Positions 1-56,961 of a DNA stretch of 56,961 nt are shown piece after piece. The stretch is from an uncultured Verrucomicrobiota bacterium (lineage in GTDB: Bacteria; Verrucomicrobiota; Verrucomicrobiia; Limisphaerales; UBA9464). The position numbers and the translations under genes were made by a program. Positions within the stretch are counted from its first letter, which is position 1; every line of letters starts with the position of its first letter. The notes beneath the pieces were generated by a model. The model was not told the DNA's origin and did not search any database. It worked only from the letters and a program-made list of their open reading frames with translations. Location of the stretch: the NCBI GenBank assembly GCA_903922605.1, contig CAIXUG010000043.1, positions 1-56,961 on the forward strand. Direction: 5' to 3'.

Positions 1-80
1 GCCACCGCCGCCTGGGTGGCCTCACCCTGGTCGTATGCCGCCAGAATCCGTTCCCGCAAATCCACCGACAGAGTGCGCAT
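1..80 (-). CDS. IS630 family transposase, N-terminal fragment
   Basis: Reading leftwards from the ATG at 78-80 gives MRTLSVDLRERILAAYDQGE and then a few more residues to the window edge. This is the typical start of the helix-turn-helix DNA-binding domain of IS630-family transposases. Only about 26 residues are visible, and the DDE catalytic domain lies outside. The assignment rests on this N-terminus alone. Confidence 0.6.
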   Translation of the reverse strand, partial: MRTLSVDLRERILAAYDQGEATQAAV

Positions 81-137
81 GCCCAAACCCTGCCAGAACC
101 CCCACAAAATAGCTACAGTTTTATTTAAAACGCTCTA
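1..137 (-). mobile_element. IS630-type element, end fragment running off the left edge
   Basis: The left edge holds the 5' part of a transposase read on the minus strand, followed by a short AT-rich non-coding end (about 81-137) that abuts a broken transposase gene at a TA dinucleotide (136-137). IS630/Tc1-type elements insert at TA, which fits this junction. The other end lies outside the window, so the boundary at 137 is an inference. Confidence 0.5.
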
Positions 138-442
138 GGCCGGGGACGCTTCTCAGGGCCGGGAACTCCTGCGGGCCGGAGGCCCGGCTCCCGCCGGCCG
201 TCCTCTGGTCATGGACCGGGCTTACGAAGGGGATGAAACCCGCCACCTAGCCGAAACCTTGGGTTATGTACCCGTCGTGCCACCCAATCCAAACCGGCTC
301 GATCCTTGGGACTACGACCGGGAGCGTTATGGTCGGCGCAACGAGATTGAGCGGCTCTTCCAACGGCTCAAGGCCTACCGCCGGGTCTTCACCCGCTACG
401 ACAAGCTGGACGCGCTCTACACCGGCTTCCTGCTCTTCGCAC

Positions 443-445
443 TTA
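443..445. repeat. Target-site duplication TTA, left copy (right copy 1362-1364)
   Basis: TTA directly precedes the left inverted repeat and is repeated directly after the right one. A 3-bp TNA duplication is typical of the IS1031-like group of the IS5 family. Confidence 0.7.
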
Positions 446-479
446 GAGCTTATCCGTAAACAAAGCTTTGGAGGTTGGG

Positions 480-1305
480 TCAGCACATGCGCCAGCAGAT
501 GAGTGCGGCGGCGCAATGCAGGAGGGCCAGGTAGTTGGCGGCGGTCTTTTCGTAACGCACGAGGAGCTTGCGGAAGCGGTTGAACCACGAGTGGGTGCGT
601 TCGACCACCCAGCGGCGGGCGCGCTGGACGCGCCGGCAGGCCTGGGTCTCTTCCCAGCGCTGCCGCACGTGCGGCGTGTAACCCCGTTCCTTCATGGCCT
701 GCGCGGCGGGACGCCCCGCATAGCCCTTGTCCGCGCACAGGTTCTGGGGCCGGTGCGGGCTGGCTTTGGGGCGCACGACCACAATGCTGTCCAGGGTGCT
801 CGCCAGCAGTTTGACATCATGCCGGTTGGCCCCGCTGACGATAAGGGACAGCGGGACGCCAGCACCGTCCACCAGCAGGCTGCGCTTGCTGCCCTTTTTT
901 CCCCCGATCGGTGGGGTTGTTGCCCACCGCCTCCCGGGCCAGCGGCGCCTCGCCCTGGGTCCCGTCGATGCTCTGCCACTCCCAGGCAATCCCCTCCATC
1001 TCGTCATACTCGGCCAGTCCCTCCCGCCACAGGGCCAGGAAAAAACCCTGCCCGCGCCAGCGTTGGAAGTGCTTGTGCACCGAACTGGCGCTGCCAAAGG
1101 CCTTCGGCAGCGCCTTCCACTGGCAGCCGGTCCGGAGCACATAGACGATGCCGGCGAAGATCTGCCGGTCCGCCAACGGCTTGCGACCGCCGCCGGGACG
1201 CCGCCGGTAGCTTCCGGACGCCGGGCGCCCCGGCGCCCAGGGCACCAGCGGCGCCACGTGCCGCCCCAGTTCATCGGAGACTTCCCACGATTGCGTCCTG
1301 GCCAT
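480..1305 (-). CDS. IS5 family transposase, two frames joined by a frameshift
   Basis: The DDE transposase is encoded in two overlapping frames on the minus strand. The first frame starts MARTQSWEVSDELG at 1305, contains the HTH-like N-terminus and the first catalytic Asp (QSIDGTQGE), and ends at 817. The second frame supplies the second Asp (CADKGYAG) and the catalytic Glu (VVERTHSWFNRFRK) and ends at 480. The switch must occur in the G5-A6-G3 run (892-905). Going from frame one to frame two needs +1 (or -2). Slippage in IS5-family transposases is known, so this may be programmed, but a mutation in a homopolymer run cannot be excluded. The upstream in-frame Met at 1341 looks less likely than 1305. 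Confidence 0.8.
892..905 (-). other. Homopolymer slippage site inside the IS5 transposase
   Basis: Read on the minus strand the site is GGGGGAAAAAAGGG. Both transposase frames read through it, and all three catalytic residues are present only if the ribosome changes frame here. Confidence 0.55.
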
Positions 1306-1398
1306 GCCCGTACACCTTGCCGGCCATTCCAGGCAGGGCAAGTCTATTTACGGATATGCTCTTATTGTCGAAGCCTTTCGTGTTAGTGTTAACAGGCT

Positions 1399-3156
1399 CT
1401 AGCGGAGCCGGGCTTGGATGCGGGCTTCGTTGACCATCTTGGCCTCCTCGGGGAGCAGTTTGGTCTGGGCGGCGAGTTTCAGGTATTCGCGGGCCCGGGA
1501 GGTGTCACCCGTTTTTGCCAGGAACACGCCCATCATGGCCGCCATTGCCGGCCGGCGCAGCTCCGAGGGGTCCAGCGAGTTCATCAGATCCACGGCGGCC
1601 TGGGCCTCACCGCGTCGCAGCAGGGCAAAGGCATAGGTGGAGATGTGGAGCGGATTCTTGGGCGACACGGCGTGCAACTGGTCGGCCAGTTTCTGCAGGT
1701 TGGAATCATCCACGCCCAGCAACAGTCCGAGATAGACCACGTTGTTCAGGGTGGAGGGATCGTTGGGTTTCAGGGTCTGAAAACCTTTGGCCACCCGGAA
1801 CTGGCCGAGCGTGTCATCCTTGAGCAGGTAGTTGCGCTGCAGCGTCAGCAGGGCGTTCTCCACGCCCTTGCCGCTGTTCACCACCGCCCACAGGCTGGCT
1901 TCGGCCTGCTTCGGCATGTTCCAGCGGGTGGCCATGGTGACGAGCATCTCCAGCTGGGAGGAGTTGTTGTCCGCCTCGGTGATGGCCTTCGACCACAGCC
2001 CGTCCACTTCCGCCGTGCTCCGGTCCGCGCCGCCCAGATAAAGCGCCGCGAAGGCATCGTAAGCATAACGGATGCTCTCAAAGCCCGGCCATTGCACGCT
2101 GCGGACCCAGTTGCGCAGGCCCAGCCAGTCGCCCAGCCCGATGTAGAGATCGGCGATGCTCACGCCCACCGGCGTAGGTTGGCGGACTTCCGGGGGCAGG
2201 GAGCGCACCCAGTTCATGGCGTATGGCGTCTGGCCGCTGTCCTTCAGCCAGACCAGCAGCTGAACCAGATCTTCGGGCGATTTGACCGCCAGCGCCTGCA
2301 TGGATTGCAGGCGGTTGGTGTAGTCCGGGGAATGGCTGCCATGGAGCGCACTCAGGTAAAGGAGACGATTGGCGAAGCTGAGATTGGTCTGGGCGACCAG
2401 CTGGGTGGCCTGCCGCATGGCTTCGTTCCACTGCTGATGGTCGATGGCATCCTGGGTCAGCAATGAGAGCGCCTCGGTCCGGTTCGCGGAATTGGCGACC
2501 AGGAGCCGGAGGGATTGGCGCGCCTCCTCCTGTTTCGAGAGGGTCCCGGCAAAAAGGCGGATCTTGGCCAGATTGAACTGGTGGGCGCTGTTGGTCGGAT
2601 CCAACCGCGCGGCCTCGGCCATATGATATTCCGCCTGCTGTTTGTCACCCACACCCAGCGCCACGGCGCCAGCGGTGTCATGAAAGTAGGCAGGCAAGGC
2701 CGAGTTCGTCGGGTAGCGGCTCAACGCACGAAACGCGGAGAAGTAGTCCTTGAAGGACAGCGCCGTCTGCGCCCAGACGATGAGATTGGTGGAATTCCAA
2801 GGTTCCAGTTCGGCCACACGCTCCCGCCAGAGCACGGCGTCGCGGGCCCGGTAGCGGTCGGCCATGTTCGCCATCAGGCGCGTGGCGCGCAGGTTGGTGG
2901 GATCGACCGTTCCCAGAATTCGCCGGGCTATCCGGGAGGATTCGTCCAGCCGGCCGGCGCGAAAGAGCCGTTCGGCATTGTCGAGCTGCGTGTTCTTGGT
3001 CCAGCGGAGATAGGTGGTTTCGCCCTTCCAGCGCCAGAGGACAAAGAGCAACGCCGAGGCCAGCAGGATGAGGAACCCGGCACGCAGAACGCGATAGATG
3101 CCGCTGGGAGTGCGGACGGTCTTGCGTACGAGCCGGACTTGTCTCTGTTGTTCCAT
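1399..3156 (-). CDS. Membrane-anchored TPR protein next to exosortase
   Basis: The product is 585 aa. A basic N-terminus (MEQQRQVRLVRKTVRTPSG) is followed by one hydrophobic segment at about residues 24-43, and the rest is predicted to lie outside the cytoplasm. That region has helical pairs resembling tetratricopeptide repeats: A/L/Y-rich repeats about 34 residues apart, such as 'AERLFRAGRLDESSRIARRI' and 'AFALLRRGEAQAAVDLMNSL'. TPR proteins commonly accompany exosortase or EPS loci, where they are thought to scaffold envelope assembly. The gene is divergent from the exosortase with a 221-bp gap, which suggests shared control. Its stop codon overlaps the end of the broken IS5-type gene on the other strand. 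The specific function is unknown. Confidence 0.75.
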   Translation of the reverse strand: MEQQRQVRLVRKTVRTPSGIYRVLRAGFLILLASALLFVLWRWKGETTYLRWTKNTQLDNAERLFRAGRLDESSRIARRILGTVDPTNLRATRLMANMADRYRARDAVLWRERVAELEPWNSTNLIVWAQTALSFKDYFSAFRALSRYPTNSALPAYFHDTAGAVALGVGDKQQAEYHMAEAARLDPTNSAHQFNLAKIRLFAGTLSKQEEARQSLRLLVANSANRTEALSLLTQDAIDHQQWNEAMRQATQLVAQTNLSFANRLLYLSALHGSHSPDYTNRLQSMQALAVKSPEDLVQLLVWLKDSGQTPYAMNWVRSLPPEVRQPTPVGVSIADLYIGLGDWLGLRNWVRSVQWPGFESIRYAYDAFAALYLGGADRSTAEVDGLWSKAITEADNNSSQLEMLVTMATRWNMPKQAEASLWAVVNSGKGVENALLTLQRNYLLKDDTLGQFRVAKGFQTLKPNDPSTLNNVVYLGLLLGVDDSNLQKLADQLHAVSPKNPLHISTYAFALLRRGEAQAAVDLMNSLDPSELRRPAMAAMMGVFLAKTGDTSRAREYLKLAAQTKLLPEEAKMVNEARIQARLR

Positions 3157-3377
3157 GCCTCAGCCTTGCTTAAAGCGTGAGCCAGTTTCAAGGGCGGCCG
3201 CTTTGTTGCTCCCCCATCAAACGCCACGTGCCGCCCGCGGCGCTGGTCCCGGGCGACCCACGGGTGAAGTTTTCCGTCTGGAAATGTCTGGGATGAAACA
3301 GCTTTGGACGGGCGGAGCCCGGGCCGGCTTTGCTTTGGCGTTTGAAATCGGGCCGGCCGTGAGCTAAGGGGCAGGCA

Positions 3378-4919
3378 GTGAATTGGACCACGATACGACC
3401 TTTGTTGCTCCCTGGCCTGATGTTTGGAGGACTGTGGTTGACGCTTTTCGCCCAGGTTTCCGGCGAATGGTCGGTCGTGCCGCAATACAGCTACGGCTGG
3501 GCGGTGCCGCTGCTGGCCGGCTGGGTGGCCTGGAACCGCTGGCTGGCCCGACCGGCTCCCGGGAAGGGGCGATCCACCGGAGTGTCGCTGCTGCTTGCTA
3601 CCGGTCTGCTCCTGCTGTTCGGCCTTACCCGCCTGGTGCAGGAAGGAAACCGGGACTGGCGCTTGGTGAGCTGGCTGCTGGGGGGCGAGGTTGCAGGTTT
3701 GAGCGCCCTGGCGCTGGCCTGGGCCGGCGGGTGGCCATGGATACGGCATTTCGCATTCGTCCTGCTTTTTCCCCTGGTGGCCGTGCCGTGGCCCAGTGCG
3801 CTGGAAGATCCGCTGGTGCATGGCCTGATGCAGTTCGTCGCGAGGTCGGCGGCGGGAATCCTGCAGGAGCTGGGCATTCAGGCGGTGGCGCAGGGCAACA
3901 TCATCGTGCTCGCCGCCGGTCCGGTCGGGGTGGATGAGGCGTGCAGCGGCATCCAGTCGTTCCAGGCGTCGGTGATGGTGTCCCTCTTTCTCGGTGAGAT
4001 GTTTGGCTTTCTGGTGATGGAGCGCCTGAAGCTGTTTCTCTTTTCCGTGGTCTGGGCCTTTTTCTGCAACATCGGCCGGACCTTTTTCTTGTGCTACATG
4101 GCCTACCGCCAGGGGTTGGCGGCCGTGCCCCAGTGGCATGACACGGCGGGCTATTCGCTGATGGCGGTCTGTTACGGCGGCATTTTCGGGCTGGCCATCT
4201 GGTGGGACCGGCAGGGGGTGATGGAATCCGTGGACACACCGCCCGCATCCACCGTGGCCCGCCGACTGCCTGGGGGCGTGCTGGTGGCCGGCCTGATCTG
4301 GCTGGCGGCCGTCGCGGTGGCGACGGAGTGGTGGTACCGGCGCGGCGAGGCGCGGGCGGCGGCGCAGCGCGGCTGGATGGTGCGATTCCCGGATGAGACC
4401 GCCTACAAGGCGAAGGAGTATTCGGAACGCGAGCGCACGCTGCTTCGCTACAATGAATCCTACGGGCGGGAGTGGAAAGATGCCGCCGGGCACGGCTGGG
4501 TGTTCAATTTCTTCCGCTGGGACACGGGCAATGCCGGAGCCGACAACGCGAAGTATCACCGGCCCACGGTCTGCCTGGCCGATGTCGGCTATGTGCTGCA
4601 GGGCTCGGAACCGCTCCATGAGGTATTGGTCAACGGGGTGCGGCTGCCGGTGCGGCAATACCGTTTCACGGCCGGCCTGACCTCGCTCGACAGTTTTTAC
4701 TGCCTTTGGGACGAACTCAACCGGCCGGGATATACCGATCCCACCGCCAGCTGGGATCCCGCGAACTGGTCCGCCCGCGCACGGTTTCAGAACGTCCTCG
4801 CCGGGCGGCGGGGCGGGGGCATCCAGCTGGTCAATGCGGCGGTGTTCGGCGCCGAGTCGCCGGCGGCGGCGGCACGGGAGTTTGAACAGATGTTGGCACG
4901 TGTGATCGTGCCCCGCTGA
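3378..4919 (+). CDS. Exosortase fused to an EpsI-like C-terminal domain
   Basis: The 513-aa protein has an N-terminal multi-pass exosortase domain (about residues 8-275), with the proposed catalytic set visible: Cys189 in GVDEACSGIQSF, Arg234 in FCNIGRTFF and His254 in QWHDTAGY. After a further hydrophobic segment (about 298-316) there is a periplasmic EpsI/DUF3485-like domain with the HRPTVCLADVGY motif near residue 400. Exosortases are thought to cleave C-terminal sorting tails (PEP-CTERM type) at the inner membrane. The start is GTG at 3378, with AGGGG about 7 nt upstream. No sorting-signal protein is visible in the window. The exact exosortase subtype cannot be named from sequence alone. 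Confidence 0.9.
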   Translation: MNWTTIRPLLLPGLMFGGLWLTLFAQVSGEWSVVPQYSYGWAVPLLAGWVAWNRWLARPAPGKGRSTGVSLLLATGLLLLFGLTRLVQEGNRDWRLVSWLLGGEVAGLSALALAWAGGWPWIRHFAFVLLFPLVAVPWPSALEDPLVHGLMQFVARSAAGILQELGIQAVAQGNIIVLAAGPVGVDEACSGIQSFQASVMVSLFLGEMFGFLVMERLKLFLFSVVWAFFCNIGRTFFLCYMAYRQGLAAVPQWHDTAGYSLMAVCYGGIFGLAIWWDRQGVMESVDTPPASTVARRLPGGVLVAGLIWLAAVAVATEWWYRRGEARAAAQRGWMVRFPDETAYKAKEYSERERTLLRYNESYGREWKDAAGHGWVFNFFRWDTGNAGADNAKYHRPTVCLADVGYVLQGSEPLHEVLVNGVRLPVRQYRFTAGLTSLDSFYCLWDELNRPGYTDPTASWDPANWSARARFQNVLAGRRGGGIQLVNAAVFGAESPAAAAREFEQMLARVIVPR

Positions 4920-4934
4920 GCCTCGGTTCCACGC

Positions 4935-6008
4935 TCAGAAGGTGAGCCCGATCGTGGACTGGATCTGGAGTTCGTTGCGGTCAACGCCGACCGGCGGGTT
5001 GGAGTCGTACTCGTCCACGACGTTGAGGTTGATCGTCATCCGCTTGAAGAGGGGATAACTCATGCCCAGGTCGAACCGGATGCGGTAGGTGCCGAAATCG
5101 CCGACATCCGGCGAGACCGAGAGCCGCTGGGTGATGTTCAGCTTTTCCAGCACGTTCCAGGTCAGGTTCTCGCCGAAGCGCAGGGACATGTAGGAGCGGT
5201 CCGGTGAAGTGAGGTAGTCCAGCGACTCATACTGCACGCCCAGTTCGGTATTCACGGTCAGCTTGGGGCGTTGCACGATCTTATAGCCCATGCCCACGCC
5301 CTCATGGAATTCGAGCTCCAGCTGGCCGATCACGTCGTAGCCGGCGCCGCCCTGATTATACGCGTAAATGCGGCGCTTTTCGTCCAGGTCGGTCTCGGTT
5401 TTCAGGGAGCCATCCGAGCGGTCGGCCGCCTGCTGCTTGTTCACCAGCCCGTAGGCGCTGTGGAAGTCGGCGAAATTGCGCAGACGGTTCCAGGAATGGG
5501 TCGCACTGGCGTTGACGTAAAAATTCTGGCGGTCCGAGGTGCCGAAACCGAGGTCCATGCCGAGCTGCACGTTGCCGTGCCAGTTGGTCGTGAACGGCTG
5601 CAGCCAGTGGGGAGCCCAGCCGGTGAGGAAGAAGACGGGGGCGTTGGTTTTGATGGCTGCGACAGGGGCCGGTGCGGACACCGCCGGGGCCGGCTTGGGC
5701 GCCGGTGTGGCGGCGACCGCGGCGGGTGCGTTTGTCGGGGCGAGCGCCGCGGCCGGCGGCACGACCATTTCCCGCTTGGAGATGTCCGTCTTGGGTATGC
5801 GGAGCTTGCCCAGGGAGGGGGACTCGACCACCACGCGCTCGTCGTCCTCGGAAGACACCTCCCCGCTGATGCGGTCACCGTTGCGGAGTGTAATCGTCAC
5901 TTTGTCCGCACCCCAAGCCGGCAACCCGGTGAGCAGACCTGCCACCAGAAGGAGCACGGGCGCGAGCGTGTCAGTTCTTCTGCTTCTTTTTGTCACTTGG
6001 AACGGCAT
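4935..6008 (-). CDS. DUF481-type outer membrane protein with signal peptide
   Basis: The product is about 357 aa if it starts at the ATG at 6008. A signal peptide (basic start, then LAPVLLLVAGLLTGLPAWG) is followed by a short beta domain with DKVTITLRNGDRISGEVSSE, a Pro/Ala-rich linker (about residues 85-135), and a long C-terminal region of alternating beta strands ending in Phe (STIGLTF), as in outer-membrane barrels of the DUF481/YdiY family. The start overlaps the end of the upstream gene by 38 nt. A GTG at 5996 is an alternative. An upstream in-frame Met at 6143 would add a non-hydrophobic arginine-rich stretch and was not chosen. It converges on the exosortase with a 15-bp gap. Function unknown. 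Confidence 0.8.
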   Translation of the reverse strand: MPFQVTKRSRRTDTLAPVLLLVAGLLTGLPAWGADKVTITLRNGDRISGEVSSEDDERVVVESPSLGKLRIPKTDISKREMVVPPAAALAPTNAPAAVAATPAPKPAPAVSAPAPVAAIKTNAPVFFLTGWAPHWLQPFTTNWHGNVQLGMDLGFGTSDRQNFYVNASATHSWNRLRNFADFHSAYGLVNKQQAADRSDGSLKTETDLDEKRRIYAYNQGGAGYDVIGQLELEFHEGVGMGYKIVQRPKLTVNTELGVQYESLDYLTSPDRSYMSLRFGENLTWNVLEKLNITQRLSVSPDVGDFGTYRIRFDLGMSYPLFKRMTINLNVVDEYDSNPPVGVDRNELQIQSTIGLTF

Positions 6009-6894
6009 TCGTGGATGCGGACGGTGCCTGCGTGGGCTGCAACGCCTGGCGGGCGGCGGCCAGTTCCGCCTCGGTGAGAGCCGGAACATCGGTGCGGTCA
6101 ATTCGTCGCGCGCCTCCAACGACTGCGGCCTCGCCGTTTTCATTCACACGAAGTTGCGGACGCCGGTTGGTCACCAGCCAGGTCTGCTGGGCCACCACAT
6201 TCCCGTCCGGATCAAAATGCTGGTACCGGCACTCGGTCGCGCCGAACTGGTGGATCACATGCAGATGGCTCTGCCGGTCGAAGACCCATTGCGGCGGGTT
6301 GAAGGTCACCAGCCCGCCCAGCGGCACCACCTTGAGCGTGTGTGATCCGGAACTGTCGGTGATGCGCAGGTAGAGGCGGAGGCTCTTCAGGAAATTGGCC
6401 TGCTGGAGCAGGTAGCGGCGCTGCTCGGTCGTGCCGTCCGGCCGGCTGATGCCGACGGCCTGGTCCTCGTTCAGCGTCACACCGTTTACAACTTCGAACG
6501 TGAGCGGGGCGCTGACATAGCTCGGACCGTCGTTTATGGGTGTAACCACGGCGGTGACCTGGTAGCTGCCGGCCCGGTCCAGGGCGAACAGCGGGGCCAG
6601 GTCGAAACGCATCGTGCCGCCGGTCGCCTGCTCCAGGCTGAACTCGCCGGTGTCCGGCACCTCGCCGAGCTTGTTCACCACGCCGCCCTCCGAGCGCTCG
6701 ATCGTGAACGCGATCCACTGCGGGTGCGTGCCGAGCCGGAGGGGGGCCCCGGTGAAGTTGCTGACCTTGACCGCCAGCTGCAGCTCCTCGCCGGGCAGGA
6801 ACTGCTCCTGCGCGGTGGACAGCTTCACATTGATCTGGGCGTGGACGGTGCTGATCAGGCACAGGCCGGTGATCGTGGCGAGCGGACGGAACAT
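5971..6894 (-). CDS. Secreted protein of unknown function
   Basis: The 307-aa product starts with a signal peptide (MFRPLATITGLCLISTVHAQ, cleavage probably after AQ or HA). An immunoglobulin-like beta region (about 20-150; 'FLPGEELQLAVKVSNFTG') follows, resembling the fold of BsuPI-like or macroglobulin-type domains. The second half has no family I recognise, and the tail is rich in Ala, Thr and Lys (SDKKKQKN). It lies between the CoA-binding protein (53-nt gap upstream) and the DUF481 protein (overlap downstream), so the three are probably one minus-strand operon. A role in the periplasm is an inference. Confidence 0.65.
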   Translation of the reverse strand: MFRPLATITGLCLISTVHAQINVKLSTAQEQFLPGEELQLAVKVSNFTGAPLRLGTHPQWIAFTIERSEGGVVNKLGEVPDTGEFSLEQATGGTMRFDLAPLFALDRAGSYQVTAVVTPINDGPSYVSAPLTFEVVNGVTLNEDQAVGISRPDGTTEQRRYLLQQANFLKSLRLYLRITDSSGSHTLKVVPLGGLVTFNPPQWVFDRQSHLHVIHQFGATECRYQHFDPDGNVVAQQTWLVTNRRPQLRVNENGEAAVVGGARRIDRTDVPALTEAELAAARQALQPTQAPSASTNAVPSDKKKQKN

Positions 6895-6947
6895 GGTGTG
6901 TGGAAACTAGGGAAGGCTGGCCCGGGCGCAAGGCTGGTGAGGTGAAT

Positions 6948-7316
6948 TCAAAGCTCCGCCGGGCGGAAGCCGGCCCCGATGATGGAGCAGGCCTGGATGA
7001 CCTTCAGGCCAAGCCGCGCGGCCTCCGCGAGCACCTCGGGCGATTCGGTGCCGGGATTCAGCCACAATTCGTCGCAGCCCCGGGCCGCGATGTCGGGCAG
7101 GAGCTTCAGCAGCACCGGCGGCGGCAGGTACACGCTGATCTTGCCAGGCCGGACCGGCACCTGGCCGATGCGGGCAAACGCGGGCAGACCCTCGATGACC
7201 GCTTCCTTCGGATTGACCGGATAAACCGTGTAGCCGGCCTGCAAAAAGGCGCGTACCGCCCGGTTGCCAAACTTGGCGCGGTCGGCCGAGGCCCCGAGAA
7301 TCGCAATGCTGTCCAT
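6948..7316 (-). CDS. CoA-binding domain protein
   Basis: The product is 122 aa. It starts MDSIAILGASADRAKFGNRA, a Rossmann-type nucleotide-binding start with the GASADRxKFGN signature of small YccU-like CoA-binding proteins. VYPVNPKE, SVYLPP and LWLNPGTESPE follow, as in that family. The Met at 7316 was chosen because translation upstream of it runs through non-conserved sequence and overlaps the tuf promoter. It is the first gene of the minus-strand group and is divergent from the tRNA-Thr/tuf unit. The cellular role of this family is not settled. Confidence 0.85.
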   Translation of the reverse strand: MDSIAILGASADRAKFGNRAVRAFLQAGYTVYPVNPKEAVIEGLPAFARIGQVPVRPGKISVYLPPPVLLKLLPDIAARGCDELWLNPGTESPEVLAEAARLGLKVIQACSIIGAGFRPAEL

Positions 7317-7420
7317 AAACGCAGTCTGGCAAGACCGATTGCCTTGGCAAAGAAATGTGCGATTGTGCCTTCGGAACGGGAACGGGCGGAAACAAAAGTC
7401 TCCGTGCATCCAAAAACGCG

Positions 7421-7449
7421 TTGACACCCTCTCCCCCCCTACCTATTTA
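7421..7449 (+). promoter_or_regulatory. Sigma-70-type promoter for tRNA-Thr/tuf
   Basis: TTGACA (7421-7426) is a perfect -35. A 17-nt spacer follows, then TATTTA (7444-7449) as -10. It lies about 115 nt upstream of the tRNA-Thr and points to tuf. Confidence 0.7.
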
Positions 7450-7564
7450 TGCGCGCCTCAATTACGAGTTGCAGGCGTCCGAATTTCGGTTTCTTGCCCT
7501 GTGGTAGGACGGGAAGCTGAAATTTTTTGTCGTCGAAAGGCGACGAATTTTGCCCCTTGGCAAG

Positions 7565-7640
<76 letters not shown>

Positions 7641-7692
7641 CGGGCCGCTTTGCAGCAGGACAGATAAACGAAACTTAGTAAAACGCAGTCAC

Positions 7693-8880
7693 ATGGCTAA
7701 AGAGAACTTTCAACGCACGAAGCCGCACCTGAACGTGGGCACCATTGGCCACGTTGACCACGGCAAGTCCACCCTGACTGCCGCGCTCGTCGCCGTGCAG
7801 CACCGCAAGGGCCTGGCCCCGGCGATCTCCTACGCGGACATCACCAAGGGCGGCACCGTGCGCGATGACACCAAGACCGTCACCATCGCCGTCTCGCACG
7901 TGGAGTACGAGAGCCCGAAGCGCCACTACGCCCACGTGGACTGCCCCGGCCATGCTGACTACGTCAAGAACATGATCACCGGTGCCGCCCAGATGGACGG
8001 CGCCATCCTCGTCGTCAGCGCGGCTGACGGCCCGATGCCCCAGACCCGTGAGCACATCCTGCTCGCCCGTCAGGTCGGTGTGCCCAGCATCGTGGTCTTC
8101 CTGAACAAGGTTGACCTGGCGGACGCGGACCTCCTCGAGCTGATCGAGATGGAAATCCGCGACCTGCTTAACAAGTACGGTTACCCGGGTGACACCACCC
8201 CGATCATCCGCGGCTCCGCCACGGCCGCCCTGGCCGGCAAGCCCGAGGGTGAGAAGGCCATCGCCGACCTGCTGGAGGCGCTGGACACCTTCATCCCCGA
8301 GCCCGTGCGCGAGAACGACAAGCCGTTCCTCATGTGCATCGAGGACGTGTTCACCATTGAAGGTCGCGGCACGGTCGTCACCGGCCGTGTCGAGCGCGGC
8401 ACGCTCAACAAGATGTCCGAAGTCGAGATCGTCGGCCTCAAGGACACCCGCAAGACCACGGCGACGGACATCGAAATGTTCCGCAAGCTGCTGGACAGCG
8501 CCACCTCCGGCGACAACGTCGGCGTGCTCCTCCGCGGCACCACCAAGGACGATGTCGAACGCGGCATGGTGCTCGCCAAGCCCGGCTCGATCAAGCCGCA
8601 CACCAAGTTCAAGGCCGAGGTTTACGTCCTCACCAAGGACGAAGGTGGCCGGCACACGCCGTTCTTCACCAAGTACCGCCCGCAGTTCTATTTCCGCACC
8701 TCGGACATCACCGGCTCGGTGACGCTCCCCGCCGGCGTGGAAATGGTGATGCCCGGCGACAATGTTTCCGTGGACGTCGAGCTGCAGGCTCCGGTCGCGA
8801 TGGAACAGGGTCTTCGCTTCGCCATCCGCGAGGGCGGCCGCACCATCGGTGCCGGTCGTGTCAGCGAAGTGCTCGTCTGA
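7693..8880 (+). CDS. tuf: Translation elongation factor EF-Tu
   Basis: The product is 395 aa. The G domain has GHVDHGKS (19-26), DCPGHAD (83-89) and NKVD. Domains 2 and 3 are complete, ending in the conserved [15 protein letters not shown]. It delivers aminoacyl-tRNA to the ribosome as a GTPase. Switch I is atypical: the usual E-E-K-x-RGITI region is replaced by [21 protein letters not shown] (about residues 52-72, two residues longer than in E. coli), although the Mg-binding Thr (T64) is kept. The P-loop has Ser where many EF-Tus have Thr (HGKST). No clear Shine-Dalgarno precedes the ATG. The gene ends at a strong terminator. Confidence 0.97.
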
Positions 8881-8895
8881 TAGTTTTTCAAGAGA

Positions 8896-8927
8896 GGGAG
8901 GCCGGTTTGAACGCCGGTCTCCCTTTT
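8896..8927 (+). terminator. Rho-independent terminator after tuf
   Basis: GGGAGGCCGG (8896-8905) pairs with CCGGTCTCCC (8914-8923), including one G-U pair. The loop is 8 nt and TTTT follows. It sits 16 nt past the tuf stop codon. Confidence 0.85.
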
Positions 8928-8959
8928 GTGTATCATCTGGAAAGGATTCGAATCAGGAC

Positions 8960-9035
8960 AGGGCGTTAGCTCAATTGGTAGAGTAGCGGTCTCCAAAACC
9001 GTTGGTTGGGGGTTCAAGTCCCTCACGCCCTGCCA
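8960..9035 (+). tRNA. trnW: tRNA-Trp (anticodon CCA)
   Basis: The tRNA is 76 nt. Acceptor AGGGCGT pairs with ACGCCCT, the anticodon loop is CTCCAAA, and GCCA is encoded at the 3' end. It stands directly upstream of tRNA-Ser and secE, the usual place for tRNA-Trp in many bacteria. Confidence 0.95.
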
Positions 9036-9045
9036 AAAACTCCGC

Positions 9046-9136
9046 GGAGGGGTGGCAGAGTGGTCTATCGCGGCGGTCTTGAAAACCGCTGTGGGTTAAT
9101 CGCCCACCGGGGGTTCGAATCCCTCCCCCTCCGCCA
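9046..9136 (+). tRNA. trnS: tRNA-Ser (anticodon TGA)
   Basis: The tRNA is 91 nt with the long variable arm of a class II tRNA (TGGGTTAATCGCCCA). Acceptor GGAGGGG pairs with CCCCTCC, the anticodon loop is CTTGAAA, and GCCA is encoded. It starts 10 nt after tRNA-Trp and ends 7 nt before the proposed secE start. Confidence 0.95.
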
Positions 9137-9143
9137 GTCATTT

Positions 9144-9404
9144 GTGAGCAAATTTTACATTCAACTTCTGGTCTGGGCTGTCGTGGTCGGCGGCGCGTTT
9201 GCATTCCTGTGGAAACAGGGCTATCTGGCGCGCCTCGCCAACTACGTGGGCGAAACCCGCGAGGAGTTGAGGAAGTGTTCGTGGCCGACCCGGGAAGAGC
9301 TCTGGCAGAACACCATGCTGATCGCCGTGGTGATGTTCAGCCTCGGCGTATTCACAATGGTGGTGGATTTCGTCGTGCTCAAATTCGTCCGTTACCTGCT
9401 TTAA
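9144..9404 (+). CDS. secE: Preprotein translocase subunit SecE
   Basis: The product is 86 aa. SecE is the essential clamp of the SecYEG channel. There are two hydrophobic segments (about 8-24 and 58-80), with the conserved amphipathic motif ETREELRKCSWPTREEL between them; the WPT is typical of SecE. The proposed start is GTG at 9144, giving VSKFYIQLLVW. Anything further upstream would be inside tRNA-Ser. No Shine-Dalgarno is possible in the 7-nt gap after the tRNA, so initiation may be on a processed, near-leaderless mRNA. It is followed 12 nt later by nusG. Confidence 0.92.
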   Translation: MSKFYIQLLVWAVVVGGAFAFLWKQGYLARLANYVGETREELRKCSWPTREELWQNTMLIAVVMFSLGVFTMVVDFVVLKFVRYLL

Positions 9405-9416
9405 TCCCATCCTGCC

Positions 9417-9965
9417 ATGAAATTCCAGTGGTTCGTCCTCCATGTGCTCGCCGGTCAGGAGCAGAAGGTCCGTGACAGTCTGATCAAGCGCATCAAGACC
9501 GACGAGATGGAGCCCTACATCAAGGAAGTGCTCCTGCCGATGGAGCGCGTGGTGGAGGTGCGTGGCGGCAAAAAGACGGTGACGAACCGCAAGCTTCATC
9601 CCGGCTACGTCTACGTCGACATGGCCCTGCTCGATGAAAACATGCGTCCGCAGGAGAAGCCCTGGTATTTCATCAAGGACATCCAGGGCGTGATCGGTTT
9701 TGTCGGCGGCGAACGGCCCATGGCGGTCACCGAGGAGGAGATCGCCGTCATCAAGGACGCCGTCAGCGACAGCGAGGACACCGAGAAGCCGAAGGTCAAC
9801 TTCGAGCTGGGCGAGACCGTCAAGATCAACGACGGCCCGTTTGTCAGCTTCAGCGGCGTGATCGAGGAGCTCGAGGCCGAGAAGGGCAAGCTCAAGGTCA
9901 CCGTGGACATTTTCGGTCGCAAGACACCGGTCGAACTCGAGTATTGGCAGGTGGAGAAGGCTTAG
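9417..9965 (+). CDS. nusG: Transcription termination/antitermination factor NusG
   Basis: The product is 182 aa. The NGN domain starts MKFQWFVLHVLAGQEQKVRD and contains the conserved LHPGYVYVDM segment. The C-terminal KOW domain reads FELGETVKINDGPFVSFSG. It binds RNA polymerase and links it to Rho or the ribosome. It sits between secE and rplK as in most bacteria. Two short acidic insertions near residues 100-125 are unremarkable. Confidence 0.96.
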   Translation: MKFQWFVLHVLAGQEQKVRDSLIKRIKTDEMEPYIKEVLLPMERVVEVRGGKKTVTNRKLHPGYVYVDMALLDENMRPQEKPWYFIKDIQGVIGFVGGERPMAVTEEEIAVIKDAVSDSEDTEKPKVNFELGETVKINDGPFVSFSGVIEELEAEKGKLKVTVDIFGRKTPVELEYWQVEKA

Positions 9966-10037
9966 TAGGATGGAGGGCCGCGGTGATGGACCAATGGGTC
10001 CGGCACCCGGAAAACTCCGACACAACAATCTGATTTT

Positions 10038-10463
10038 ATGGCAAAGAAAGTTACAGGCACGGTCAAATTGCAGATCTCGGCCGGCCAGGCCAACCCGGCC
10101 CCGCCGGTGGGCCCTGCGCTCGGCTCGCAGGGCATCAACATCATGGCGTTCTGCAAGGAATTTAACGCCGCCACCAAGGACAAGGCCGGTCTGGTCATCC
10201 CGGTGGTCATCACCGTCTATCAGGACAAGTCCTTCTCCTGCGTCTACAAGTCGCCGCCCGCTTCCGTGCTCCTCAAAAAGGCCGCCGGCATCGCGTCCGG
10301 CTCCAAGACCCCCAACAAGGACAAGGTCGGCAAGGTCACCCGTAAGCAGGTGCTCGAGATCGTCAAGCTCAAGGGCAACGACCTCAACGCCAACAGCGAG
10401 GATGCCGCCGTCCGCATGATCTCCGGCACCGCCCGCAACATGGGCATCGAAGTGATCGACTGA
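10038..10463 (+). CDS. rplK: 50S ribosomal protein L11
   Basis: The product is 141 aa, the normal length. The N-terminal domain starts [20 protein letters not shown] and has the [15 protein letters not shown] signature. The C-terminal 23S rRNA-binding domain ends [13 protein letters not shown]11 forms the GTPase-associated stalk base. A 72-nt gap separates it from nusG, and no clear Shine-Dalgarno is visible. Unusually, a terminator follows instead of rplA. Confidence 0.97.
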
Positions 10464-10489
10464 TCTGTCTTACCACCAAGTTTGCGAAA

Positions 10490-10515
10490 CGCCCCGGCCT
10501 GTCCGGGGCGTTTTT
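10490..10515 (+). terminator. Rho-independent terminator after rplK
   Basis: CGCCCCGG (10490-10497) and CCGGGGCG (10503-10510) form a perfect 8-bp stem with a 5-nt loop, followed by TTTTT. It closes the secE-nusG-rplK unit. Confidence 0.92.
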
Positions 10516-10645
10516 CTTTTTCGAGGCACCTGTGTTCGAAGCTCAAAGCTCAAAAAGGGAACGTTCAAAGCCGGAAACCCCGGCTCGCCAGAGATCTGGA
10601 CGCTTTCGCACCGACGCCTTCGGCCTGAGGTCTTTCCTTTGAACC

Positions 10646-10680
10646 TTGGACGTTCAACGTTGGACGTTGGACGTTGGACG
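10646..10680. repeat. Heptanucleotide tandem repeat (TTGGACG)
   Basis: There are five 7-bp units: TTGGACG, TTCAACG, then three TTGGACG. It lies in the 342-bp gene-free stretch 10464-10805, which also has a short GCTCAAA doublet near 10540. Apart from the terminator at its start, I see no other signal in that stretch. Confidence 0.85.
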
Positions 10681-10805
10681 TTTCTCTAATTCCCCCTTCT
10701 TCCGTTTCCTCTCCCATTCCTCTCACCGTCTTGGGCACAACGCCTTCGTGACCGCCATCCGTTTCGCGTGCATTCTCGTCGCCGATGAAGATGCGTTCCT
10801 GTCTT

Positions 10806-11306
10806 ATGACCGCCTCCGAATATCAAAAGCAGCCGAGAGACCCAGACTCGTTTTCTGACCGCTGGCTTTGGCAAAGGTCCGTGCCGACGCCGCTCGGCGA
10901 TTTTTCAGTCGAGTTGGTGATGCTTGGCGACGGCGATACGAATCCGCCCGACGAGGAGATGCTGAGGCGAGCAGCCGAGCTGGTGCGTTACGCCGAGACG
11001 CATGGCGATCACATTTTGGATATTGTGTACGGACATTACCGACTCGCTGGTGAGAGCGGTTGGCTAGAGATGGAATGTGTTCCGAGCGGGCTGTCCCGCG
11101 AGACGGTGTTATCTCAGGTGCGAGACGACCGCACGCTCGTCGTGACACGCGATCTTGATTTGGATGAGCCATACGACAGCGCCATCCATCTCGTGCCTCT
11201 CTGGGATGAGGAGCATGCCCTGAGTTTGGAGTTTCGAGACGGGCAGATTGTCTCGGCAAATGATGACCCATTCAGGCTTGAAGATGGGGTTTTTCGATGG
11301 CAGTGA
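10806..11306 (+). CDS. Hypothetical protein in cassette cluster
   Basis: About 166 aa, starting MTASEYQKQPRDPDSF; an in-frame ATG at 10785 is an alternative. It is acidic, with no signal peptide, membrane segment or motif I recognise. The middle reads 'GDHILDIVYGHYRLAGESGW' and the C-terminus 'LEFRDGQIVSANDDPFRLED'. It is followed 13 nt later by the first attC-like site, as expected of an integron cassette gene. The left boundary of its cassette is not clear, so it may be the first cassette or a flanking gene. Confidence 0.6.
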   Translation: MTASEYQKQPRDPDSFSDRWLWQRSVPTPLGDFSVELVMLGDGDTNPPDEEMLRRAAELVRYAETHGDHILDIVYGHYRLAGESGWLEMECVPSGLSRETVLSQVRDDRTLVVTRDLDLDEPYDSAIHLVPLWDEEHALSLEFRDGQIVSANDDPFRLEDGVFRWQ

Positions 11307-11319
11307 GGACCGGCATATG

Positions 11320-11412
11320 GCCGACCCATGCATTGCCGCGAACCCGCCCATCACGCTCCGGTTGCCATCGTGGCGTTCTGTGGGATAGGGCGCTGCCCTT
11401 GGGATGATAGGC
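11320..11412 (+). repeat. attC-like recombination site 1 (93 bp)
   Basis: The left core is GCCGACC (11320) and the right core is GATAGGC (ending 11412), a degenerate version of RYYYAAC...GTTRRRY. The inner arms GCCGCGAACCCGCCC and GGGATAGGGCGCTGCCC can fold on each other with unpaired bases. Length and internal sequence match the two sites downstream. Confidence 0.65.
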
Positions 11413-11423
11413 GTGCTGGGCGT

Positions 11424-11720
11424 ATGAACATTTTTCCGATTACACCTCTGGTTCGCCGGATTCAGGCATTGATTCTCCAGACCTTCAATGTGCCGGAGCA
11501 GGTCGCTGAGGATTGCGCGGCTGAGTTGGTTGCAATGGCCGAAGGGTGGGGCAGTCCAGAAGCGGCGGCACGGTTAGACTGGACATACCGCGTCAGAAAA
11601 GATTGCGGAGTTGACCGGAAATTCGCTTGGCGATCCGAGGAGGAGCGCCTTAGTTTTGAGGCTGGAGAGAAGCAGAAGCATCAGGCCTATGAGTTTCTTA
11701 TTTCCAAACGGCACATCTAA
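11424..11720 (+). CDS. Hypothetical cassette protein
   Basis: 98 aa, starting MNIFPITPLVRRIQALIL 11 nt after attC-like site 1. It is mostly helical and charged (AEDCAAELVAMAEGWG; WRSEEERLSFEAGEKQKHQ), with no signal peptide or membrane helix. I do not recognise the family. The stop codon TAA (11718-11720) lies inside the left core of attC-like site 2, the tight packing seen in integron cassettes. The cassette, measured core to core, is about 395 bp. Confidence 0.6.
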   Translation: MNIFPITPLVRRIQALILQTFNVPEQVAEDCAAELVAMAEGWGSPEAAARLDWTYRVRKDCGVDRKFAWRSEEERLSFEAGEKQKHQAYEFLISKRHI

Positions 11721-11807
11721 TCATGCGCTGCAGCGAACCCGGCCATCGCGCTTCCGTTGCAATCCATGCGTTCCGTGGGCCGGGTCGCTGAGCTGGGGTC
11801 GTTAGGC
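11715..11807 (+). repeat. attC-like recombination site 2 (93 bp)
   Basis: The left core is ATCTAAT (one base from RYYYAAC) and the right core is a perfect GTTAGGC (11801-11807). CAGCGAACCCGGCC on the left pairs with GGGCCGGGTCGCTG on the right except for one extra base, the kind of extrahelical base that orients attC recombination. Confidence 0.75.
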
Positions 11808-11821
11808 CACTCGAGCACGTC

Positions 11822-12025
11822 ATGACTTTCCCACAGCCACATTGGAATCTTTTTGGAGTCTATCGAGAGTCCGAACACGAGCGGCTTCTTGCCGAGGTGC
11901 AAAGGACAGGCGTCAAGCACCAGATCAAATATGAGGCTGGCGAGACGAAGCCGTATTGTCTTTGGGTTCACGACGATGATTTACAGCTTGCAGCGGACAC
12001 TCTTTTCAGAGAGTTCAGGCAATAG
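11822..12025 (+). CDS. Small hypothetical cassette protein
   Basis: 67 aa, starting MTFPQPHWNLFGVYRESEHE. The body, 'LLAEVQRTGVKHQIKYEAGE' followed by LWVHDDDLQLAADTLFREF, resembles in outline small DUF2007-like proteins with a ferredoxin-like fold, but the match is by eye and weak. The gene lies between attC-like sites 2 and 3 in a cassette of about 329 bp. Confidence 0.5.
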   Translation: MTFPQPHWNLFGVYRESEHERLLAEVQRTGVKHQIKYEAGETKPYCLWVHDDDLQLAADTLFREFRQ

Positions 12026-12043
12026 AGTTATGCAGACTAAACG

Positions 12044-12136
12044 GCCTAACCATGCGTTGCAGCGAGCCCGGCCATCGCGTTCCGGTTGCAATCGTCGCGT
12101 CCCGCGGGCGGGGGCGCTGTGCTTGGGGTGTTAGGC
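12044..12136 (+). repeat. attC-like recombination site 3 (93 bp)
   Basis: The cores are perfect: GCCTAAC at 12044-12050 and GTTAGGC at 12130-12136. Between them lie TGCAGCGAGCCCGG and its partner GGGGGCGCTGTGC. It has the same length as the other two sites and a very similar core-proximal sequence (CATGCGTTGCAGCG versus CATGCGCTGCAGCG in site 2). Confidence 0.8.
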
Positions 12137-12152
12137 GGAAAGATACTGATAT

Positions 12153-12599
12153 ATGTCCTACACACTGGATTACGATACGATGGTTCTTCTTGATGCCGAA
12201 GATCTCGCTGAAGCGGGTATTCTTGAGGCATACGAGTCATTGTTGCCGGAGCTTAAAAAATATGTTCCGCAGCCCGCACTGGTTGAAGAGGTGATTGACC
12301 ACCATGGCGGCAGGTATGCGGTCAAAAGCGGGGCTGTGGAGTATGTCATCTACGCTCCCGACCTGGATGATCAGCGGGGCGAGAGTTGGGGCAGAGCCAC
12401 CGTAGCGTTCTTTACCATCATAAACGACCAGCTGGCCCAATCGCAGTATCGCTTCTACGCCATTAACGGAGGCAACGATCTGGGAGGCATGTTCCTCACT
12501 CCATCGCAGGCGGAGGCTGCGCAGAAGGCTCTGTCCAGCAAGACGGACTGGCCTTATTTTCCAAAGGATGAGCTGGACTGGTACGGTCAATATCATTGA
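12153..12599 (+). CDS. Hypothetical protein downstream of attC-like site 3
   Basis: 148 aa, starting MSYTLDYDTMVLLDAEDLAE. It is acidic and apparently cytosolic; 'AINGGNDLGGMFLTPSQAEA' and DWPYFPKDELDWYGQYH are the most distinctive segments. It looks like the many small uncharacterised, immunity-like proteins found in mobile cassettes, but no family can be named. It starts 16 nt after the site-3 core. No attC follows it, so its own site is lost or it is the edge of the cluster. The stop codon overlaps an 8-bp hairpin (12596-12618). Confidence 0.65.
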   Translation: MSYTLDYDTMVLLDAEDLAEAGILEAYESLLPELKKYVPQPALVEEVIDHHGGRYAVKSGAVEYVIYAPDLDDQRGESWGRATVAFFTIINDQLAQSQYRFYAINGGNDLGGMFLTPSQAEAAQKALSSKTDWPYFPKDELDWYGQYH

Positions 12600-12674
12600 A
12601 ACCCTAGAGCGGTTTCAAAGTCTCTATAGCCGATAGGATCGACCGGACGGGGTGGTTTGTCCCAATTCCATTGA

Positions 12675-12818
12675 CACCGGGCTTCAGCCCGGTGGCCGGT
12701 CAACCCTCCGGCCCAGCCGTTTCAACGGCTTCCCGGGAATGGATGGGCCTGTCGCCGCCGGAAAACGGTTGAACCGTTGGATTTCGTGGCTGCTTCCCCA
12801 CCCGGCTGAAGCCGGGTG
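12675..12818. repeat. Cluster of GC-rich intergenic palindromes
   Basis: This 514-bp gene-free region (12600-13113) contains four near-perfect palindromes: CACCGGGCTTCAGCCCGGTG (12675-12694), GCCGTTTCAACGGC (12716-12729), AACGGTTGAACCGTT (12764-12778) and CACCCGGCTGAAGCCGGGTG (12799-12818). The first and last share one design, a G/C stem around TTCA/TGAA. They resemble dispersed REP-like elements. After 12820 only an AT-rich stretch (about 12935-12960) stands out, a possible promoter for the regulator gene. Confidence 0.65.
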
Positions 12819-13113
12819 CTAGCGAGATTTCATCGGCATTTTCCCAATCTGGTGAGGCAAAAATGAGCCGGCGGGAAGCCCTCTTTTTGAGAGCGAACCT
12901 GGTTTCGCGCTGATCCTATTCCTTCGAAAATCGGCCAAAGTATTAATTAAACCACTATAGTTGAAGTGCATGGCATCGCCGAGACCGGGGCGACAGGGAG
13001 CGGAGCCGGGGCACTCCATCCGGTCACGCATTGACGGGGCCGACCTCCCCAGAGGGAAGGGTTTGCATGTTTTCGGCTCGCTTCCGGAGGGCGCTAATTG
13101 GCACAACGCGACC

Positions 13114-14475
13114 GTGGCCGCCCTCCGTTCCCCCCGCATTCTCGTCGCCGACGACCAGCCGGACATCGCCGAAGCCCTGCGCCTGCTGTTCAAGGCCGAG
13201 GGCTGGCGGGTCGAGGTTGCGGCCTCGCCGCTGGCGGTGTGCGAGGCGGTCGGCCGCGACGAATTCGACGTCCTGCTCAGCGACCTCAACTACACCCGCG
13301 ACACCACCAGCGGACAGGAGGGGCTCGACCTGCTGGCCCGGATTCCCACGCTCGATCCCACGCTGCCGGTCGTCGTGATGACCGCGTGGGCGACCGTGGA
13401 CATCGCGGTCGAGGCCATGCGACGGGGCGCGCGGGATTTCATCCAGAAGCCCTGGGACAACGCCCGTCTGCTCGCGGTGGTGCGCAACCAGATCGCCCTG
13501 CGGCGAGCTTTGCGCGAGGGGGAGCGGCTCGCCGCCGCAAACGCCGCGCAGCGGGGCGGGGGGCCGGTGCTGGTCGCGCAGTCGCCGACCATGCGGCCGG
13601 TCATGGAAATGGTCGAGCGGGTCGGGCCGAGCGATGCGACCGTGCTCATCACCGGGGAAAACGGCACCGGGAAGGGTGTCATCGCCGCCGCGCTGCATGC
13701 GACCGGGCCGCGCGCCAGCCGCCCGTTCATTTCGGTCAACATGGGCGGGCTGAGTGAGGCCCTGTTCGAGAGCGAACTGTTCGGTCATGTCCGGGGCGCC
13801 TTTACGGATGCCAAAACCGATCGGGTGGGCCGCTTCGAAATGGCCGAGGGGGGCACGCTCTTTCTGGATGAGATCGCGAACGTGCCGCTGGCCCTGCAGA
13901 CCAAGCTGCTGCGGGTGCTGGAAGGCCGCTCCTATGAGCGCGTCGGCTCATCCCGTACCCAGCAGGCGGATGTCCGGCTCGTCGCCGCGACAAACGCCGA
14001 CCTGCGGGCCGAAGTGGCCGCGGGCCGGTTCCGGCAGGATCTGCTGTTCCGCCTGAACACGATTGAAATTCACCTGCCGCCCCTGCGCGAGCGCCAGGAA
14101 GACATCGAGCCGCTGGCGCTCTTTTTCCTCCAGCAGCAGCGGGCGCGCTACCGCAAGGAGTTCACCGGCTTCGATCCCGCCGCGATCGTGGCCCTGCGCG
14201 CGCACCACTGGCCGGGCAACGTGCGCGAGCTGAGCCATGCCATCGAACGCGCGGTGCTGCTCGCCTCGGGCACGGTGATCCGGGCGGCGGACCTTGGCCT
14301 CGCGGCCGCCCGTGACGCGGCCCCGCGTCTGGAGGACATGAACCTCGAGGATGTGGAGCGTTTTCTGATCCGGCAGACTTTGGCTCGCTGCGGAGGCAAT
14401 GCGCTGAAGGCGGCCGAGCAGCTGGGCCTGAGCCGCAGCGCCTTTTACCGCCGGCTGGAGAAATACGGCCTGTGA
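13114..14475 (+). CDS. Sigma-54-dependent response regulator (NtrC type)
   Basis: 453 aa if started at GTG 13114 ([17 protein letters not shown]). The order is receiver (Asp13/14, phospho-acceptor Asp57 in LLSDLNY, Lys112), AAA+ domain with Walker A GENGTGKG (181-188), the sigma-54 contact loop written GAFTDA (228-233) instead of GAFTGA, Walker B TLFLDEI, and a Fis-type HTH at the end ([20 protein letters not shown]). It activates RNA polymerase holding sigma-54 from upstream sites. It overlaps the kinase gene by 4 nt (GTGA). The reading frame stays open upstream to 12961, but that part is not receiver-like. The likely targets are the palindromes at 15824 and 36842. Confidence 0.9.
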
Positions 14476-15815
14476 GCAACGTCTCCCAGGTGCGGTTTGA
14501 GCGGCGGCTGCGCTGGCTGGCCTTTTCCGTCGGGGTGCCGGGTTCGCTCGTCGCGCTGATCCTGCTGTGGGCCGACGAGCACGATGACAAGGTGCGGCTG
14601 ACGCTGGTCATCCTGATCCTGCTCGGCTGGGTCATCTGCGCCGCCTCACTGGTGCATCGCGTGGTCTTCCCGTTGCAGACGCTTGCGAACCTGCTCGGCG
14701 GCCTGCGCGAGGGGGATTTTTCCACCCGTGCGCGCGGTGCGGTACGGGACGACGCGCTGGGCGAGGTGCTGATCGAGGCCAATGCGCTGGCGGAAACCTT
14801 GCGCGAACAGCGGCTCGGGGCGTTGGAAGCAACCGCGCTGCTGCGTACCGTGATGGGTGAACTGGACGCCGCCGTTTTTGCCTTCGATGACGGGCACCGG
14901 CTGCGGCTCGCCAACCGCGCCGCCGAAGTCCTGCTCCGCCGGCCGATTGAGCAGCTGCTCGGTCGCACCGCAATGGAACTGGGGTTGGCCGACTGTCTCG
15001 CTGGGCAGCCCTCACAAACGCTGTCACTGACCTTTCCCGGGGCCGTGGGGCGGTTCGGGGTGCGACGTTCCGCCTTTCGGCAGGCCGGGCTGCCGCATCA
15101 GCTGCTCGTGTTGGCCGATCTGAGCCAGGCGTTGCGCGAGGAGGAGCGACAGGCGTGGCAGCGGCTCGTGCGCGTGCTGGGGCACGAGCTCAACAACTCC
15201 CTCGCACCGATCAAGAGCATCGCGGGCAGCCTCGAAGCCATCGTGGCCCGCGAACCGCTCGCCGAGGACTGGCGGGATGACACACGGCGCGGGCTGAGTG
15301 TGATCGCCGCCCGGGCCGATTCGCTCACGCGCTTCGTCGAAGCGTATTCCCAACTGGCAAAACTGCCGCCGCCGCGCCGCCGGCCCACGGAATTGGAACC
15401 GTTGCTGCGCCGGGTGATGGCCCTGGAGGCCCGTGTCCGCGTCGTGCTGGTGCCCGGCCCGGAACTCCGGCTGAACGCCGACCCGGACCAGCTGGAGCAG
15501 CTCCTCATCAACCTGCTGCGCAACGCGGCGGATGCGGTGTTGGAGGTTCCGGATGGGGCCGGAAGCAACAGCCCAATCGAACTGTCGTGGCAGCGACTGG
15601 CCAACGAAGTCGAAATTACCTTGAAGGACACGGGACCGGGGCTGGCCAATCCGGCGAATCTCTTTGTGCCATTCTTCACCACCAAGCCCAAGGGCAACGG
15701 CATCGGCCTCACCCTATGTCGGCAGATCGCCGAATCCCATGGCGGCCGGCTCACCCTCGAGAATCGCCCGGACCGGTCAGGCTGCCTGGCCCGGGTTCGG
15801 CTTCCTTTGGTCTGA
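14472..15815 (+). CDS. Sensor histidine kinase (NtrB/NtrY type)
   Basis: 447 aa with a GTG start overlapping the regulator stop. Two membrane segments (about 15-32 and 43-62) have only a short loop between them, so sensing is probably in the membrane or cytosol. A HAMP-like linker, a PAS-like domain (about 120-215), the H-box with His238 (VLGHELNNSLAPIKS), an N-box (NLLRNAADAV) and the G boxes (DTGPGLANP, GNGIGLTL) follow. It should phosphorylate Asp57 of the adjacent regulator. The gene order regulator, kinase, adaptor, ATPases is typical of self-contained efflux loci. The signal is unknown. Confidence 0.9.
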   Translation: MSNVSQVRFERRLRWLAFSVGVPGSLVALILLWADEHDDKVRLTLVILILLGWVICAASLVHRVVFPLQTLANLLGGLREGDFSTRARGAVRDDALGEVLIEANALAETLREQRLGALEATALLRTVMGELDAAVFAFDDGHRLRLANRAAEVLLRRPIEQLLGRTAMELGLADCLAGQPSQTLSLTFPGAVGRFGVRRSAFRQAGLPHQLLVLADLSQALREEERQAWQRLVRVLGHELNNSLAPIKSIAGSLEAIVAREPLAEDWRDDTRRGLSVIAARADSLTRFVEAYSQLAKLPPPRRRPTELEPLLRRVMALEARVRVVLVPGPELRLNADPDQLEQLLINLLRNAADAVLEVPDGAGSNSPIELSWQRLANEVEITLKDTGPGLANPANLFVPFFTTKPKGNGIGLTLCRQIAESHGGRLTLENRPDRSGCLARVRLPLV

Positions 15816-15823
15816 AGCGGGCT

Positions 15824-15839
15824 GTCCCAATATTGGGAC
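15824..15839. promoter_or_regulatory. Palindromic activator site 1 (candidate UAS)
   Basis: GTCCCAATATTGGGAC is a perfect 16-bp palindrome 9 nt after the kinase stop. It lies about 130 nt upstream of the -24 element of a sigma-54 promoter, the expected position for an NtrC-type activator site. A near copy lies at 36842. Confidence 0.8.
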
Positions 15840-15959
15840 GGCTGATTCCCGGCTTTGGGTAACTTCATCGGCCACGCCGTGAAAAGCCGGCGTTTGCTGG
15901 CCTCCATTTTACTCAATGAGCATGCGGGTTTCCCGCGTATTTCGGCCTGGCCGAGACGG

Positions 15960-15975
15960 TTGGCATCTGGGGTGC
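15960..15975 (+). promoter_or_regulatory. Sigma-54 (-24/-12) promoter of the exporter operon
   Basis: TTGGCATCTGGGGTGC has GG and GC separated by exactly 10 nt, as sigma-54 requires; TGGCA matches consensus and the -12 box is GTGC. Transcription would start near 15987, 54 nt before the small membrane protein gene. Confidence 0.8.
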
Positions 15976-16040
15976 GTAAGGGGGACCTGGCAGAGGTGAA
16001 AAATCTGAAACCGAGACCGCTGCCGGTTGGTTCTCCGTCC

Positions 16041-16265
16041 ATGAAATTTGATCGTGATCATTCCCGGGTGAAGGCACCCACGCTAGCGGCAGGCCGCCCC
16101 GCTGCCGACCATGGCATGGCGTGCGGTGAGCGCTGGCTGTTCGGGCTGCTGTTTGCGGCCGTGCTGTTTGCGCTTGGCCATCAGCTCATGGATACGAGCC
16201 GCTTCGTCCGCCACCTGCCGGAGTTCGCCGACACGATCCGTCTTTGGCTGTCCAATCTCTCCTGA
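16041..16265 (+). CDS. Small single-pass membrane protein of the exporter operon
   Basis: 74 aa, starting MKFDRDHSRVKAPTLAAGRP. One hydrophobic helix (about 33-48; WLFGLLFAAVLFALGH) is followed by a short amphipathic tail (RHLPEFADTIRLWLSNLS). It is the first gene after the sigma-54 promoter, and its stop is 4 nt before the adaptor start. I know no family for it. Position suggests an accessory subunit or stabiliser of the exporter, which is inference. The in-frame extension upstream to 15855 would cross the promoter and was rejected. Confidence 0.6.
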   Translation: MKFDRDHSRVKAPTLAAGRPAADHGMACGERWLFGLLFAAVLFALGHQLMDTSRFVRHLPEFADTIRLWLSNLS

Positions 16266-16269
16266 ACGC

Positions 16270-17622
16270 ATGAATCGTGTTGCCGCCAACGGCCATTCCA
16301 GTCCATCCGAAGAGAAGCCTGTCGCGTCGCCGGTCATCGGCTTCAGTCAGGCGACCACCTCGATGGACATCGCCCGCCCTGACCTCGCCCGCAAAAAACG
16401 CCGCCGCCAGGTGATCTGGGGGACGGTCACGCTCACCGCGCTGATCCTCATCACCGTTGTGCTGGCCCGGCTGGAACCGGCGTCACCGACCGTGGAAAAC
16501 CCGTGGGTCGATACGGTCAAGCAGGGCCAGATGCTGCGCCAGGTCCGCGGCAACGGCGTGCTCGTGCCGGAGCAGATCCAGTTCGTGCAGGCCGACACCG
16601 GCGGTGTCGTTGAGCGCATTTTCATCCAGCCGGGCGCGGTGGTAACCGCCGACACCGTGATCCTCCAGCTTGGCAACCCCGACCTGAAGCAGCTTGCCTT
16701 TGACGCCGACTGGGCAGCCCGCGCCGCCGAAGCCCAGCTCGCCAAGCTGACGGTCACCTTGGAAAGCGACCGGCTCGCCCAGGAATCCCTCCTCGCCTCC
16801 CTGCGCGCCGACGCCAAGCAGGCCGAGCTGGATGCCCGGGCCGACGAGGAACTCGGCAAGAGCGGATTGGTGCCGGTCATCACCCGGCAGAAATCCCGGT
16901 CCAAGGCGGACGATCTGGCGGCACGGGTGCTGATCGACGAAAAACGGCTGCAGTTCGCGGCGGATTCCGCGAAGTCACAGCTCGCCGTACAGGAGGCGGA
17001 TGTTGCGAAGTTTCGGGCCGCCCGTGATCTCAAGCAGCAGCAGGTGGCCGCCCTGATGGTGAAGGCCGGCATTGCCGGCGTGCTCACGCAGCTCGGCGAC
17101 ACGCAGACCCTGCAGTCCGGCCAGCGCGTCGCACCCAATGCCACCCTGGCGAAAGTCGTCGTCCCCACGCAGTTGAAGGCCGAGATCAAGGTCATCGAAA
17201 CCCAGGCCCGCGACATCACGTACGGCCAGAAGGTCGAGGTGGATACGCGCAATGGGATCGTGGCTGGCCATGTGATCCGCGTGGACCCGGCGGTCGTGAG
17301 TGGCACCGTGCTGATCGAGGTGAAGCTTGACGGGGCGCTGCCCAAGGGCGCCCGGCCCGACCTGAGCGTCGAGGGCACCATCGAGCTGGAACGGCTCGAC
17401 AACGCCATCTACGTGGGCCGCCCCGTGCAGGCCCAGCCCGACAGCACGGTCGGCCTGTTCAAGGTCGGGCCCGATGGCAAGCACGCCACGCGGGTGCCGG
17501 TGAAGCTTGGCCGCGCGTCGGTTTCCACCATTGAGATCGTCGAAGGGCTTCAGCCCGGTGACAAGGTCATCATTTCGGATGTGAGCCAGTACGACACCGC
17601 CAACAAGGTGAAGCTGAACTGA
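16270..17622 (+). CDS. Periplasmic adaptor (membrane fusion protein, HlyD/MacA-like)
   Basis: 450 aa. A cytosolic N-terminus of about 45 residues, rich in basic residues just before the membrane (RKKRRRQ), leads to one TM segment (about 48-66). A lipoyl-like half (GVLVPEQIQFVQADTGGVVE), a long coiled coil (about 135-245), the second lipoyl half (AGIAGVLTQLGDTQTLQSGQ) and beta-barrel/MP domains to the end follow. It would bridge the inner-membrane permease and an outer-membrane channel. The Met at 16270 was chosen because upstream codons belong to the small membrane gene in another frame. It is followed 20 nt later by the first ATPase. Confidence 0.88.
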   Translation: MNRVAANGHSSPSEEKPVASPVIGFSQATTSMDIARPDLARKKRRRQVIWGTVTLTALILITVVLARLEPASPTVENPWVDTVKQGQMLRQVRGNGVLVPEQIQFVQADTGGVVERIFIQPGAVVTADTVILQLGNPDLKQLAFDADWAARAAEAQLAKLTVTLESDRLAQESLLASLRADAKQAELDARADEELGKSGLVPVITRQKSRSKADDLAARVLIDEKRLQFAADSAKSQLAVQEADVAKFRAARDLKQQQVAALMVKAGIAGVLTQLGDTQTLQSGQRVAPNATLAKVVVPTQLKAEIKVIETQARDITYGQKVEVDTRNGIVAGHVIRVDPAVVSGTVLIEVKLDGALPKGARPDLSVEGTIELERLDNAIYVGRPVQAQPDSTVGLFKVGPDGKHATRVPVKLGRASVSTIEIVEGLQPGDKVIISDVSQYDTANKVKLN

Positions 17623-17642
17623 AACAACCTTTATCCATTCCC

Positions 17643-18335
17643 ATGTCCACGCCCCTCATTCATCTCGAAAACATCAAGAAGGTCTTCATCACCGATGAGA
17701 TCGAAACCCACGCGCTGTCGGGCATTCACCTCGACATCCAGCAGGGGGAATACGTGTCCATCGCCGGGCCGTCCGGCTGCGGCAAATCCACCTTGCTGGC
17801 CATCCTCGGCCTGCTCGACACGCCGAGCGAAGGCACGTTCATCCTGAACCAGCACGACGTCTCGAACCTGGATCACTCCACCCGCGCGCGCATCCGCAAC
17901 CGCGAGATCGGTTTCATTTTCCAGAGCTTCAATCTCATCGGCGATCTGACCGTGTTCGAGAACGTCGAACTGCCGCTGACCTACCGCGGCCTGAACGCCA
18001 CCGAGCGAAAGCAGCGCGCGATCGAGGCGCTGGAGAAAGTCGGCATGAGCCACCGCACGCGGCATTACCCGAGCCAGCTTTCCGGCGGTCAGCAGCAGCG
18101 TGTTGCCGTGGCGCGGGCGCTGGGCGGGCGTCCGAGCATCCTCCTCGCGGACGAGCCGACGGGTAATCTCGATTCCAAGAATGGCGACGCAGTGATGGAT
18201 CTGCTCCGGCAGTTGCATCGCGAAGGCGCCACCATCTGCATGGTCACCCACGACCCGCGCTTCGCGAAGCACGCCGACCGTCAGATCCACCTCTTCGACG
18301 GGCGCATCGTGGATGAGCTCAAGGAGGCCGCGTGA
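17643..18335 (+). CDS. MacB/LolD-type ABC ATPase, canonical motifs
   Basis: 230 aa. Walker A AGPSGCGKST (about 41-50), Q-loop FIFQSFN, signature LSGGQQQR (146-153), Walker B ILLADE (166-171), D-loop GNLDS (Asp177) and H-loop VTHD (His203) are all intact. It would power a MacB-like permease that moves substrate from the periplasmic side by mechanotransmission rather than transport through the membrane. It overlaps the second ATPase by 4 nt (GTGA). The permeases of the array lack an ATPase domain, so this protein is their likely partner. Confidence 0.93.
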   Translation: MSTPLIHLENIKKVFITDEIETHALSGIHLDIQQGEYVSIAGPSGCGKSTLLAILGLLDTPSEGTFILNQHDVSNLDHSTRARIRNREIGFIFQSFNLIGDLTVFENVELPLTYRGLNATERKQRAIEALEKVGMSHRTRHYPSQLSGGQQQRVAVARALGGRPSILLADEPTGNLDSKNGDAVMDLLRQLHREGATICMVTHDPRFAKHADRQIHLFDGRIVDELKEAA

Positions 18336-19003
18336 CCCTGCTCATCCAGCTGCGGCAGCTTGAGAAATCATTCCCCACACGGCCGTCGCCGACCTACGTG
18401 TTGCGGCAGATCAACCTCGATCTCCAGGAGGGTGATTTCGTCACCATCATGGGCCCGAGCGGTGCTGGAAAATCCACATTGCTCAGCATTCTGGGCCTCT
18501 ACGACAGCGCCTGGACTGGCGAATACTGGCTCGACGGCCAGCCCGTCCACACGCTCAAGCCCCGCGAACGGGCCGAGCTGAACAAGCGATCGGTCGGCTT
18601 CGTGTTCCAGCAGTTCCATCTGCTGGAAGACCTGACGGTCGCCGAGAATCTCGACATCCCGCTCTCGTACCGTGACATCCGGAAATCCGAGCGCGAGGCG
18701 ACCGTCGCGGACACGCTTGACCGTTTTGGCATCGTCGGGAAAAAGGATCTGTTTCCCGCGCAGCTTTCCGGCGGCCAGCAGCAGCTCGTGGCCGTGGCCC
18801 GGGCCATCATCGCGAAGCCGCGCCTCCTGCTGGCCGATGAGCCGACCGGCAATCTGCACACCGACCAGGGGCGGCAGATCATGGAGCTGTTCAAGAAGCT
18901 GAACGGCGAAGGCACCACCGTCATCCAGGTCACGCATTCCGAGAACAACGCGACCTACGGCAACCGCATCATCCGCCTGCGCGACGGCTGGATGGAGAAG
19001 TAA
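18332..19003 (+). CDS. MacB/LolD-type ABC ATPase with altered D-loop
   Basis: 223 aa with a GTG start. Walker [10 protein letters not shown] (41-49), Q-loop FVFQQFH, Walker B LLLADE (166-171) and H-loop VTHS are present. After LSGGQ the usual QQR is QQL ([14 protein letters not shown]), and the D-loop reads GNLHT, with His177 where the neighbour and most relatives have Asp. This suggests either an asymmetric heterodimer with the first ATPase or a paralogue specialised for other permeases. It ends 110 nt before the first permease. Confidence 0.92.
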
Positions 19004-19113
19004 AATTTCGAATCACGAATTTCGAGTGAGGGGCGGTCGGTGAGCCGGCGATGAGTGAGCGATCCGGGACCGAAAACTGAAAACTGAAAACCGAAAACTG
19101 AACCCCGCCCACC
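19004..19113. repeat. Heptad-repeat spacer before permease 1
   Basis: After the stop come 7-bp units ATTTCGA, ATCACGA, ATTTCGA, then GTGAGGG. Before the start come CGAAAAC, TGAAAAC, TGAAAAC, CGAAAAC, TGA. There is no Shine-Dalgarno; the sequence before ATG is CCCGCCCACC. Confidence 0.8.
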
Positions 19114-21558
19114 ATGAACGACTTCCGCTTCGCCCTGCGCCAGCTCCTGAAGAGCCCGGGCTTCACCTTTGTCGCCGTGCTATCCATGGCCCTTGGTATC
19201 GGGGCCAACACGAGCCTGTTCACCGTGCTCTACGCCCTGGTGTGGCGACCGCTGCCGGTCAGTGATCCCAGTTCGGTCGTCAACCTGCACCAGAGCTTTG
19301 CCGGACCGAGTGACCGCCAGGCCATCGGCGGGCTCAATCGTGTTTCGTATCCGGAATATCTCAACTACCGGGACCGCACCAAGACCTTGTCGGGACTGCT
19401 CGCGTTCGAGGACGGGAGTTTCACCTTTGGAGACACCAAGACCAGCCGGGCTTCGGCGGTGATGGCCACGGGCAATTATTTTTCCGTGCTGGGGGCGACG
19501 CCCGCGCTCGGCCGCCTATGGAGCGCGGCGGAATGCGATGTGCCGGGTGCGAGTCCGGTGGCGGTGCTCAGCCATGGTTTCTGGCAGCGCCAGTTTGGTG
19601 GTGACACCGGGGTCGTCGGACGCACCGTGTTCCTCAACCGGCGGTCGCTCACCGTGATCGGCGTGGCCGCCCCGGGTTTCCAGGGAACCGATGTGCAGGC
19701 ACCGGACCTGTGGGTGCCGTTGCTGCTGCGCACCCAACTCGTCCCGGACGAACCGACCCGGCTGACGGCGCGGGATTTCAGCTTTCTCCGGATCGTGGGC
19801 CGTCTCAAGCCGGGTGTTTCATTGGCCGAGGCCCGTCAGGAGCTGGGCACCATCGCCCTCCAATCGGACGCCGATGCGGCCATCACGGGTTTTGCCAAGC
19901 GCAAAACCCAGGTGGAGGTGAAGACGGCGGCCTATTTCAACAGTCCCGAAGAGATGCGCCAGGGGTTGCCGATTGTGGCCGTCATCATGGTTGCGGTTGG
20001 GCTGATTCTCGTCGTGGTCTGCGCCAACGTTTCCAATCTGCTGCTGGCCCGTGCCTCGGTCCGACGCCGTGAGATCGGTGTCCGGCTGGCCCTGGGTGCC
20101 GGTCGCGCCCGGCTGATCCGCCAGCTCCTTACGGAGAGTTTGGTGCTGGCTGGCATCGCCGGGGCCATCGGCCTCGGGCTGGCCTATTGGATGCCCCAGC
20201 TCCTGTTACTCGCATTGCCCGGCGAGGCTGCGCCGGTCCTGGAACTGACCCCGAATCTTACCATTCTAGCCTACTGCCTAGGGGTTTCCCTGGTCGCGGC
20301 GCTCTGCGTCGGTCTTGTGCCGGCGCTGCATGCAACGCGGCTGGACCTCACCTCCCTGCTCTCGGCCCAGGGCGCGCTCCTTGGGCAGCGTATCGGTGGA
20401 GCGCGCTTGCGCAGTGTTTTGGTGGTGACGCAGGTGGCAGTGTCGCTGGTGTTGCTGGTGAGCGCCGGATTGCTCGTGCGCGGGTTGCGCCGCGCCATGT
20501 CCACCGACCTGGGATTTGACCGGGAGAATCTGTTCATCGTTTCCATCGACCCCGAGGCGAGCGGCTACGACGCCAACCGGGTGCACGCCTTTTATGCGGA
20601 CCTGCAGGAGCGCCTGCGCGGAGTGTCCGGGGTGAAGTCCACGGGCCTGGCGGTTGAATCGCCGTTCTATGGCACCTCCTCCACCTCGATCCATCTGGAC
20701 CAGGGCGCCCCGGCGGGCACCCAGAACCTCATGGCCAACCTCAACACCGTGACGCCCGGCTACTTTGAGACGCTTGGCATCGTCATGGTGCAGGGCCGGC
20801 ATTTCACTGCGGCTGATGCCAGCCGGGGCAAAAGCATCGCGGTCATCAGCCAGGCCATGGCCAGCCGTTGCTGGCCCGGTGAAAGCGCCATCGGGAAGCA
20901 TTTCTTCGCCGCTGGCCCCGATGGGTTGGAGGTGATCGGAGTCGCCCGGGATGTGAGCACCGTCATGCCCGGGGTGATGGATGGCCCGTTTTTCTATCAG
21001 GGTGCCTTCACCGCCCAGGAATCCGGCAATGAGCTGGTCGTGCGTGCCGACGCGGCTCACCCGGTTTCGGTCCAGGCTTTACGGGACCTCGCGCAGTCGC
21101 TCGATCGCGGGGCGACGGTTGCGGTCAAAACGCTGGAGGACAATGTGGCCAGACGGGTTCTGCCCGCCCGGCTCGCCTCCACGGCGGCAGGTGCGCTCGG
21201 CCTGCTCGCGCTGGGCCTGGTGGCCATCGGGATATACGGCGTGATGGCTTACGTGGTGAGCCAGCGCACGCGCGAAATCGGCGTGCGCATCGCCCTGGGC
21301 GCGGAGTCATGGACGATCCAGCGCCAGATGATCGGCGAAGGCACACGTACAGTGGCCTTCGGCATAGTTCTCGGGCTCCTGCTGGCTGCCCTGGCCGGCC
21401 GGGTGCTCCAAGGCGCCATTTTCGGATTGGGCCCGCTGGATCCCGTGACGTTTCTGGGAGTGCCGCTGCTGCTCGTGGCGATCTCGGTGCTGGCGTGCTG
21501 GTTCCCATCCCGGCACGCCGCGAAGGTCGATCCGATGGAGGCCTTGCGTCATGAATGA
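19114..21558 (+). CDS. ADOP-type ABC permease 1
   Basis: 814 aa. ADOP proteins are duplicated FtsX/MacB permeases: TM1 (about 18-40), a MacB-like periplasmic domain, TM2-4 (from about 285), then a second unit starting with TM5 (about 431-455), a second periplasmic domain and TM6-8 (from about 692). The N-terminus [20 protein letters not shown] is the family signature. The coupling-helix regions read NLLLARASVRRREIGVRL and [15 protein letters not shown]. Its first periplasmic domain (VSYPEYLNYRD) groups it with permeases 9 and 12. It is the first permease after the ATPases and overlaps permease 2 by 8 nt. The substrate is unknown. Confidence 0.9.
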   Translation: MNDFRFALRQLLKSPGFTFVAVLSMALGIGANTSLFTVLYALVWRPLPVSDPSSVVNLHQSFAGPSDRQAIGGLNRVSYPEYLNYRDRTKTLSGLLAFEDGSFTFGDTKTSRASAVMATGNYFSVLGATPALGRLWSAAECDVPGASPVAVLSHGFWQRQFGGDTGVVGRTVFLNRRSLTVIGVAAPGFQGTDVQAPDLWVPLLLRTQLVPDEPTRLTARDFSFLRIVGRLKPGVSLAEARQELGTIALQSDADAAITGFAKRKTQVEVKTAAYFNSPEEMRQGLPIVAVIMVAVGLILVVVCANVSNLLLARASVRRREIGVRLALGAGRARLIRQLLTESLVLAGIAGAIGLGLAYWMPQLLLLALPGEAAPVLELTPNLTILAYCLGVSLVAALCVGLVPALHATRLDLTSLLSAQGALLGQRIGGARLRSVLVVTQVAVSLVLLVSAGLLVRGLRRAMSTDLGFDRENLFIVSIDPEASGYDANRVHAFYADLQERLRGVSGVKSTGLAVESPFYGTSSTSIHLDQGAPAGTQNLMANLNTVTPGYFETLGIVMVQGRHFTAADASRGKSIAVISQAMASRCWPGESAIGKHFFAAGPDGLEVIGVARDVSTVMPGVMDGPFFYQGAFTAQESGNELVVRADAAHPVSVQALRDLAQSLDRGATVAVKTLEDNVARRVLPARLASTAAGALGLLALGLVAIGIYGVMAYVVSQRTREIGVRIALGAESWTIQRQMIGEGTRTVAFGIVLGLLLAALAGRVLQGAIFGLGPLDPVTFLGVPLLLVAISVLACWFPSRHAAKVDPMEALRHE

Positions 21559-23971
21559 CCTCCGCTTCGCTTTGCGCCAGCTGCTGAAGAATCCGGGCTT
21601 CACGGCTGTGGCCGTGCTCTCCCTCGCGTTGGGGATCGGAGCCTCCACCGTCATGTTTGGCCTCATCCAGGGAGTGCTGCTGTCGGTGCCCTATCCCCGC
21701 GCCGACCGGCTGGTGCTGGTCTCCCCAAAGCGACTGGATGGCCAGCCCTACAATCAGGGTTCAACGGTTGGCCAATGGATCGGATGGCGGACCCGCAGCA
21801 AGGCCCTGGAGGACGTGGCGCTCTATGGCTGGACCTTCAACTATCTCGTCCGACCCGAGGGCAGCGAGTCGATTGAAGGAATGTTCGTCACGAAGAATTA
21901 CTTCAAAATGCTCGGACTCAAACTCGCCCTGGGCCGTGAGTTTGAGGAGGGCGAGATGGACCGTTCCGGCTCACGGGCTTCGGCGATCATCATCGGCTAT
22001 GAACTCTGGCAGCGGAGTTTTAACGGTGATCCGAACATTCTTGGGAAAACGGTCAACATCAGCCGCAACCCCAACCCCCTGACCATCGTGGGTGTGATGG
22101 CGCCGGGAGTGCGGTTCCTCCCGGACCCCTCCAATGCGAGCGAGCCCAACTATGCCCCCGATGCCCGGGTGGATTTCTGGTTTGGGGCCGTGCCGGATGA
22201 AGCCAAGCCGAAGGACGACGGATGGAATGTGGTCGGCCTTTTGCGCGAGGGCGCGACGCTGGCGGAAGCGCAGACGGAAATAGGGACCATTGCGGCCGCG
22301 CAAGTCGCCGACAATCCGGACCGGAAGGGAGTCACCGCCGTGGTCCGTCCGATCCAGGACGAACTGAACCGGGACGGCCGCCGCCTGCTGTTGCCGCTGG
22401 CCGGGGCCGTGGTTCTGGTCTTCCTGATCGCCTGCGGGAACACCAGCGGCCTCCTGCTGGCCCGGGGCCTGATGCGGCGGTCGGAATACGCGCTGCGCAG
22501 CGCGCTGGGGGCGGGGCGAAGGCGGCTGTTCCGGCAGGTGCTCACCGAGAGCCTCGCGGTGGCGCTGCTGGGCTCGATTCTGGGAGGGATGCTGGCCGTG
22601 GCGACCTTTAATCTGCTCAAGCTCTTCGAGAGCCGCTCGATCCCGCGCCTGGATGCGGTCACGATGGGTTGGCAGGTGTTCGGGGCCGGTGCGGTGGTGG
22701 CGATGGTCGCCGGGGTTCTCGCGGGGCTGCTTCCGGCCTGGCGTGCGGCGGGCGTCGCTCCCTTCCAGTCGCTGAAAGGCACGCGCGGCGGCACCAGCCG
22801 CCAAGAGCGCCGCCTGCTGGGCGGTGTAGCCATTCTCCAAATCGCGCTCACCATGGCGCTGCTGGTCGGCGCAGCCCTGATGATTCGCACCGCGAACAAT
22901 CTCTCCAAGGTGCGTCCTGGCTATGAGACCGAAAATATCCTGGTGATGAGCGTCACCTCGGTGCAGTCGGACCGCTGGAAACAATTCCACATGGAGACCC
23001 TGGAGCGGATCAGCGCCCTGCCCGGGGTGAAACATGCGGCCTATGTCTGGGGCCTCCCCTTAACGGGGAACAAGTGGAGCGGCACGATGGAAGTGGTCGG
23101 GCGGCCCATTCTCGATCCGCTCAAAGATTATCCCAATCTGCCGCTGCGTTCGGTCACCCCCGATTATTTTGCTGCCCTGGGAATACAGCTCATCAACGGG
23201 CGGGCCTTCCGTTCGGCCGATGATGACAAGGCTCCGCGAGTTGCGGTGGTCAATGAGGCTCTAGCCGCGCGCTATTTTCCGGCCGGGAGTGCGATCGGCC
23301 AGAAGATGCGGTTTCGGGGCGACACCAACAAGACGATCGAGATCGTTGGCATCGTTGGCAACACCCGCACCGACGACCTGACCAGGCAGGCCGAACCCGA
23401 AATCTACTTTCCGTTTTGGCAGAACGGCGCTTTCTCCAAGAGTCTCGTGGTCCGGACTCTGGGCGATCCCCGATCCCTTGCGACCGTGCTGCGTCGTGAA
23501 ATCCGCGCGATCGACCCCACCGCCGCCGTGGAACACGTCCAGACCATGGAGGACATCCATCGCGAATCGCTCGCCCCCAGGACGTTCGCAATGCGTCTGC
23601 TGATTGCCTTCTCGCTGGTCGCGAGCGCTCTGGCGCTGGTGGGAATCTACGGCGTGGTCTCGCTCTCGGTCGGATCACGGACCAAGGAGATTGCCGTGCG
23701 GGTCGCGATCGGCGCCCAGCGCCACAAAATTCTCGGCCTGATCCTCGGCGACAGCATGCGCCTAATTGTGTTCGGTCTGGCGATTGGGGCGGTGGTGTCG
23801 GCGGTACTGGGCCGGCTTCTGGCGACCCTGCTTTTCCAGGTGTCACCGACCGATCCGCTGACGCTCGTGATGGTCACCCTGCTGTTCGCGGGAGCCGCGC
23901 TGCTCGCCAGCTGGGTGCCGGCGCGACGGGCGGTCGGAATCGATCCGATGAAAGCGCTGCGTGATGAATGA
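21551..23971 (+). CDS. ADOP-type ABC permease 2
   Basis: 806 aa. The start lies inside the end of permease 1 (ATGAATGA), so translation is probably coupled; this is one of only two permease junctions without a repeat spacer. The first periplasmic domain is divergent (TVGQWIGWRTRSKALEDVAL). The usual [14 protein letters not shown] after TM2 reads LIACGNTSGLLLARG, and the second coupling region is GSRTKEIAVRVAIGAQRHKI. The C-terminus VPARRAVGIDPMKALRDE keeps the family ending. Full length, no lesion. Confidence 0.9.
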   Translation: MNDLRFALRQLLKNPGFTAVAVLSLALGIGASTVMFGLIQGVLLSVPYPRADRLVLVSPKRLDGQPYNQGSTVGQWIGWRTRSKALEDVALYGWTFNYLVRPEGSESIEGMFVTKNYFKMLGLKLALGREFEEGEMDRSGSRASAIIIGYELWQRSFNGDPNILGKTVNISRNPNPLTIVGVMAPGVRFLPDPSNASEPNYAPDARVDFWFGAVPDEAKPKDDGWNVVGLLREGATLAEAQTEIGTIAAAQVADNPDRKGVTAVVRPIQDELNRDGRRLLLPLAGAVVLVFLIACGNTSGLLLARGLMRRSEYALRSALGAGRRRLFRQVLTESLAVALLGSILGGMLAVATFNLLKLFESRSIPRLDAVTMGWQVFGAGAVVAMVAGVLAGLLPAWRAAGVAPFQSLKGTRGGTSRQERRLLGGVAILQIALTMALLVGAALMIRTANNLSKVRPGYETENILVMSVTSVQSDRWKQFHMETLERISALPGVKHAAYVWGLPLTGNKWSGTMEVVGRPILDPLKDYPNLPLRSVTPDYFAALGIQLINGRAFRSADDDKAPRVAVVNEALAARYFPAGSAIGQKMRFRGDTNKTIEIVGIVGNTRTDDLTRQAEPEIYFPFWQNGAFSKSLVVRTLGDPRSLATVLRREIRAIDPTAAVEHVQTMEDIHRESLAPRTFAMRLLIAFSLVASALALVGIYGVVSLSVGSRTKEIAVRVAIGAQRHKILGLILGDSMRLIVFGLAIGAVVSAVLGRLLATLLFQVSPTDPLTLVMVTLLFAGAALLASWVPARRAVGIDPMKALRDE

Positions 23972-24101
23972 GGGAAATTTCGAATTTCGAATTACGAGTG
24001 AAACCAGTGCTTCAGTGGCGTGTGATGTGTGACGAGTGACGGGCAACGAGTTGCGGAACCGAAAGCTGAAACCGAAAACCGAAAACTCGGCCCACGTTCC
24101 C
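23972..24101. repeat. Heptad-repeat spacer before permease 3
   Basis: Units ATTTCGA, ATTTCGA, ATTACGA, GTGAAAC are followed by CAGTG-containing and CGAGTGA-like units, then CGAAAGC, TGAAAC, CGAAAAC, CGAAAAC. The order is the same as in the other spacers. Confidence 0.75.
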
Positions 24102-26507
24102 ATGAACGATCTCAAATTCGCCCTGCGCCAACTGCTGAAGAACCCCGGCTTCACCGCCGTGGCCGTGCTCACGCTCGCGCTGGGCATCGGGGCGAACACG
24201 GCCATGTTTAGCGTGATCAACGCCGTGTTGATCCGTCCCCTCCCTTTTCCAAACCCCGAGCGTCTGGTGTCGGTGTGGCAGGAGTATCCCAAACGCGCCT
24301 GGCCCCGGGCCAACTTCTCACTCCCGAACTTTCGGGATCTGCGGAACGACATCACCCTGTTCGCGGATGCAGGTGCCTATGCGTTGAGTTCACATACCCT
24401 GACCAGCGGCGGTGAACCCCGTCGCCTCAACACGATCAGGATGTCGGCGAGCATGCTTCCGACGTTACAGGTCCAGCCCATGCTGGGGCGGAACTTCAGC
24501 GAGGCGGAAGACCGGCCGGATGGAGAGCGGGTGGCGCTTTTGAGCGACCGGCTTTGGCGCGCGCAATTCAACGGCGACCCCGCCATCATAGGCCGGTCCC
24601 TCCGGCTCAACGATGAATTTTCCACCATCATCATCGGCGTATTGTCGCCCGGTTTCAGGATCGGTGAAGAAAGCCCGGAACTTTGCCTGCCCCTGCGGTT
24701 GGATCCGGCGGAAATCGGACGTGGTCAGCGGGGGCTGGAAGTCATTGCGCGACTGAATCCGGGGATCGGCCAGCCGCAAATGCAGACCCGGCTGGCCGCG
24801 GTCGCGCAACAGTTGCGGGCGGCCGATTCCTGGGCCAACGCGGAGGTGGAGGTGGCCGCCATGCCACTCCAGTCGTATCTGGTCGGCGAAATCCGGCCCG
24901 CCTTGCTGATGCTGGGCGGCGCGGTGGTGTGCGTGCTTTTGATCGCGTGCGCCAACGTCGCCAACCTTTCGCTCGCCCGTGCGCTCGCCCGTCAGGCCGA
25001 AATGACGGTCCGTTCGGCGGTGGGTGCGGGGCGCTGGCAGATTGTCCGTCTGTTGCTCGCCGAAAGCCTGTTGCTCGCCCTCCTCGGGGGCGGTGCCGGG
25101 CTGTTGCTGGGACAGGGGGTTGTCAGCCTCGCCCAAAAGCTCCTGGCCGCCCGGCTTCCGCAGGCGGCCGAGATCGCCCTCGATCCGGCGGTGCTCGCGT
25201 TCACGTTGGTCGCTTCCCTGGGCTGTGGCATCCTGTTCGGCCTGGCTCCGGCGCTTTCCGCCGTGCGGGTGAACCTCGGAGCCTCCCTGAAAGAGGAGTC
25301 GAAGGCGGCGACCACCGGACGGGGGCGGTTCCGCCTGCGGAGCACGCTCGTCGCGGCCGAGGTCAGTCTGGCTTTCGTCCTGCTCGCGGGGGCGGGGCTT
25401 TTGTTGCGAAGCATGGGCAAGCTGAACAATTTCGACGCCGGGTTCGACCCGTCGAAGATGCTCGTGGCGCACACCGTATTGGCGGGCGGCCGCTACACCG
25501 ACAACAATCCGGCCCGAGTGGCCGCCGTGCGTGAGCTGGCTGCGCGGTTGGGAAGCCTTCCAGGGGTGCTGGCCGTGACCTACGGCAACAGCCTGCCGCT
25601 GAACAGCGACATGGACGCCAGCGGCACGGCCATCGAAGGGCGAACCTTTGTGGCCAGCGAGGCTCCCTTCACCCACCTCCGGGGCGTGGGCGGCGATTAT
25701 TTTCAGACGTTGCGGGTTCCGCTGGTGGAGGGACGCCACTTGGCGGAGTCCGACAACGAGACGGGGCCGAAGGTCGCGGTCATCAACGCCACCATGGCCC
25801 GGCAATTCTGGCCCGAAGGTGGTGCCGTGGGAAAACGGCTCCGACCGGATGGTCTGGATACGCAGGACTGGCTGACGATTGTGGGGGTCGTCGCCGACAT
25901 CAAGAACGAGAGCCTCACCCAACGGCCCCGGCCGGAAATCTACTTCCCCTACGTGCAATATCCCACGCGCGGGGTCTCCCTGATGTTGCGAACCGGCGTC
26001 CCTCCGCTGGCGCTGGCGGAAGCATTGCGTCGGGAGGTCTGGAAAGTGGACGGCACGCTGGCAATCACCGGCCTCCGGACCATGGAGCAGGCGAAATCCG
26101 AATCGTTCAGCGCGACGGGTTTTCAATCGCAGCTTCTGGGGCTGTTCGCCGGCCTCGCCCTGCTTCTTGCGGCCACCGGAATCTATAGCGTGCTGTCCTA
26201 TTCGGTGAACCAGCGGTCGCGGGAGATTGGCATCCGCATGGCCCTGGGCGCCCGCGCCACGAATGTCCAGGTCCTGATCCTCGGTGGAGGGATGGGAACC
26301 GTCCTGTTGGGAGTCGCCATCGGATTGGCCGGTGCCCTGGCCCTGACGAGGTTCCTGAGGTCCATGCTTTTTGGAGTCGGTGTATCCGACCCCACCACGC
26401 TCATCGCCACGACAGCGGTGCTGCTGGTGGTCGCACTCCTGGCCTGCTACCTGCCAGCCCGTCGGGCCGCCCGAATAAGCCCGATGCAGGCGCTCAGGAG
26501 CGAATGA
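24102..26507 (+). CDS. ADOP-type ABC permease 3
   Basis: 801 aa from the ATG at 24102 ([17 protein letters not shown]). The frame is open for 22 codons upstream, but these are translated heptad repeat. The coupling regions are [20 protein letters not shown] and [20 protein letters not shown]. The first periplasmic domain has [20 protein letters not shown] and an Arg/Leu-rich '[20 protein letters not shown]' segment. The second ends with the [14 protein letters not shown] helix before TM6. The terminal motif is [18 protein letters not shown]. Confidence 0.9.
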
Positions 26508-26629
26508 GGGAATTCCGAATTTCGAATTTCGAATTGTGAGTGAACCAGTGACCAGAAATCGATGATGCCACCTCCGCCCATCTTCCTGACCTTGGACCTT
26601 GGACCCGGGACCCGGGACCTCCTCTCCCC
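26508..26629. repeat. Heptad-repeat spacer before permease 4
   Basis: GAATTTC-type units follow the stop, then GTGAACC and AGTGACC. The last block is CTTGGAC, CTTGGAC, CCGGGAC, CCGGGAC, which differs from the GAAAAC block used before permeases 1, 3 and 5. Confidence 0.75.
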
Positions 26630-29083
26630 ATGAACGACCTCCGTTTCGCCCTTCGCCAGTTGCTGAAGAACCCCGGCTTCACCGCCGTGGCCGTGCTTAC
26701 GCTGGCGCTCGGTATCGGTGCCAATACGGCGATTTTCAGTGTCATCTACGCGGTGCTGCTGAAGCCGCTGCCGTATCGCGAACCGGACCGGCTGATGGTG
26801 GTGTGGACGGACAATCCATCATTCAACCTGGGTATCCACGAACTGCCGCCGTCGCAGCAGGACATCCTCGATTGGCGGCAGCGGGCGCAGTCGTTTGAGC
26901 AGGTGGCCGGAGTTTCTTCGGCACAAATGGATCTCAATCGAAATGGCGAACTGAAGCGGATTGGCGGGGTGTCCGTGACCGCCAACTTTTTCCCGACCCT
27001 GGGCGTGCAGCCGATCTTGGGACGGGGCTTTACCGCCGAGGAGGAACAGCCGGGCAAGGACAAGGTCGTGGTGATCAGCGACGGCCTGTGGAAGCGCGAG
27101 TTTGGGAGCGATCCCAAGCTCATCGGGACACCCATCATGCTGAACAACGAGAGCCGGCTCGTGGTGGGGATCATGCCGGCGGGTTTTAATTTTCCGCGCA
27201 GCGCGGAAATGCCGCCGCCCTACAACCTGCCGGTGCAGTCCGAACTGTGGCTGCCCGTCGCCCGTGATGCGAAGTTCTGGCAGGATGACGTGAACCGCCA
27301 GTTTATCGTGATCGGACGCTTGAAAACCGGCGTGACCATGACCCGGGCACAGGCCGAGCTGGACCTGCTCGCGCAGCAGGCTGCCACCGAGCGGCCTGCG
27401 ACCCATGCCGGGTGGAGCACGCACCTGCGGCCGCTCGCGTTGCAGGTGGCCGGGCAGACCCGTCCGGTTCTGTTCGTGCTTCTGGGTGCGGTGGCGTTCG
27501 TGCTGCTCATCGCGTGCGTGAACGTCGCGAGCCTGCTGCTCTGTCGCGCGGCGGCGCGCCGGAAGGAGATGGCCATCCGTTCCGCCATCGGGGCAGGGCG
27601 AGGGCGTGTGATCCGTCAGCTGCTGACCGAAAGCGTGCTGCTTGCCCTGCTGGGTGGCGGCGTGGGACTGCTGCTCGGGGCCGGCAGCCTGAAGCTCCTC
27701 CTCGCGTTGAGCCCACCGAACTTGCCCCGCCTGCATGAGGCCACTTTTGATGGGCCGGTGTTCTTCTTTGCGCTGGTGCTCACGCTTGTCACCGGAGTTC
27801 TGTTTGGACTCGTACCCGCGCTGCACGCCTCGAAAGTCAACCTGAGCGAGGCGCTCAATGCGGCCGGTCGGGGCAATTCGGACGGTGGCCGTTGGCAGAG
27901 CCATGTCGGACTGATCACCGGCCAGGTGGCCATCGCCTTTGCCCTGCTGGTGGGGGCGGCGCTCATGATCCAGAGCTTCCAGCGCATGCTGGCTCTGGAC
28001 CCCGGCTTTTCGAAGACGGGCATCTGCTCCTTCAATCTCACTTTCCGGGGAGCCAGCTATGAAAAGGGCGATTCCCGGCTCGCGTTCTCACGCCAGATGC
28101 AGGAGCGGATCGGCGCGATTCCCGGAGTTGACGGCGTCGCGATGGTTTCGCATCTGCCCCTCGGTGGCAGTGAGAACGTGTCGTACTTCTTCGTCGAAGG
28201 GATGCCACAACCGCGACCGGGACAGGAGCCGCTGGGGCAGCAGCGGGTGGTGACGGCCGGCTATTTCCGCACGATGGGGGTGGGCCTGGTCCGTGGTCGT
28301 GATTTTGATGCCGCCGACGTGGCTGGAAAACCGCTTGTTACTGTCGTCAACGAGACGCTTGCCCGGCAGTTCTTTCCCAACGGGGACGCGATCGGCAAAC
28401 GGATCCGGGCGAGAGATTTTGGCGAAAACGAATGGTGCACGATCGTCGGCATCGTCCGGGACGTGCGGGCCAACGCGCTGGAACTGAAACCCACACCGGG
28501 CTACTTCCTCCCGTACGCGCAGTTTCCCACCTATTGGGAGGAAATGACGGTCGTCATACGGGGAAATGAAACCAGCGCATCCGTGCCGTCCGAAAGCGTG
28601 CTGCGCCGTGAGCTGAAGGCCATTGATCCGGCTTTGCCGATGGCCAACTACCGGACGATGGAGGCCCTCGTATCCAACGCGGTGTCGCGGCCCCGGTTTG
28701 GTTCCCTGCTGCTGGGGCTCTTCGCGGCGACGGCCCTTTTGCTGACCATGGTCGGCCTCTACGGCGTCGTTGCCTACACGGTGAGCCGGCGCATCCGGGA
28801 ACTCGGAATCCGTCTGGTGCTCGGAGCCCAACGCGGTGACGTCCTGCGCCTGGTCCTGTCGCAGGGGATGCGGCCCGTGCTCGTGGGGCTCGGCCTCGGG
28901 CTGGTGGTCGCCTTTGGCCTCAGCCGTTTTCTGGCCTCGCCGCTGTTCGAGATCAACCCCTCCGACCCGGTCACGTTCCTCGCGTCCTCCTTGATTCTGG
29001 TGGGTGTGACCCTGCTCGCCTGCTGGCTGCCGGCGCGGCGCGCGAGTCGCGTGGATCCGGCAGTGGCGTTGAGGAGCGAGTGA
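26630..29083 (+). CDS. ADOP-type ABC permease 4
   Basis: 817 aa, starting [20 protein letters not shown]. After TM2 it reads [20 protein letters not shown], with a Cys in place of the usual Ala. The second coupling region is [20 protein letters not shown], less conserved than the RTREIG of its relatives. The first periplasmic domain (PPSQQDILDWRQRAQSFEQV) belongs to the same group as permeases 11 and 14 (xxDWR/xEWK). Full length, with spacers on both sides. Confidence 0.9.
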   Translation: MNDLRFALRQLLKNPGFTAVAVLTLALGIGANTAIFSVIYAVLLKPLPYREPDRLMVVWTDNPSFNLGIHELPPSQQDILDWRQRAQSFEQVAGVSSAQMDLNRNGELKRIGGVSVTANFFPTLGVQPILGRGFTAEEEQPGKDKVVVISDGLWKREFGSDPKLIGTPIMLNNESRLVVGIMPAGFNFPRSAEMPPPYNLPVQSELWLPVARDAKFWQDDVNRQFIVIGRLKTGVTMTRAQAELDLLAQQAATERPATHAGWSTHLRPLALQVAGQTRPVLFVLLGAVAFVLLIACVNVASLLLCRAAARRKEMAIRSAIGAGRGRVIRQLLTESVLLALLGGGVGLLLGAGSLKLLLALSPPNLPRLHEATFDGPVFFFALVLTLVTGVLFGLVPALHASKVNLSEALNAAGRGNSDGGRWQSHVGLITGQVAIAFALLVGAALMIQSFQRMLALDPGFSKTGICSFNLTFRGASYEKGDSRLAFSRQMQERIGAIPGVDGVAMVSHLPLGGSENVSYFFVEGMPQPRPGQEPLGQQRVVTAGYFRTMGVGLVRGRDFDAADVAGKPLVTVVNETLARQFFPNGDAIGKRIRARDFGENEWCTIVGIVRDVRANALELKPTPGYFLPYAQFPTYWEEMTVVIRGNETSASVPSESVLRRELKAIDPALPMANYRTMEALVSNAVSRPRFGSLLLGLFAATALLLTMVGLYGVVAYTVSRRIRELGIRLVLGAQRGDVLRLVLSQGMRPVLVGLGLGLVVAFGLSRFLASPLFEINPSDPVTFLASSLILVGVTLLACWLPARRASRVDPAVALRSE

Positions 29084-29198
29084 GGAAAATTACGAAGCAC
29101 GAAGTGCGAATTACGAGTGACCCAGAATCAGGGACGAGTGACCAGATCCGGGACCGAAAACCGAAAACCGGAAACCGAAAACTGAGCCCAATCTCGCC
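29084..29198. repeat. Heptad-repeat spacer before permease 5
   Basis: ATTACGA, AGCACGA, AGTGCGA, ATTACGA, GTGACCC units are followed by GACGAGTGACCAG, then CGAAAAC, CGAAAAC, CGGAAAC, CGAAAAC, TGA. Confidence 0.75.
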
Positions 29199-31646
29199 AT
29201 GAACGACCTGAAATTCGCCCTCCGGCAGCTGCTGAAGAGCCCCGGCTTCACCGCCGTGGCCGTGCTTACCCTGGCGCTTGGCATCGGGGCGACCACGGCC
29301 ATTTTCAGTGTGGCCAACACGGCGCTGCTCCGGCCGCTGCCTTACGCCAAACCGGAGCAGCTTGTGCGGCTGTATACGGAGTTCCCGGGAATCCCGAATG
29401 ACGGTGGCCGGCGGTTTGCCTTCTCACATCCGGAGTATCTGGACCTCCGGCGCGAGACGAAGTCGTGGGCGGGCCTCGAACTCTGGGCCATGGGCGAGGC
29501 GACCCTGGCGGGCGAGGCCGATCCCATTCGCGCCGCGGGAGCGGGCGTGACCGGGGGGATGCTGGGGATGCTGGGGGTGACGCCCCTGTCCGGCCGTCTG
29601 ATCGGACCCGAGGACGACCAGCCCGGCGCGCCGAAAGCCGCGAACATCTCATTCGGTCTCTGGCAAAGCCTTTTCGCGGGTGACCCCAACGTGGTCGGGC
29701 GCGAACTGCGAGTGAACGGGGAGAAGCACACCGTCCTCGGCGTGATGCCCCAGGACTTCCGTTTTCCGCCGGGGGCGGCGGATGCCCCGCAGGTGTGGGT
29801 GGCGATGCAGCTTGATCCGCTCCATCCCGGCGGCCGTGCCGAGCATAACTTCTCGCTGCTCGGGCGGCTGAAGGAGGGGGTGACGCTGGGCCAGGCCCGG
29901 TCGGAACTGGAGGCGTTCGTGCAGCAGTCTGAGAAGACCACTCCGGCAGGCGAGCATGGCTTCGGCAAGACCGGCCATCCCATCGTGATCCATGGCCTGC
30001 ATGACGAGGTGGTGCGGACCATCCGGCCGGCGCTGCGCATGCTGCTGGGGGCGGTCGGGTTTGTGCTGCTCATCGCCTGCGTGAACGTGGCCAATCTGCT
30101 GCTGGCGCGCGCGGAAGCCCGGCAGAAGGAGATCGCCATCCGGGGTGCGCTCGGAGCCGGCTGGCGGTCGCTCGCCCGGCAATTTGTCATTGAGGGAGTC
30201 CTGCTTTCACTGTTGGGAGCCGTGGTGGGACTGTTTCTGGCCCAGGGCGGGCTGCAGCTCGCGCAGGCCGCCGATGAGGCCAGCCTGCCGCGCGCGGCGG
30301 AAATGGCGTTGGATGCCCGGGTGCTGCTCTTTACACTTGTGATCAGCGTGGTGACCGGGATCGGCTTTGGGCTGGCCCCGTTTTACCATGTGGCGCGGCG
30401 AAGCTTCCACGGCTCGCTGAAGTCCGTCGCAACCTCGGTGACCGGCGCGGCGGCGACGCAGCGGTTCCGACATGTGCTGGTCATGGGCGAACTGGCCCTC
30501 GCGCTGATGCTCCTCATCGGCACGGGCCTCATGCTGCGGGCCTTCTGGAAACTCCAGCAGGTGGATGCCGGCTTCGAACCGCGTGGAATCGTCACCGCCC
30601 AGGTGGCGCTGCCGCCGGCGACCTATCCGGATGGTCCGACCCAGTCGGCCTTCTGGACCCGGCTTGAAACCGAACTGACGGCGCTGCCTGGGGTGGAGAG
30701 CGCCGCGCTGGTGACCGGGCTGCCGCCCCAGAAGCAGGCAGTCTACTCGGACCTCGAGATCGAGGGCTTCGTGTCGGTGCCCGGTGGCCCGATGCTGAAT
30801 GTGGATTTCTACCAGGGAGTCTCGCCGGCCTATTTCAAGACCCTGCGCATCCGGCTCCTGGAGGGCCGGCTGTTCGACGCGCGTGACACGCCGGGCGCGA
30901 CGGATGTCGCGGTGATCAACCGGGCCACGGCGCGGATGTTCTACGGGGAACAAAGTCCGATCGGCCGCCGTCTGCGACCCGCCAGCGGCGCGAAAGAGTG
31001 GTGCACGGTCATCGGGGTGGTCGATGACGTGAAAAATCACGGCCTGGAGAATGTCGCCGGGACGGAAGTCTATTTCGCAATGGGGCAGACCTATGCCCGC
31101 GACAACCGCGCCTGCTATGTTGCGTTGCGCTCGCGTGGTGAGCCCGCGGCCGTGATCAGCGCGCTGCGCCGCGAGGTCCGGACCTTGGATCCCTCCCTGC
31201 CACTTTCCCGGGTGCGGACATTGGAGGCGGTGATGTCGGCCGCCCAGGCGCGGCCACGTTTTCTCGCGACCCTGCTGCTGATCTTCTCCGGGGTCGCCCT
31301 GGTGCTGGCGACGGTGGGCATCTACGGCGTCATCTCCTATTCCGTGGCGCAGCGCACGCGCGAGATCGGCGTGCGCATGGCCCTCGGGGCCCAGCGGGGC
31401 GATGTGCTGAGCCTGCTGCTGGGACGGGGGATGCTCGTGGCGGGCATAGGGATCGCCCTCGGCCTGGCAGGCGCCTTCGTCCTCACCCGCTCGCTTTCCT
31501 CCCTGCTGTTCGGCGTCACCCCCACCGATCCGCTGACGTTCGCCGCCGTGCCACTCCTGCTGGCGGTGGTCGCCTTCGTCGCCATCTACATCCCGGCGCG
31601 GCGCGCCACGAAGGTCGATCCGACGGTTGCCCTGCGTTACGAATGA
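29199..31646 (+). CDS. ADOP-type ABC permease 5
   Basis: 815 aa, starting [20 protein letters not shown]. The first coupling region [20 protein letters not shown] is followed by [15 protein letters not shown], where most copies have RQLLTES. The second is [20 protein letters not shown]. The first periplasmic domain contains [20 protein letters not shown]. The last TM is followed by [18 protein letters not shown], with Ile-Tyr before it instead of the CWLP seen in most copies. Confidence 0.9.
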
Positions 31647-31761
31647 CTGGGGAAAATTTGAATTAAGAAGGATGAATTATGAATGAAGCAGCCCGTTTCC
31701 TCCCGGAGTTCGGGCAGTATTCCGCAGCTCCCCCGCACCCTTTCTCCCCTGCATCCCTGCC
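31647..31761. repeat. Short heptad block before permease 6
   Basis: Only the first block is repetitive (TTTGAAT, TAAGAAG, GATGAAT, TATGAAT). The rest is non-repetitive and C-rich up to the start codon, so this is the least repetitive of the long spacers. Confidence 0.6.
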
Positions 31762-34191
31762 ATGAATGATTTCCGTTTCGCTCTCCGCCAGCTCCTGAAA
31801 AACCCCGGTTTCGCCGCCGTGGCCGTGCTCACGCTCGCGCTCGGCATCGGAGCAACGACCGCCATCTTCAGTGTCGTCTATGGCGTGCTGATCAACCCGT
31901 ATCCGTACGCCCATCCGGAGACCATCTGGGCACCCGGGCTGCAGAGCGCGGGCGGCCAGCAGACCATGCGGCCCTATCGCAAGGACGAGTTTGACGCGAT
32001 GGCCTCGTTGCCGGGCGTTGCGGACATGATGGGGACGAGTCCCGGTAGTGCACTGCTCACCGGCGAATTTGCCGCTGAAAATCTTACCACTCCTCGGCTG
32101 ACACCAAACGCCTTCCAATTTCTCGGCGTTGCGCCGGTCGTGGGCCGATTCTTCGGGCCCGGGGATTTCTCACCCTCCGGCGAACCGCAACCGGTCACCG
32201 TCATCACGTTCAAGCTGTGGCAGCGGCTCTTCGCCGGCGACCCCAAGGCGCTCGGCCGGACACTGCGGCTGGACGACCGGACCTACACGATCATCGGCGT
32301 GATGCCCGCACGGTTTGGGTGGTGGACCAGCGACGGCTGCTGGTTGCCTTTCGACCGCACTGCGGGCGATCCCCGCCGGCTCTTCCCCATCGCCCGGCTC
32401 AAGCCGGATGCCAATGCTGCGATCGTCCGCCAGCAGTTGGCTTCGCTCTACGTCGGATTGGCCCAGGCCAATCCCGACGGATTCCCGAAGGAGAAATTTG
32501 AGGCCACGCTGACCAACTATCTGGACATCACCTCGGCGAGCGGCGAGATGGAGCACACCCTGCAACTGCTGTTTGGGGCGGTCGCCTTCCTCCTGCTGAT
32601 CGCCTGCGCCAACATCGCCAACCTCCAGCTGGCCCGGGCCACCGGCCGGGCGAAGGAGATGGCCATCCGCCTGGCCATCGGCGCGGGCCGGGGCCGGCTC
32701 GTGCGGCAGCTGCTGACCGAAAGCGTGCTGCTCTCCGGCTTGGGCGGTGTTTTGGGCCTGGCGTTGGGAGTGGCCATCACGCGGCTGATGGTGGTGCTGA
32801 TGCCGTCCTTCAACGTGCCTAACGAGGCGCGCATCGAGGTGAATGGCTACGTGCTGCTTTTCTGTATCACGGTGTCGCTCGTCACCGGCATTCTTTTCGG
32901 CCTGGTGCCCGCGTTGCAGTCCACCCGGCCGAACCTCTCCGGTGCGCTCAAAAACGAACGCTCGGCCGAGGGAGTGGCCAAGGGCGGTGCCTTCCGCTCG
33001 ACCCTGGTGGTCGTCGAAATGGCGTTGTCCGTTGTTCTGCTGATCAGCGCCGGCCTCACGATCCGAAGCTTTCTGGCGCTCCAGCAGGTGGACCCTGGCT
33101 TCCAGCCCGAGAATTTAGTCACGGCGGATGTGATGCTGCCCCGGTCACACTACACGACAATCGAGCAGCATAACCGGTTCGCGGAAGAACTGCTCGAACG
33201 CGTCGAGCGCCTTCCTGGCGTGCAGGCGGTGGCGATCGGAAATGGCGGAACGCCATTCGGCGGTCCTCCTTCCGGTTACTCGATCAATGGACAACCGGGC
33301 GCCGATTCCCTGCCGATCACCCTAAACCTGGTCAGCGCGAACTATCTCAAAACGCTCGGGGTCATGCTCCGCCGGGGACGGATGCTTACTCCGGATGAGT
33401 TGCGGCGCGGCGACCGATTCACGGTCATTAACGAGGCGGCGTCGAAGCTCTGGCCGGCCGGAGTAGATCCGCTCGGCCAGCAGATCTCGTTGGACCTCTT
33501 GAAAAACCTGCCTAACTCCGTCCTGTTTCTCACGAACATTTCCCCGGTGCTCACGGTCGTCGGTATCTGCGCCGACACGCGCAACAACGGTCTTACCCGG
33601 GAGACCCAGCCGACCGCGCTCATTCCTTTCACCCTCGTGGCCCCGGGCGGAAGGACATTGGCCATCCGGTCCCACGGGGAGCCCGCCGCCATTTTCAACG
33701 CTTTGCGTCGGGAAGTGACCGCCATGGACTCTCAACTGCCGGTGGCCAATACGCGGACCATCGAGGAATCCATGAAAGACCAGACCGCCCAGCCGCGGTT
33801 CACGATGGCGCTGTTCAGCCTGTTCGCTGTGGTGGGGCTGGCGCTGGCGACGGTCGGGTTGTTCAGCGTGCTCTCCTATCTGGTCAGCCGCCGCACGCGG
33901 GAGATCGGTATCCGGATGGCCCTGGGTGCCCAGCGGCATCAGGTGCTTGGGCTGGTGCTCAAGGACGGCGGCCGCCTGGCGGGATTGGGAATCCTGATTG
34001 GAATCATCGCGAGTCTCGGGGTTGCCCGCTTCGTCGGCAGCCAAGTGGACCTTTACCACGTGAAGGCGATCGACCCTGTCTCCTTTGTCACCGTGATCGT
34101 CGTCCTGGGAACCGTCGCCCTGCTCGCGTGCTGGCTCCCGGCCCGGAGGGCTGCGTCGGTGAATCCCAACGAGGCGCTGCGGAGCGAGTGA
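31762..34191 (+). CDS. ADOP-type ABC permease 6
   Basis: 809 aa, starting [20 protein letters not shown]. The first periplasmic domain is unusually distinct (TMRPYRKDEFDAMASLPGVA), and the link before TM2 is NYLDITSASGEMEHTLQLL. Coupling regions: [20 protein letters not shown] and [20 protein letters not shown]. The second periplasmic domain carries an inserted NISPVLTVVGICADTRNNG segment. The end is LPARRAASVNPNEALRSE, with Asn-Pro-Asn instead of Asp-Pro-Met. It is probably a separate lineage from its neighbours, judging by eye. Confidence 0.9.
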   Translation: MNDFRFALRQLLKNPGFAAVAVLTLALGIGATTAIFSVVYGVLINPYPYAHPETIWAPGLQSAGGQQTMRPYRKDEFDAMASLPGVADMMGTSPGSALLTGEFAAENLTTPRLTPNAFQFLGVAPVVGRFFGPGDFSPSGEPQPVTVITFKLWQRLFAGDPKALGRTLRLDDRTYTIIGVMPARFGWWTSDGCWLPFDRTAGDPRRLFPIARLKPDANAAIVRQQLASLYVGLAQANPDGFPKEKFEATLTNYLDITSASGEMEHTLQLLFGAVAFLLLIACANIANLQLARATGRAKEMAIRLAIGAGRGRLVRQLLTESVLLSGLGGVLGLALGVAITRLMVVLMPSFNVPNEARIEVNGYVLLFCITVSLVTGILFGLVPALQSTRPNLSGALKNERSAEGVAKGGAFRSTLVVVEMALSVVLLISAGLTIRSFLALQQVDPGFQPENLVTADVMLPRSHYTTIEQHNRFAEELLERVERLPGVQAVAIGNGGTPFGGPPSGYSINGQPGADSLPITLNLVSANYLKTLGVMLRRGRMLTPDELRRGDRFTVINEAASKLWPAGVDPLGQQISLDLLKNLPNSVLFLTNISPVLTVVGICADTRNNGLTRETQPTALIPFTLVAPGGRTLAIRSHGEPAAIFNALRREVTAMDSQLPVANTRTIEESMKDQTAQPRFTMALFSLFAVVGLALATVGLFSVLSYLVSRRTREIGIRMALGAQRHQVLGLVLKDGGRLAGLGILIGIIASLGVARFVGSQVDLYHVKAIDPVSFVTVIVVLGTVALLACWLPARRAASVNPNEALRSE

Positions 34192-34281
34192 AGTGAATTG
34201 CGAGTTTCGAGTTTCGAATTGCGAGTGACGAGAAACGGCAAACCCCAGAACCAAGACGCCCAATCCCAGACCCCATTTCCC
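34192..34281. repeat. Heptad-repeat spacer before permease 7
   Basis: GAGTTTC and GAATTGC-type units, with GTGACGAG after them, are followed by the CCCAGAC family (AACCCCAGAACC, AATCCCAGACCCC). There is no GAAAAC or TTGGAC block. Confidence 0.7.
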
Positions 34282-36681
34282 ATGAACGACCTACGCTTCG
34301 CGCTCCGCCAACTGTTTAAGAATCCCGGCTTCACCGCCGTGGCCGTGCTCACGCTGGCGCTCGGCATCGGGACCTGCACCGCGATGTTCAGCATCGTCAA
34401 CGCCGTCCTGCTGAAGCCGCTGCCCGTGTTGCAGCCGGACCGCCTCGTCTGGATCGAGAACATCTTTGGCGACTCCGGGCTCTCGGGACGCACCTCGCGG
34501 GCGGACACGTTCCTCGGCTGGCGCGAGCAGAGCAAAAGCTTCGATTCCCTCGCCGCCTACTTCGCGTTTTCCGACTACGTGCCGCTCACGATGACGGGGA
34601 AAGACGGTTCGGAGCGCCTGCGGAGCGTCGGGGTTTCCGACAATTTCCTGCCGACCTTGGGCATCACGCCGCTCCACGGACGTAACTTCAGCGCCGAGGA
34701 ATGCGCCTTCAACGGCCCCAGTGCGGTTATCCTCACGCATGCCTACTGGCAGCGCCGGTTCGGTGGCGATCCGGCGGTGGTGGGGCGGAAGATCACGCTG
34801 AACACGCAGCCGGGGACCATTGTCGGCGTGCTGCCCGAGTCGTTCGATTTCGCCTCAATCTTCACTCCTGGCAGCGAGGTGGATGTCATCAACCCGTTTC
34901 CGCTCACGCCGGAGACGGCCCGTTACGGCAACACGGTGTTCGGCATCGGACGGCTGAAGCAGGGCGCCACGCTGGCGCAGGCCCAGGCCGAATTGACGGT
35001 CATCAGCGACCGGCTACAGACAACACTCAAGGCGGGAACCCTCGGGGCCAAAGTGAGCACGCTGGACACAACCCTTCGCGGGAAATTCCGCAGCGCGTTC
35101 CTGCTCCTCGCCGCGGCGGTGGTCTGTGTGCTTGCGATCGCGTGCGTGAACCTCTCGAACCTCCTGCTGGCCCGGCTCAACTCGCGCCGCCAGGAATTTG
35201 CGGTGCGCCTTGCCCTTGGGGCCAGCCGGCTGCATCTGGTCCGCCAAACCCTGACCGAGAGCCTCCTGCTCGCCTTCGCCGGGTCGCTGGTGGGCGTGCC
35301 GCTGGCGGTCTGGGCAACGAGCCTGCTCGCGCACCTTTCGAGCTTTGGCGTGCCTCTGTTGCAGCATGCCGCAGTCGATCGCATCGCCCTCAGCGTCACG
35401 ATCGGACTGACCACGCTGGCCGGCATCGCCTGCGGTTTGCTGCCGGCGCTCCAGCTGTTCCGGGCGCAGGGTGCCCACGCCGGACAGGATGCCACGCATC
35501 AGCGCAGCGCCGGCCGGTCGGCCGCCGCCGCCCGGGGCACACTCGTGGTCGCTGAGGTCGCGTTGGCGTGCATGCTGTTGGTGGGAGCGGGCCTGCTTAT
35601 CCGCAGCTTCAACGCCGTACTCCAGGTCGATCTCGGCTTCCAGCCGCAGCACGCCATGGCGTGGCGCATCGATTCCACGAAACAGTTCAAGAGCGGTGAG
35701 GATGTGGACCTCTATCTGGGTGGCATGGCCCGGAAGATCGCCGCGCTTCCGGGCGTCGAGGCGGTTGGCTTCAGTGACACCCTGCCGCTGGGGCGGAACC
35801 GCTCCTGGGGTGCGGGTGCGGTCGGCGTGCAATACCCCGATGGACAATTTCCCAACGCCTACCCGCGCCTGGTGGACCCCAATTATCTGAAGGCGATGAA
35901 GATCCCGCTGGTTGCCGGCCGTTACTTTGACGAGCAGTTCAATCCCAAAGCCGAGAAGGCCGTCGTCATCAATGAAAACATGGCCCGGCTGCTCTGGCCA
36001 GGACAGGATGCGCTCGGGCACAAAGTCACGGTGAACGGGGGTTCCACGGTCATCGGCGTTGTGGCGAATGTCCGCCACAGTTCCCTTGAGGAGGCCGCCG
36101 GAAATGAGATGTATCTGGACTGCCGGCAGAGCAGCGATTGGAGCACGCTGGAGATGGTGGTCCGAAGTGGTCGGACGCCCGGCTCGCTCGTGCCCGATGT
36201 ACGGACTGCGCTGGCGGAATATGATCCCACCCTGCCGAATGGCGCCTTCCACACGCTCGACAGCCTGATCGACGATGCGGTGGGGCCGCGCCGGTTCATT
36301 ACCCGGTTGCTGGGCTTTTTCTCCGCCCTGGCGCTGACTCTCGCGGCCATCGGACTATATGGAGTGATTGCCTTTTCCGTCAGCCAGCGGACGCAGGAGA
36401 TCGGCATCCGCATGGCGGTCGGCGCACAGCGGGGCGACATTCTCCGGCTGATCCTGCAGGGCGGCCTCAAGCTGGTCGTTATCGGCATCGCTGCCGGTCT
36501 GGTCGGCTCAGTGGTGCTCACCGGGCTGCTGCGCAGCCTGCTCTTTGGCATCACGTCGCACGATCCACTCGTCTTTGCCGGCAACGCCGCACTGCTCTTT
36601 GCCGTCGCGGGCATCGCCTGCCTGATCCCGGCGTTCCGGGCGACCCGCTCGGACCCGATGGTGGTGCTGCGGGCGGAGTGA
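34282..36681 (+). CDS. ADOP-type ABC permease 7
   Basis: 799 aa from the ATG at 34282 ([20 protein letters not shown]); the open frame upstream is heptad repeat. After TM2 it reads AIACVNLSNLLLARLNSRRQ. The linker before TM5 contains QGAHAGQDATHQRSAGRSAA, longer and more His/Gln-rich than in the other copies. The second coupling region is SQRTQEIGIRMAVGAQRGDI. The C-terminus LIPAFRATRSDPMVVLRAE departs from the usual [13 protein letters not shown]. Full length and apparently intact. Confidence 0.9.
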   Translation: MNDLRFALRQLFKNPGFTAVAVLTLALGIGTCTAMFSIVNAVLLKPLPVLQPDRLVWIENIFGDSGLSGRTSRADTFLGWREQSKSFDSLAAYFAFSDYVPLTMTGKDGSERLRSVGVSDNFLPTLGITPLHGRNFSAEECAFNGPSAVILTHAYWQRRFGGDPAVVGRKITLNTQPGTIVGVLPESFDFASIFTPGSEVDVINPFPLTPETARYGNTVFGIGRLKQGATLAQAQAELTVISDRLQTTLKAGTLGAKVSTLDTTLRGKFRSAFLLLAAAVVCVLAIACVNLSNLLLARLNSRRQEFAVRLALGASRLHLVRQTLTESLLLAFAGSLVGVPLAVWATSLLAHLSSFGVPLLQHAAVDRIALSVTIGLTTLAGIACGLLPALQLFRAQGAHAGQDATHQRSAGRSAAAARGTLVVAEVALACMLLVGAGLLIRSFNAVLQVDLGFQPQHAMAWRIDSTKQFKSGEDVDLYLGGMARKIAALPGVEAVGFSDTLPLGRNRSWGAGAVGVQYPDGQFPNAYPRLVDPNYLKAMKIPLVAGRYFDEQFNPKAEKAVVINENMARLLWPGQDALGHKVTVNGGSTVIGVVANVRHSSLEEAAGNEMYLDCRQSSDWSTLEMVVRSGRTPGSLVPDVRTALAEYDPTLPNGAFHTLDSLIDDAVGPRRFITRLLGFFSALALTLAAIGLYGVIAFSVSQRTQEIGIRMAVGAQRGDILRLILQGGLKLVVIGIAAGLVGSVVLTGLLRSLLFGITSHDPLVFAGNAALLFAVAGIACLIPAFRATRSDPMVVLRAE

Positions 36682-36828
36682 CGGAAATTTCGAATGGCGA
36701 GTTGCGAATTTCGAGTGGAAGCAGTGACCAGTGATCAGTGACGAGAGTCGCTGAATTACTGAAGCCTTCACGGGGCGCTCCTGACGCTCATTCCCCCGAC
36801 TCGGGATCTTGGACCCGGGACCCGGAAC
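36682..36828. repeat. Heptad-repeat part of the spacer before permease 8
   Basis: The units ATTTCGA, ATGGCGA, GTTGCGA, ATTTCGA come first, then CAGTGAC, CAGTGAT, CAGTGAC, GAG, then CTTGGAC, CCGGGAC, CCGGAAC. This 305-nt gene-free stretch continues with an activator palindrome and a sigma-54 promoter, listed separately. Confidence 0.8.
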
Positions 36829-36841
36829 TTGGGTTCGACGC

Positions 36842-36857
36842 GTCCCAATTCTGGGAC
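36842..36857. promoter_or_regulatory. Palindromic activator site 2 (candidate UAS)
   Basis: GTCCCAATTCTGGGAC differs from site 1 (15824) only in the centre; the outer GTCCCAAT and GGGAC are the same. It lies about 105 nt upstream of a sigma-54 -24 element, in the only spacer of the array that has one. Confidence 0.8.
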
Positions 36858-36953
36858 AGTCCTTTCCCATTATCGGCGAAGCGCGCGAAGAGCCCGCGCC
36901 GGGCATTCGAGTGAACGGGCGTCTTTTGCTCTATTTTGGCCGGATTCCCGATG

Positions 36954-36968
36954 TGGCATATCGCTTGC
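36954..36968 (+). promoter_or_regulatory. Sigma-54 (-24/-12) promoter of permease 8
   Basis: TGGCATATCGCTTGC matches TGGCA-N6-TTGC, with GG and GC exactly 10 nt apart. The predicted transcription start (near 36980) is only about 7 nt before the permease 8 ATG. The GGAGGGG at 36969-36975 would then lie upstream of the transcript. Confidence 0.82.
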
Positions 36969-36986
36969 GGAGGGGCTGCGTTATAT

Positions 36987-39380
36987 ATGCAGGATTTTCG
37001 TTTCGCCCTTCGCCAGCTGCTGAAGAATCCCGGGTTCACGGCCGTGGCCGTGCTCACCCTCGCGCTAGGTATTGGGGTGAACACGTCGATGTTCAGCGCG
37101 TTGCAAGCGATCCTGCTGCGGGCGCTGCCCTATCCGGCGCCGGACCAGTTGGTGCGGATCCATCGCACTTCGTCGCAGTCCCAAAGCTGGCCGCATTCGG
37201 CCGCGAATTTCCTGGATGAGCGTGGGCAGAACCAGGTGTTTAGCGGCATGGCGGCCTTGAGCTGGGCGTCCTTCAATCTGGCCGAGTCCGGCCAGCCGGC
37301 GGAACGCCTGCACGGGATGATCGCGTCGGCCGACCTGTTTTCCTTGTTCGGCGTGCAGCCGGCGTTGGGCCGCGTGTTCACTGGGGAGGAGGACCAGCCG
37401 GGCCGGAACAACGTCGTGGTCCTGAATTATGGGTTCTGGCAGCACCGCTTCGCTGGCGACACGAACATAATCGGACGCACCTTGCGGCTGGATGGCGAAC
37501 TGGTGACGGTATTGGGGGTGATGCCCGCGCAGTTTCACGACCCGCTGATCTGGGGGCCGGTGGATGTCTGGCGGCCGCTCGCGTTTACGACCGAGCAGCG
37601 CCAGAACCGCGGCAACAACTGGCTGCAATCCGTCGCCCGCCTCCGGCCCGGGGTCACGCTGGCGCAGGCGCAAGCGGAGATGACCACCATCGCCGCCCGT
37701 CTGGCGAAAGAGTATCCGGACAACAACACGGATATCGGTCTGCGCCTACAGCCCCTGGCCGAATCCGGTACGGACGCGACCGGCCACCGGGTCATCTGGA
37801 TGACGATGGGCCTGACCGGCTTCGTGCTGCTGATCGCCTGTGCGAACCTGGCCAATCTCCAGTTCGCGCGGACGGCGCGGCGCAGCCGGGAACTGGCAAT
37901 TCGCGGCGCGCTCGGGGCGCCGCGTGGCCGGCTGCTGCGGGGCCTGCTGACTGAGAGCCTGCTGATCGCCCTCCTCGGCGGACTGCTCGCCCTGGTGGTC
38001 GCGACCTGGGTCAACGAGTGGATCGGTCGCCAGATCATCCTCGGCGACGAGACGGGCCTGAGGCTGCCCCTGAACCTGAAGGCCCTTGGCTTCGCGGCTC
38101 TGGCCTCGATGGTGACCGGCCTGGCCTTCGGCCTCGCTCCGGCGTGGTTCGCCACCCGCCCCGACGTCAACGACGCCCTCAAACAGGGCGGGCGCGGGGT
38201 CGCGGGCGACCGCACCCAGAACCGGGTGCGTCACGGGCTCATCGTGGCCGAGATGGCGCTCGCGCTCGTGTTGCTGGCCGGCGCGGCCCTGTTCGTTCGC
38301 GGCCTCGACCGGTTCACCTTTCGCGATCCGGGCTGGGCGGTGGACGGGCTGACCACCGGTTCCCTCAGCCTGCCCGAAAGCAAATATCGCGACGATGGCC
38401 AGCGCCGGGCATTTGTCGCGCAGCTGCAGGAGAAACTGGGGGGATTACCCGGAGCGACGGGCGCTGCCATCGCCTGGTCCCTGCCAATCTATGATGGCAA
38501 TTTCAGCCGCAACTTTGCGGTGGAAGGGCGCCCGCCCCCGCCTCGTGGCCATGAACCGCTCCGCTTCGTGAACGGGGTCACGCCCGGGTATTTCGCGGTG
38601 CTCGGGATTCCACTCCGGGATGGCCGTGACTTTAACCCCGCCGACACGGCCAACCGCTCCGCGGTGGCGGTCATCAACGAGACGATGGCCCGGACTTTTT
38701 GGCCCGGGGAATCGCCGATCGGCAAGCGGATCGGTGGGGTGGGGGACTGGGAGGAGGTCGTCGGCGTGGTGGGCGACGTGCGGTTTGCGGCGAATTTCAA
38801 CCGGCCCGACACGTATTTCCAGACCTACCGGCCCTTTACCCAGTCGCCGCGCGCCTACCTCTCCGTTGCCGTCCGGGGGGCGGTCCCGGCCGATACGCTC
38901 CGTCGCGCGGTCACCGAACTGGATCCCGACCAGCCGGTGAATGATCCCGGGACCGCGCGGGCGGCGGTGACAAGGAACTTGGGAAACTTCGCTTTGACTG
39001 GCCGGCTGCTCGGCGGCTTCGCGCTGCTCGGCCTGCTGCTGGCCGGACTGGGTATCTACGGGGTGATCGCCGGCCAGGTGGTCCAGCGGACCAGTGAGAT
39101 CGGGGTGCGAATGGTGCTGGGTGCCCAGTTGCGCGATGTGCTGTGGCTCGTGCTGGGCAAGGGGCTGCAGATTACGATTCTTGGAGCCGGTATCGGACTG
39201 GTCGGCGCGCTGGGCGTGGCCCGGCTGCTCCGGTCCATCACGCCCGAGCTCCCCACGAACGATCCGGCGGTCGTCCTGGGCATGGCGGCGCTGCTTTTGG
39301 TGGTCGCTCTGATCGCCTGTTGGCTGCCCGCCGCCCGCGCGGCGCGCGTGGACCCGATGGTGGCGCTGAGAAACGAATGA
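36987..39380 (+). CDS. ADOP-type ABC permease 8 (own sigma-54 promoter)
   Basis: 797 aa from the ATG at 36987 ([17 protein letters not shown]). The in-frame Met at 36936 lies upstream of the promoter and was rejected. The TM1 region has GIGVNTSMFSALQ, shared only with permease 10, and the second coupling region QRTSEIGVRMVLGAQLRDVL again matches permease 10. First coupling region: LQFARTARRSRELAIRGALG. It is the only copy with its own recognisable promoter and activator site, so it may be made without the upstream genes or more strongly than they are. Confidence 0.9.
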   Translation: MQDFRFALRQLLKNPGFTAVAVLTLALGIGVNTSMFSALQAILLRALPYPAPDQLVRIHRTSSQSQSWPHSAANFLDERGQNQVFSGMAALSWASFNLAESGQPAERLHGMIASADLFSLFGVQPALGRVFTGEEDQPGRNNVVVLNYGFWQHRFAGDTNIIGRTLRLDGELVTVLGVMPAQFHDPLIWGPVDVWRPLAFTTEQRQNRGNNWLQSVARLRPGVTLAQAQAEMTTIAARLAKEYPDNNTDIGLRLQPLAESGTDATGHRVIWMTMGLTGFVLLIACANLANLQFARTARRSRELAIRGALGAPRGRLLRGLLTESLLIALLGGLLALVVATWVNEWIGRQIILGDETGLRLPLNLKALGFAALASMVTGLAFGLAPAWFATRPDVNDALKQGGRGVAGDRTQNRVRHGLIVAEMALALVLLAGAALFVRGLDRFTFRDPGWAVDGLTTGSLSLPESKYRDDGQRRAFVAQLQEKLGGLPGATGAAIAWSLPIYDGNFSRNFAVEGRPPPPRGHEPLRFVNGVTPGYFAVLGIPLRDGRDFNPADTANRSAVAVINETMARTFWPGESPIGKRIGGVGDWEEVVGVVGDVRFAANFNRPDTYFQTYRPFTQSPRAYLSVAVRGAVPADTLRRAVTELDPDQPVNDPGTARAAVTRNLGNFALTGRLLGGFALLGLLLAGLGIYGVIAGQVVQRTSEIGVRMVLGAQLRDVLWLVLGKGLQITILGAGIGLVGALGVARLLRSITPELPTNDPAVVLGMAALLLVVALIACWLPAARAARVDPMVALRNE

Positions 39381-39503
39381 GAAGAATTACGATTTTCGAA
39401 TTACGAATTACGAGTGAACCAATGAACGGAAACCGATGAGCTCACCTACGCCCACGTCCCCGACCCGAGACCTTGGACCCGGGACCCGGGACACAATCTC
39501 GCC
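39381..39503. repeat. Heptad-repeat spacer before permease 9
   Basis: ATTACGA, TTTTCGA, ATTACGA, ATTACGA, GTGAACC, AATGAAC come first. The last block before the start is GAGACCTTGGACCCGGGACC with one more CCGGGAC. The first 40 nt are identical to the sequence after permease 9 (42018-42058). Confidence 0.85.
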
Positions 39504-42020
39504 ATGAACGACCTCCGCTTCGCCTTCCGCCAGCTGCTGAAGAGCCCCGGTTTCACCGTCGTGGCCGTGCTTACCCTGGCGCTCGGCATCGGGGCCAACG
39601 CCACGATCTTTTCGATCATCAACTCCATCCTGATCAAGCCCCTCCGGGCGAGCCGACCGGAGCAGCTCGCCGGCGTCTATCAGCATGACCGGGACAATCC
39701 GGATTCGTTCCATCTCTTCTCCTATCCCGACTTTGCCGACCTGCGTTCCAGCCCGGACTCGGCCTTCACCGAACTATTCGCCTTCGGCCGCGCCTCGGTC
39801 GCCATCCACGACGAGTTGACGAAGGAAATTCCGGCCAATCTGGTCAGCGCGAACTATTTCGCCGCACTGGGAGTGGCCCCGGCACTCGGACGCGGGTTCG
39901 TGCCGGAGGAGGAAACCTCGGGAGCACCGGTGGCGGTGCTCAGTCATGCCTTCTGGCTGAAGCTGGGGGGCAATCCCGCCATTGTCGGGACCACCCTCAA
40001 ACTGACACGGGGTGACGTGACCGTGATCGGGGTGATGCCGCGCGGATTCACGGGTGCCCAGTTGCTGGCCCCGGCCCTGTACCTGCCGCTCGGGGCTCCG
40101 GAATCATTGATGTCGGGTGCTGGCGAGGCGGCCTACCGGCCGCTGGCCAACCGCGGCGACAGGCGGTTCATGCTCATGGGCCGGCTGAAGCCGGGGTTGA
40201 CGCTTGCGAATGCAAGCGGGGCGTTGGCGGTGATGAGCGAGCGGTTTGCGGTCGCCGATCCCGCCGAGCCGAAAGCCAGGACCCTGATTTGTACCGCGCC
40301 CGCCCGGTTCAATTTCAGCGACGGGCCGGGCCAGAACAACAAGGGGCTCGCCCAAATCTCTGGTTTGGCCTTCGGACTCGCCGCGCTCGTGCTGCTCATC
40401 GCCTGCCTGAACCTGGCCAACATGATGCTGGCGCGGGGCACCGCCCGTCGCAAAGAGGTGGCGGTGCGGCTCGCCTTGGGAGCAGGGCGCCGTCACATCC
40501 TGGCGCAGCTGCTCACCGAAGGACTGCTCCTGGCGTTGTTGGGCGGCGTCGCCGGGCTGCTGGTTTCCATGGGGGCGACCCAAATCCTGTCGGCCCTGAT
40601 CTATTCCGGTGCGGGCATGCCGGCGGATTTCCCCATCTTCGACTTCGCACCCGATGGGCGTGCCCTGGTTGTGCTTCTTGCCTTCAGCGGCCTTGCCACC
40701 CTGGTTTTTGCGCTGGGGCCGGCCTGGACGCTCACCCGGGTTGAATTCAATGCAGCCCTCAAACAGCACGCCGGCGAAGATGTCCGGGCGGGGCGCTTCG
40801 GAATCCGGGATGTCCTCGCGGTGGGCCAGATGGCCTTCACGCTGGCCCTGCTGGTGGCGGCCGCTCTCTTTTGCCGCAGCGCCATCAATGCCTATGACGC
40901 CAATCCCGGCTTCGAACTGGGATCCAATTTCTATGTCGCACTCGACCCCAAGCTGACCGGTGAGACGGATTCACGTGCGTGGGTGCTGAACCGGGCCGCA
41001 ACCGAGCGGTTGGCCTCGCTGCCGGGTGTCGAATCGGTCAGTTCGGCCCTCTACATTCCCTTCGGTGGCAGCTGGGGCGGTTGCGAGGTCCAGCTGGGGG
41101 GCGCGCCGCCACCGGCCGATGGCGCGGCGACGATCACGGGCGGGCGGAAACTGGCCGCCGCCTACAATGTGGTGGGGGCCGATTATTTCCGCACCATGGG
41201 AATTTCCCTGCTGCGGGGGCGGGAATTCGAGCGGCGGGAAGAGCAGACCAACGGGGCCCAGCCGGTGGCGATCATCAGCCAGGCACTGGCGGAGCAGTTC
41301 TGGCCCGGGGCGGATCCGTTGGGGCGAACGATCCAGTTCCCCAGCTACGATGCCAAAACCTCCCCGAAGCTGCTGACGGTGGTGGGGGTCGTGCCCACGG
41401 TTCAACGGCGGCTCTTCAAGGAGGAACCACACGCGGCTGTCTACATTCCGCTCGGGCAGGAATTTCATGCGGATTTCAAACTGCAGGTGCGCGTCGCTCC
41501 CGGAGTGGACCCGGCGCAGCTGATGACCACGGCCCGTGCCGAGCTGCACCGGCTGGACGCGGGCATTCCGCTGACGGAAATCAAAACCCTCGTGGCGATG
41601 CACCATGATGGACCGGACGTGCGGGTGATGCGTCTCGGAGCGGTGCTCTTCGGCGCCTTCGGCGGCCTGGCGCTGCTCCTGAGCTCGGTCGGCATTTACG
41701 GATTGAAATCATACGCCGTCGCCCGGCGCACCCGCGAGATCGGCATCCGCATGGCCCTCGGTGCCAACCCACGCAACGTGGTGGGCCTGATCCTGCGCGA
41801 AAGCATCCGGCTGGCGGGGCTGGGACTCGGCCTCGGGGTGCTGCTGGCGCTCGCCGTGGGGAAACTGGCCGCCAACTTCCTGTACCACCTGCCGGCCACC
41901 GATCCGGTCACCTTTGGCATCGTGCCGCCATTGCTGCTCGCCGTGGCGCTGCTCGCCTGCTGGCTGCCCGCCCGCCGGGCGGCCCGGGTAAACCCCATGG
42001 TGGCGCTACGGAGCGAGTGA
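39504..42020 (+). CDS. ADOP-type ABC permease 9 (longest copy)
   Basis: 838 aa, the longest in the array, with extra length in the periplasmic domains. The first periplasmic domain (FSYPDFADLRSSPDSAFTEL) is of the permease 1/12 kind. After TM2 it reads LIACLNLANMMLARGTARRK, and the second coupling region is [20 protein letters not shown]. The second periplasmic domain has a Gly/Pro-rich loop (LGGAPPPADGAATITGGRKL). It lies between the paralogous permeases 8 and 10. Confidence 0.9.
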   Translation: MNDLRFAFRQLLKSPGFTVVAVLTLALGIGANATIFSIINSILIKPLRASRPEQLAGVYQHDRDNPDSFHLFSYPDFADLRSSPDSAFTELFAFGRASVAIHDELTKEIPANLVSANYFAALGVAPALGRGFVPEEETSGAPVAVLSHAFWLKLGGNPAIVGTTLKLTRGDVTVIGVMPRGFTGAQLLAPALYLPLGAPESLMSGAGEAAYRPLANRGDRRFMLMGRLKPGLTLANASGALAVMSERFAVADPAEPKARTLICTAPARFNFSDGPGQNNKGLAQISGLAFGLAALVLLIACLNLANMMLARGTARRKEVAVRLALGAGRRHILAQLLTEGLLLALLGGVAGLLVSMGATQILSALIYSGAGMPADFPIFDFAPDGRALVVLLAFSGLATLVFALGPAWTLTRVEFNAALKQHAGEDVRAGRFGIRDVLAVGQMAFTLALLVAAALFCRSAINAYDANPGFELGSNFYVALDPKLTGETDSRAWVLNRAATERLASLPGVESVSSALYIPFGGSWGGCEVQLGGAPPPADGAATITGGRKLAAAYNVVGADYFRTMGISLLRGREFERREEQTNGAQPVAIISQALAEQFWPGADPLGRTIQFPSYDAKTSPKLLTVVGVVPTVQRRLFKEEPHAAVYIPLGQEFHADFKLQVRVAPGVDPAQLMTTARAELHRLDAGIPLTEIKTLVAMHHDGPDVRVMRLGAVLFGAFGGLALLLSSVGIYGLKSYAVARRTREIGIRMALGANPRNVVGLILRESIRLAGLGLGLGVLLALAVGKLAANFLYHLPATDPVTFGIVPPLLLAVALLACWLPARRAARVNPMVALRSE

Positions 42021-42060
42021 GAAGAATTACGATTTTCGAATTACGAATTACGAGTGAACA
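42021..42060. repeat. Heptad-repeat block after permease 9
   Basis: ATTACGA, TTTTCGA, ATTACGA, ATTACGA, GTGAAC. It is identical over about 40 nt to the block after permease 8, but here it is not followed by the later repeat blocks. Confidence 0.85.
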
Positions 42061-42328
42061 GAAGCCGAGCACCAGGAAAGAATATGAGGCTGCACAAGCC
42101 GCTTACATGAAGGAGAAGAACAAATACAAGTTCGAGGAGGAAACGCTTTCCATGATCCGCGTCCAAAACTTCGATCAAAGGCTGAGTAGGCTGAACATCG
42201 ATATGCTCGCCCTGTTCGGCGAGAAGGATACCAGCCTAAACTGGCGCAAAGCATTGAACCTCTATCAATCAACCATCGGACGTCGTCCAGCGGGCGGGAT
42301 CGTCGCGTCTTCTCTCACTGGTCAACCT
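42061..42328 (+). other. Open, lower-GC stretch, possible gene remnant
   Basis: No complete gene is evident. The frame is open throughout and reads plausibly as protein (EYEAAQAAYMKEKNKYKFEE; SRLNIDMLALFGEKDTSLNW). Its base composition is visibly less GC-rich than its neighbours. It continues in frame into the next gene's signal peptide, which is probably chance. A short gene starting at ATG 42107 or a fragment of an older gene are both possible. Confidence 0.3.
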
Positions 42329-43009
42329 ATGAAAACCATCCTGCTCCTGTTTTCCGTCCTAGCCACCGCGTCCGCGGTCTGCGCCGCTGACATCCCACTC
42401 GATCCCGCCCGCTGGCATCTCGAGATGAATCCCCGCACCAACGCCAAAATCGAGGCGGTGACCGACAAAAATGGCGTCACCCACCAGGCCATCCGCTTCC
42501 GGGTCGACTACCAGAAACTCGAAGAGACCAAGGACTATCCGCCGGGCACCGTCTTCGTGCCCGGGCTCCAGTTCCAAAACGGCACCATCGAGGCCGATCT
42601 CGTCGGGCCCATCGAACCCGATGACCGAACCTTTGTGGGCATCGCCTTTCGCATCGATCCGAAGAATACGAAACAGCACGAGTTGATCTATTTCCGGCCT
42701 TTCAATTCCGGTACTCCCCGCCATCTGCACTCGGTCCAATACGTAGCCACGGACACGATCTACGACTGGCCCTATCTCCGCGAGAAATTCCCCGGCGTCT
42801 ACGAGGGCGGGGCGAACATCGCAAACAATGTCTGGTTCCACGCCCGGCTTGAGATCGACGGCACCACCGTCCAGGTCTTCGTCAATGACGGCAAGGAGCC
42901 CGTCCTTGTCGTGAAGGACCTCAAGCTCGGCGACCGCAGCGGCCTCGTCGGCTTCTGGGGCTATCCCGGCGCCTTTGCCAATCTGAAAGTCATCGCGCGA
43001 AGCAAATAG
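42329..43009 (+). CDS. Secreted ConA-like (laminin G/DUF1080-type) protein
   Basis: 226 aa from the ATG at 42329. A clear signal peptide (MKTILLLFSVLATASAVCAA) is followed by a beta-rich domain with features of the LamG/GH16-like fold: FQNGTIEADLVGPIEPDDRT, FVGIAFRIDPKN, FHARLEIDGTTVQVFVNDGK and LVGFWGYPGAFANLKV. Such domains often bind or cleave glycans, but no catalytic residues can be assigned. It sits between permeases 9 and 10 and ends 11 nt before permease 10. A 330-aa version starting in the repeat at 42017 was rejected because it would bury the signal peptide. Confidence 0.75.
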   Translation: MKTILLLFSVLATASAVCAADIPLDPARWHLEMNPRTNAKIEAVTDKNGVTHQAIRFRVDYQKLEETKDYPPGTVFVPGLQFQNGTIEADLVGPIEPDDRTFVGIAFRIDPKNTKQHELIYFRPFNSGTPRHLHSVQYVATDTIYDWPYLREKFPGVYEGGANIANNVWFHARLEIDGTTVQVFVNDGKEPVLVVKDLKLGDRSGLVGFWGYPGAFANLKVIARSK

Positions 43010-43020
43010 CCCACATTATT

Positions 43021-45402
43021 ATGCTTTTAGATCTTCGCTTCGCCTTCCGTCAGCTGCTGAAGAGCCCCGGTTTCACGGTGGTTGCCGTGCTGACGCTGGC
43101 CCTTGGCATCGGCGTGAACACGTCCATGTTCACCGCGCTCCAAAACTCGCTCTCCCGCACGCTGCCCTATCCCGAGCCCGAACGGCTGGTACAGGTATTT
43201 CAGACCTCGCCCGGTTCGCCGCGCGAGTCGCATCACTCCGCCCCGAACTTCCTCGATTACCAGCGGAATGGAGACTTTGAGGCGATCGCGGCGCTGAACG
43301 ACCGTCCGTTCAACCTGTCGGAAACAGGCCAGCCGGCCGAGCGGGTACGGGGACTGCAAGTGTCCGCCGACCTGTTCCGGGTGCTGGGAATCCAGCCGGC
43401 GCTGGGCCGGGTGTTCACCGCCGAGGAGGACCGGCCGGGGCGCAATGACGTGGTCGTGCTCGACTACGGTTTCTGGCAGCGGCGGTTCGCCGGCGATCCC
43501 AACATCCTTGGCCGCGTGCTGCGGCTCGACGGGGAATCCGTGACGGTGATCGGGGTGATGCCGGAGCGCTTTCACGACGTGATGCTGATGGGGCCGGCCT
43601 ACCTCTGGCGGCCAATTGCCTTCACCGATTCCCAGCGGGTGGATCGCGGGAACAACTACCTGAAATGCATTGCCCGGCTCAAACCGGGGGTGTCCCTGAA
43701 ACAGGGGCGGTCGGCGGCGGATGTCCTGGCGACGAGGCAGCGGCAGGAACATCCGGACAATTTGGCCGAAGGGCTGCGGCTCGAGCCCCTGGCCAATGCC
43801 AGCCTGCCGCCGGAAGGCCGCACGATTGTGTGGTCGATCATGGCGCTCGCCGGATTCGTGCTGCTGATCGCCTGCGCCAACCTGGCGAACCTGCAATTTG
43901 CACGGACCTCGGCGCGCAGCCGTGAGTTTGCGATCCGGGGCGCTTTGGGAGCCGTGCGGAGCCGGCTGCTCCGGCAGTTGCTGGCGGAAAGCCTGTTGCT
44001 GGCGCTGGCCGGCGGCGGCTTGGGCGTGCTGTTCGCCCTATGGTGCAACGAACTGTTGCGCCGCCAGTTTGTCATGGAGGGCGAGACGATCCTGGCGCTG
44101 TCGCTGAACCTGAAGGTTTTGGCGTTTGCGCTGGTCGCTTCCAACCTTTGTGGGCTCGCCTTCGGCCTGGTGCCGGCGTGGCTGGCCTCCCGCACGGACG
44201 TCAATGACGCGCTCAAACAGGGCTCACGCGGCTCGACCGGGGGCCGCTCCCAGCACCGGATGCAGCAGGCGCTCATCGTCGCCGAGGTGGCGCTCGCCCT
44301 GATGCTGCTCGCGGGAGCCGGACTCGTCGTGAACGGATTGCGCGGTTTTGCCTCACTGGACCCGGGTTGGCGGGTGGATGGCCTGAGCATCGGCTACCTG
44401 ACGCTGCCGGAGGCAAAGTATGGCAATGGAAACCAGCAGCGCGCTTTCGCCAGCCAGCTGGAAGAACGGCTGAAGGCGATTCCCGGGGTTGAAAGTGCCG
44501 CCGTCTGTTGGAACCTGCCGATCAGCCAGTTCAACGTGGGGGCGAGTTTCAATCTGGATGGCCGCCCCGAACCGCCGAGGGGCGCGGTCCAGAACTGTTC
44601 CGTCGACGGGGTTTCGACCGGCTATTTTCACACGTTGGGCATGCGGCTGCTGGCGGGCCGCGATTTCACGGATGCGGACAACACCAACCGCCCGCCGGTG
44701 GTCATCATCAATGCGGCGATGGCCCGGGCCTATTGGGCGGATGCCTCGCCGATCGGGCAGCGCGTGAACGGCGCCGAGATCGTGGGCGTGGTGAATGATG
44801 TGCGCTTCCCGGCCAATCCGGCCATTCCGGGAACGCCGTACCAGACATACCGCCCCTATGCCCAACAGCCGGGCGGCCGGCTGAACCTGGTTGTTCGCGG
44901 GGTCATACCGGCCGAGACCATCCGCCGCGTCGTCGCCGAAGTGGATCCGGACCAGCCGGTGGGCCGGCCGGGCTCGGTGCGCGCTGACATTGGGAGCACC
45001 CTGGACAACTGGGATGTCGGCGGGAAGGTGCTGAGCATCTTCGCGCTGCTCGGTCTGTCGCTGGCCGCGCTGGGCATCTACGGCGTCATCTCCGGTTTCG
45101 TGGTCCGGCGCACCGGTGAAATCGGCGTGCGGATGGCGCTCGGCGCGCAGCTGCGCGATGTGCTCTGGCTGGTGGTCGGCAAGGGGCTGCGGCTGTCGCT
45201 CATCGGGACCGGCGTCGGGCTGGCCGGTGCGTTCGGTCTTTCACGCCTGCTGACCTCCGTTCTGCCGGGCCTGCCATCCGCAACCCTGTGGGTGGTGGCC
45301 ACCGTCTCCGGGCTGCTGCTGCTGGTCACCTTGCTCGCCTGCTGGCTGCCGGCCCGTCGGGCGGCACGGGTCGATCCGATGGTCGCCCTGCGGAGCGAAT
45401 GA
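43021..45402 (+). CDS. ADOP-type ABC permease 10
   Basis: 793 aa, starting [20 protein letters not shown], the only copy with this extended start. It is closest by eye to permease 8: GIGVNTSMFTALQ, RVFTAEEDRPGRNDVVVLDY, LQFARTSARSREFAIRGALG and [20 protein letters not shown] all recur there with few changes. It is not preceded by a heptad spacer but by the secreted ConA-like gene. The last segment is [18 protein letters not shown]. Intact. Confidence 0.9.
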   Translation: MLLDLRFAFRQLLKSPGFTVVAVLTLALGIGVNTSMFTALQNSLSRTLPYPEPERLVQVFQTSPGSPRESHHSAPNFLDYQRNGDFEAIAALNDRPFNLSETGQPAERVRGLQVSADLFRVLGIQPALGRVFTAEEDRPGRNDVVVLDYGFWQRRFAGDPNILGRVLRLDGESVTVIGVMPERFHDVMLMGPAYLWRPIAFTDSQRVDRGNNYLKCIARLKPGVSLKQGRSAADVLATRQRQEHPDNLAEGLRLEPLANASLPPEGRTIVWSIMALAGFVLLIACANLANLQFARTSARSREFAIRGALGAVRSRLLRQLLAESLLLALAGGGLGVLFALWCNELLRRQFVMEGETILALSLNLKVLAFALVASNLCGLAFGLVPAWLASRTDVNDALKQGSRGSTGGRSQHRMQQALIVAEVALALMLLAGAGLVVNGLRGFASLDPGWRVDGLSIGYLTLPEAKYGNGNQQRAFASQLEERLKAIPGVESAAVCWNLPISQFNVGASFNLDGRPEPPRGAVQNCSVDGVSTGYFHTLGMRLLAGRDFTDADNTNRPPVVIINAAMARAYWADASPIGQRVNGAEIVGVVNDVRFPANPAIPGTPYQTYRPYAQQPGGRLNLVVRGVIPAETIRRVVAEVDPDQPVGRPGSVRADIGSTLDNWDVGGKVLSIFALLGLSLAALGIYGVISGFVVRRTGEIGVRMALGAQLRDVLWLVVGKGLRLSLIGTGVGLAGAFGLSRLLTSVLPGLPSATLWVVATVSGLLLLVTLLACWLPARRAARVDPMVALRSE

Positions 45403-45458
45403 ACAATCACGCCAACTTTCTCCATCCAGTCCAACCGTTCCCCATCGATTCCGCTTTC

Positions 45459-45788
45459 ATGAAATCATTCGACCAACTTTTCCGCGCCGTGCGGGTCACC
45501 ATACTGCTGCTCGGATTGAGCGCGTGCCGCCCATCCACCCAGATTTCCACGCAGGCGGCTGGGCACGCCATCACGGCGAATCTGGAGGGATCGCATTCCC
45601 TCGACACCCAGCCGGATCGGGTGGTGATCACCGGCGAGTTCGGGAAAATCACGGTCGAGCCGGCGCGGGTGCGCCTGGGTGACGGACCTTGGACCAAAAT
45701 CCACGAACAGGTCCCGATCGAGGTCGGCATCGCCAAGCACAAGCGCTGGATTACCGCCGGCGGCGTCCGCATCAAGGAGACTGACTGA
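45459..45788 (+). CDS. Small putative lipoprotein
   Basis: 109 aa, starting MKSFDQLFRAVRVTILLLGL. A lipobox-like LSAC follows (Cys at about residue 23), so the mature protein would be lipid-anchored. The rest is short beta-rich sequence (GEFGKITVEPARVRLGDGPW; IEVGIAKHKRWITAGGVRIK) without a family I recognise. The Met at 45459 was chosen because it begins the signal peptide. It lies 56 nt after permease 10 and 146 nt before permease 11. A role in the exporter is possible only by position. Confidence 0.6.
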   Translation: MKSFDQLFRAVRVTILLLGLSACRPSTQISTQAAGHAITANLEGSHSLDTQPDRVVITGEFGKITVEPARVRLGDGPWTKIHEQVPIEVGIAKHKRWITAGGVRIKETD

Positions 45789-45825
45789 CGCCGCACCTTC
45801 GCCTTACCCGCGTGCCCCGCTCGCC

Positions 45826-45934
45826 GCAGAACAAGAATGCAGTAATCAGTGACCAGTGATCAGTAATCAGTGACGAGGCACGCCAAACCCAAAACCCAAG
45901 ATCCCAGACGCCGGACCCTAAACCCCGTTTTGCC
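45826..45934. repeat. Heptad-repeat spacer before permease 11
   Basis: Five perfect units in a row (CAGTAAT, CAGTGAC, CAGTGAT, CAGTAAT, CAGTGAC) are followed by GAGG and the CCCAGAC family (AACCCAAAACCCAAG, ATCCCAGACGCCGGACCC). The ATTACGA block is missing here, where the preceding gene is the lipoprotein rather than a permease. Confidence 0.8.
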
Positions 45935-48374
<2,440 letters not shown>

Positions 48375-48382
<8 letters not shown>

Positions 48383-50819
48383 CCTCAAATTCGCCTTCCG
48401 CCAGCTCCTGAAAAGCCCCGGCTTCACCGTGGTGGCCCTGCTCACCCTCGCGCTCGGCATCGGGGCGAACACCGCCATCTTCAGCGTCGTGGACAGGCTG
48501 CTCGTGCGGTCATTGCCGGTCGCGGAGTCCCAGCGGCTCGCGCTGCTGGGACAGGCCCGCGGCGACGGGAATTTGGACTTCGAGTTCAACTACCCGCTCT
48601 TCCGCGACTATCAGCGCGACAACACCGTCTTCAGCCACCTCACGGCCACTGCGGAAACCAGCGTCGGTCTCGGCACCGGCGGGACGACGGAACGCCAGCG
48701 GGCCCTCCTCGTGTCCGGAAATTACTTTGCCATGCTCGGCGTGAACGCGGCATTGGGACGGACCTTTGCCGCCAACGAAGGCGTCGAGCTGGATGACGCC
48801 GCCGTGACCGTCATCAGCCACGGACTATGGGAACGAAGCTTCGGGGCTGACCCGCAAGTCATCGGCCGCAACGTCACCGTCAACGGCCATTCATTTACGG
48901 TCATCGGAGTGGCCCCGCGCGAGTTCACCGGCAGTACCCGCACGGTGGTGCCCGATCTCTATCTGCCCATCACGGCGTACGGCCAGCTCACCGCCGAGCG
49001 GCCGGGTGGCGAACATCCGCTGTCCACGCGCTATTTCACCTGGCACAACGTCATGGGGCGTCTCAAGGACGGCGTGAGTTTGGAGCAGGCGCAGGTGGCC
49101 ATGCAGATCCTCACCGACCAGTACAACCAGCACCGCCCGCCCAACACGCCGGACAAGATCGCCGTGCGGTCCGGGGCGCAGGGCTTCACGCAGGATCTGC
49201 GCGACGCGCGCCTGCCCATGAACCTGCTGCTGGGCACCGCCGCGCTCGTGCTCCTGATCGCGTGCGCCAATCTCGCCAACCTCCAGCTCGCGCGCGCCAC
49301 CGGGCGGTCCCGTGATTTCGCCATCCGCCTCGCGCTCGGGGCCGGCCGCGGTCGCGTCATGCGCGAGCTGCTCGCGGAAAGTGTCCTGCTCGCCCTGGGC
49401 GGAGGCCTGCTGGGAATGCTCGTGGCCGTCTGGCTCGGGGAGGTGCTCGGTCGGTTCAGCCCGGGCGGTTCGGGGGTCGAGGTTGGCGGCGCGCTGGATC
49501 TGCGGGTGCTGCTGTTCGCCTTGGGCGCGTCCGTGACTACCGGGATTCTCTTCGGACTGGCTCCGGCGTGGCGCGCGAGCCGACCGGAACTGGTCCCGGA
49601 ACTGAAGGGTGGCGGCGGTACGACCGAGGCGCGCGCCGGGCGCCGGAATCTCCGCAGCCTGCTGGTGGTGTTCCAGATCGCGCTGTCGCTGCTGGTGCTG
49701 GTGAGCGCCGGCCTCTGCGTGCGGAGTCTCAAGAAGCTCCAGCAGCTGGACCCCGGTTTCGAGCCGTCGCGCGTGGTCCTCATGTCCTTCGACCTGGGCC
49801 TGAACAATTTATCCCAGCCGCAGGCGAAGGCCTTCTATGACCAGTTGCTGGAGCGGGTCCGCACGTTGCCGGGGGTCGAGGCGGCGAGCCTCGGCCTCAC
49901 GACGCCGCTGAGCGGTCGTTCGCCGGGGATGAGTGTGGAACGGGTCGACGACTACCAGGCCGGTCCCCGCGAACATCCGGTCGGAGATTTCAACACCGTG
50001 ACCGGTGATTACTTCCGCTCGCTGGGCCTGCCCATGCTGCGCGGACGTGACTTCAACGCCGCCGACACCGCGGGCGGTCCGCCGGTGGTGATCGTCAACG
50101 AGGCCTTTGCCCGCCGCTACTGGCCGGGTCAGGACGCGCTGGGCAAGCGCATCTTCCAACACGGGCCGGATGGCGGCACGGCGACCGAGGTGGTCGGCGT
50201 CGTCGGCACCACGCGCAGCCGCCGGCTGACGGATGCGGCCAGGCCGGCGTTTTACTTCCCCATCACCCAGAAACCGGACCTTGCCCTGACTCTGGCCGTC
50301 CGCACCGGCCTGGAACCGGGTGGCACCATCGCGCAGTTGCGGGCGCTGGTGAAATCCATGGACGCGAACGTACCCGTCTTCGGCGTGTGCACGCTGGCCG
50401 AGCAGAAGGATGGCTCGCTCTCGCTCCAACGCATGGCCGCGACGCTGCTGGGCGGTTTCGGTGTGCTGGCGCTGCTGCTGGCCGGGCTGGGCATTTACGG
50501 CGTGCTGGCCTACTCGGTCAGCCGGCGCACCCGCGAGATCGGCGTCCGCATGGCGCTCGGCGCGCAGGTCGCCGATGTGCTCCGGTTGGTGCTGCGGCAG
50601 GGGATCGGCCTCGCGGGCGTCGGCATGGGCGTCGGCCTGGCCGGCGCGATCGGAGCGACCCGACTGCTACGAGGCTTCCTTTTCGAGGTACAGCCGCTTG
50701 ATCCCGTGACTTTTGTCAGCGTCGGCATTTTGTTGAGCGGCGTGGCGCTGTTCGCCTGCTGGCTGCCGGCCCGCCGGGCGGCCAGGGTGGACCCGATGGT
50801 GGCGCTGCGGGCCGAGTGA
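48375..50819 (+). CDS. ADOP-type ABC permease 12
   Basis: 814 aa, starting [20 protein letters not shown] inside the end of permease 11. The first periplasmic domain ([20 protein letters not shown]) resembles those of permeases 1 and 9. Coupling regions: [20 protein letters not shown] and [20 protein letters not shown]. The TM5 segment is preceded by a Gly/Arg-rich linker ([17 protein letters not shown]). Full length; the end is [18 protein letters not shown]. Confidence 0.9.
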
Positions 50820-50975
50820 GGGGAATTACGAGGTATGAAGTGCGGATTACGAATGACCAGTAATCAGTAACCAGTGAACCAGTGATCAGTAACGTCCCTG
50901 ACACCCATCTGCCTGACCTGAGGCGGGGGATACGGGACCAGGGATCTGAAAACCGAAAACCGAAAACTGAGCCTC
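50820..50975. repeat. Heptad-repeat spacer before permease 13
   Basis: ATTACGA, GGTATGA, AGTGCGG, ATTACGA come first, then a CAGTAAT/CAGTAAC/CAGTGAT series, then CTGAAAAC, CGAAAAC, CGAAAAC, TGA. All three blocks appear in the usual order. Confidence 0.8.
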
Positions 50976-53393
50976 ATGAACGACCTCCGCTTCGCCTTCC
51001 GCCAACTGCTGAAGAACCCCGGCTTCACGGCCGTGGCCGTGCTCACACTTGCCCTCGGTATCGGCGCCAATACCGCCATCTTCAGCCTCGTCTATGGCGT
51101 GCTGCTCCGGCCCTTGCCCTATCGCGAACCGGAACAGCTTGTCCGGCTCTTTCAGAGCAGTGCGGGCCAGCCGAAATTCCCGATGTCGGCGGGAGCTTTT
51201 CAGGATTACCGGGAGCGAAACTCCACGCTGTCGGGACTCGCGCTCTACACGCGGCAGGACCTGGAATTGTCCAAGGATGGCCAGGCGGAACTCCTCGCCG
51301 CGCTGCGGATCACGTCCGGCTTCTTCGGCCTGCTCGGCGTGCAGCCGCTGCTGGGCCGGGAGTTTCTCCGCGAGGACGAGGTGCCCGAGCACCATCACGT
51401 CGTGATCCTCAGCCATGGACTGTGGCAGCGCCGGTTCAACGGCGATCCGCAGATCGTTGGCAAGTCAGTCCTGCTCACCGGTGAATCGTTCACCGTGGTC
51501 GGTGTGATGCCGGCCGGGGTGCAGCACGTGGGCGGGGAATACCGCTCCCTGCCCCACGGCGAGAGCGTGGACTTCTGGTGGCCGGTCACGCTGAAGCCGC
51601 AGGATGACCGCGGGTCGCACTATATGAATGCCATTGGCCGGCTGAAGCCCGGCGTTACACCGGCCCTGGCGCTGGCCGATTTCACCCGGCTCGCCGAAGG
51701 CTTGGCGAAGCAGTACCCGGACACGGATTCGTACTTCCGCATCGCCGTCCGTTCCTTGCACGAAGAGATCGTGGGCTCTTCCCGGACCACGCTGCTGCTG
51801 CTGTTCGGCACCGTGCTTCTGGTGCTGCTGATCGCCTGCGCCAACGTCGCCAACCTGCTCCTCGCCCGGGCCTCCGGCCGCGAGCGGGAGATGGCGGTGC
51901 GGACGGCCGTGGGTGCCGGCCGCTGGCGCATCGTGCGCCAGCTGCTCACCGAGAGCGTGCTGCTCGCAGCGGTCAGCAGTGTCGTCGGCATCCTGCTGGC
52001 GCAGGGCGCCATGGTGGCCCTCGCAAAATTCGGTCCGGAGCAGCAGCCCCGCCTACAGGCGGTCCGCCTCGACGGCCACGTGCTGCTGTTCACGCTCGGT
52101 CTCACCGTGCTGACGGGCGTGCTGTTTGGCCTGGCCCCTGCCTGGCAGGCGGGCCGGGCCAATATCAACGGGCTGTTGAAAGACGGCGGGCGCGCCGGCG
52201 TCGGCGGACGGCAGCTGCGCCTGCGCGACGTGCTGGTGACGGTGGAAGTTGCGCTGGCGCTCATGCTGCTGGTGGGGACGGGGCTGCTCGTCCGCAGCTT
52301 CTGGCGGTTGCAGCAGACCTCACCGGGCTTCAATCCGGAACGGGTGCTCACCGCGATGATTTCGCTGCCGTACACCGGTTACGCGAACCAGGCTGAGCGG
52401 GGCGTGTTTCTCCAGCGGTTGCTGGCCGAAACCGCCAGCCTCCCGGGCGTGGAGTCGGTGGGGCTCACCTCCGATCTGCCCTGGACCGGCTATGACGAAA
52501 ACAACTCCTTCAATATCGAGGGCAAGACCTTTCCTCCCAACGAGGGCGCGGGCGGGCGCTATCACTTTGTGTCTCAGGATTACTTCCGCACCGTGGAGGT
52601 GCCGCTGCTGGCCGGCCGTTTTTTCAACACGTCGGACCGCATGGACGAGCCCCGGGTGCTGCTGGTGAACCACGCGCTGGCCGCTCGTTATTGGCCGGGC
52701 GAGAGCGCGGTGGGCAAGCGCATCACCTTCAGCGACTCCCCGAAGGAATCCGACTGGCGGACCATTGTCGGTGTCGTCGGCGACGTGAAAGACCGTCCCG
52801 AATCGGAGGCGGCCGTCCCGGCGTTCTACATCTCCCTGACCCAGTCCCCGCAGCGCCAGGTCACCCTGGCCTTGCGGACCCGGGCCGAACCCTCCGGCAT
52901 GATTGCAGCACTCCGTGAGACGGTTCAGCGACTCGGTCCCAATGTTCCGTTGGCTGACATCAAAACGCTTGGAACCCTGGCGGACAGCGCGGTCGCCAGC
53001 CGGCGCTTCACCTTTGGGCTGGTGGGCTGTTTCGCGGCCACGGCCCTGATCCTGGCCGCGATCGGCATCTACGGCGTGCTCTCCTATCTCGTCTCGCAAC
53101 GCACCCGGGAAATCGGTGTCCGGATGGCGTTGGGTGCGCAGGCCCGTGATGTCATCCGGTTGACGCTCCAGCAGGGAATGCGGCCGACGCTGGTGGGGGT
53201 GGCGATTGGCCTGGTGGGCGCGGTGGCCCTCTCCCGGCTGATGTCGGGTTTCCTGTTCGAAGTGAGCGCGACCGATCCCGGAACCTTTGCCGCGAGCGCG
53301 TTCCTGTTGATCCTCGTCGCCCTGCTGCCGTGCTGGCTGCCGGCCCGGCGGGCGTCCCGCTTGGATCCAATGGTGGCGTTGCGGGCAGAGTGA
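50976..53393 (+). CDS. ADOP-type ABC permease 13
   Basis: 805 aa, starting [20 protein letters not shown]. The first periplasmic domain has MSAGAFQDYRERNSTLSGLA and a longer hinge with HVGGEYRSLPHGESVDFWWP. Coupling regions: NLLLARASGREREMAVRTAV and [20 protein letters not shown]. The last TM is followed by [20 protein letters not shown]. It is flanked by full three-block spacers, and the next gene is the GNAT protein. Confidence 0.9.
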   Translation: MNDLRFAFRQLLKNPGFTAVAVLTLALGIGANTAIFSLVYGVLLRPLPYREPEQLVRLFQSSAGQPKFPMSAGAFQDYRERNSTLSGLALYTRQDLELSKDGQAELLAALRITSGFFGLLGVQPLLGREFLREDEVPEHHHVVILSHGLWQRRFNGDPQIVGKSVLLTGESFTVVGVMPAGVQHVGGEYRSLPHGESVDFWWPVTLKPQDDRGSHYMNAIGRLKPGVTPALALADFTRLAEGLAKQYPDTDSYFRIAVRSLHEEIVGSSRTTLLLLFGTVLLVLLIACANVANLLLARASGREREMAVRTAVGAGRWRIVRQLLTESVLLAAVSSVVGILLAQGAMVALAKFGPEQQPRLQAVRLDGHVLLFTLGLTVLTGVLFGLAPAWQAGRANINGLLKDGGRAGVGGRQLRLRDVLVTVEVALALMLLVGTGLLVRSFWRLQQTSPGFNPERVLTAMISLPYTGYANQAERGVFLQRLLAETASLPGVESVGLTSDLPWTGYDENNSFNIEGKTFPPNEGAGGRYHFVSQDYFRTVEVPLLAGRFFNTSDRMDEPRVLLVNHALAARYWPGESAVGKRITFSDSPKESDWRTIVGVVGDVKDRPESEAAVPAFYISLTQSPQRQVTLALRTRAEPSGMIAALRETVQRLGPNVPLADIKTLGTLADSAVASRRFTFGLVGCFAATALILAAIGIYGVLSYLVSQRTREIGVRMALGAQARDVIRLTLQQGMRPTLVGVAIGLVGAVALSRLMSGFLFEVSATDPGTFAASAFLLILVALLPCWLPARRASRLDPMVALRAE

Positions 53394-53527
53394 TAGGAAT
53401 TACGATTTTCGAATGACGAATGACGAGTGAACCGGTGTTCAGTGAACAGTGATGAGTGACGAGAGCTGTTGAAGCTCTGACGCCAAACCTCAGACCTGAT
53501 TTCGAAGCGAGTAAACTGCCCACGACC
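53394..53527. repeat. Heptad-repeat spacer between permease 13 and GNAT gene
   Basis: ATTACGA, TTTTCGA, ATGACGA, ATGACGA, GTGAACC come first, then CAGTGAA/CAGTGAT units with GAGTGACGAG, then GACGCCAAACCTCAGACC. The spacer type follows the permease, even though the next gene is not one. Confidence 0.75.
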
Positions 53528-54301
53528 ATGCCCACAACCATTCGAGCCGAGCTGATATCACCGGGGGAAACTCTCGCGCTGCGTGCGCGCCAGCGGCTGG
53601 AGCTGAACTGCCAGATCGTCCACGACTCGCTTTACCGGCGCGAAGGCTGGACTCGGTCCTATCGGCTGGAGACGGACGGTGTGACCCTGGGTTTTGGTTC
53701 GGTGGCGGTGGCGGGGCCGTGGCAGGACAAGCCGACCGTCTTCGAGTTCTACCTGCTGCCGGAGCACCGGGCACGGGCGTTTGAATCGTTTGAGGTCTTT
53801 CTTGCTGCCAGTGGGGCGCATTTTTTCGAGGTTCAGAGCAACGACCTGCTGCTGACGGCACTGACGCTGACGCATGCGCACGACATCGAGAGCGAGAAAA
53901 TCGTCTTTCAGGACCAAGCCCTGACCAGCCTGCCGGCCAAGGGGGCGAGCCTGCGGCGCGTGACCCCCGAGGAGGAAATCCGCGCCAGCATCGAGCGGCG
54001 GCAGGGCGGCGGCGAATGGGTGCTGGAGCTGGAAGGGGCCACCGTGGCGAGCGGAGGCATCCTGTTCCACTACAACCGGCCCTACGGGGACATCTACATG
54101 GACGTGGCCGAGCCATTCCGCCGACGCGGCTGGGGCGCCTTCCTCGTGCAGGAGCTGAAGCGGGCCTGCTACGAGTTGGGGGCCATCCCGGCGGCCCGCT
54201 GCAACCTGAAGAACGTGGCCTCCCGTCGGACGCTTCAACGCGCGGGCTTTGTGCCTTACGCACACATTCTCATTGGCCCCCTGGAGTCAGGGATGCTTTG
54301 A
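53528..54301 (+). CDS. GNAT family N-acetyltransferase
   Basis: 257 aa from the ATG at 53528 (MPTTIRAELISPGETLALRA). The N-terminal half has an acetyltransferase-like beta core (FEFYLLPEHRARAFESFEVF). The C-terminal half holds the acetyl-CoA loop in VAEPFRRRGWGAFLVQELKR (R/Q-x-x-G-x-G) and the ending ASRRTLQRAGFVPYAHILIG typical of GNAT. It probably acetylates a small molecule or protein amine; the acceptor is unknown. A modifier enzyme inside an exporter array could act on the exported compound, but this is only a suggestion from position. Confidence 0.85.
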   Translation: MPTTIRAELISPGETLALRARQRLELNCQIVHDSLYRREGWTRSYRLETDGVTLGFGSVAVAGPWQDKPTVFEFYLLPEHRARAFESFEVFLAASGAHFFEVQSNDLLLTALTLTHAHDIESEKIVFQDQALTSLPAKGASLRRVTPEEEIRASIERRQGGGEWVLELEGATVASGGILFHYNRPYGDIYMDVAEPFRRRGWGAFLVQELKRACYELGAIPAARCNLKNVASRRTLQRAGFVPYAHILIGPLESGML

Positions 54302-54405
54302 AGGATGAATTAGGAAGTATGAATGATGAAGGAAGAGCAGGAATGACGTGAACCGCTGATCCCCAGACCCAAAATCCCAGACGCCAGACCCCAGATTGCC
54401 CCTGC
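54302..54405. repeat. Heptad-repeat spacer before permease 14
   Basis: GGATGAA, TTAGGAA, GTATGAA, TGATGAA, GGAAGAG come first. After a short non-repeat part comes the CCCAGAC family: CCCAGAC, CCAAAAT, CCCAGAC, GCCAGAC, CCCAGA. Confidence 0.8.
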
Positions 54406-56778
54406 ATGAATGATTTCCGCTTTGCCCTTCGCCAACTCCTCAAGAACCCGGGCTTCACGACGGTGGCGGTGCTCACCCTCGCCCTTGGCATTGGGGCGAA
54501 CACCGCGATCTTCAGCGTGATCAATGCGGTGCTACTGCGACCGCTGCCCTTCGGGCAGGCGGGACGGCTGGTACGGATTTACGAGAGCCGCCCGCAGGCC
54601 AACCTGGTGCAAGGCCCAATTTCTCCGCCGACCTTCCAAGACTGGCGGTCGCAGGCCACTGTCTTCGAGGGCATCGCGGCCTTTCATGGCGAGTCTCCCA
54701 ATCTCCTTGGCGGGGGTGATCCGGAGCGGCTGAGCGCGGTTCACGCCTCGGGCAATTTCTTCTCCGTGCTGCGCGTGAAACCGCTGCTGGGACGGACTTT
54801 TTCTCCGGAAAACGAACAGGACAATCGGGTGGTGGTGCTGAGCGAAAAGCTATGGCGTCGCCGGTTCGGCGGAACCTCTGCGATCATCGGCCAGACCATC
54901 AGTCTGGACAAACTCAGCTACACCGTGCTCGGGGTGATGCCGGCGAGCTTCAAGTTTCCCGAGCAGCCCGATCTCTGGGTGCCCCTGACCTTCGCGAAAG
55001 ACGAAGAAGGCAACCGTGGATCGCGTTTCCTCCGGGCGGTGGCGCGGCTCAAGCCCGGCCTTGCGATCCAGCAGGCGACCGCCGAAATGGACATCATATC
55101 CCGCCGCCTGAGCTCGCAATATGGTGAAAACGAGGGGTGGGGCACCTATCTGCTGGGAATGCGCGAGGAGATCGTCGGGAACATCCGACCGGCCCTCCTG
55201 GTGCTGTTTGGCGCGGTCGGACTGGTGCTGCTCATCGCCTGCGCCAACGTCGCGAACCTGTTCCTGGCCCGGGCGGCGGCGCGGCAGCGTGAGATCGCCA
55301 TCCGCGCGGCCTTGGGCGCAGGTCGCGGGCACATCGTACGCCAACTGCTGCGGGAAAGCCTCCTGCTGTCCTTCGCCGGCGGGCTGCTGGGGCTGTTGCT
55401 GGCGATCTGGGGCATCAGTCTGCTGGATAACCTTGTGCCGGCTGATCTTCCGGGGGTACGTGAAATCGGCCCAGATTTGCGCGTGCTGGGCTTCACCCTC
55501 TTGGTCTCGTTGCAGACCGGTACGCTGTTTGGCCTGTTGCCAGTGCGGCAGCTGTCGCGGGTCGATCTGAACGGAACCCTCAAGGAGGGGCGCAGTTCGA
55601 CGGGGCATTCCCATCGGCTGCACGGCCTGCTGGTGGTCTCGGAAGTCGCGCTCGCGCTGATGCTGCTGGCCGGGGCGGGGCTGCTGCTGAAGAGCTTCTT
55701 CCACCTCAAGGCGACCAACCCCGGATTCCTGCCGGGCAATGTGCTGACAATGCAGCTTTCGCTGCCGGAATCGAAATATCCGCAGGGGTTTCAGCAGGCG
55801 GCGTTCTTCGACGAGGTGGTGCGGAACGTCGAGACGTTGCCGGGCGTGGAAAGCGCCGGGGTATCCCCGACGTTGCCGCTCAATGGCGGGCTCAATTCGT
55901 ACGGCTTCGGCATTGAAGGGCGTGAGGCGCGAAAAGAGGACAACCTTTCGGCCGAACATGACTCCGTGACGCCGAACTACTTCCGTGCCCTCGGAATCCG
56001 GCTGCGGCAGGGCCGGCTCTTTACCGAAGGGGATGGGGCCGACTCCCCGCCGGTGGTCATCATCAACGAGACTGCGGCGCGCCGGTTCTTTCCGAACGAG
56101 AATCCGCTCGGACGTCGGGTGACCATCGCCGGACCGCAGCCGGGCGAAATCATCGGGGTGGTGGAGGATGTGAAGCAGTACGAGCTCACCCGCGAATCAC
56201 CCCCGCACATGTATTCGCCGCAGATGCAGAAGCCCTCGCCGGGCATGACCCTCTTCGTCCGGTCCACCGGTAAGCCGATGAGCCTGGTTCCGGCGGTGCG
56301 GTCGGCAGTTCTGGCCGTGGACAAGGATCAGCCCGTTTCTGACATCCAGACCATGGACCAGGTTTTGGCGGCCTCCCTGGCTCAGCGTCGTTTCACGATG
56401 CTGCTGGTCGGCCTGTTTGGGGCCACGGCGCTATTGCTTTCAGCGGTAGGGATTTACGGGGTGATGGCTTACACCGTGACGCGCCGTACCGGCGAGATTG
56501 GCATCCGGATGGCCTTGGGTGCGCAGCGCACGGATATTCTGGGCCTGGTACTTCGGCAGGGTGGCCGTCTGATCGCGTCGGGCGTGGCGGCCGGCCTGGT
56601 GGGAGCGCTGCTGCTGACCCGGTTTCTGGCTTCGCTGCTCTTTGGCGTGAGTGCGCAGGATCCGGCCACATTTGCGGCCATCGCGGTCCTGCTAGCCGGC
56701 GTCGCCCTGCTGGCGTGCTGGCTGCCGGCCCGGCGCGCCGCGCGGGTGGACCCAATGGTGGCGCTGCGGGCCGAGTGA
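54406..56778 (+). CDS. ADOP-type ABC permease 14
   Basis: 790 aa, the shortest copy, starting [20 protein letters not shown]. The first periplasmic domain ([20 protein letters not shown]) is closest by eye to permeases 4 and 11. Coupling regions: [20 protein letters not shown], then [20 protein letters not shown]. The ending is [18 protein letters not shown]. It is the last permease in the window; after its stop only a short heptad run (GGATGAA, TTATGAA, GGCCAAG) precedes a mobile element, so the array may have been cut by that insertion. Confidence 0.9.
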
Positions 56779-56837
56779 GGGGCCAAGGATGAATTATGAA
56801 GGCCAAGAGCCGCCAAACTCAGGTGCAGGTTCAATAC

Positions 56838-56961
56838 ATGGGTGACAGGTATGGGTCAGAACATGGGTGACGCCGTGGCGAAGGCGATTCGCGGTCGCGA
56901 ATCTGCCCGATGCCCTGGCAGGAGACCCGCGCAATGGACCAACGGACCGAGTTTGTGATGA
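56838..56961 (+). mobile_element. IS481-like element, left end
   Basis: The motif ATGGGTGAC appears at 56838-56846 and 56863-56871, with ATGGGTCAG between them. Such repeated ATGGGTGACA-type sequence is common at ends of IS481/IS3-like elements. A transposase start follows. The other end is outside the window. Confidence 0.55.
56910..56961 (+). CDS. IS481-like transposase, N-terminal fragment
   Basis: The ATG at 56910 gives MPWQETRAMDQRTEFVM before the edge. This short peptide strongly resembles the start of IS481-family integrase-type transposases (MPWxxxxxMDxRxxFV). Only 17 residues are visible, and the catalytic core cannot be seen. Confidence 0.6.
   Translation, partial: MPWQETRAMDQRTEFVM

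Follow-up and report, generated by a model that had tools for sequence, protein, structure and literature searches.

In this uncultured Verrucomicrobiota bacterium, ADOP exporters very probably form a sigma-54 regulon under the control of an NtrC-type two-component system, and the segment 36842-36989, in the middle of a long array of permease genes, would be the second promoter of that array. The mid-array promoter sequence is real, and on comparative evidence it is likely to have a functional role. The elements themselves, their conservation, their co-occurrence with the two-component system and, in many genomes, the exporter genes downstream of them were directly observed. The window, i.e. 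the whole stretch of 56,961 nucleotides analysed, corresponds to one entire contig (C43) of the 90 contigs of a 96%-complete assembly of 5,316,331 bases.

The features of the array are listed in Table 1. All 14 array permeases exceed the cut-off of TIGR03434 (ADOP) in a search of the genome, and permeases 1, 8 and 9 lie above the curated cut-off in an NCBIfam scan of these three; in the same type of scan, the RND_mfp score of the adaptor is under the family cut-off. No match was found in Pfam or NCBIfam for the 74-aa ORF. In the alignment of regulator relatives, homology begins at about 13129. The rpoN gene is present in the genome (PF04552, E=2.5e-58). Five further full-length ADOP genes are found elsewhere in the genome (three on contig C11, one each on C26 and C52); they lack the two-site element described below, which counts against the proposed reading. 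Gaps between permease genes (19004-19113, 23972-24035, 26508-26629, 36682-36840 and others) are rich in repeated sequence, for example AATTTCGAATTACGAGTGA, CAGTGACCAGTGATCAGTGA and GGACCCGGGACCCGG. The 532-nt gap ahead of permease 11 (45403-45934) holds an unlisted small ORF, with a lipoprotein-signal-like start.

Table 1. Location of genes and predicted regulatory elements in the window. G137 is a genome of the same genus.
Feature	Position	Strand	Basis or remarks
Response regulator, NtrC type	12961-14475	+	receiver PF00072, sigma-54 AAA+ PF00158, Fis-type HTH PF02954 (Pfam)
Sensor histidine kinase	14472-15815	+	HATPase_c (Pfam); weak HisKA and PAS; hydropathy
Promoter 1 site A, palindrome GTCCCAATATTGGGAC	15824-15839	+	unchanged in G137
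Promoter 1 site B, TTCCCGGCTTTGGGTA	15846-15861 (centre 15853.5)	+	two-site pattern match; unchanged in G137
Promoter 1 -24/-12 element, TGGCATCTGGGGTGC	15961-15975	+	unchanged in G137
Small ORF, 74 aa, first ORF behind promoter 1	16041-16265	+	
Periplasmic adaptor (membrane fusion protein)	16270-17622	+	HlyD_3 (scanned as 16111-17622)
Two ABC ATPase genes	17643-18335, 18332-19003	+	ABC_tran (Pfam)
Permeases 1-7, ADOP family	19114-36681	+	
Promoter 2 site A, palindrome GTCCCAATTCTGGGAC, predicted activator site	36842-36857	+	unchanged in G137
Promoter 2 site B, degenerate, TTCCCATTATCGGCGA	36864-36879 (centre 36871.5)	+	two-site pattern match; unchanged in G137
Promoter 2 -24/-12 element, TGGCATATCGCTTGC	36954-36968	+	
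Promoter 2, predicted transcription start	36980	+	usual sigma-54 geometry; leader of about 7 nt before ATG 36987
Permease 8, ADOP family, first gene behind promoter 2	36987-39380	+	TIGR03434, E=3.9e-269
Permeases 9-14 and two other genes, possible transcription unit 2	39504-56778	+	
Gene without Pfam family, among permeases 9-14	42017-43009	+	
GNAT gene, among permeases 9-14	53456-54301	+	Pfam

The initial annotation had placed an activator palindrome and a sigma-54 promoter ahead of permease 8, as a second copy of a pair found upstream in the array; both are present there, and no further copies occur in the array. Exact matches to GTCCCAN4TGGGAC are found only at 15824 and 36842, in the window as in the whole genome. 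Within TGGCATATCGCTTGC, the -24 GG and the -12 GC are ten bases apart, in an element of the TGGCAY-N5-TTGC type, matching 10 of 13 consensus positions. From the regulator to the last permease, 13 intergenic gaps exceed 20 nt, and only 2 of them, those of promoters 1 and 2, reach a -24/-12 score of at least 10/13; 20 further matches at this score, on the + strand of the window, all fall outside these 13 gaps. No sigma-70 promoter was found at 36400-37100. The recurrence stands for the palindrome and for the -24/-12 element as such, while the copies differ in sequence, the promoter of the first being TGGCATCTGGGGTGC. The supposed near-equal spacing (about 105 nt) does not hold: the -24 GG lies 105.5 nt from the centre of site A in the copy at 36842, and 130.5 nt from it in the copy at 15824. 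Absent from the initial annotation are the very short leader predicted ahead of the ATG at 36987 and a weaker second site (site B), located in both copies exactly 22 bp, or two DNA turns, downstream of the palindrome, centre to centre.

The count of the single palindrome is, taken alone, weak evidence: 0.62 exact occurrences are expected in the genome by chance, and finding two or more has a probability of 0.13. A chance origin, for which these figures speak, has next to no probability once the context is considered, as both palindromes fall in array gaps, each is followed by a site B 22 bp away and by a promoter, and the same layout is seen again in genomes of different families; in our judgement, the comparative data refute it. 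For the two-site pattern (TCCCRN4YGGGA-N8-TCCCRN4YG) 0.045 occurrences per genome are expected from composition, and two are found, both in the array. An excess over random frequency, which the initial annotation had made decisive, is thus slight for the bare palindrome and clear for the two-site element. A regulon of many sites across the source genome was considered and rejected, the two-site pattern being present only twice; single palindromes with up to 2 mismatches are not enriched (155 places, vs 358 for the reversed pattern). Judging from an assembly that is 96% complete, the regulon seems limited to the array in the source organism.

Comparison was extended to 195 genomes of the order. 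A first scan, for the palindrome followed after 90-120 nt by TGGCAN7TGC, gave 25 matches in 16 of the 195 genomes, and none with the reversed pattern; the second site accompanies 23 of the 25, and an ADOP or adaptor gene lies downstream in 21. The two-site pattern was fixed from these sites; in a second scan of the 195 genomes it gave 103 strand matches, at 97 places spread over 34 genomes, vs 3 for the reversed pattern. Orthologs of the kinase are found in 27 genomes, 26 of which also contain an ortholog of the regulator (at least 61% identity; 26 of 195 genomes). The two-site element is present in all 27 kinase-bearing genomes and in 7 of the 168 others (Fisher, 6e-27), a count which is partly circular, as the pattern was derived from sites in 11 genomes featuring the two-component system. 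Among genomes that contributed no site to its design, the element is found in 16 of 16 bearing the system and in 4 of 163 others; this subset, like the set from outside the order described below, is free of that circularity. The 12 residues of the recognition helix are invariant in 20 of 20 aligned regulators.

These data, along with the exporter genes downstream, uphold the proposed link between permease 8 onward and the adjacent regulator. It is improbable that another transcription factor binds the palindromes, the adjacent two-component system being a co-inherited neighbour. The source genome does contain several other NtrC-type regulators (8 matches scored), and weaker paralogs (at most 46% identity) occur in all 195 genomes; for this very reason, paralogs cannot explain the distribution of the pattern, which follows that of the kinase. 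In addition, 8 of the 45 instances from outside the order lie ahead of the regulator gene itself. The seven genomes in which the element is found and a kinase ortholog is not (G048, G052, G090, G126, G139, G153, G178) favour another factor, and count against control by the neighbouring system; five of them belong to families holding the system, and the matches in G126 and G153 look like chance ones. G139, an 82%-complete genome, features many two-site matches, at 10 places, before ADOP genes, and neither a kinase nor a close regulator ortholog was found in it; its two-component system may be unassembled or replaced.

In regulator-bearing genomes, a -24/-12 score of at least 10 is found within 36-260 nt at 65 of the 73 places, and the first homolog downstream is of exporter type at 68, counting ADOP, adaptor and ATPase genes and the array's small ORF; both are found at 62. 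The 8 places with no good promoter and the 5 with no exporter gene are to be counted against the proposed regulon. In the other genomes of the order, the promoter is present at 15 of 24 places, the exporter gene at 15 and both at 13. In a control window, 700-924 nt downstream, the promoter is found in 0 of 76 strand instances for regulator-bearing genomes and in 1 of 23 for the others. Mid-array or distant recurrences, comparable to promoter 2, are found in G078, 11.4 kb after the first copy, and in G083, 32 kb after it on the same contig.

The unchanged pattern also matched 19 of 288 other genomes, outside the order, 17 of them in the same class; the reversed pattern gave one match. Of 45 instances retrieved, 40 are accompanied by a -24/-12 promoter, vs 1 of 45 in the control. 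The first homolog downstream is the adaptor in 16 instances, the regulator in 8 and an ADOP permease in 5 (one of them 1.7 kb away). For the remaining 16, where no homolog of the window proteins comes first, Pfam indicates three outer membrane efflux (OEP) proteins, one TonB C-terminus and one M13 peptidase, and five more resemble, by eye, the OEP or TonB kinds. Locus by locus, the element lies before genes for TolC-type outer-membrane proteins in L333, L335, L340, L343, L350, L354 and L356, before TonB-like genes in L338 and L342, and before the M13 peptidase gene in L325. In eight loci of the class (L339, L341, L347, L349, L351, L355, L357, L358), element and promoter are located 0.4-0.6 kb before the regulator homology, which suggests autoregulation of the regulator in class members outside the order. 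The regulator gene of the window has no such upstream site.

Conservation at short range was evaluated in G137, where the regulator and kinase are 99% and 98% identical to those of the source. The -24/-12 element of promoter 1 is identical, the sequence between its elements having drifted, and in promoter 2 a single T to C change adjoins the -12, which counts against the proposed reading. The G137 array is much shorter, and the permease behind promoter 2 is closer to permease 14 (47% identity) than to permease 8 (41%): the predicted promoter was kept while the gene behind it is another paralog. It is quite improbable that promoter 2 is a non-functional remnant from a duplication of the region around promoter 1: sites A and B are laid out alike in both copies, as a duplication would have it, but outside the motifs the alignment of the two regions is poor, and G137 retains both sites and nearly all of the -24/-12 in front of a different paralog. 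In G137 (contig C16, 127785-129256; L048), the start of permease 1 is fused to the end of permease 7, with a broken frame at the junction and about 16 kb of array absent relative to the window; this suggests either that permease copies recombined or that the assembly joined them.

Spacings between site and promoter, for 75 sites with both promoter and target, are mostly 102-108 and 116-119 nt, the others being near 73, 82, 94, 128 and 139 nt. The clusters, whose centres were picked by eye, are about 11.2 bp apart, and 3 of 5000 random sets fitted equally well. Steps of about 11 bp suit DNA looping by an oligomeric activator; the 130.5 nt of promoter 1 fit them less well, and this, like the difference in spacing between the two copies, counts against the proposed reading. 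Transcription from sigma-54 promoters usually starts about 12 nt past the -12 GC. The predicted leader of permease 8 is, accordingly, very short; GGAGG at 36969-36973 would lie upstream of the predicted start, hence outside the transcript, and this weighs against the proposed reading. Start codons 17-20 nt after the -12, like that of permease 8, are found in 8 of 45 ADOP cases, several other genomes being among them, and at such a distance a nearly leaderless message is predicted.

The initial annotation had divided the array into at least two co-regulated units. This division is not supported, as no terminator-like signal was found at 36682-36841 and transcription from promoter 1 may read through; three weak terminator-like stems, at 36917-36992, lie inside or past promoter 2. 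Promoter 2 may, for this reason, merely add to transcription from promoter 1: an operon of about 40 kb would continue from permease 7 into permease 8, the same regulator topping up the distal genes through an internal booster. We give this arrangement slightly less than an even chance. It agrees with the layout of the listed genes, regulator through permease 14, all of which share a strand and are mostly separated by short gaps, but not with the 305-nt gap ahead of permease 8, since the array has just one other long gap between permeases. Moreover, in G134, G152 and G100 the element is found before single ADOP genes, on contigs other than that of the adaptor locus, indicating that it can act as a stand-alone promoter.

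In the proposed mechanism, the kinase would phosphorylate the NtrC-type regulator, which would bind sites A and B as a higher oligomer, loop over about 105 bp and remodel the sigma-54 polymerase at TGGCATATCGCTTGC, so that permease 8 and the following genes would be transcribed from about 7 nt before the ATG. The same regulator would act at promoter 1, on the adaptor, the two ATPases and permeases 1-7. Judging from the paired site that relatives have before their exporter genes, the entire exporter set is probably activated by a single sensor-regulator pair; the outcome would be a single regulon, with an adaptor/ATPase core, presumably shared, and many duplicated permeases.

The mode of control is of a known kind. 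NtrC-type sigma-54 promoters feature a -24/-12 element and palindromic sites about 100 bp upstream, bound by a regulator with AAA+ and Fis-type HTH domains; tandem sites are about two turns apart, and spacings vary in steps of about one helical turn. The array matches them in the -24/-12, upstream palindromes, regulator domains and tandem sites, and may match them in the spacing steps; it differs in having a motif of its own (GTCCCAN4TGGGAC plus WTCCCRN4CGRNCA), a predicted regulon of its own, made of ADOP exporters, and often a predicted near-leaderless start. MacAB-TolC is a tripartite ABC exporter with one MacB. The array likewise contains genes for an adaptor, MacB-like permease domains and MacB/LolD-like ATPases, and an OEP-family outer-membrane protein falls in the same predicted regulon, only outside the order; in contrast to MacAB-TolC, the ATPase genes are separate, the permeases are 14 duplicates and control by sigma-54 is predicted. 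Compared with the ADOP family in general, whose cut-off its members exceed, the array combines permeases with ATPase and adaptor genes and with a common regulatory element.

The kinase of the window has two hydrophobic segments, joined by a loop of at most about 10 residues. Of 12 kinases evaluated by hydropathy, against the two membrane helices and loop under 25 aa of a Bce-type kinase, 9 have two separate segments, 2 have one and 1 is unclear, some N-termini being cut at the start of the alignment. In this the kinase resembles sensors of membrane events or of transporters more than sensors of a periplasmic ligand; a cytoplasmic signal is possible, from the weak PAS match. Bce-type modules (PMC10314905, PMC3023708) place a kinase almost devoid of periplasmic part beside FtsX-type permeases, an arrangement that the array may share. 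The array differs from them in its regulator, which is NtrC-type and not OmpR-type, in the weak cytoplasmic PAS and in the Gram-negative-type exporter with an adaptor.

No description of the element or of its regulon turned up in the literature searched, mostly by title, and a term search in the main text of PMC3162934 found no mention. Nor was a paper found on ADOP control or on the ATPase partner, in a literature judged largely by title and including few subscription journals or preprints. Some soil bacteria have large numbers of ADOP permeases; the source genome has 14 in the array and 5 elsewhere. A common, easily scanned element, which ties permeases from different contigs to a single adaptor/ATPase locus, makes both their control and their ATPase partner testable, and provides a marker for the regulon in other genomes. 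More tentatively, "orphan" ADOP permeases might not be orphans at all: throughout a bacterial class, a single two-component system, by way of its own two-site sigma-54 element, could have one adaptor/ATPase/TolC-type core expressed jointly with many interchangeable permeases, including some encoded at a distance from the core locus, forming a combinatorial exporter, whose permease state the kinase may read and whose promoter is kept while the permease is exchanged, as in G137. We regard this wider picture as possible, if doubtful.

Finally, the motif was sought at distant relatives of the regulator. Of the 80 loci found, 26 were examined (L115-L140); at the thresholds used, the combination of palindrome and promoter was absent from them, and the idea was rejected, the exceptions being L115, whose regulator is 68% identical, and one unrelated match in L139. 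The closest named relative of the regulator (68%) is from a metagenome-assembled Opitutia bacterium, and a plasmid search with the regulator returned only relatives below 60% identity. In several of the L115-L140 loci, the regulator lies beside adaptor, ATPase and permease genes. Relatives of the regulator are found beside such genes also in Bacteroidetes and Gammaproteobacteria, at loci where the two-site element was not seen at the thresholds used; the pairing of regulator and exporter is therefore old.
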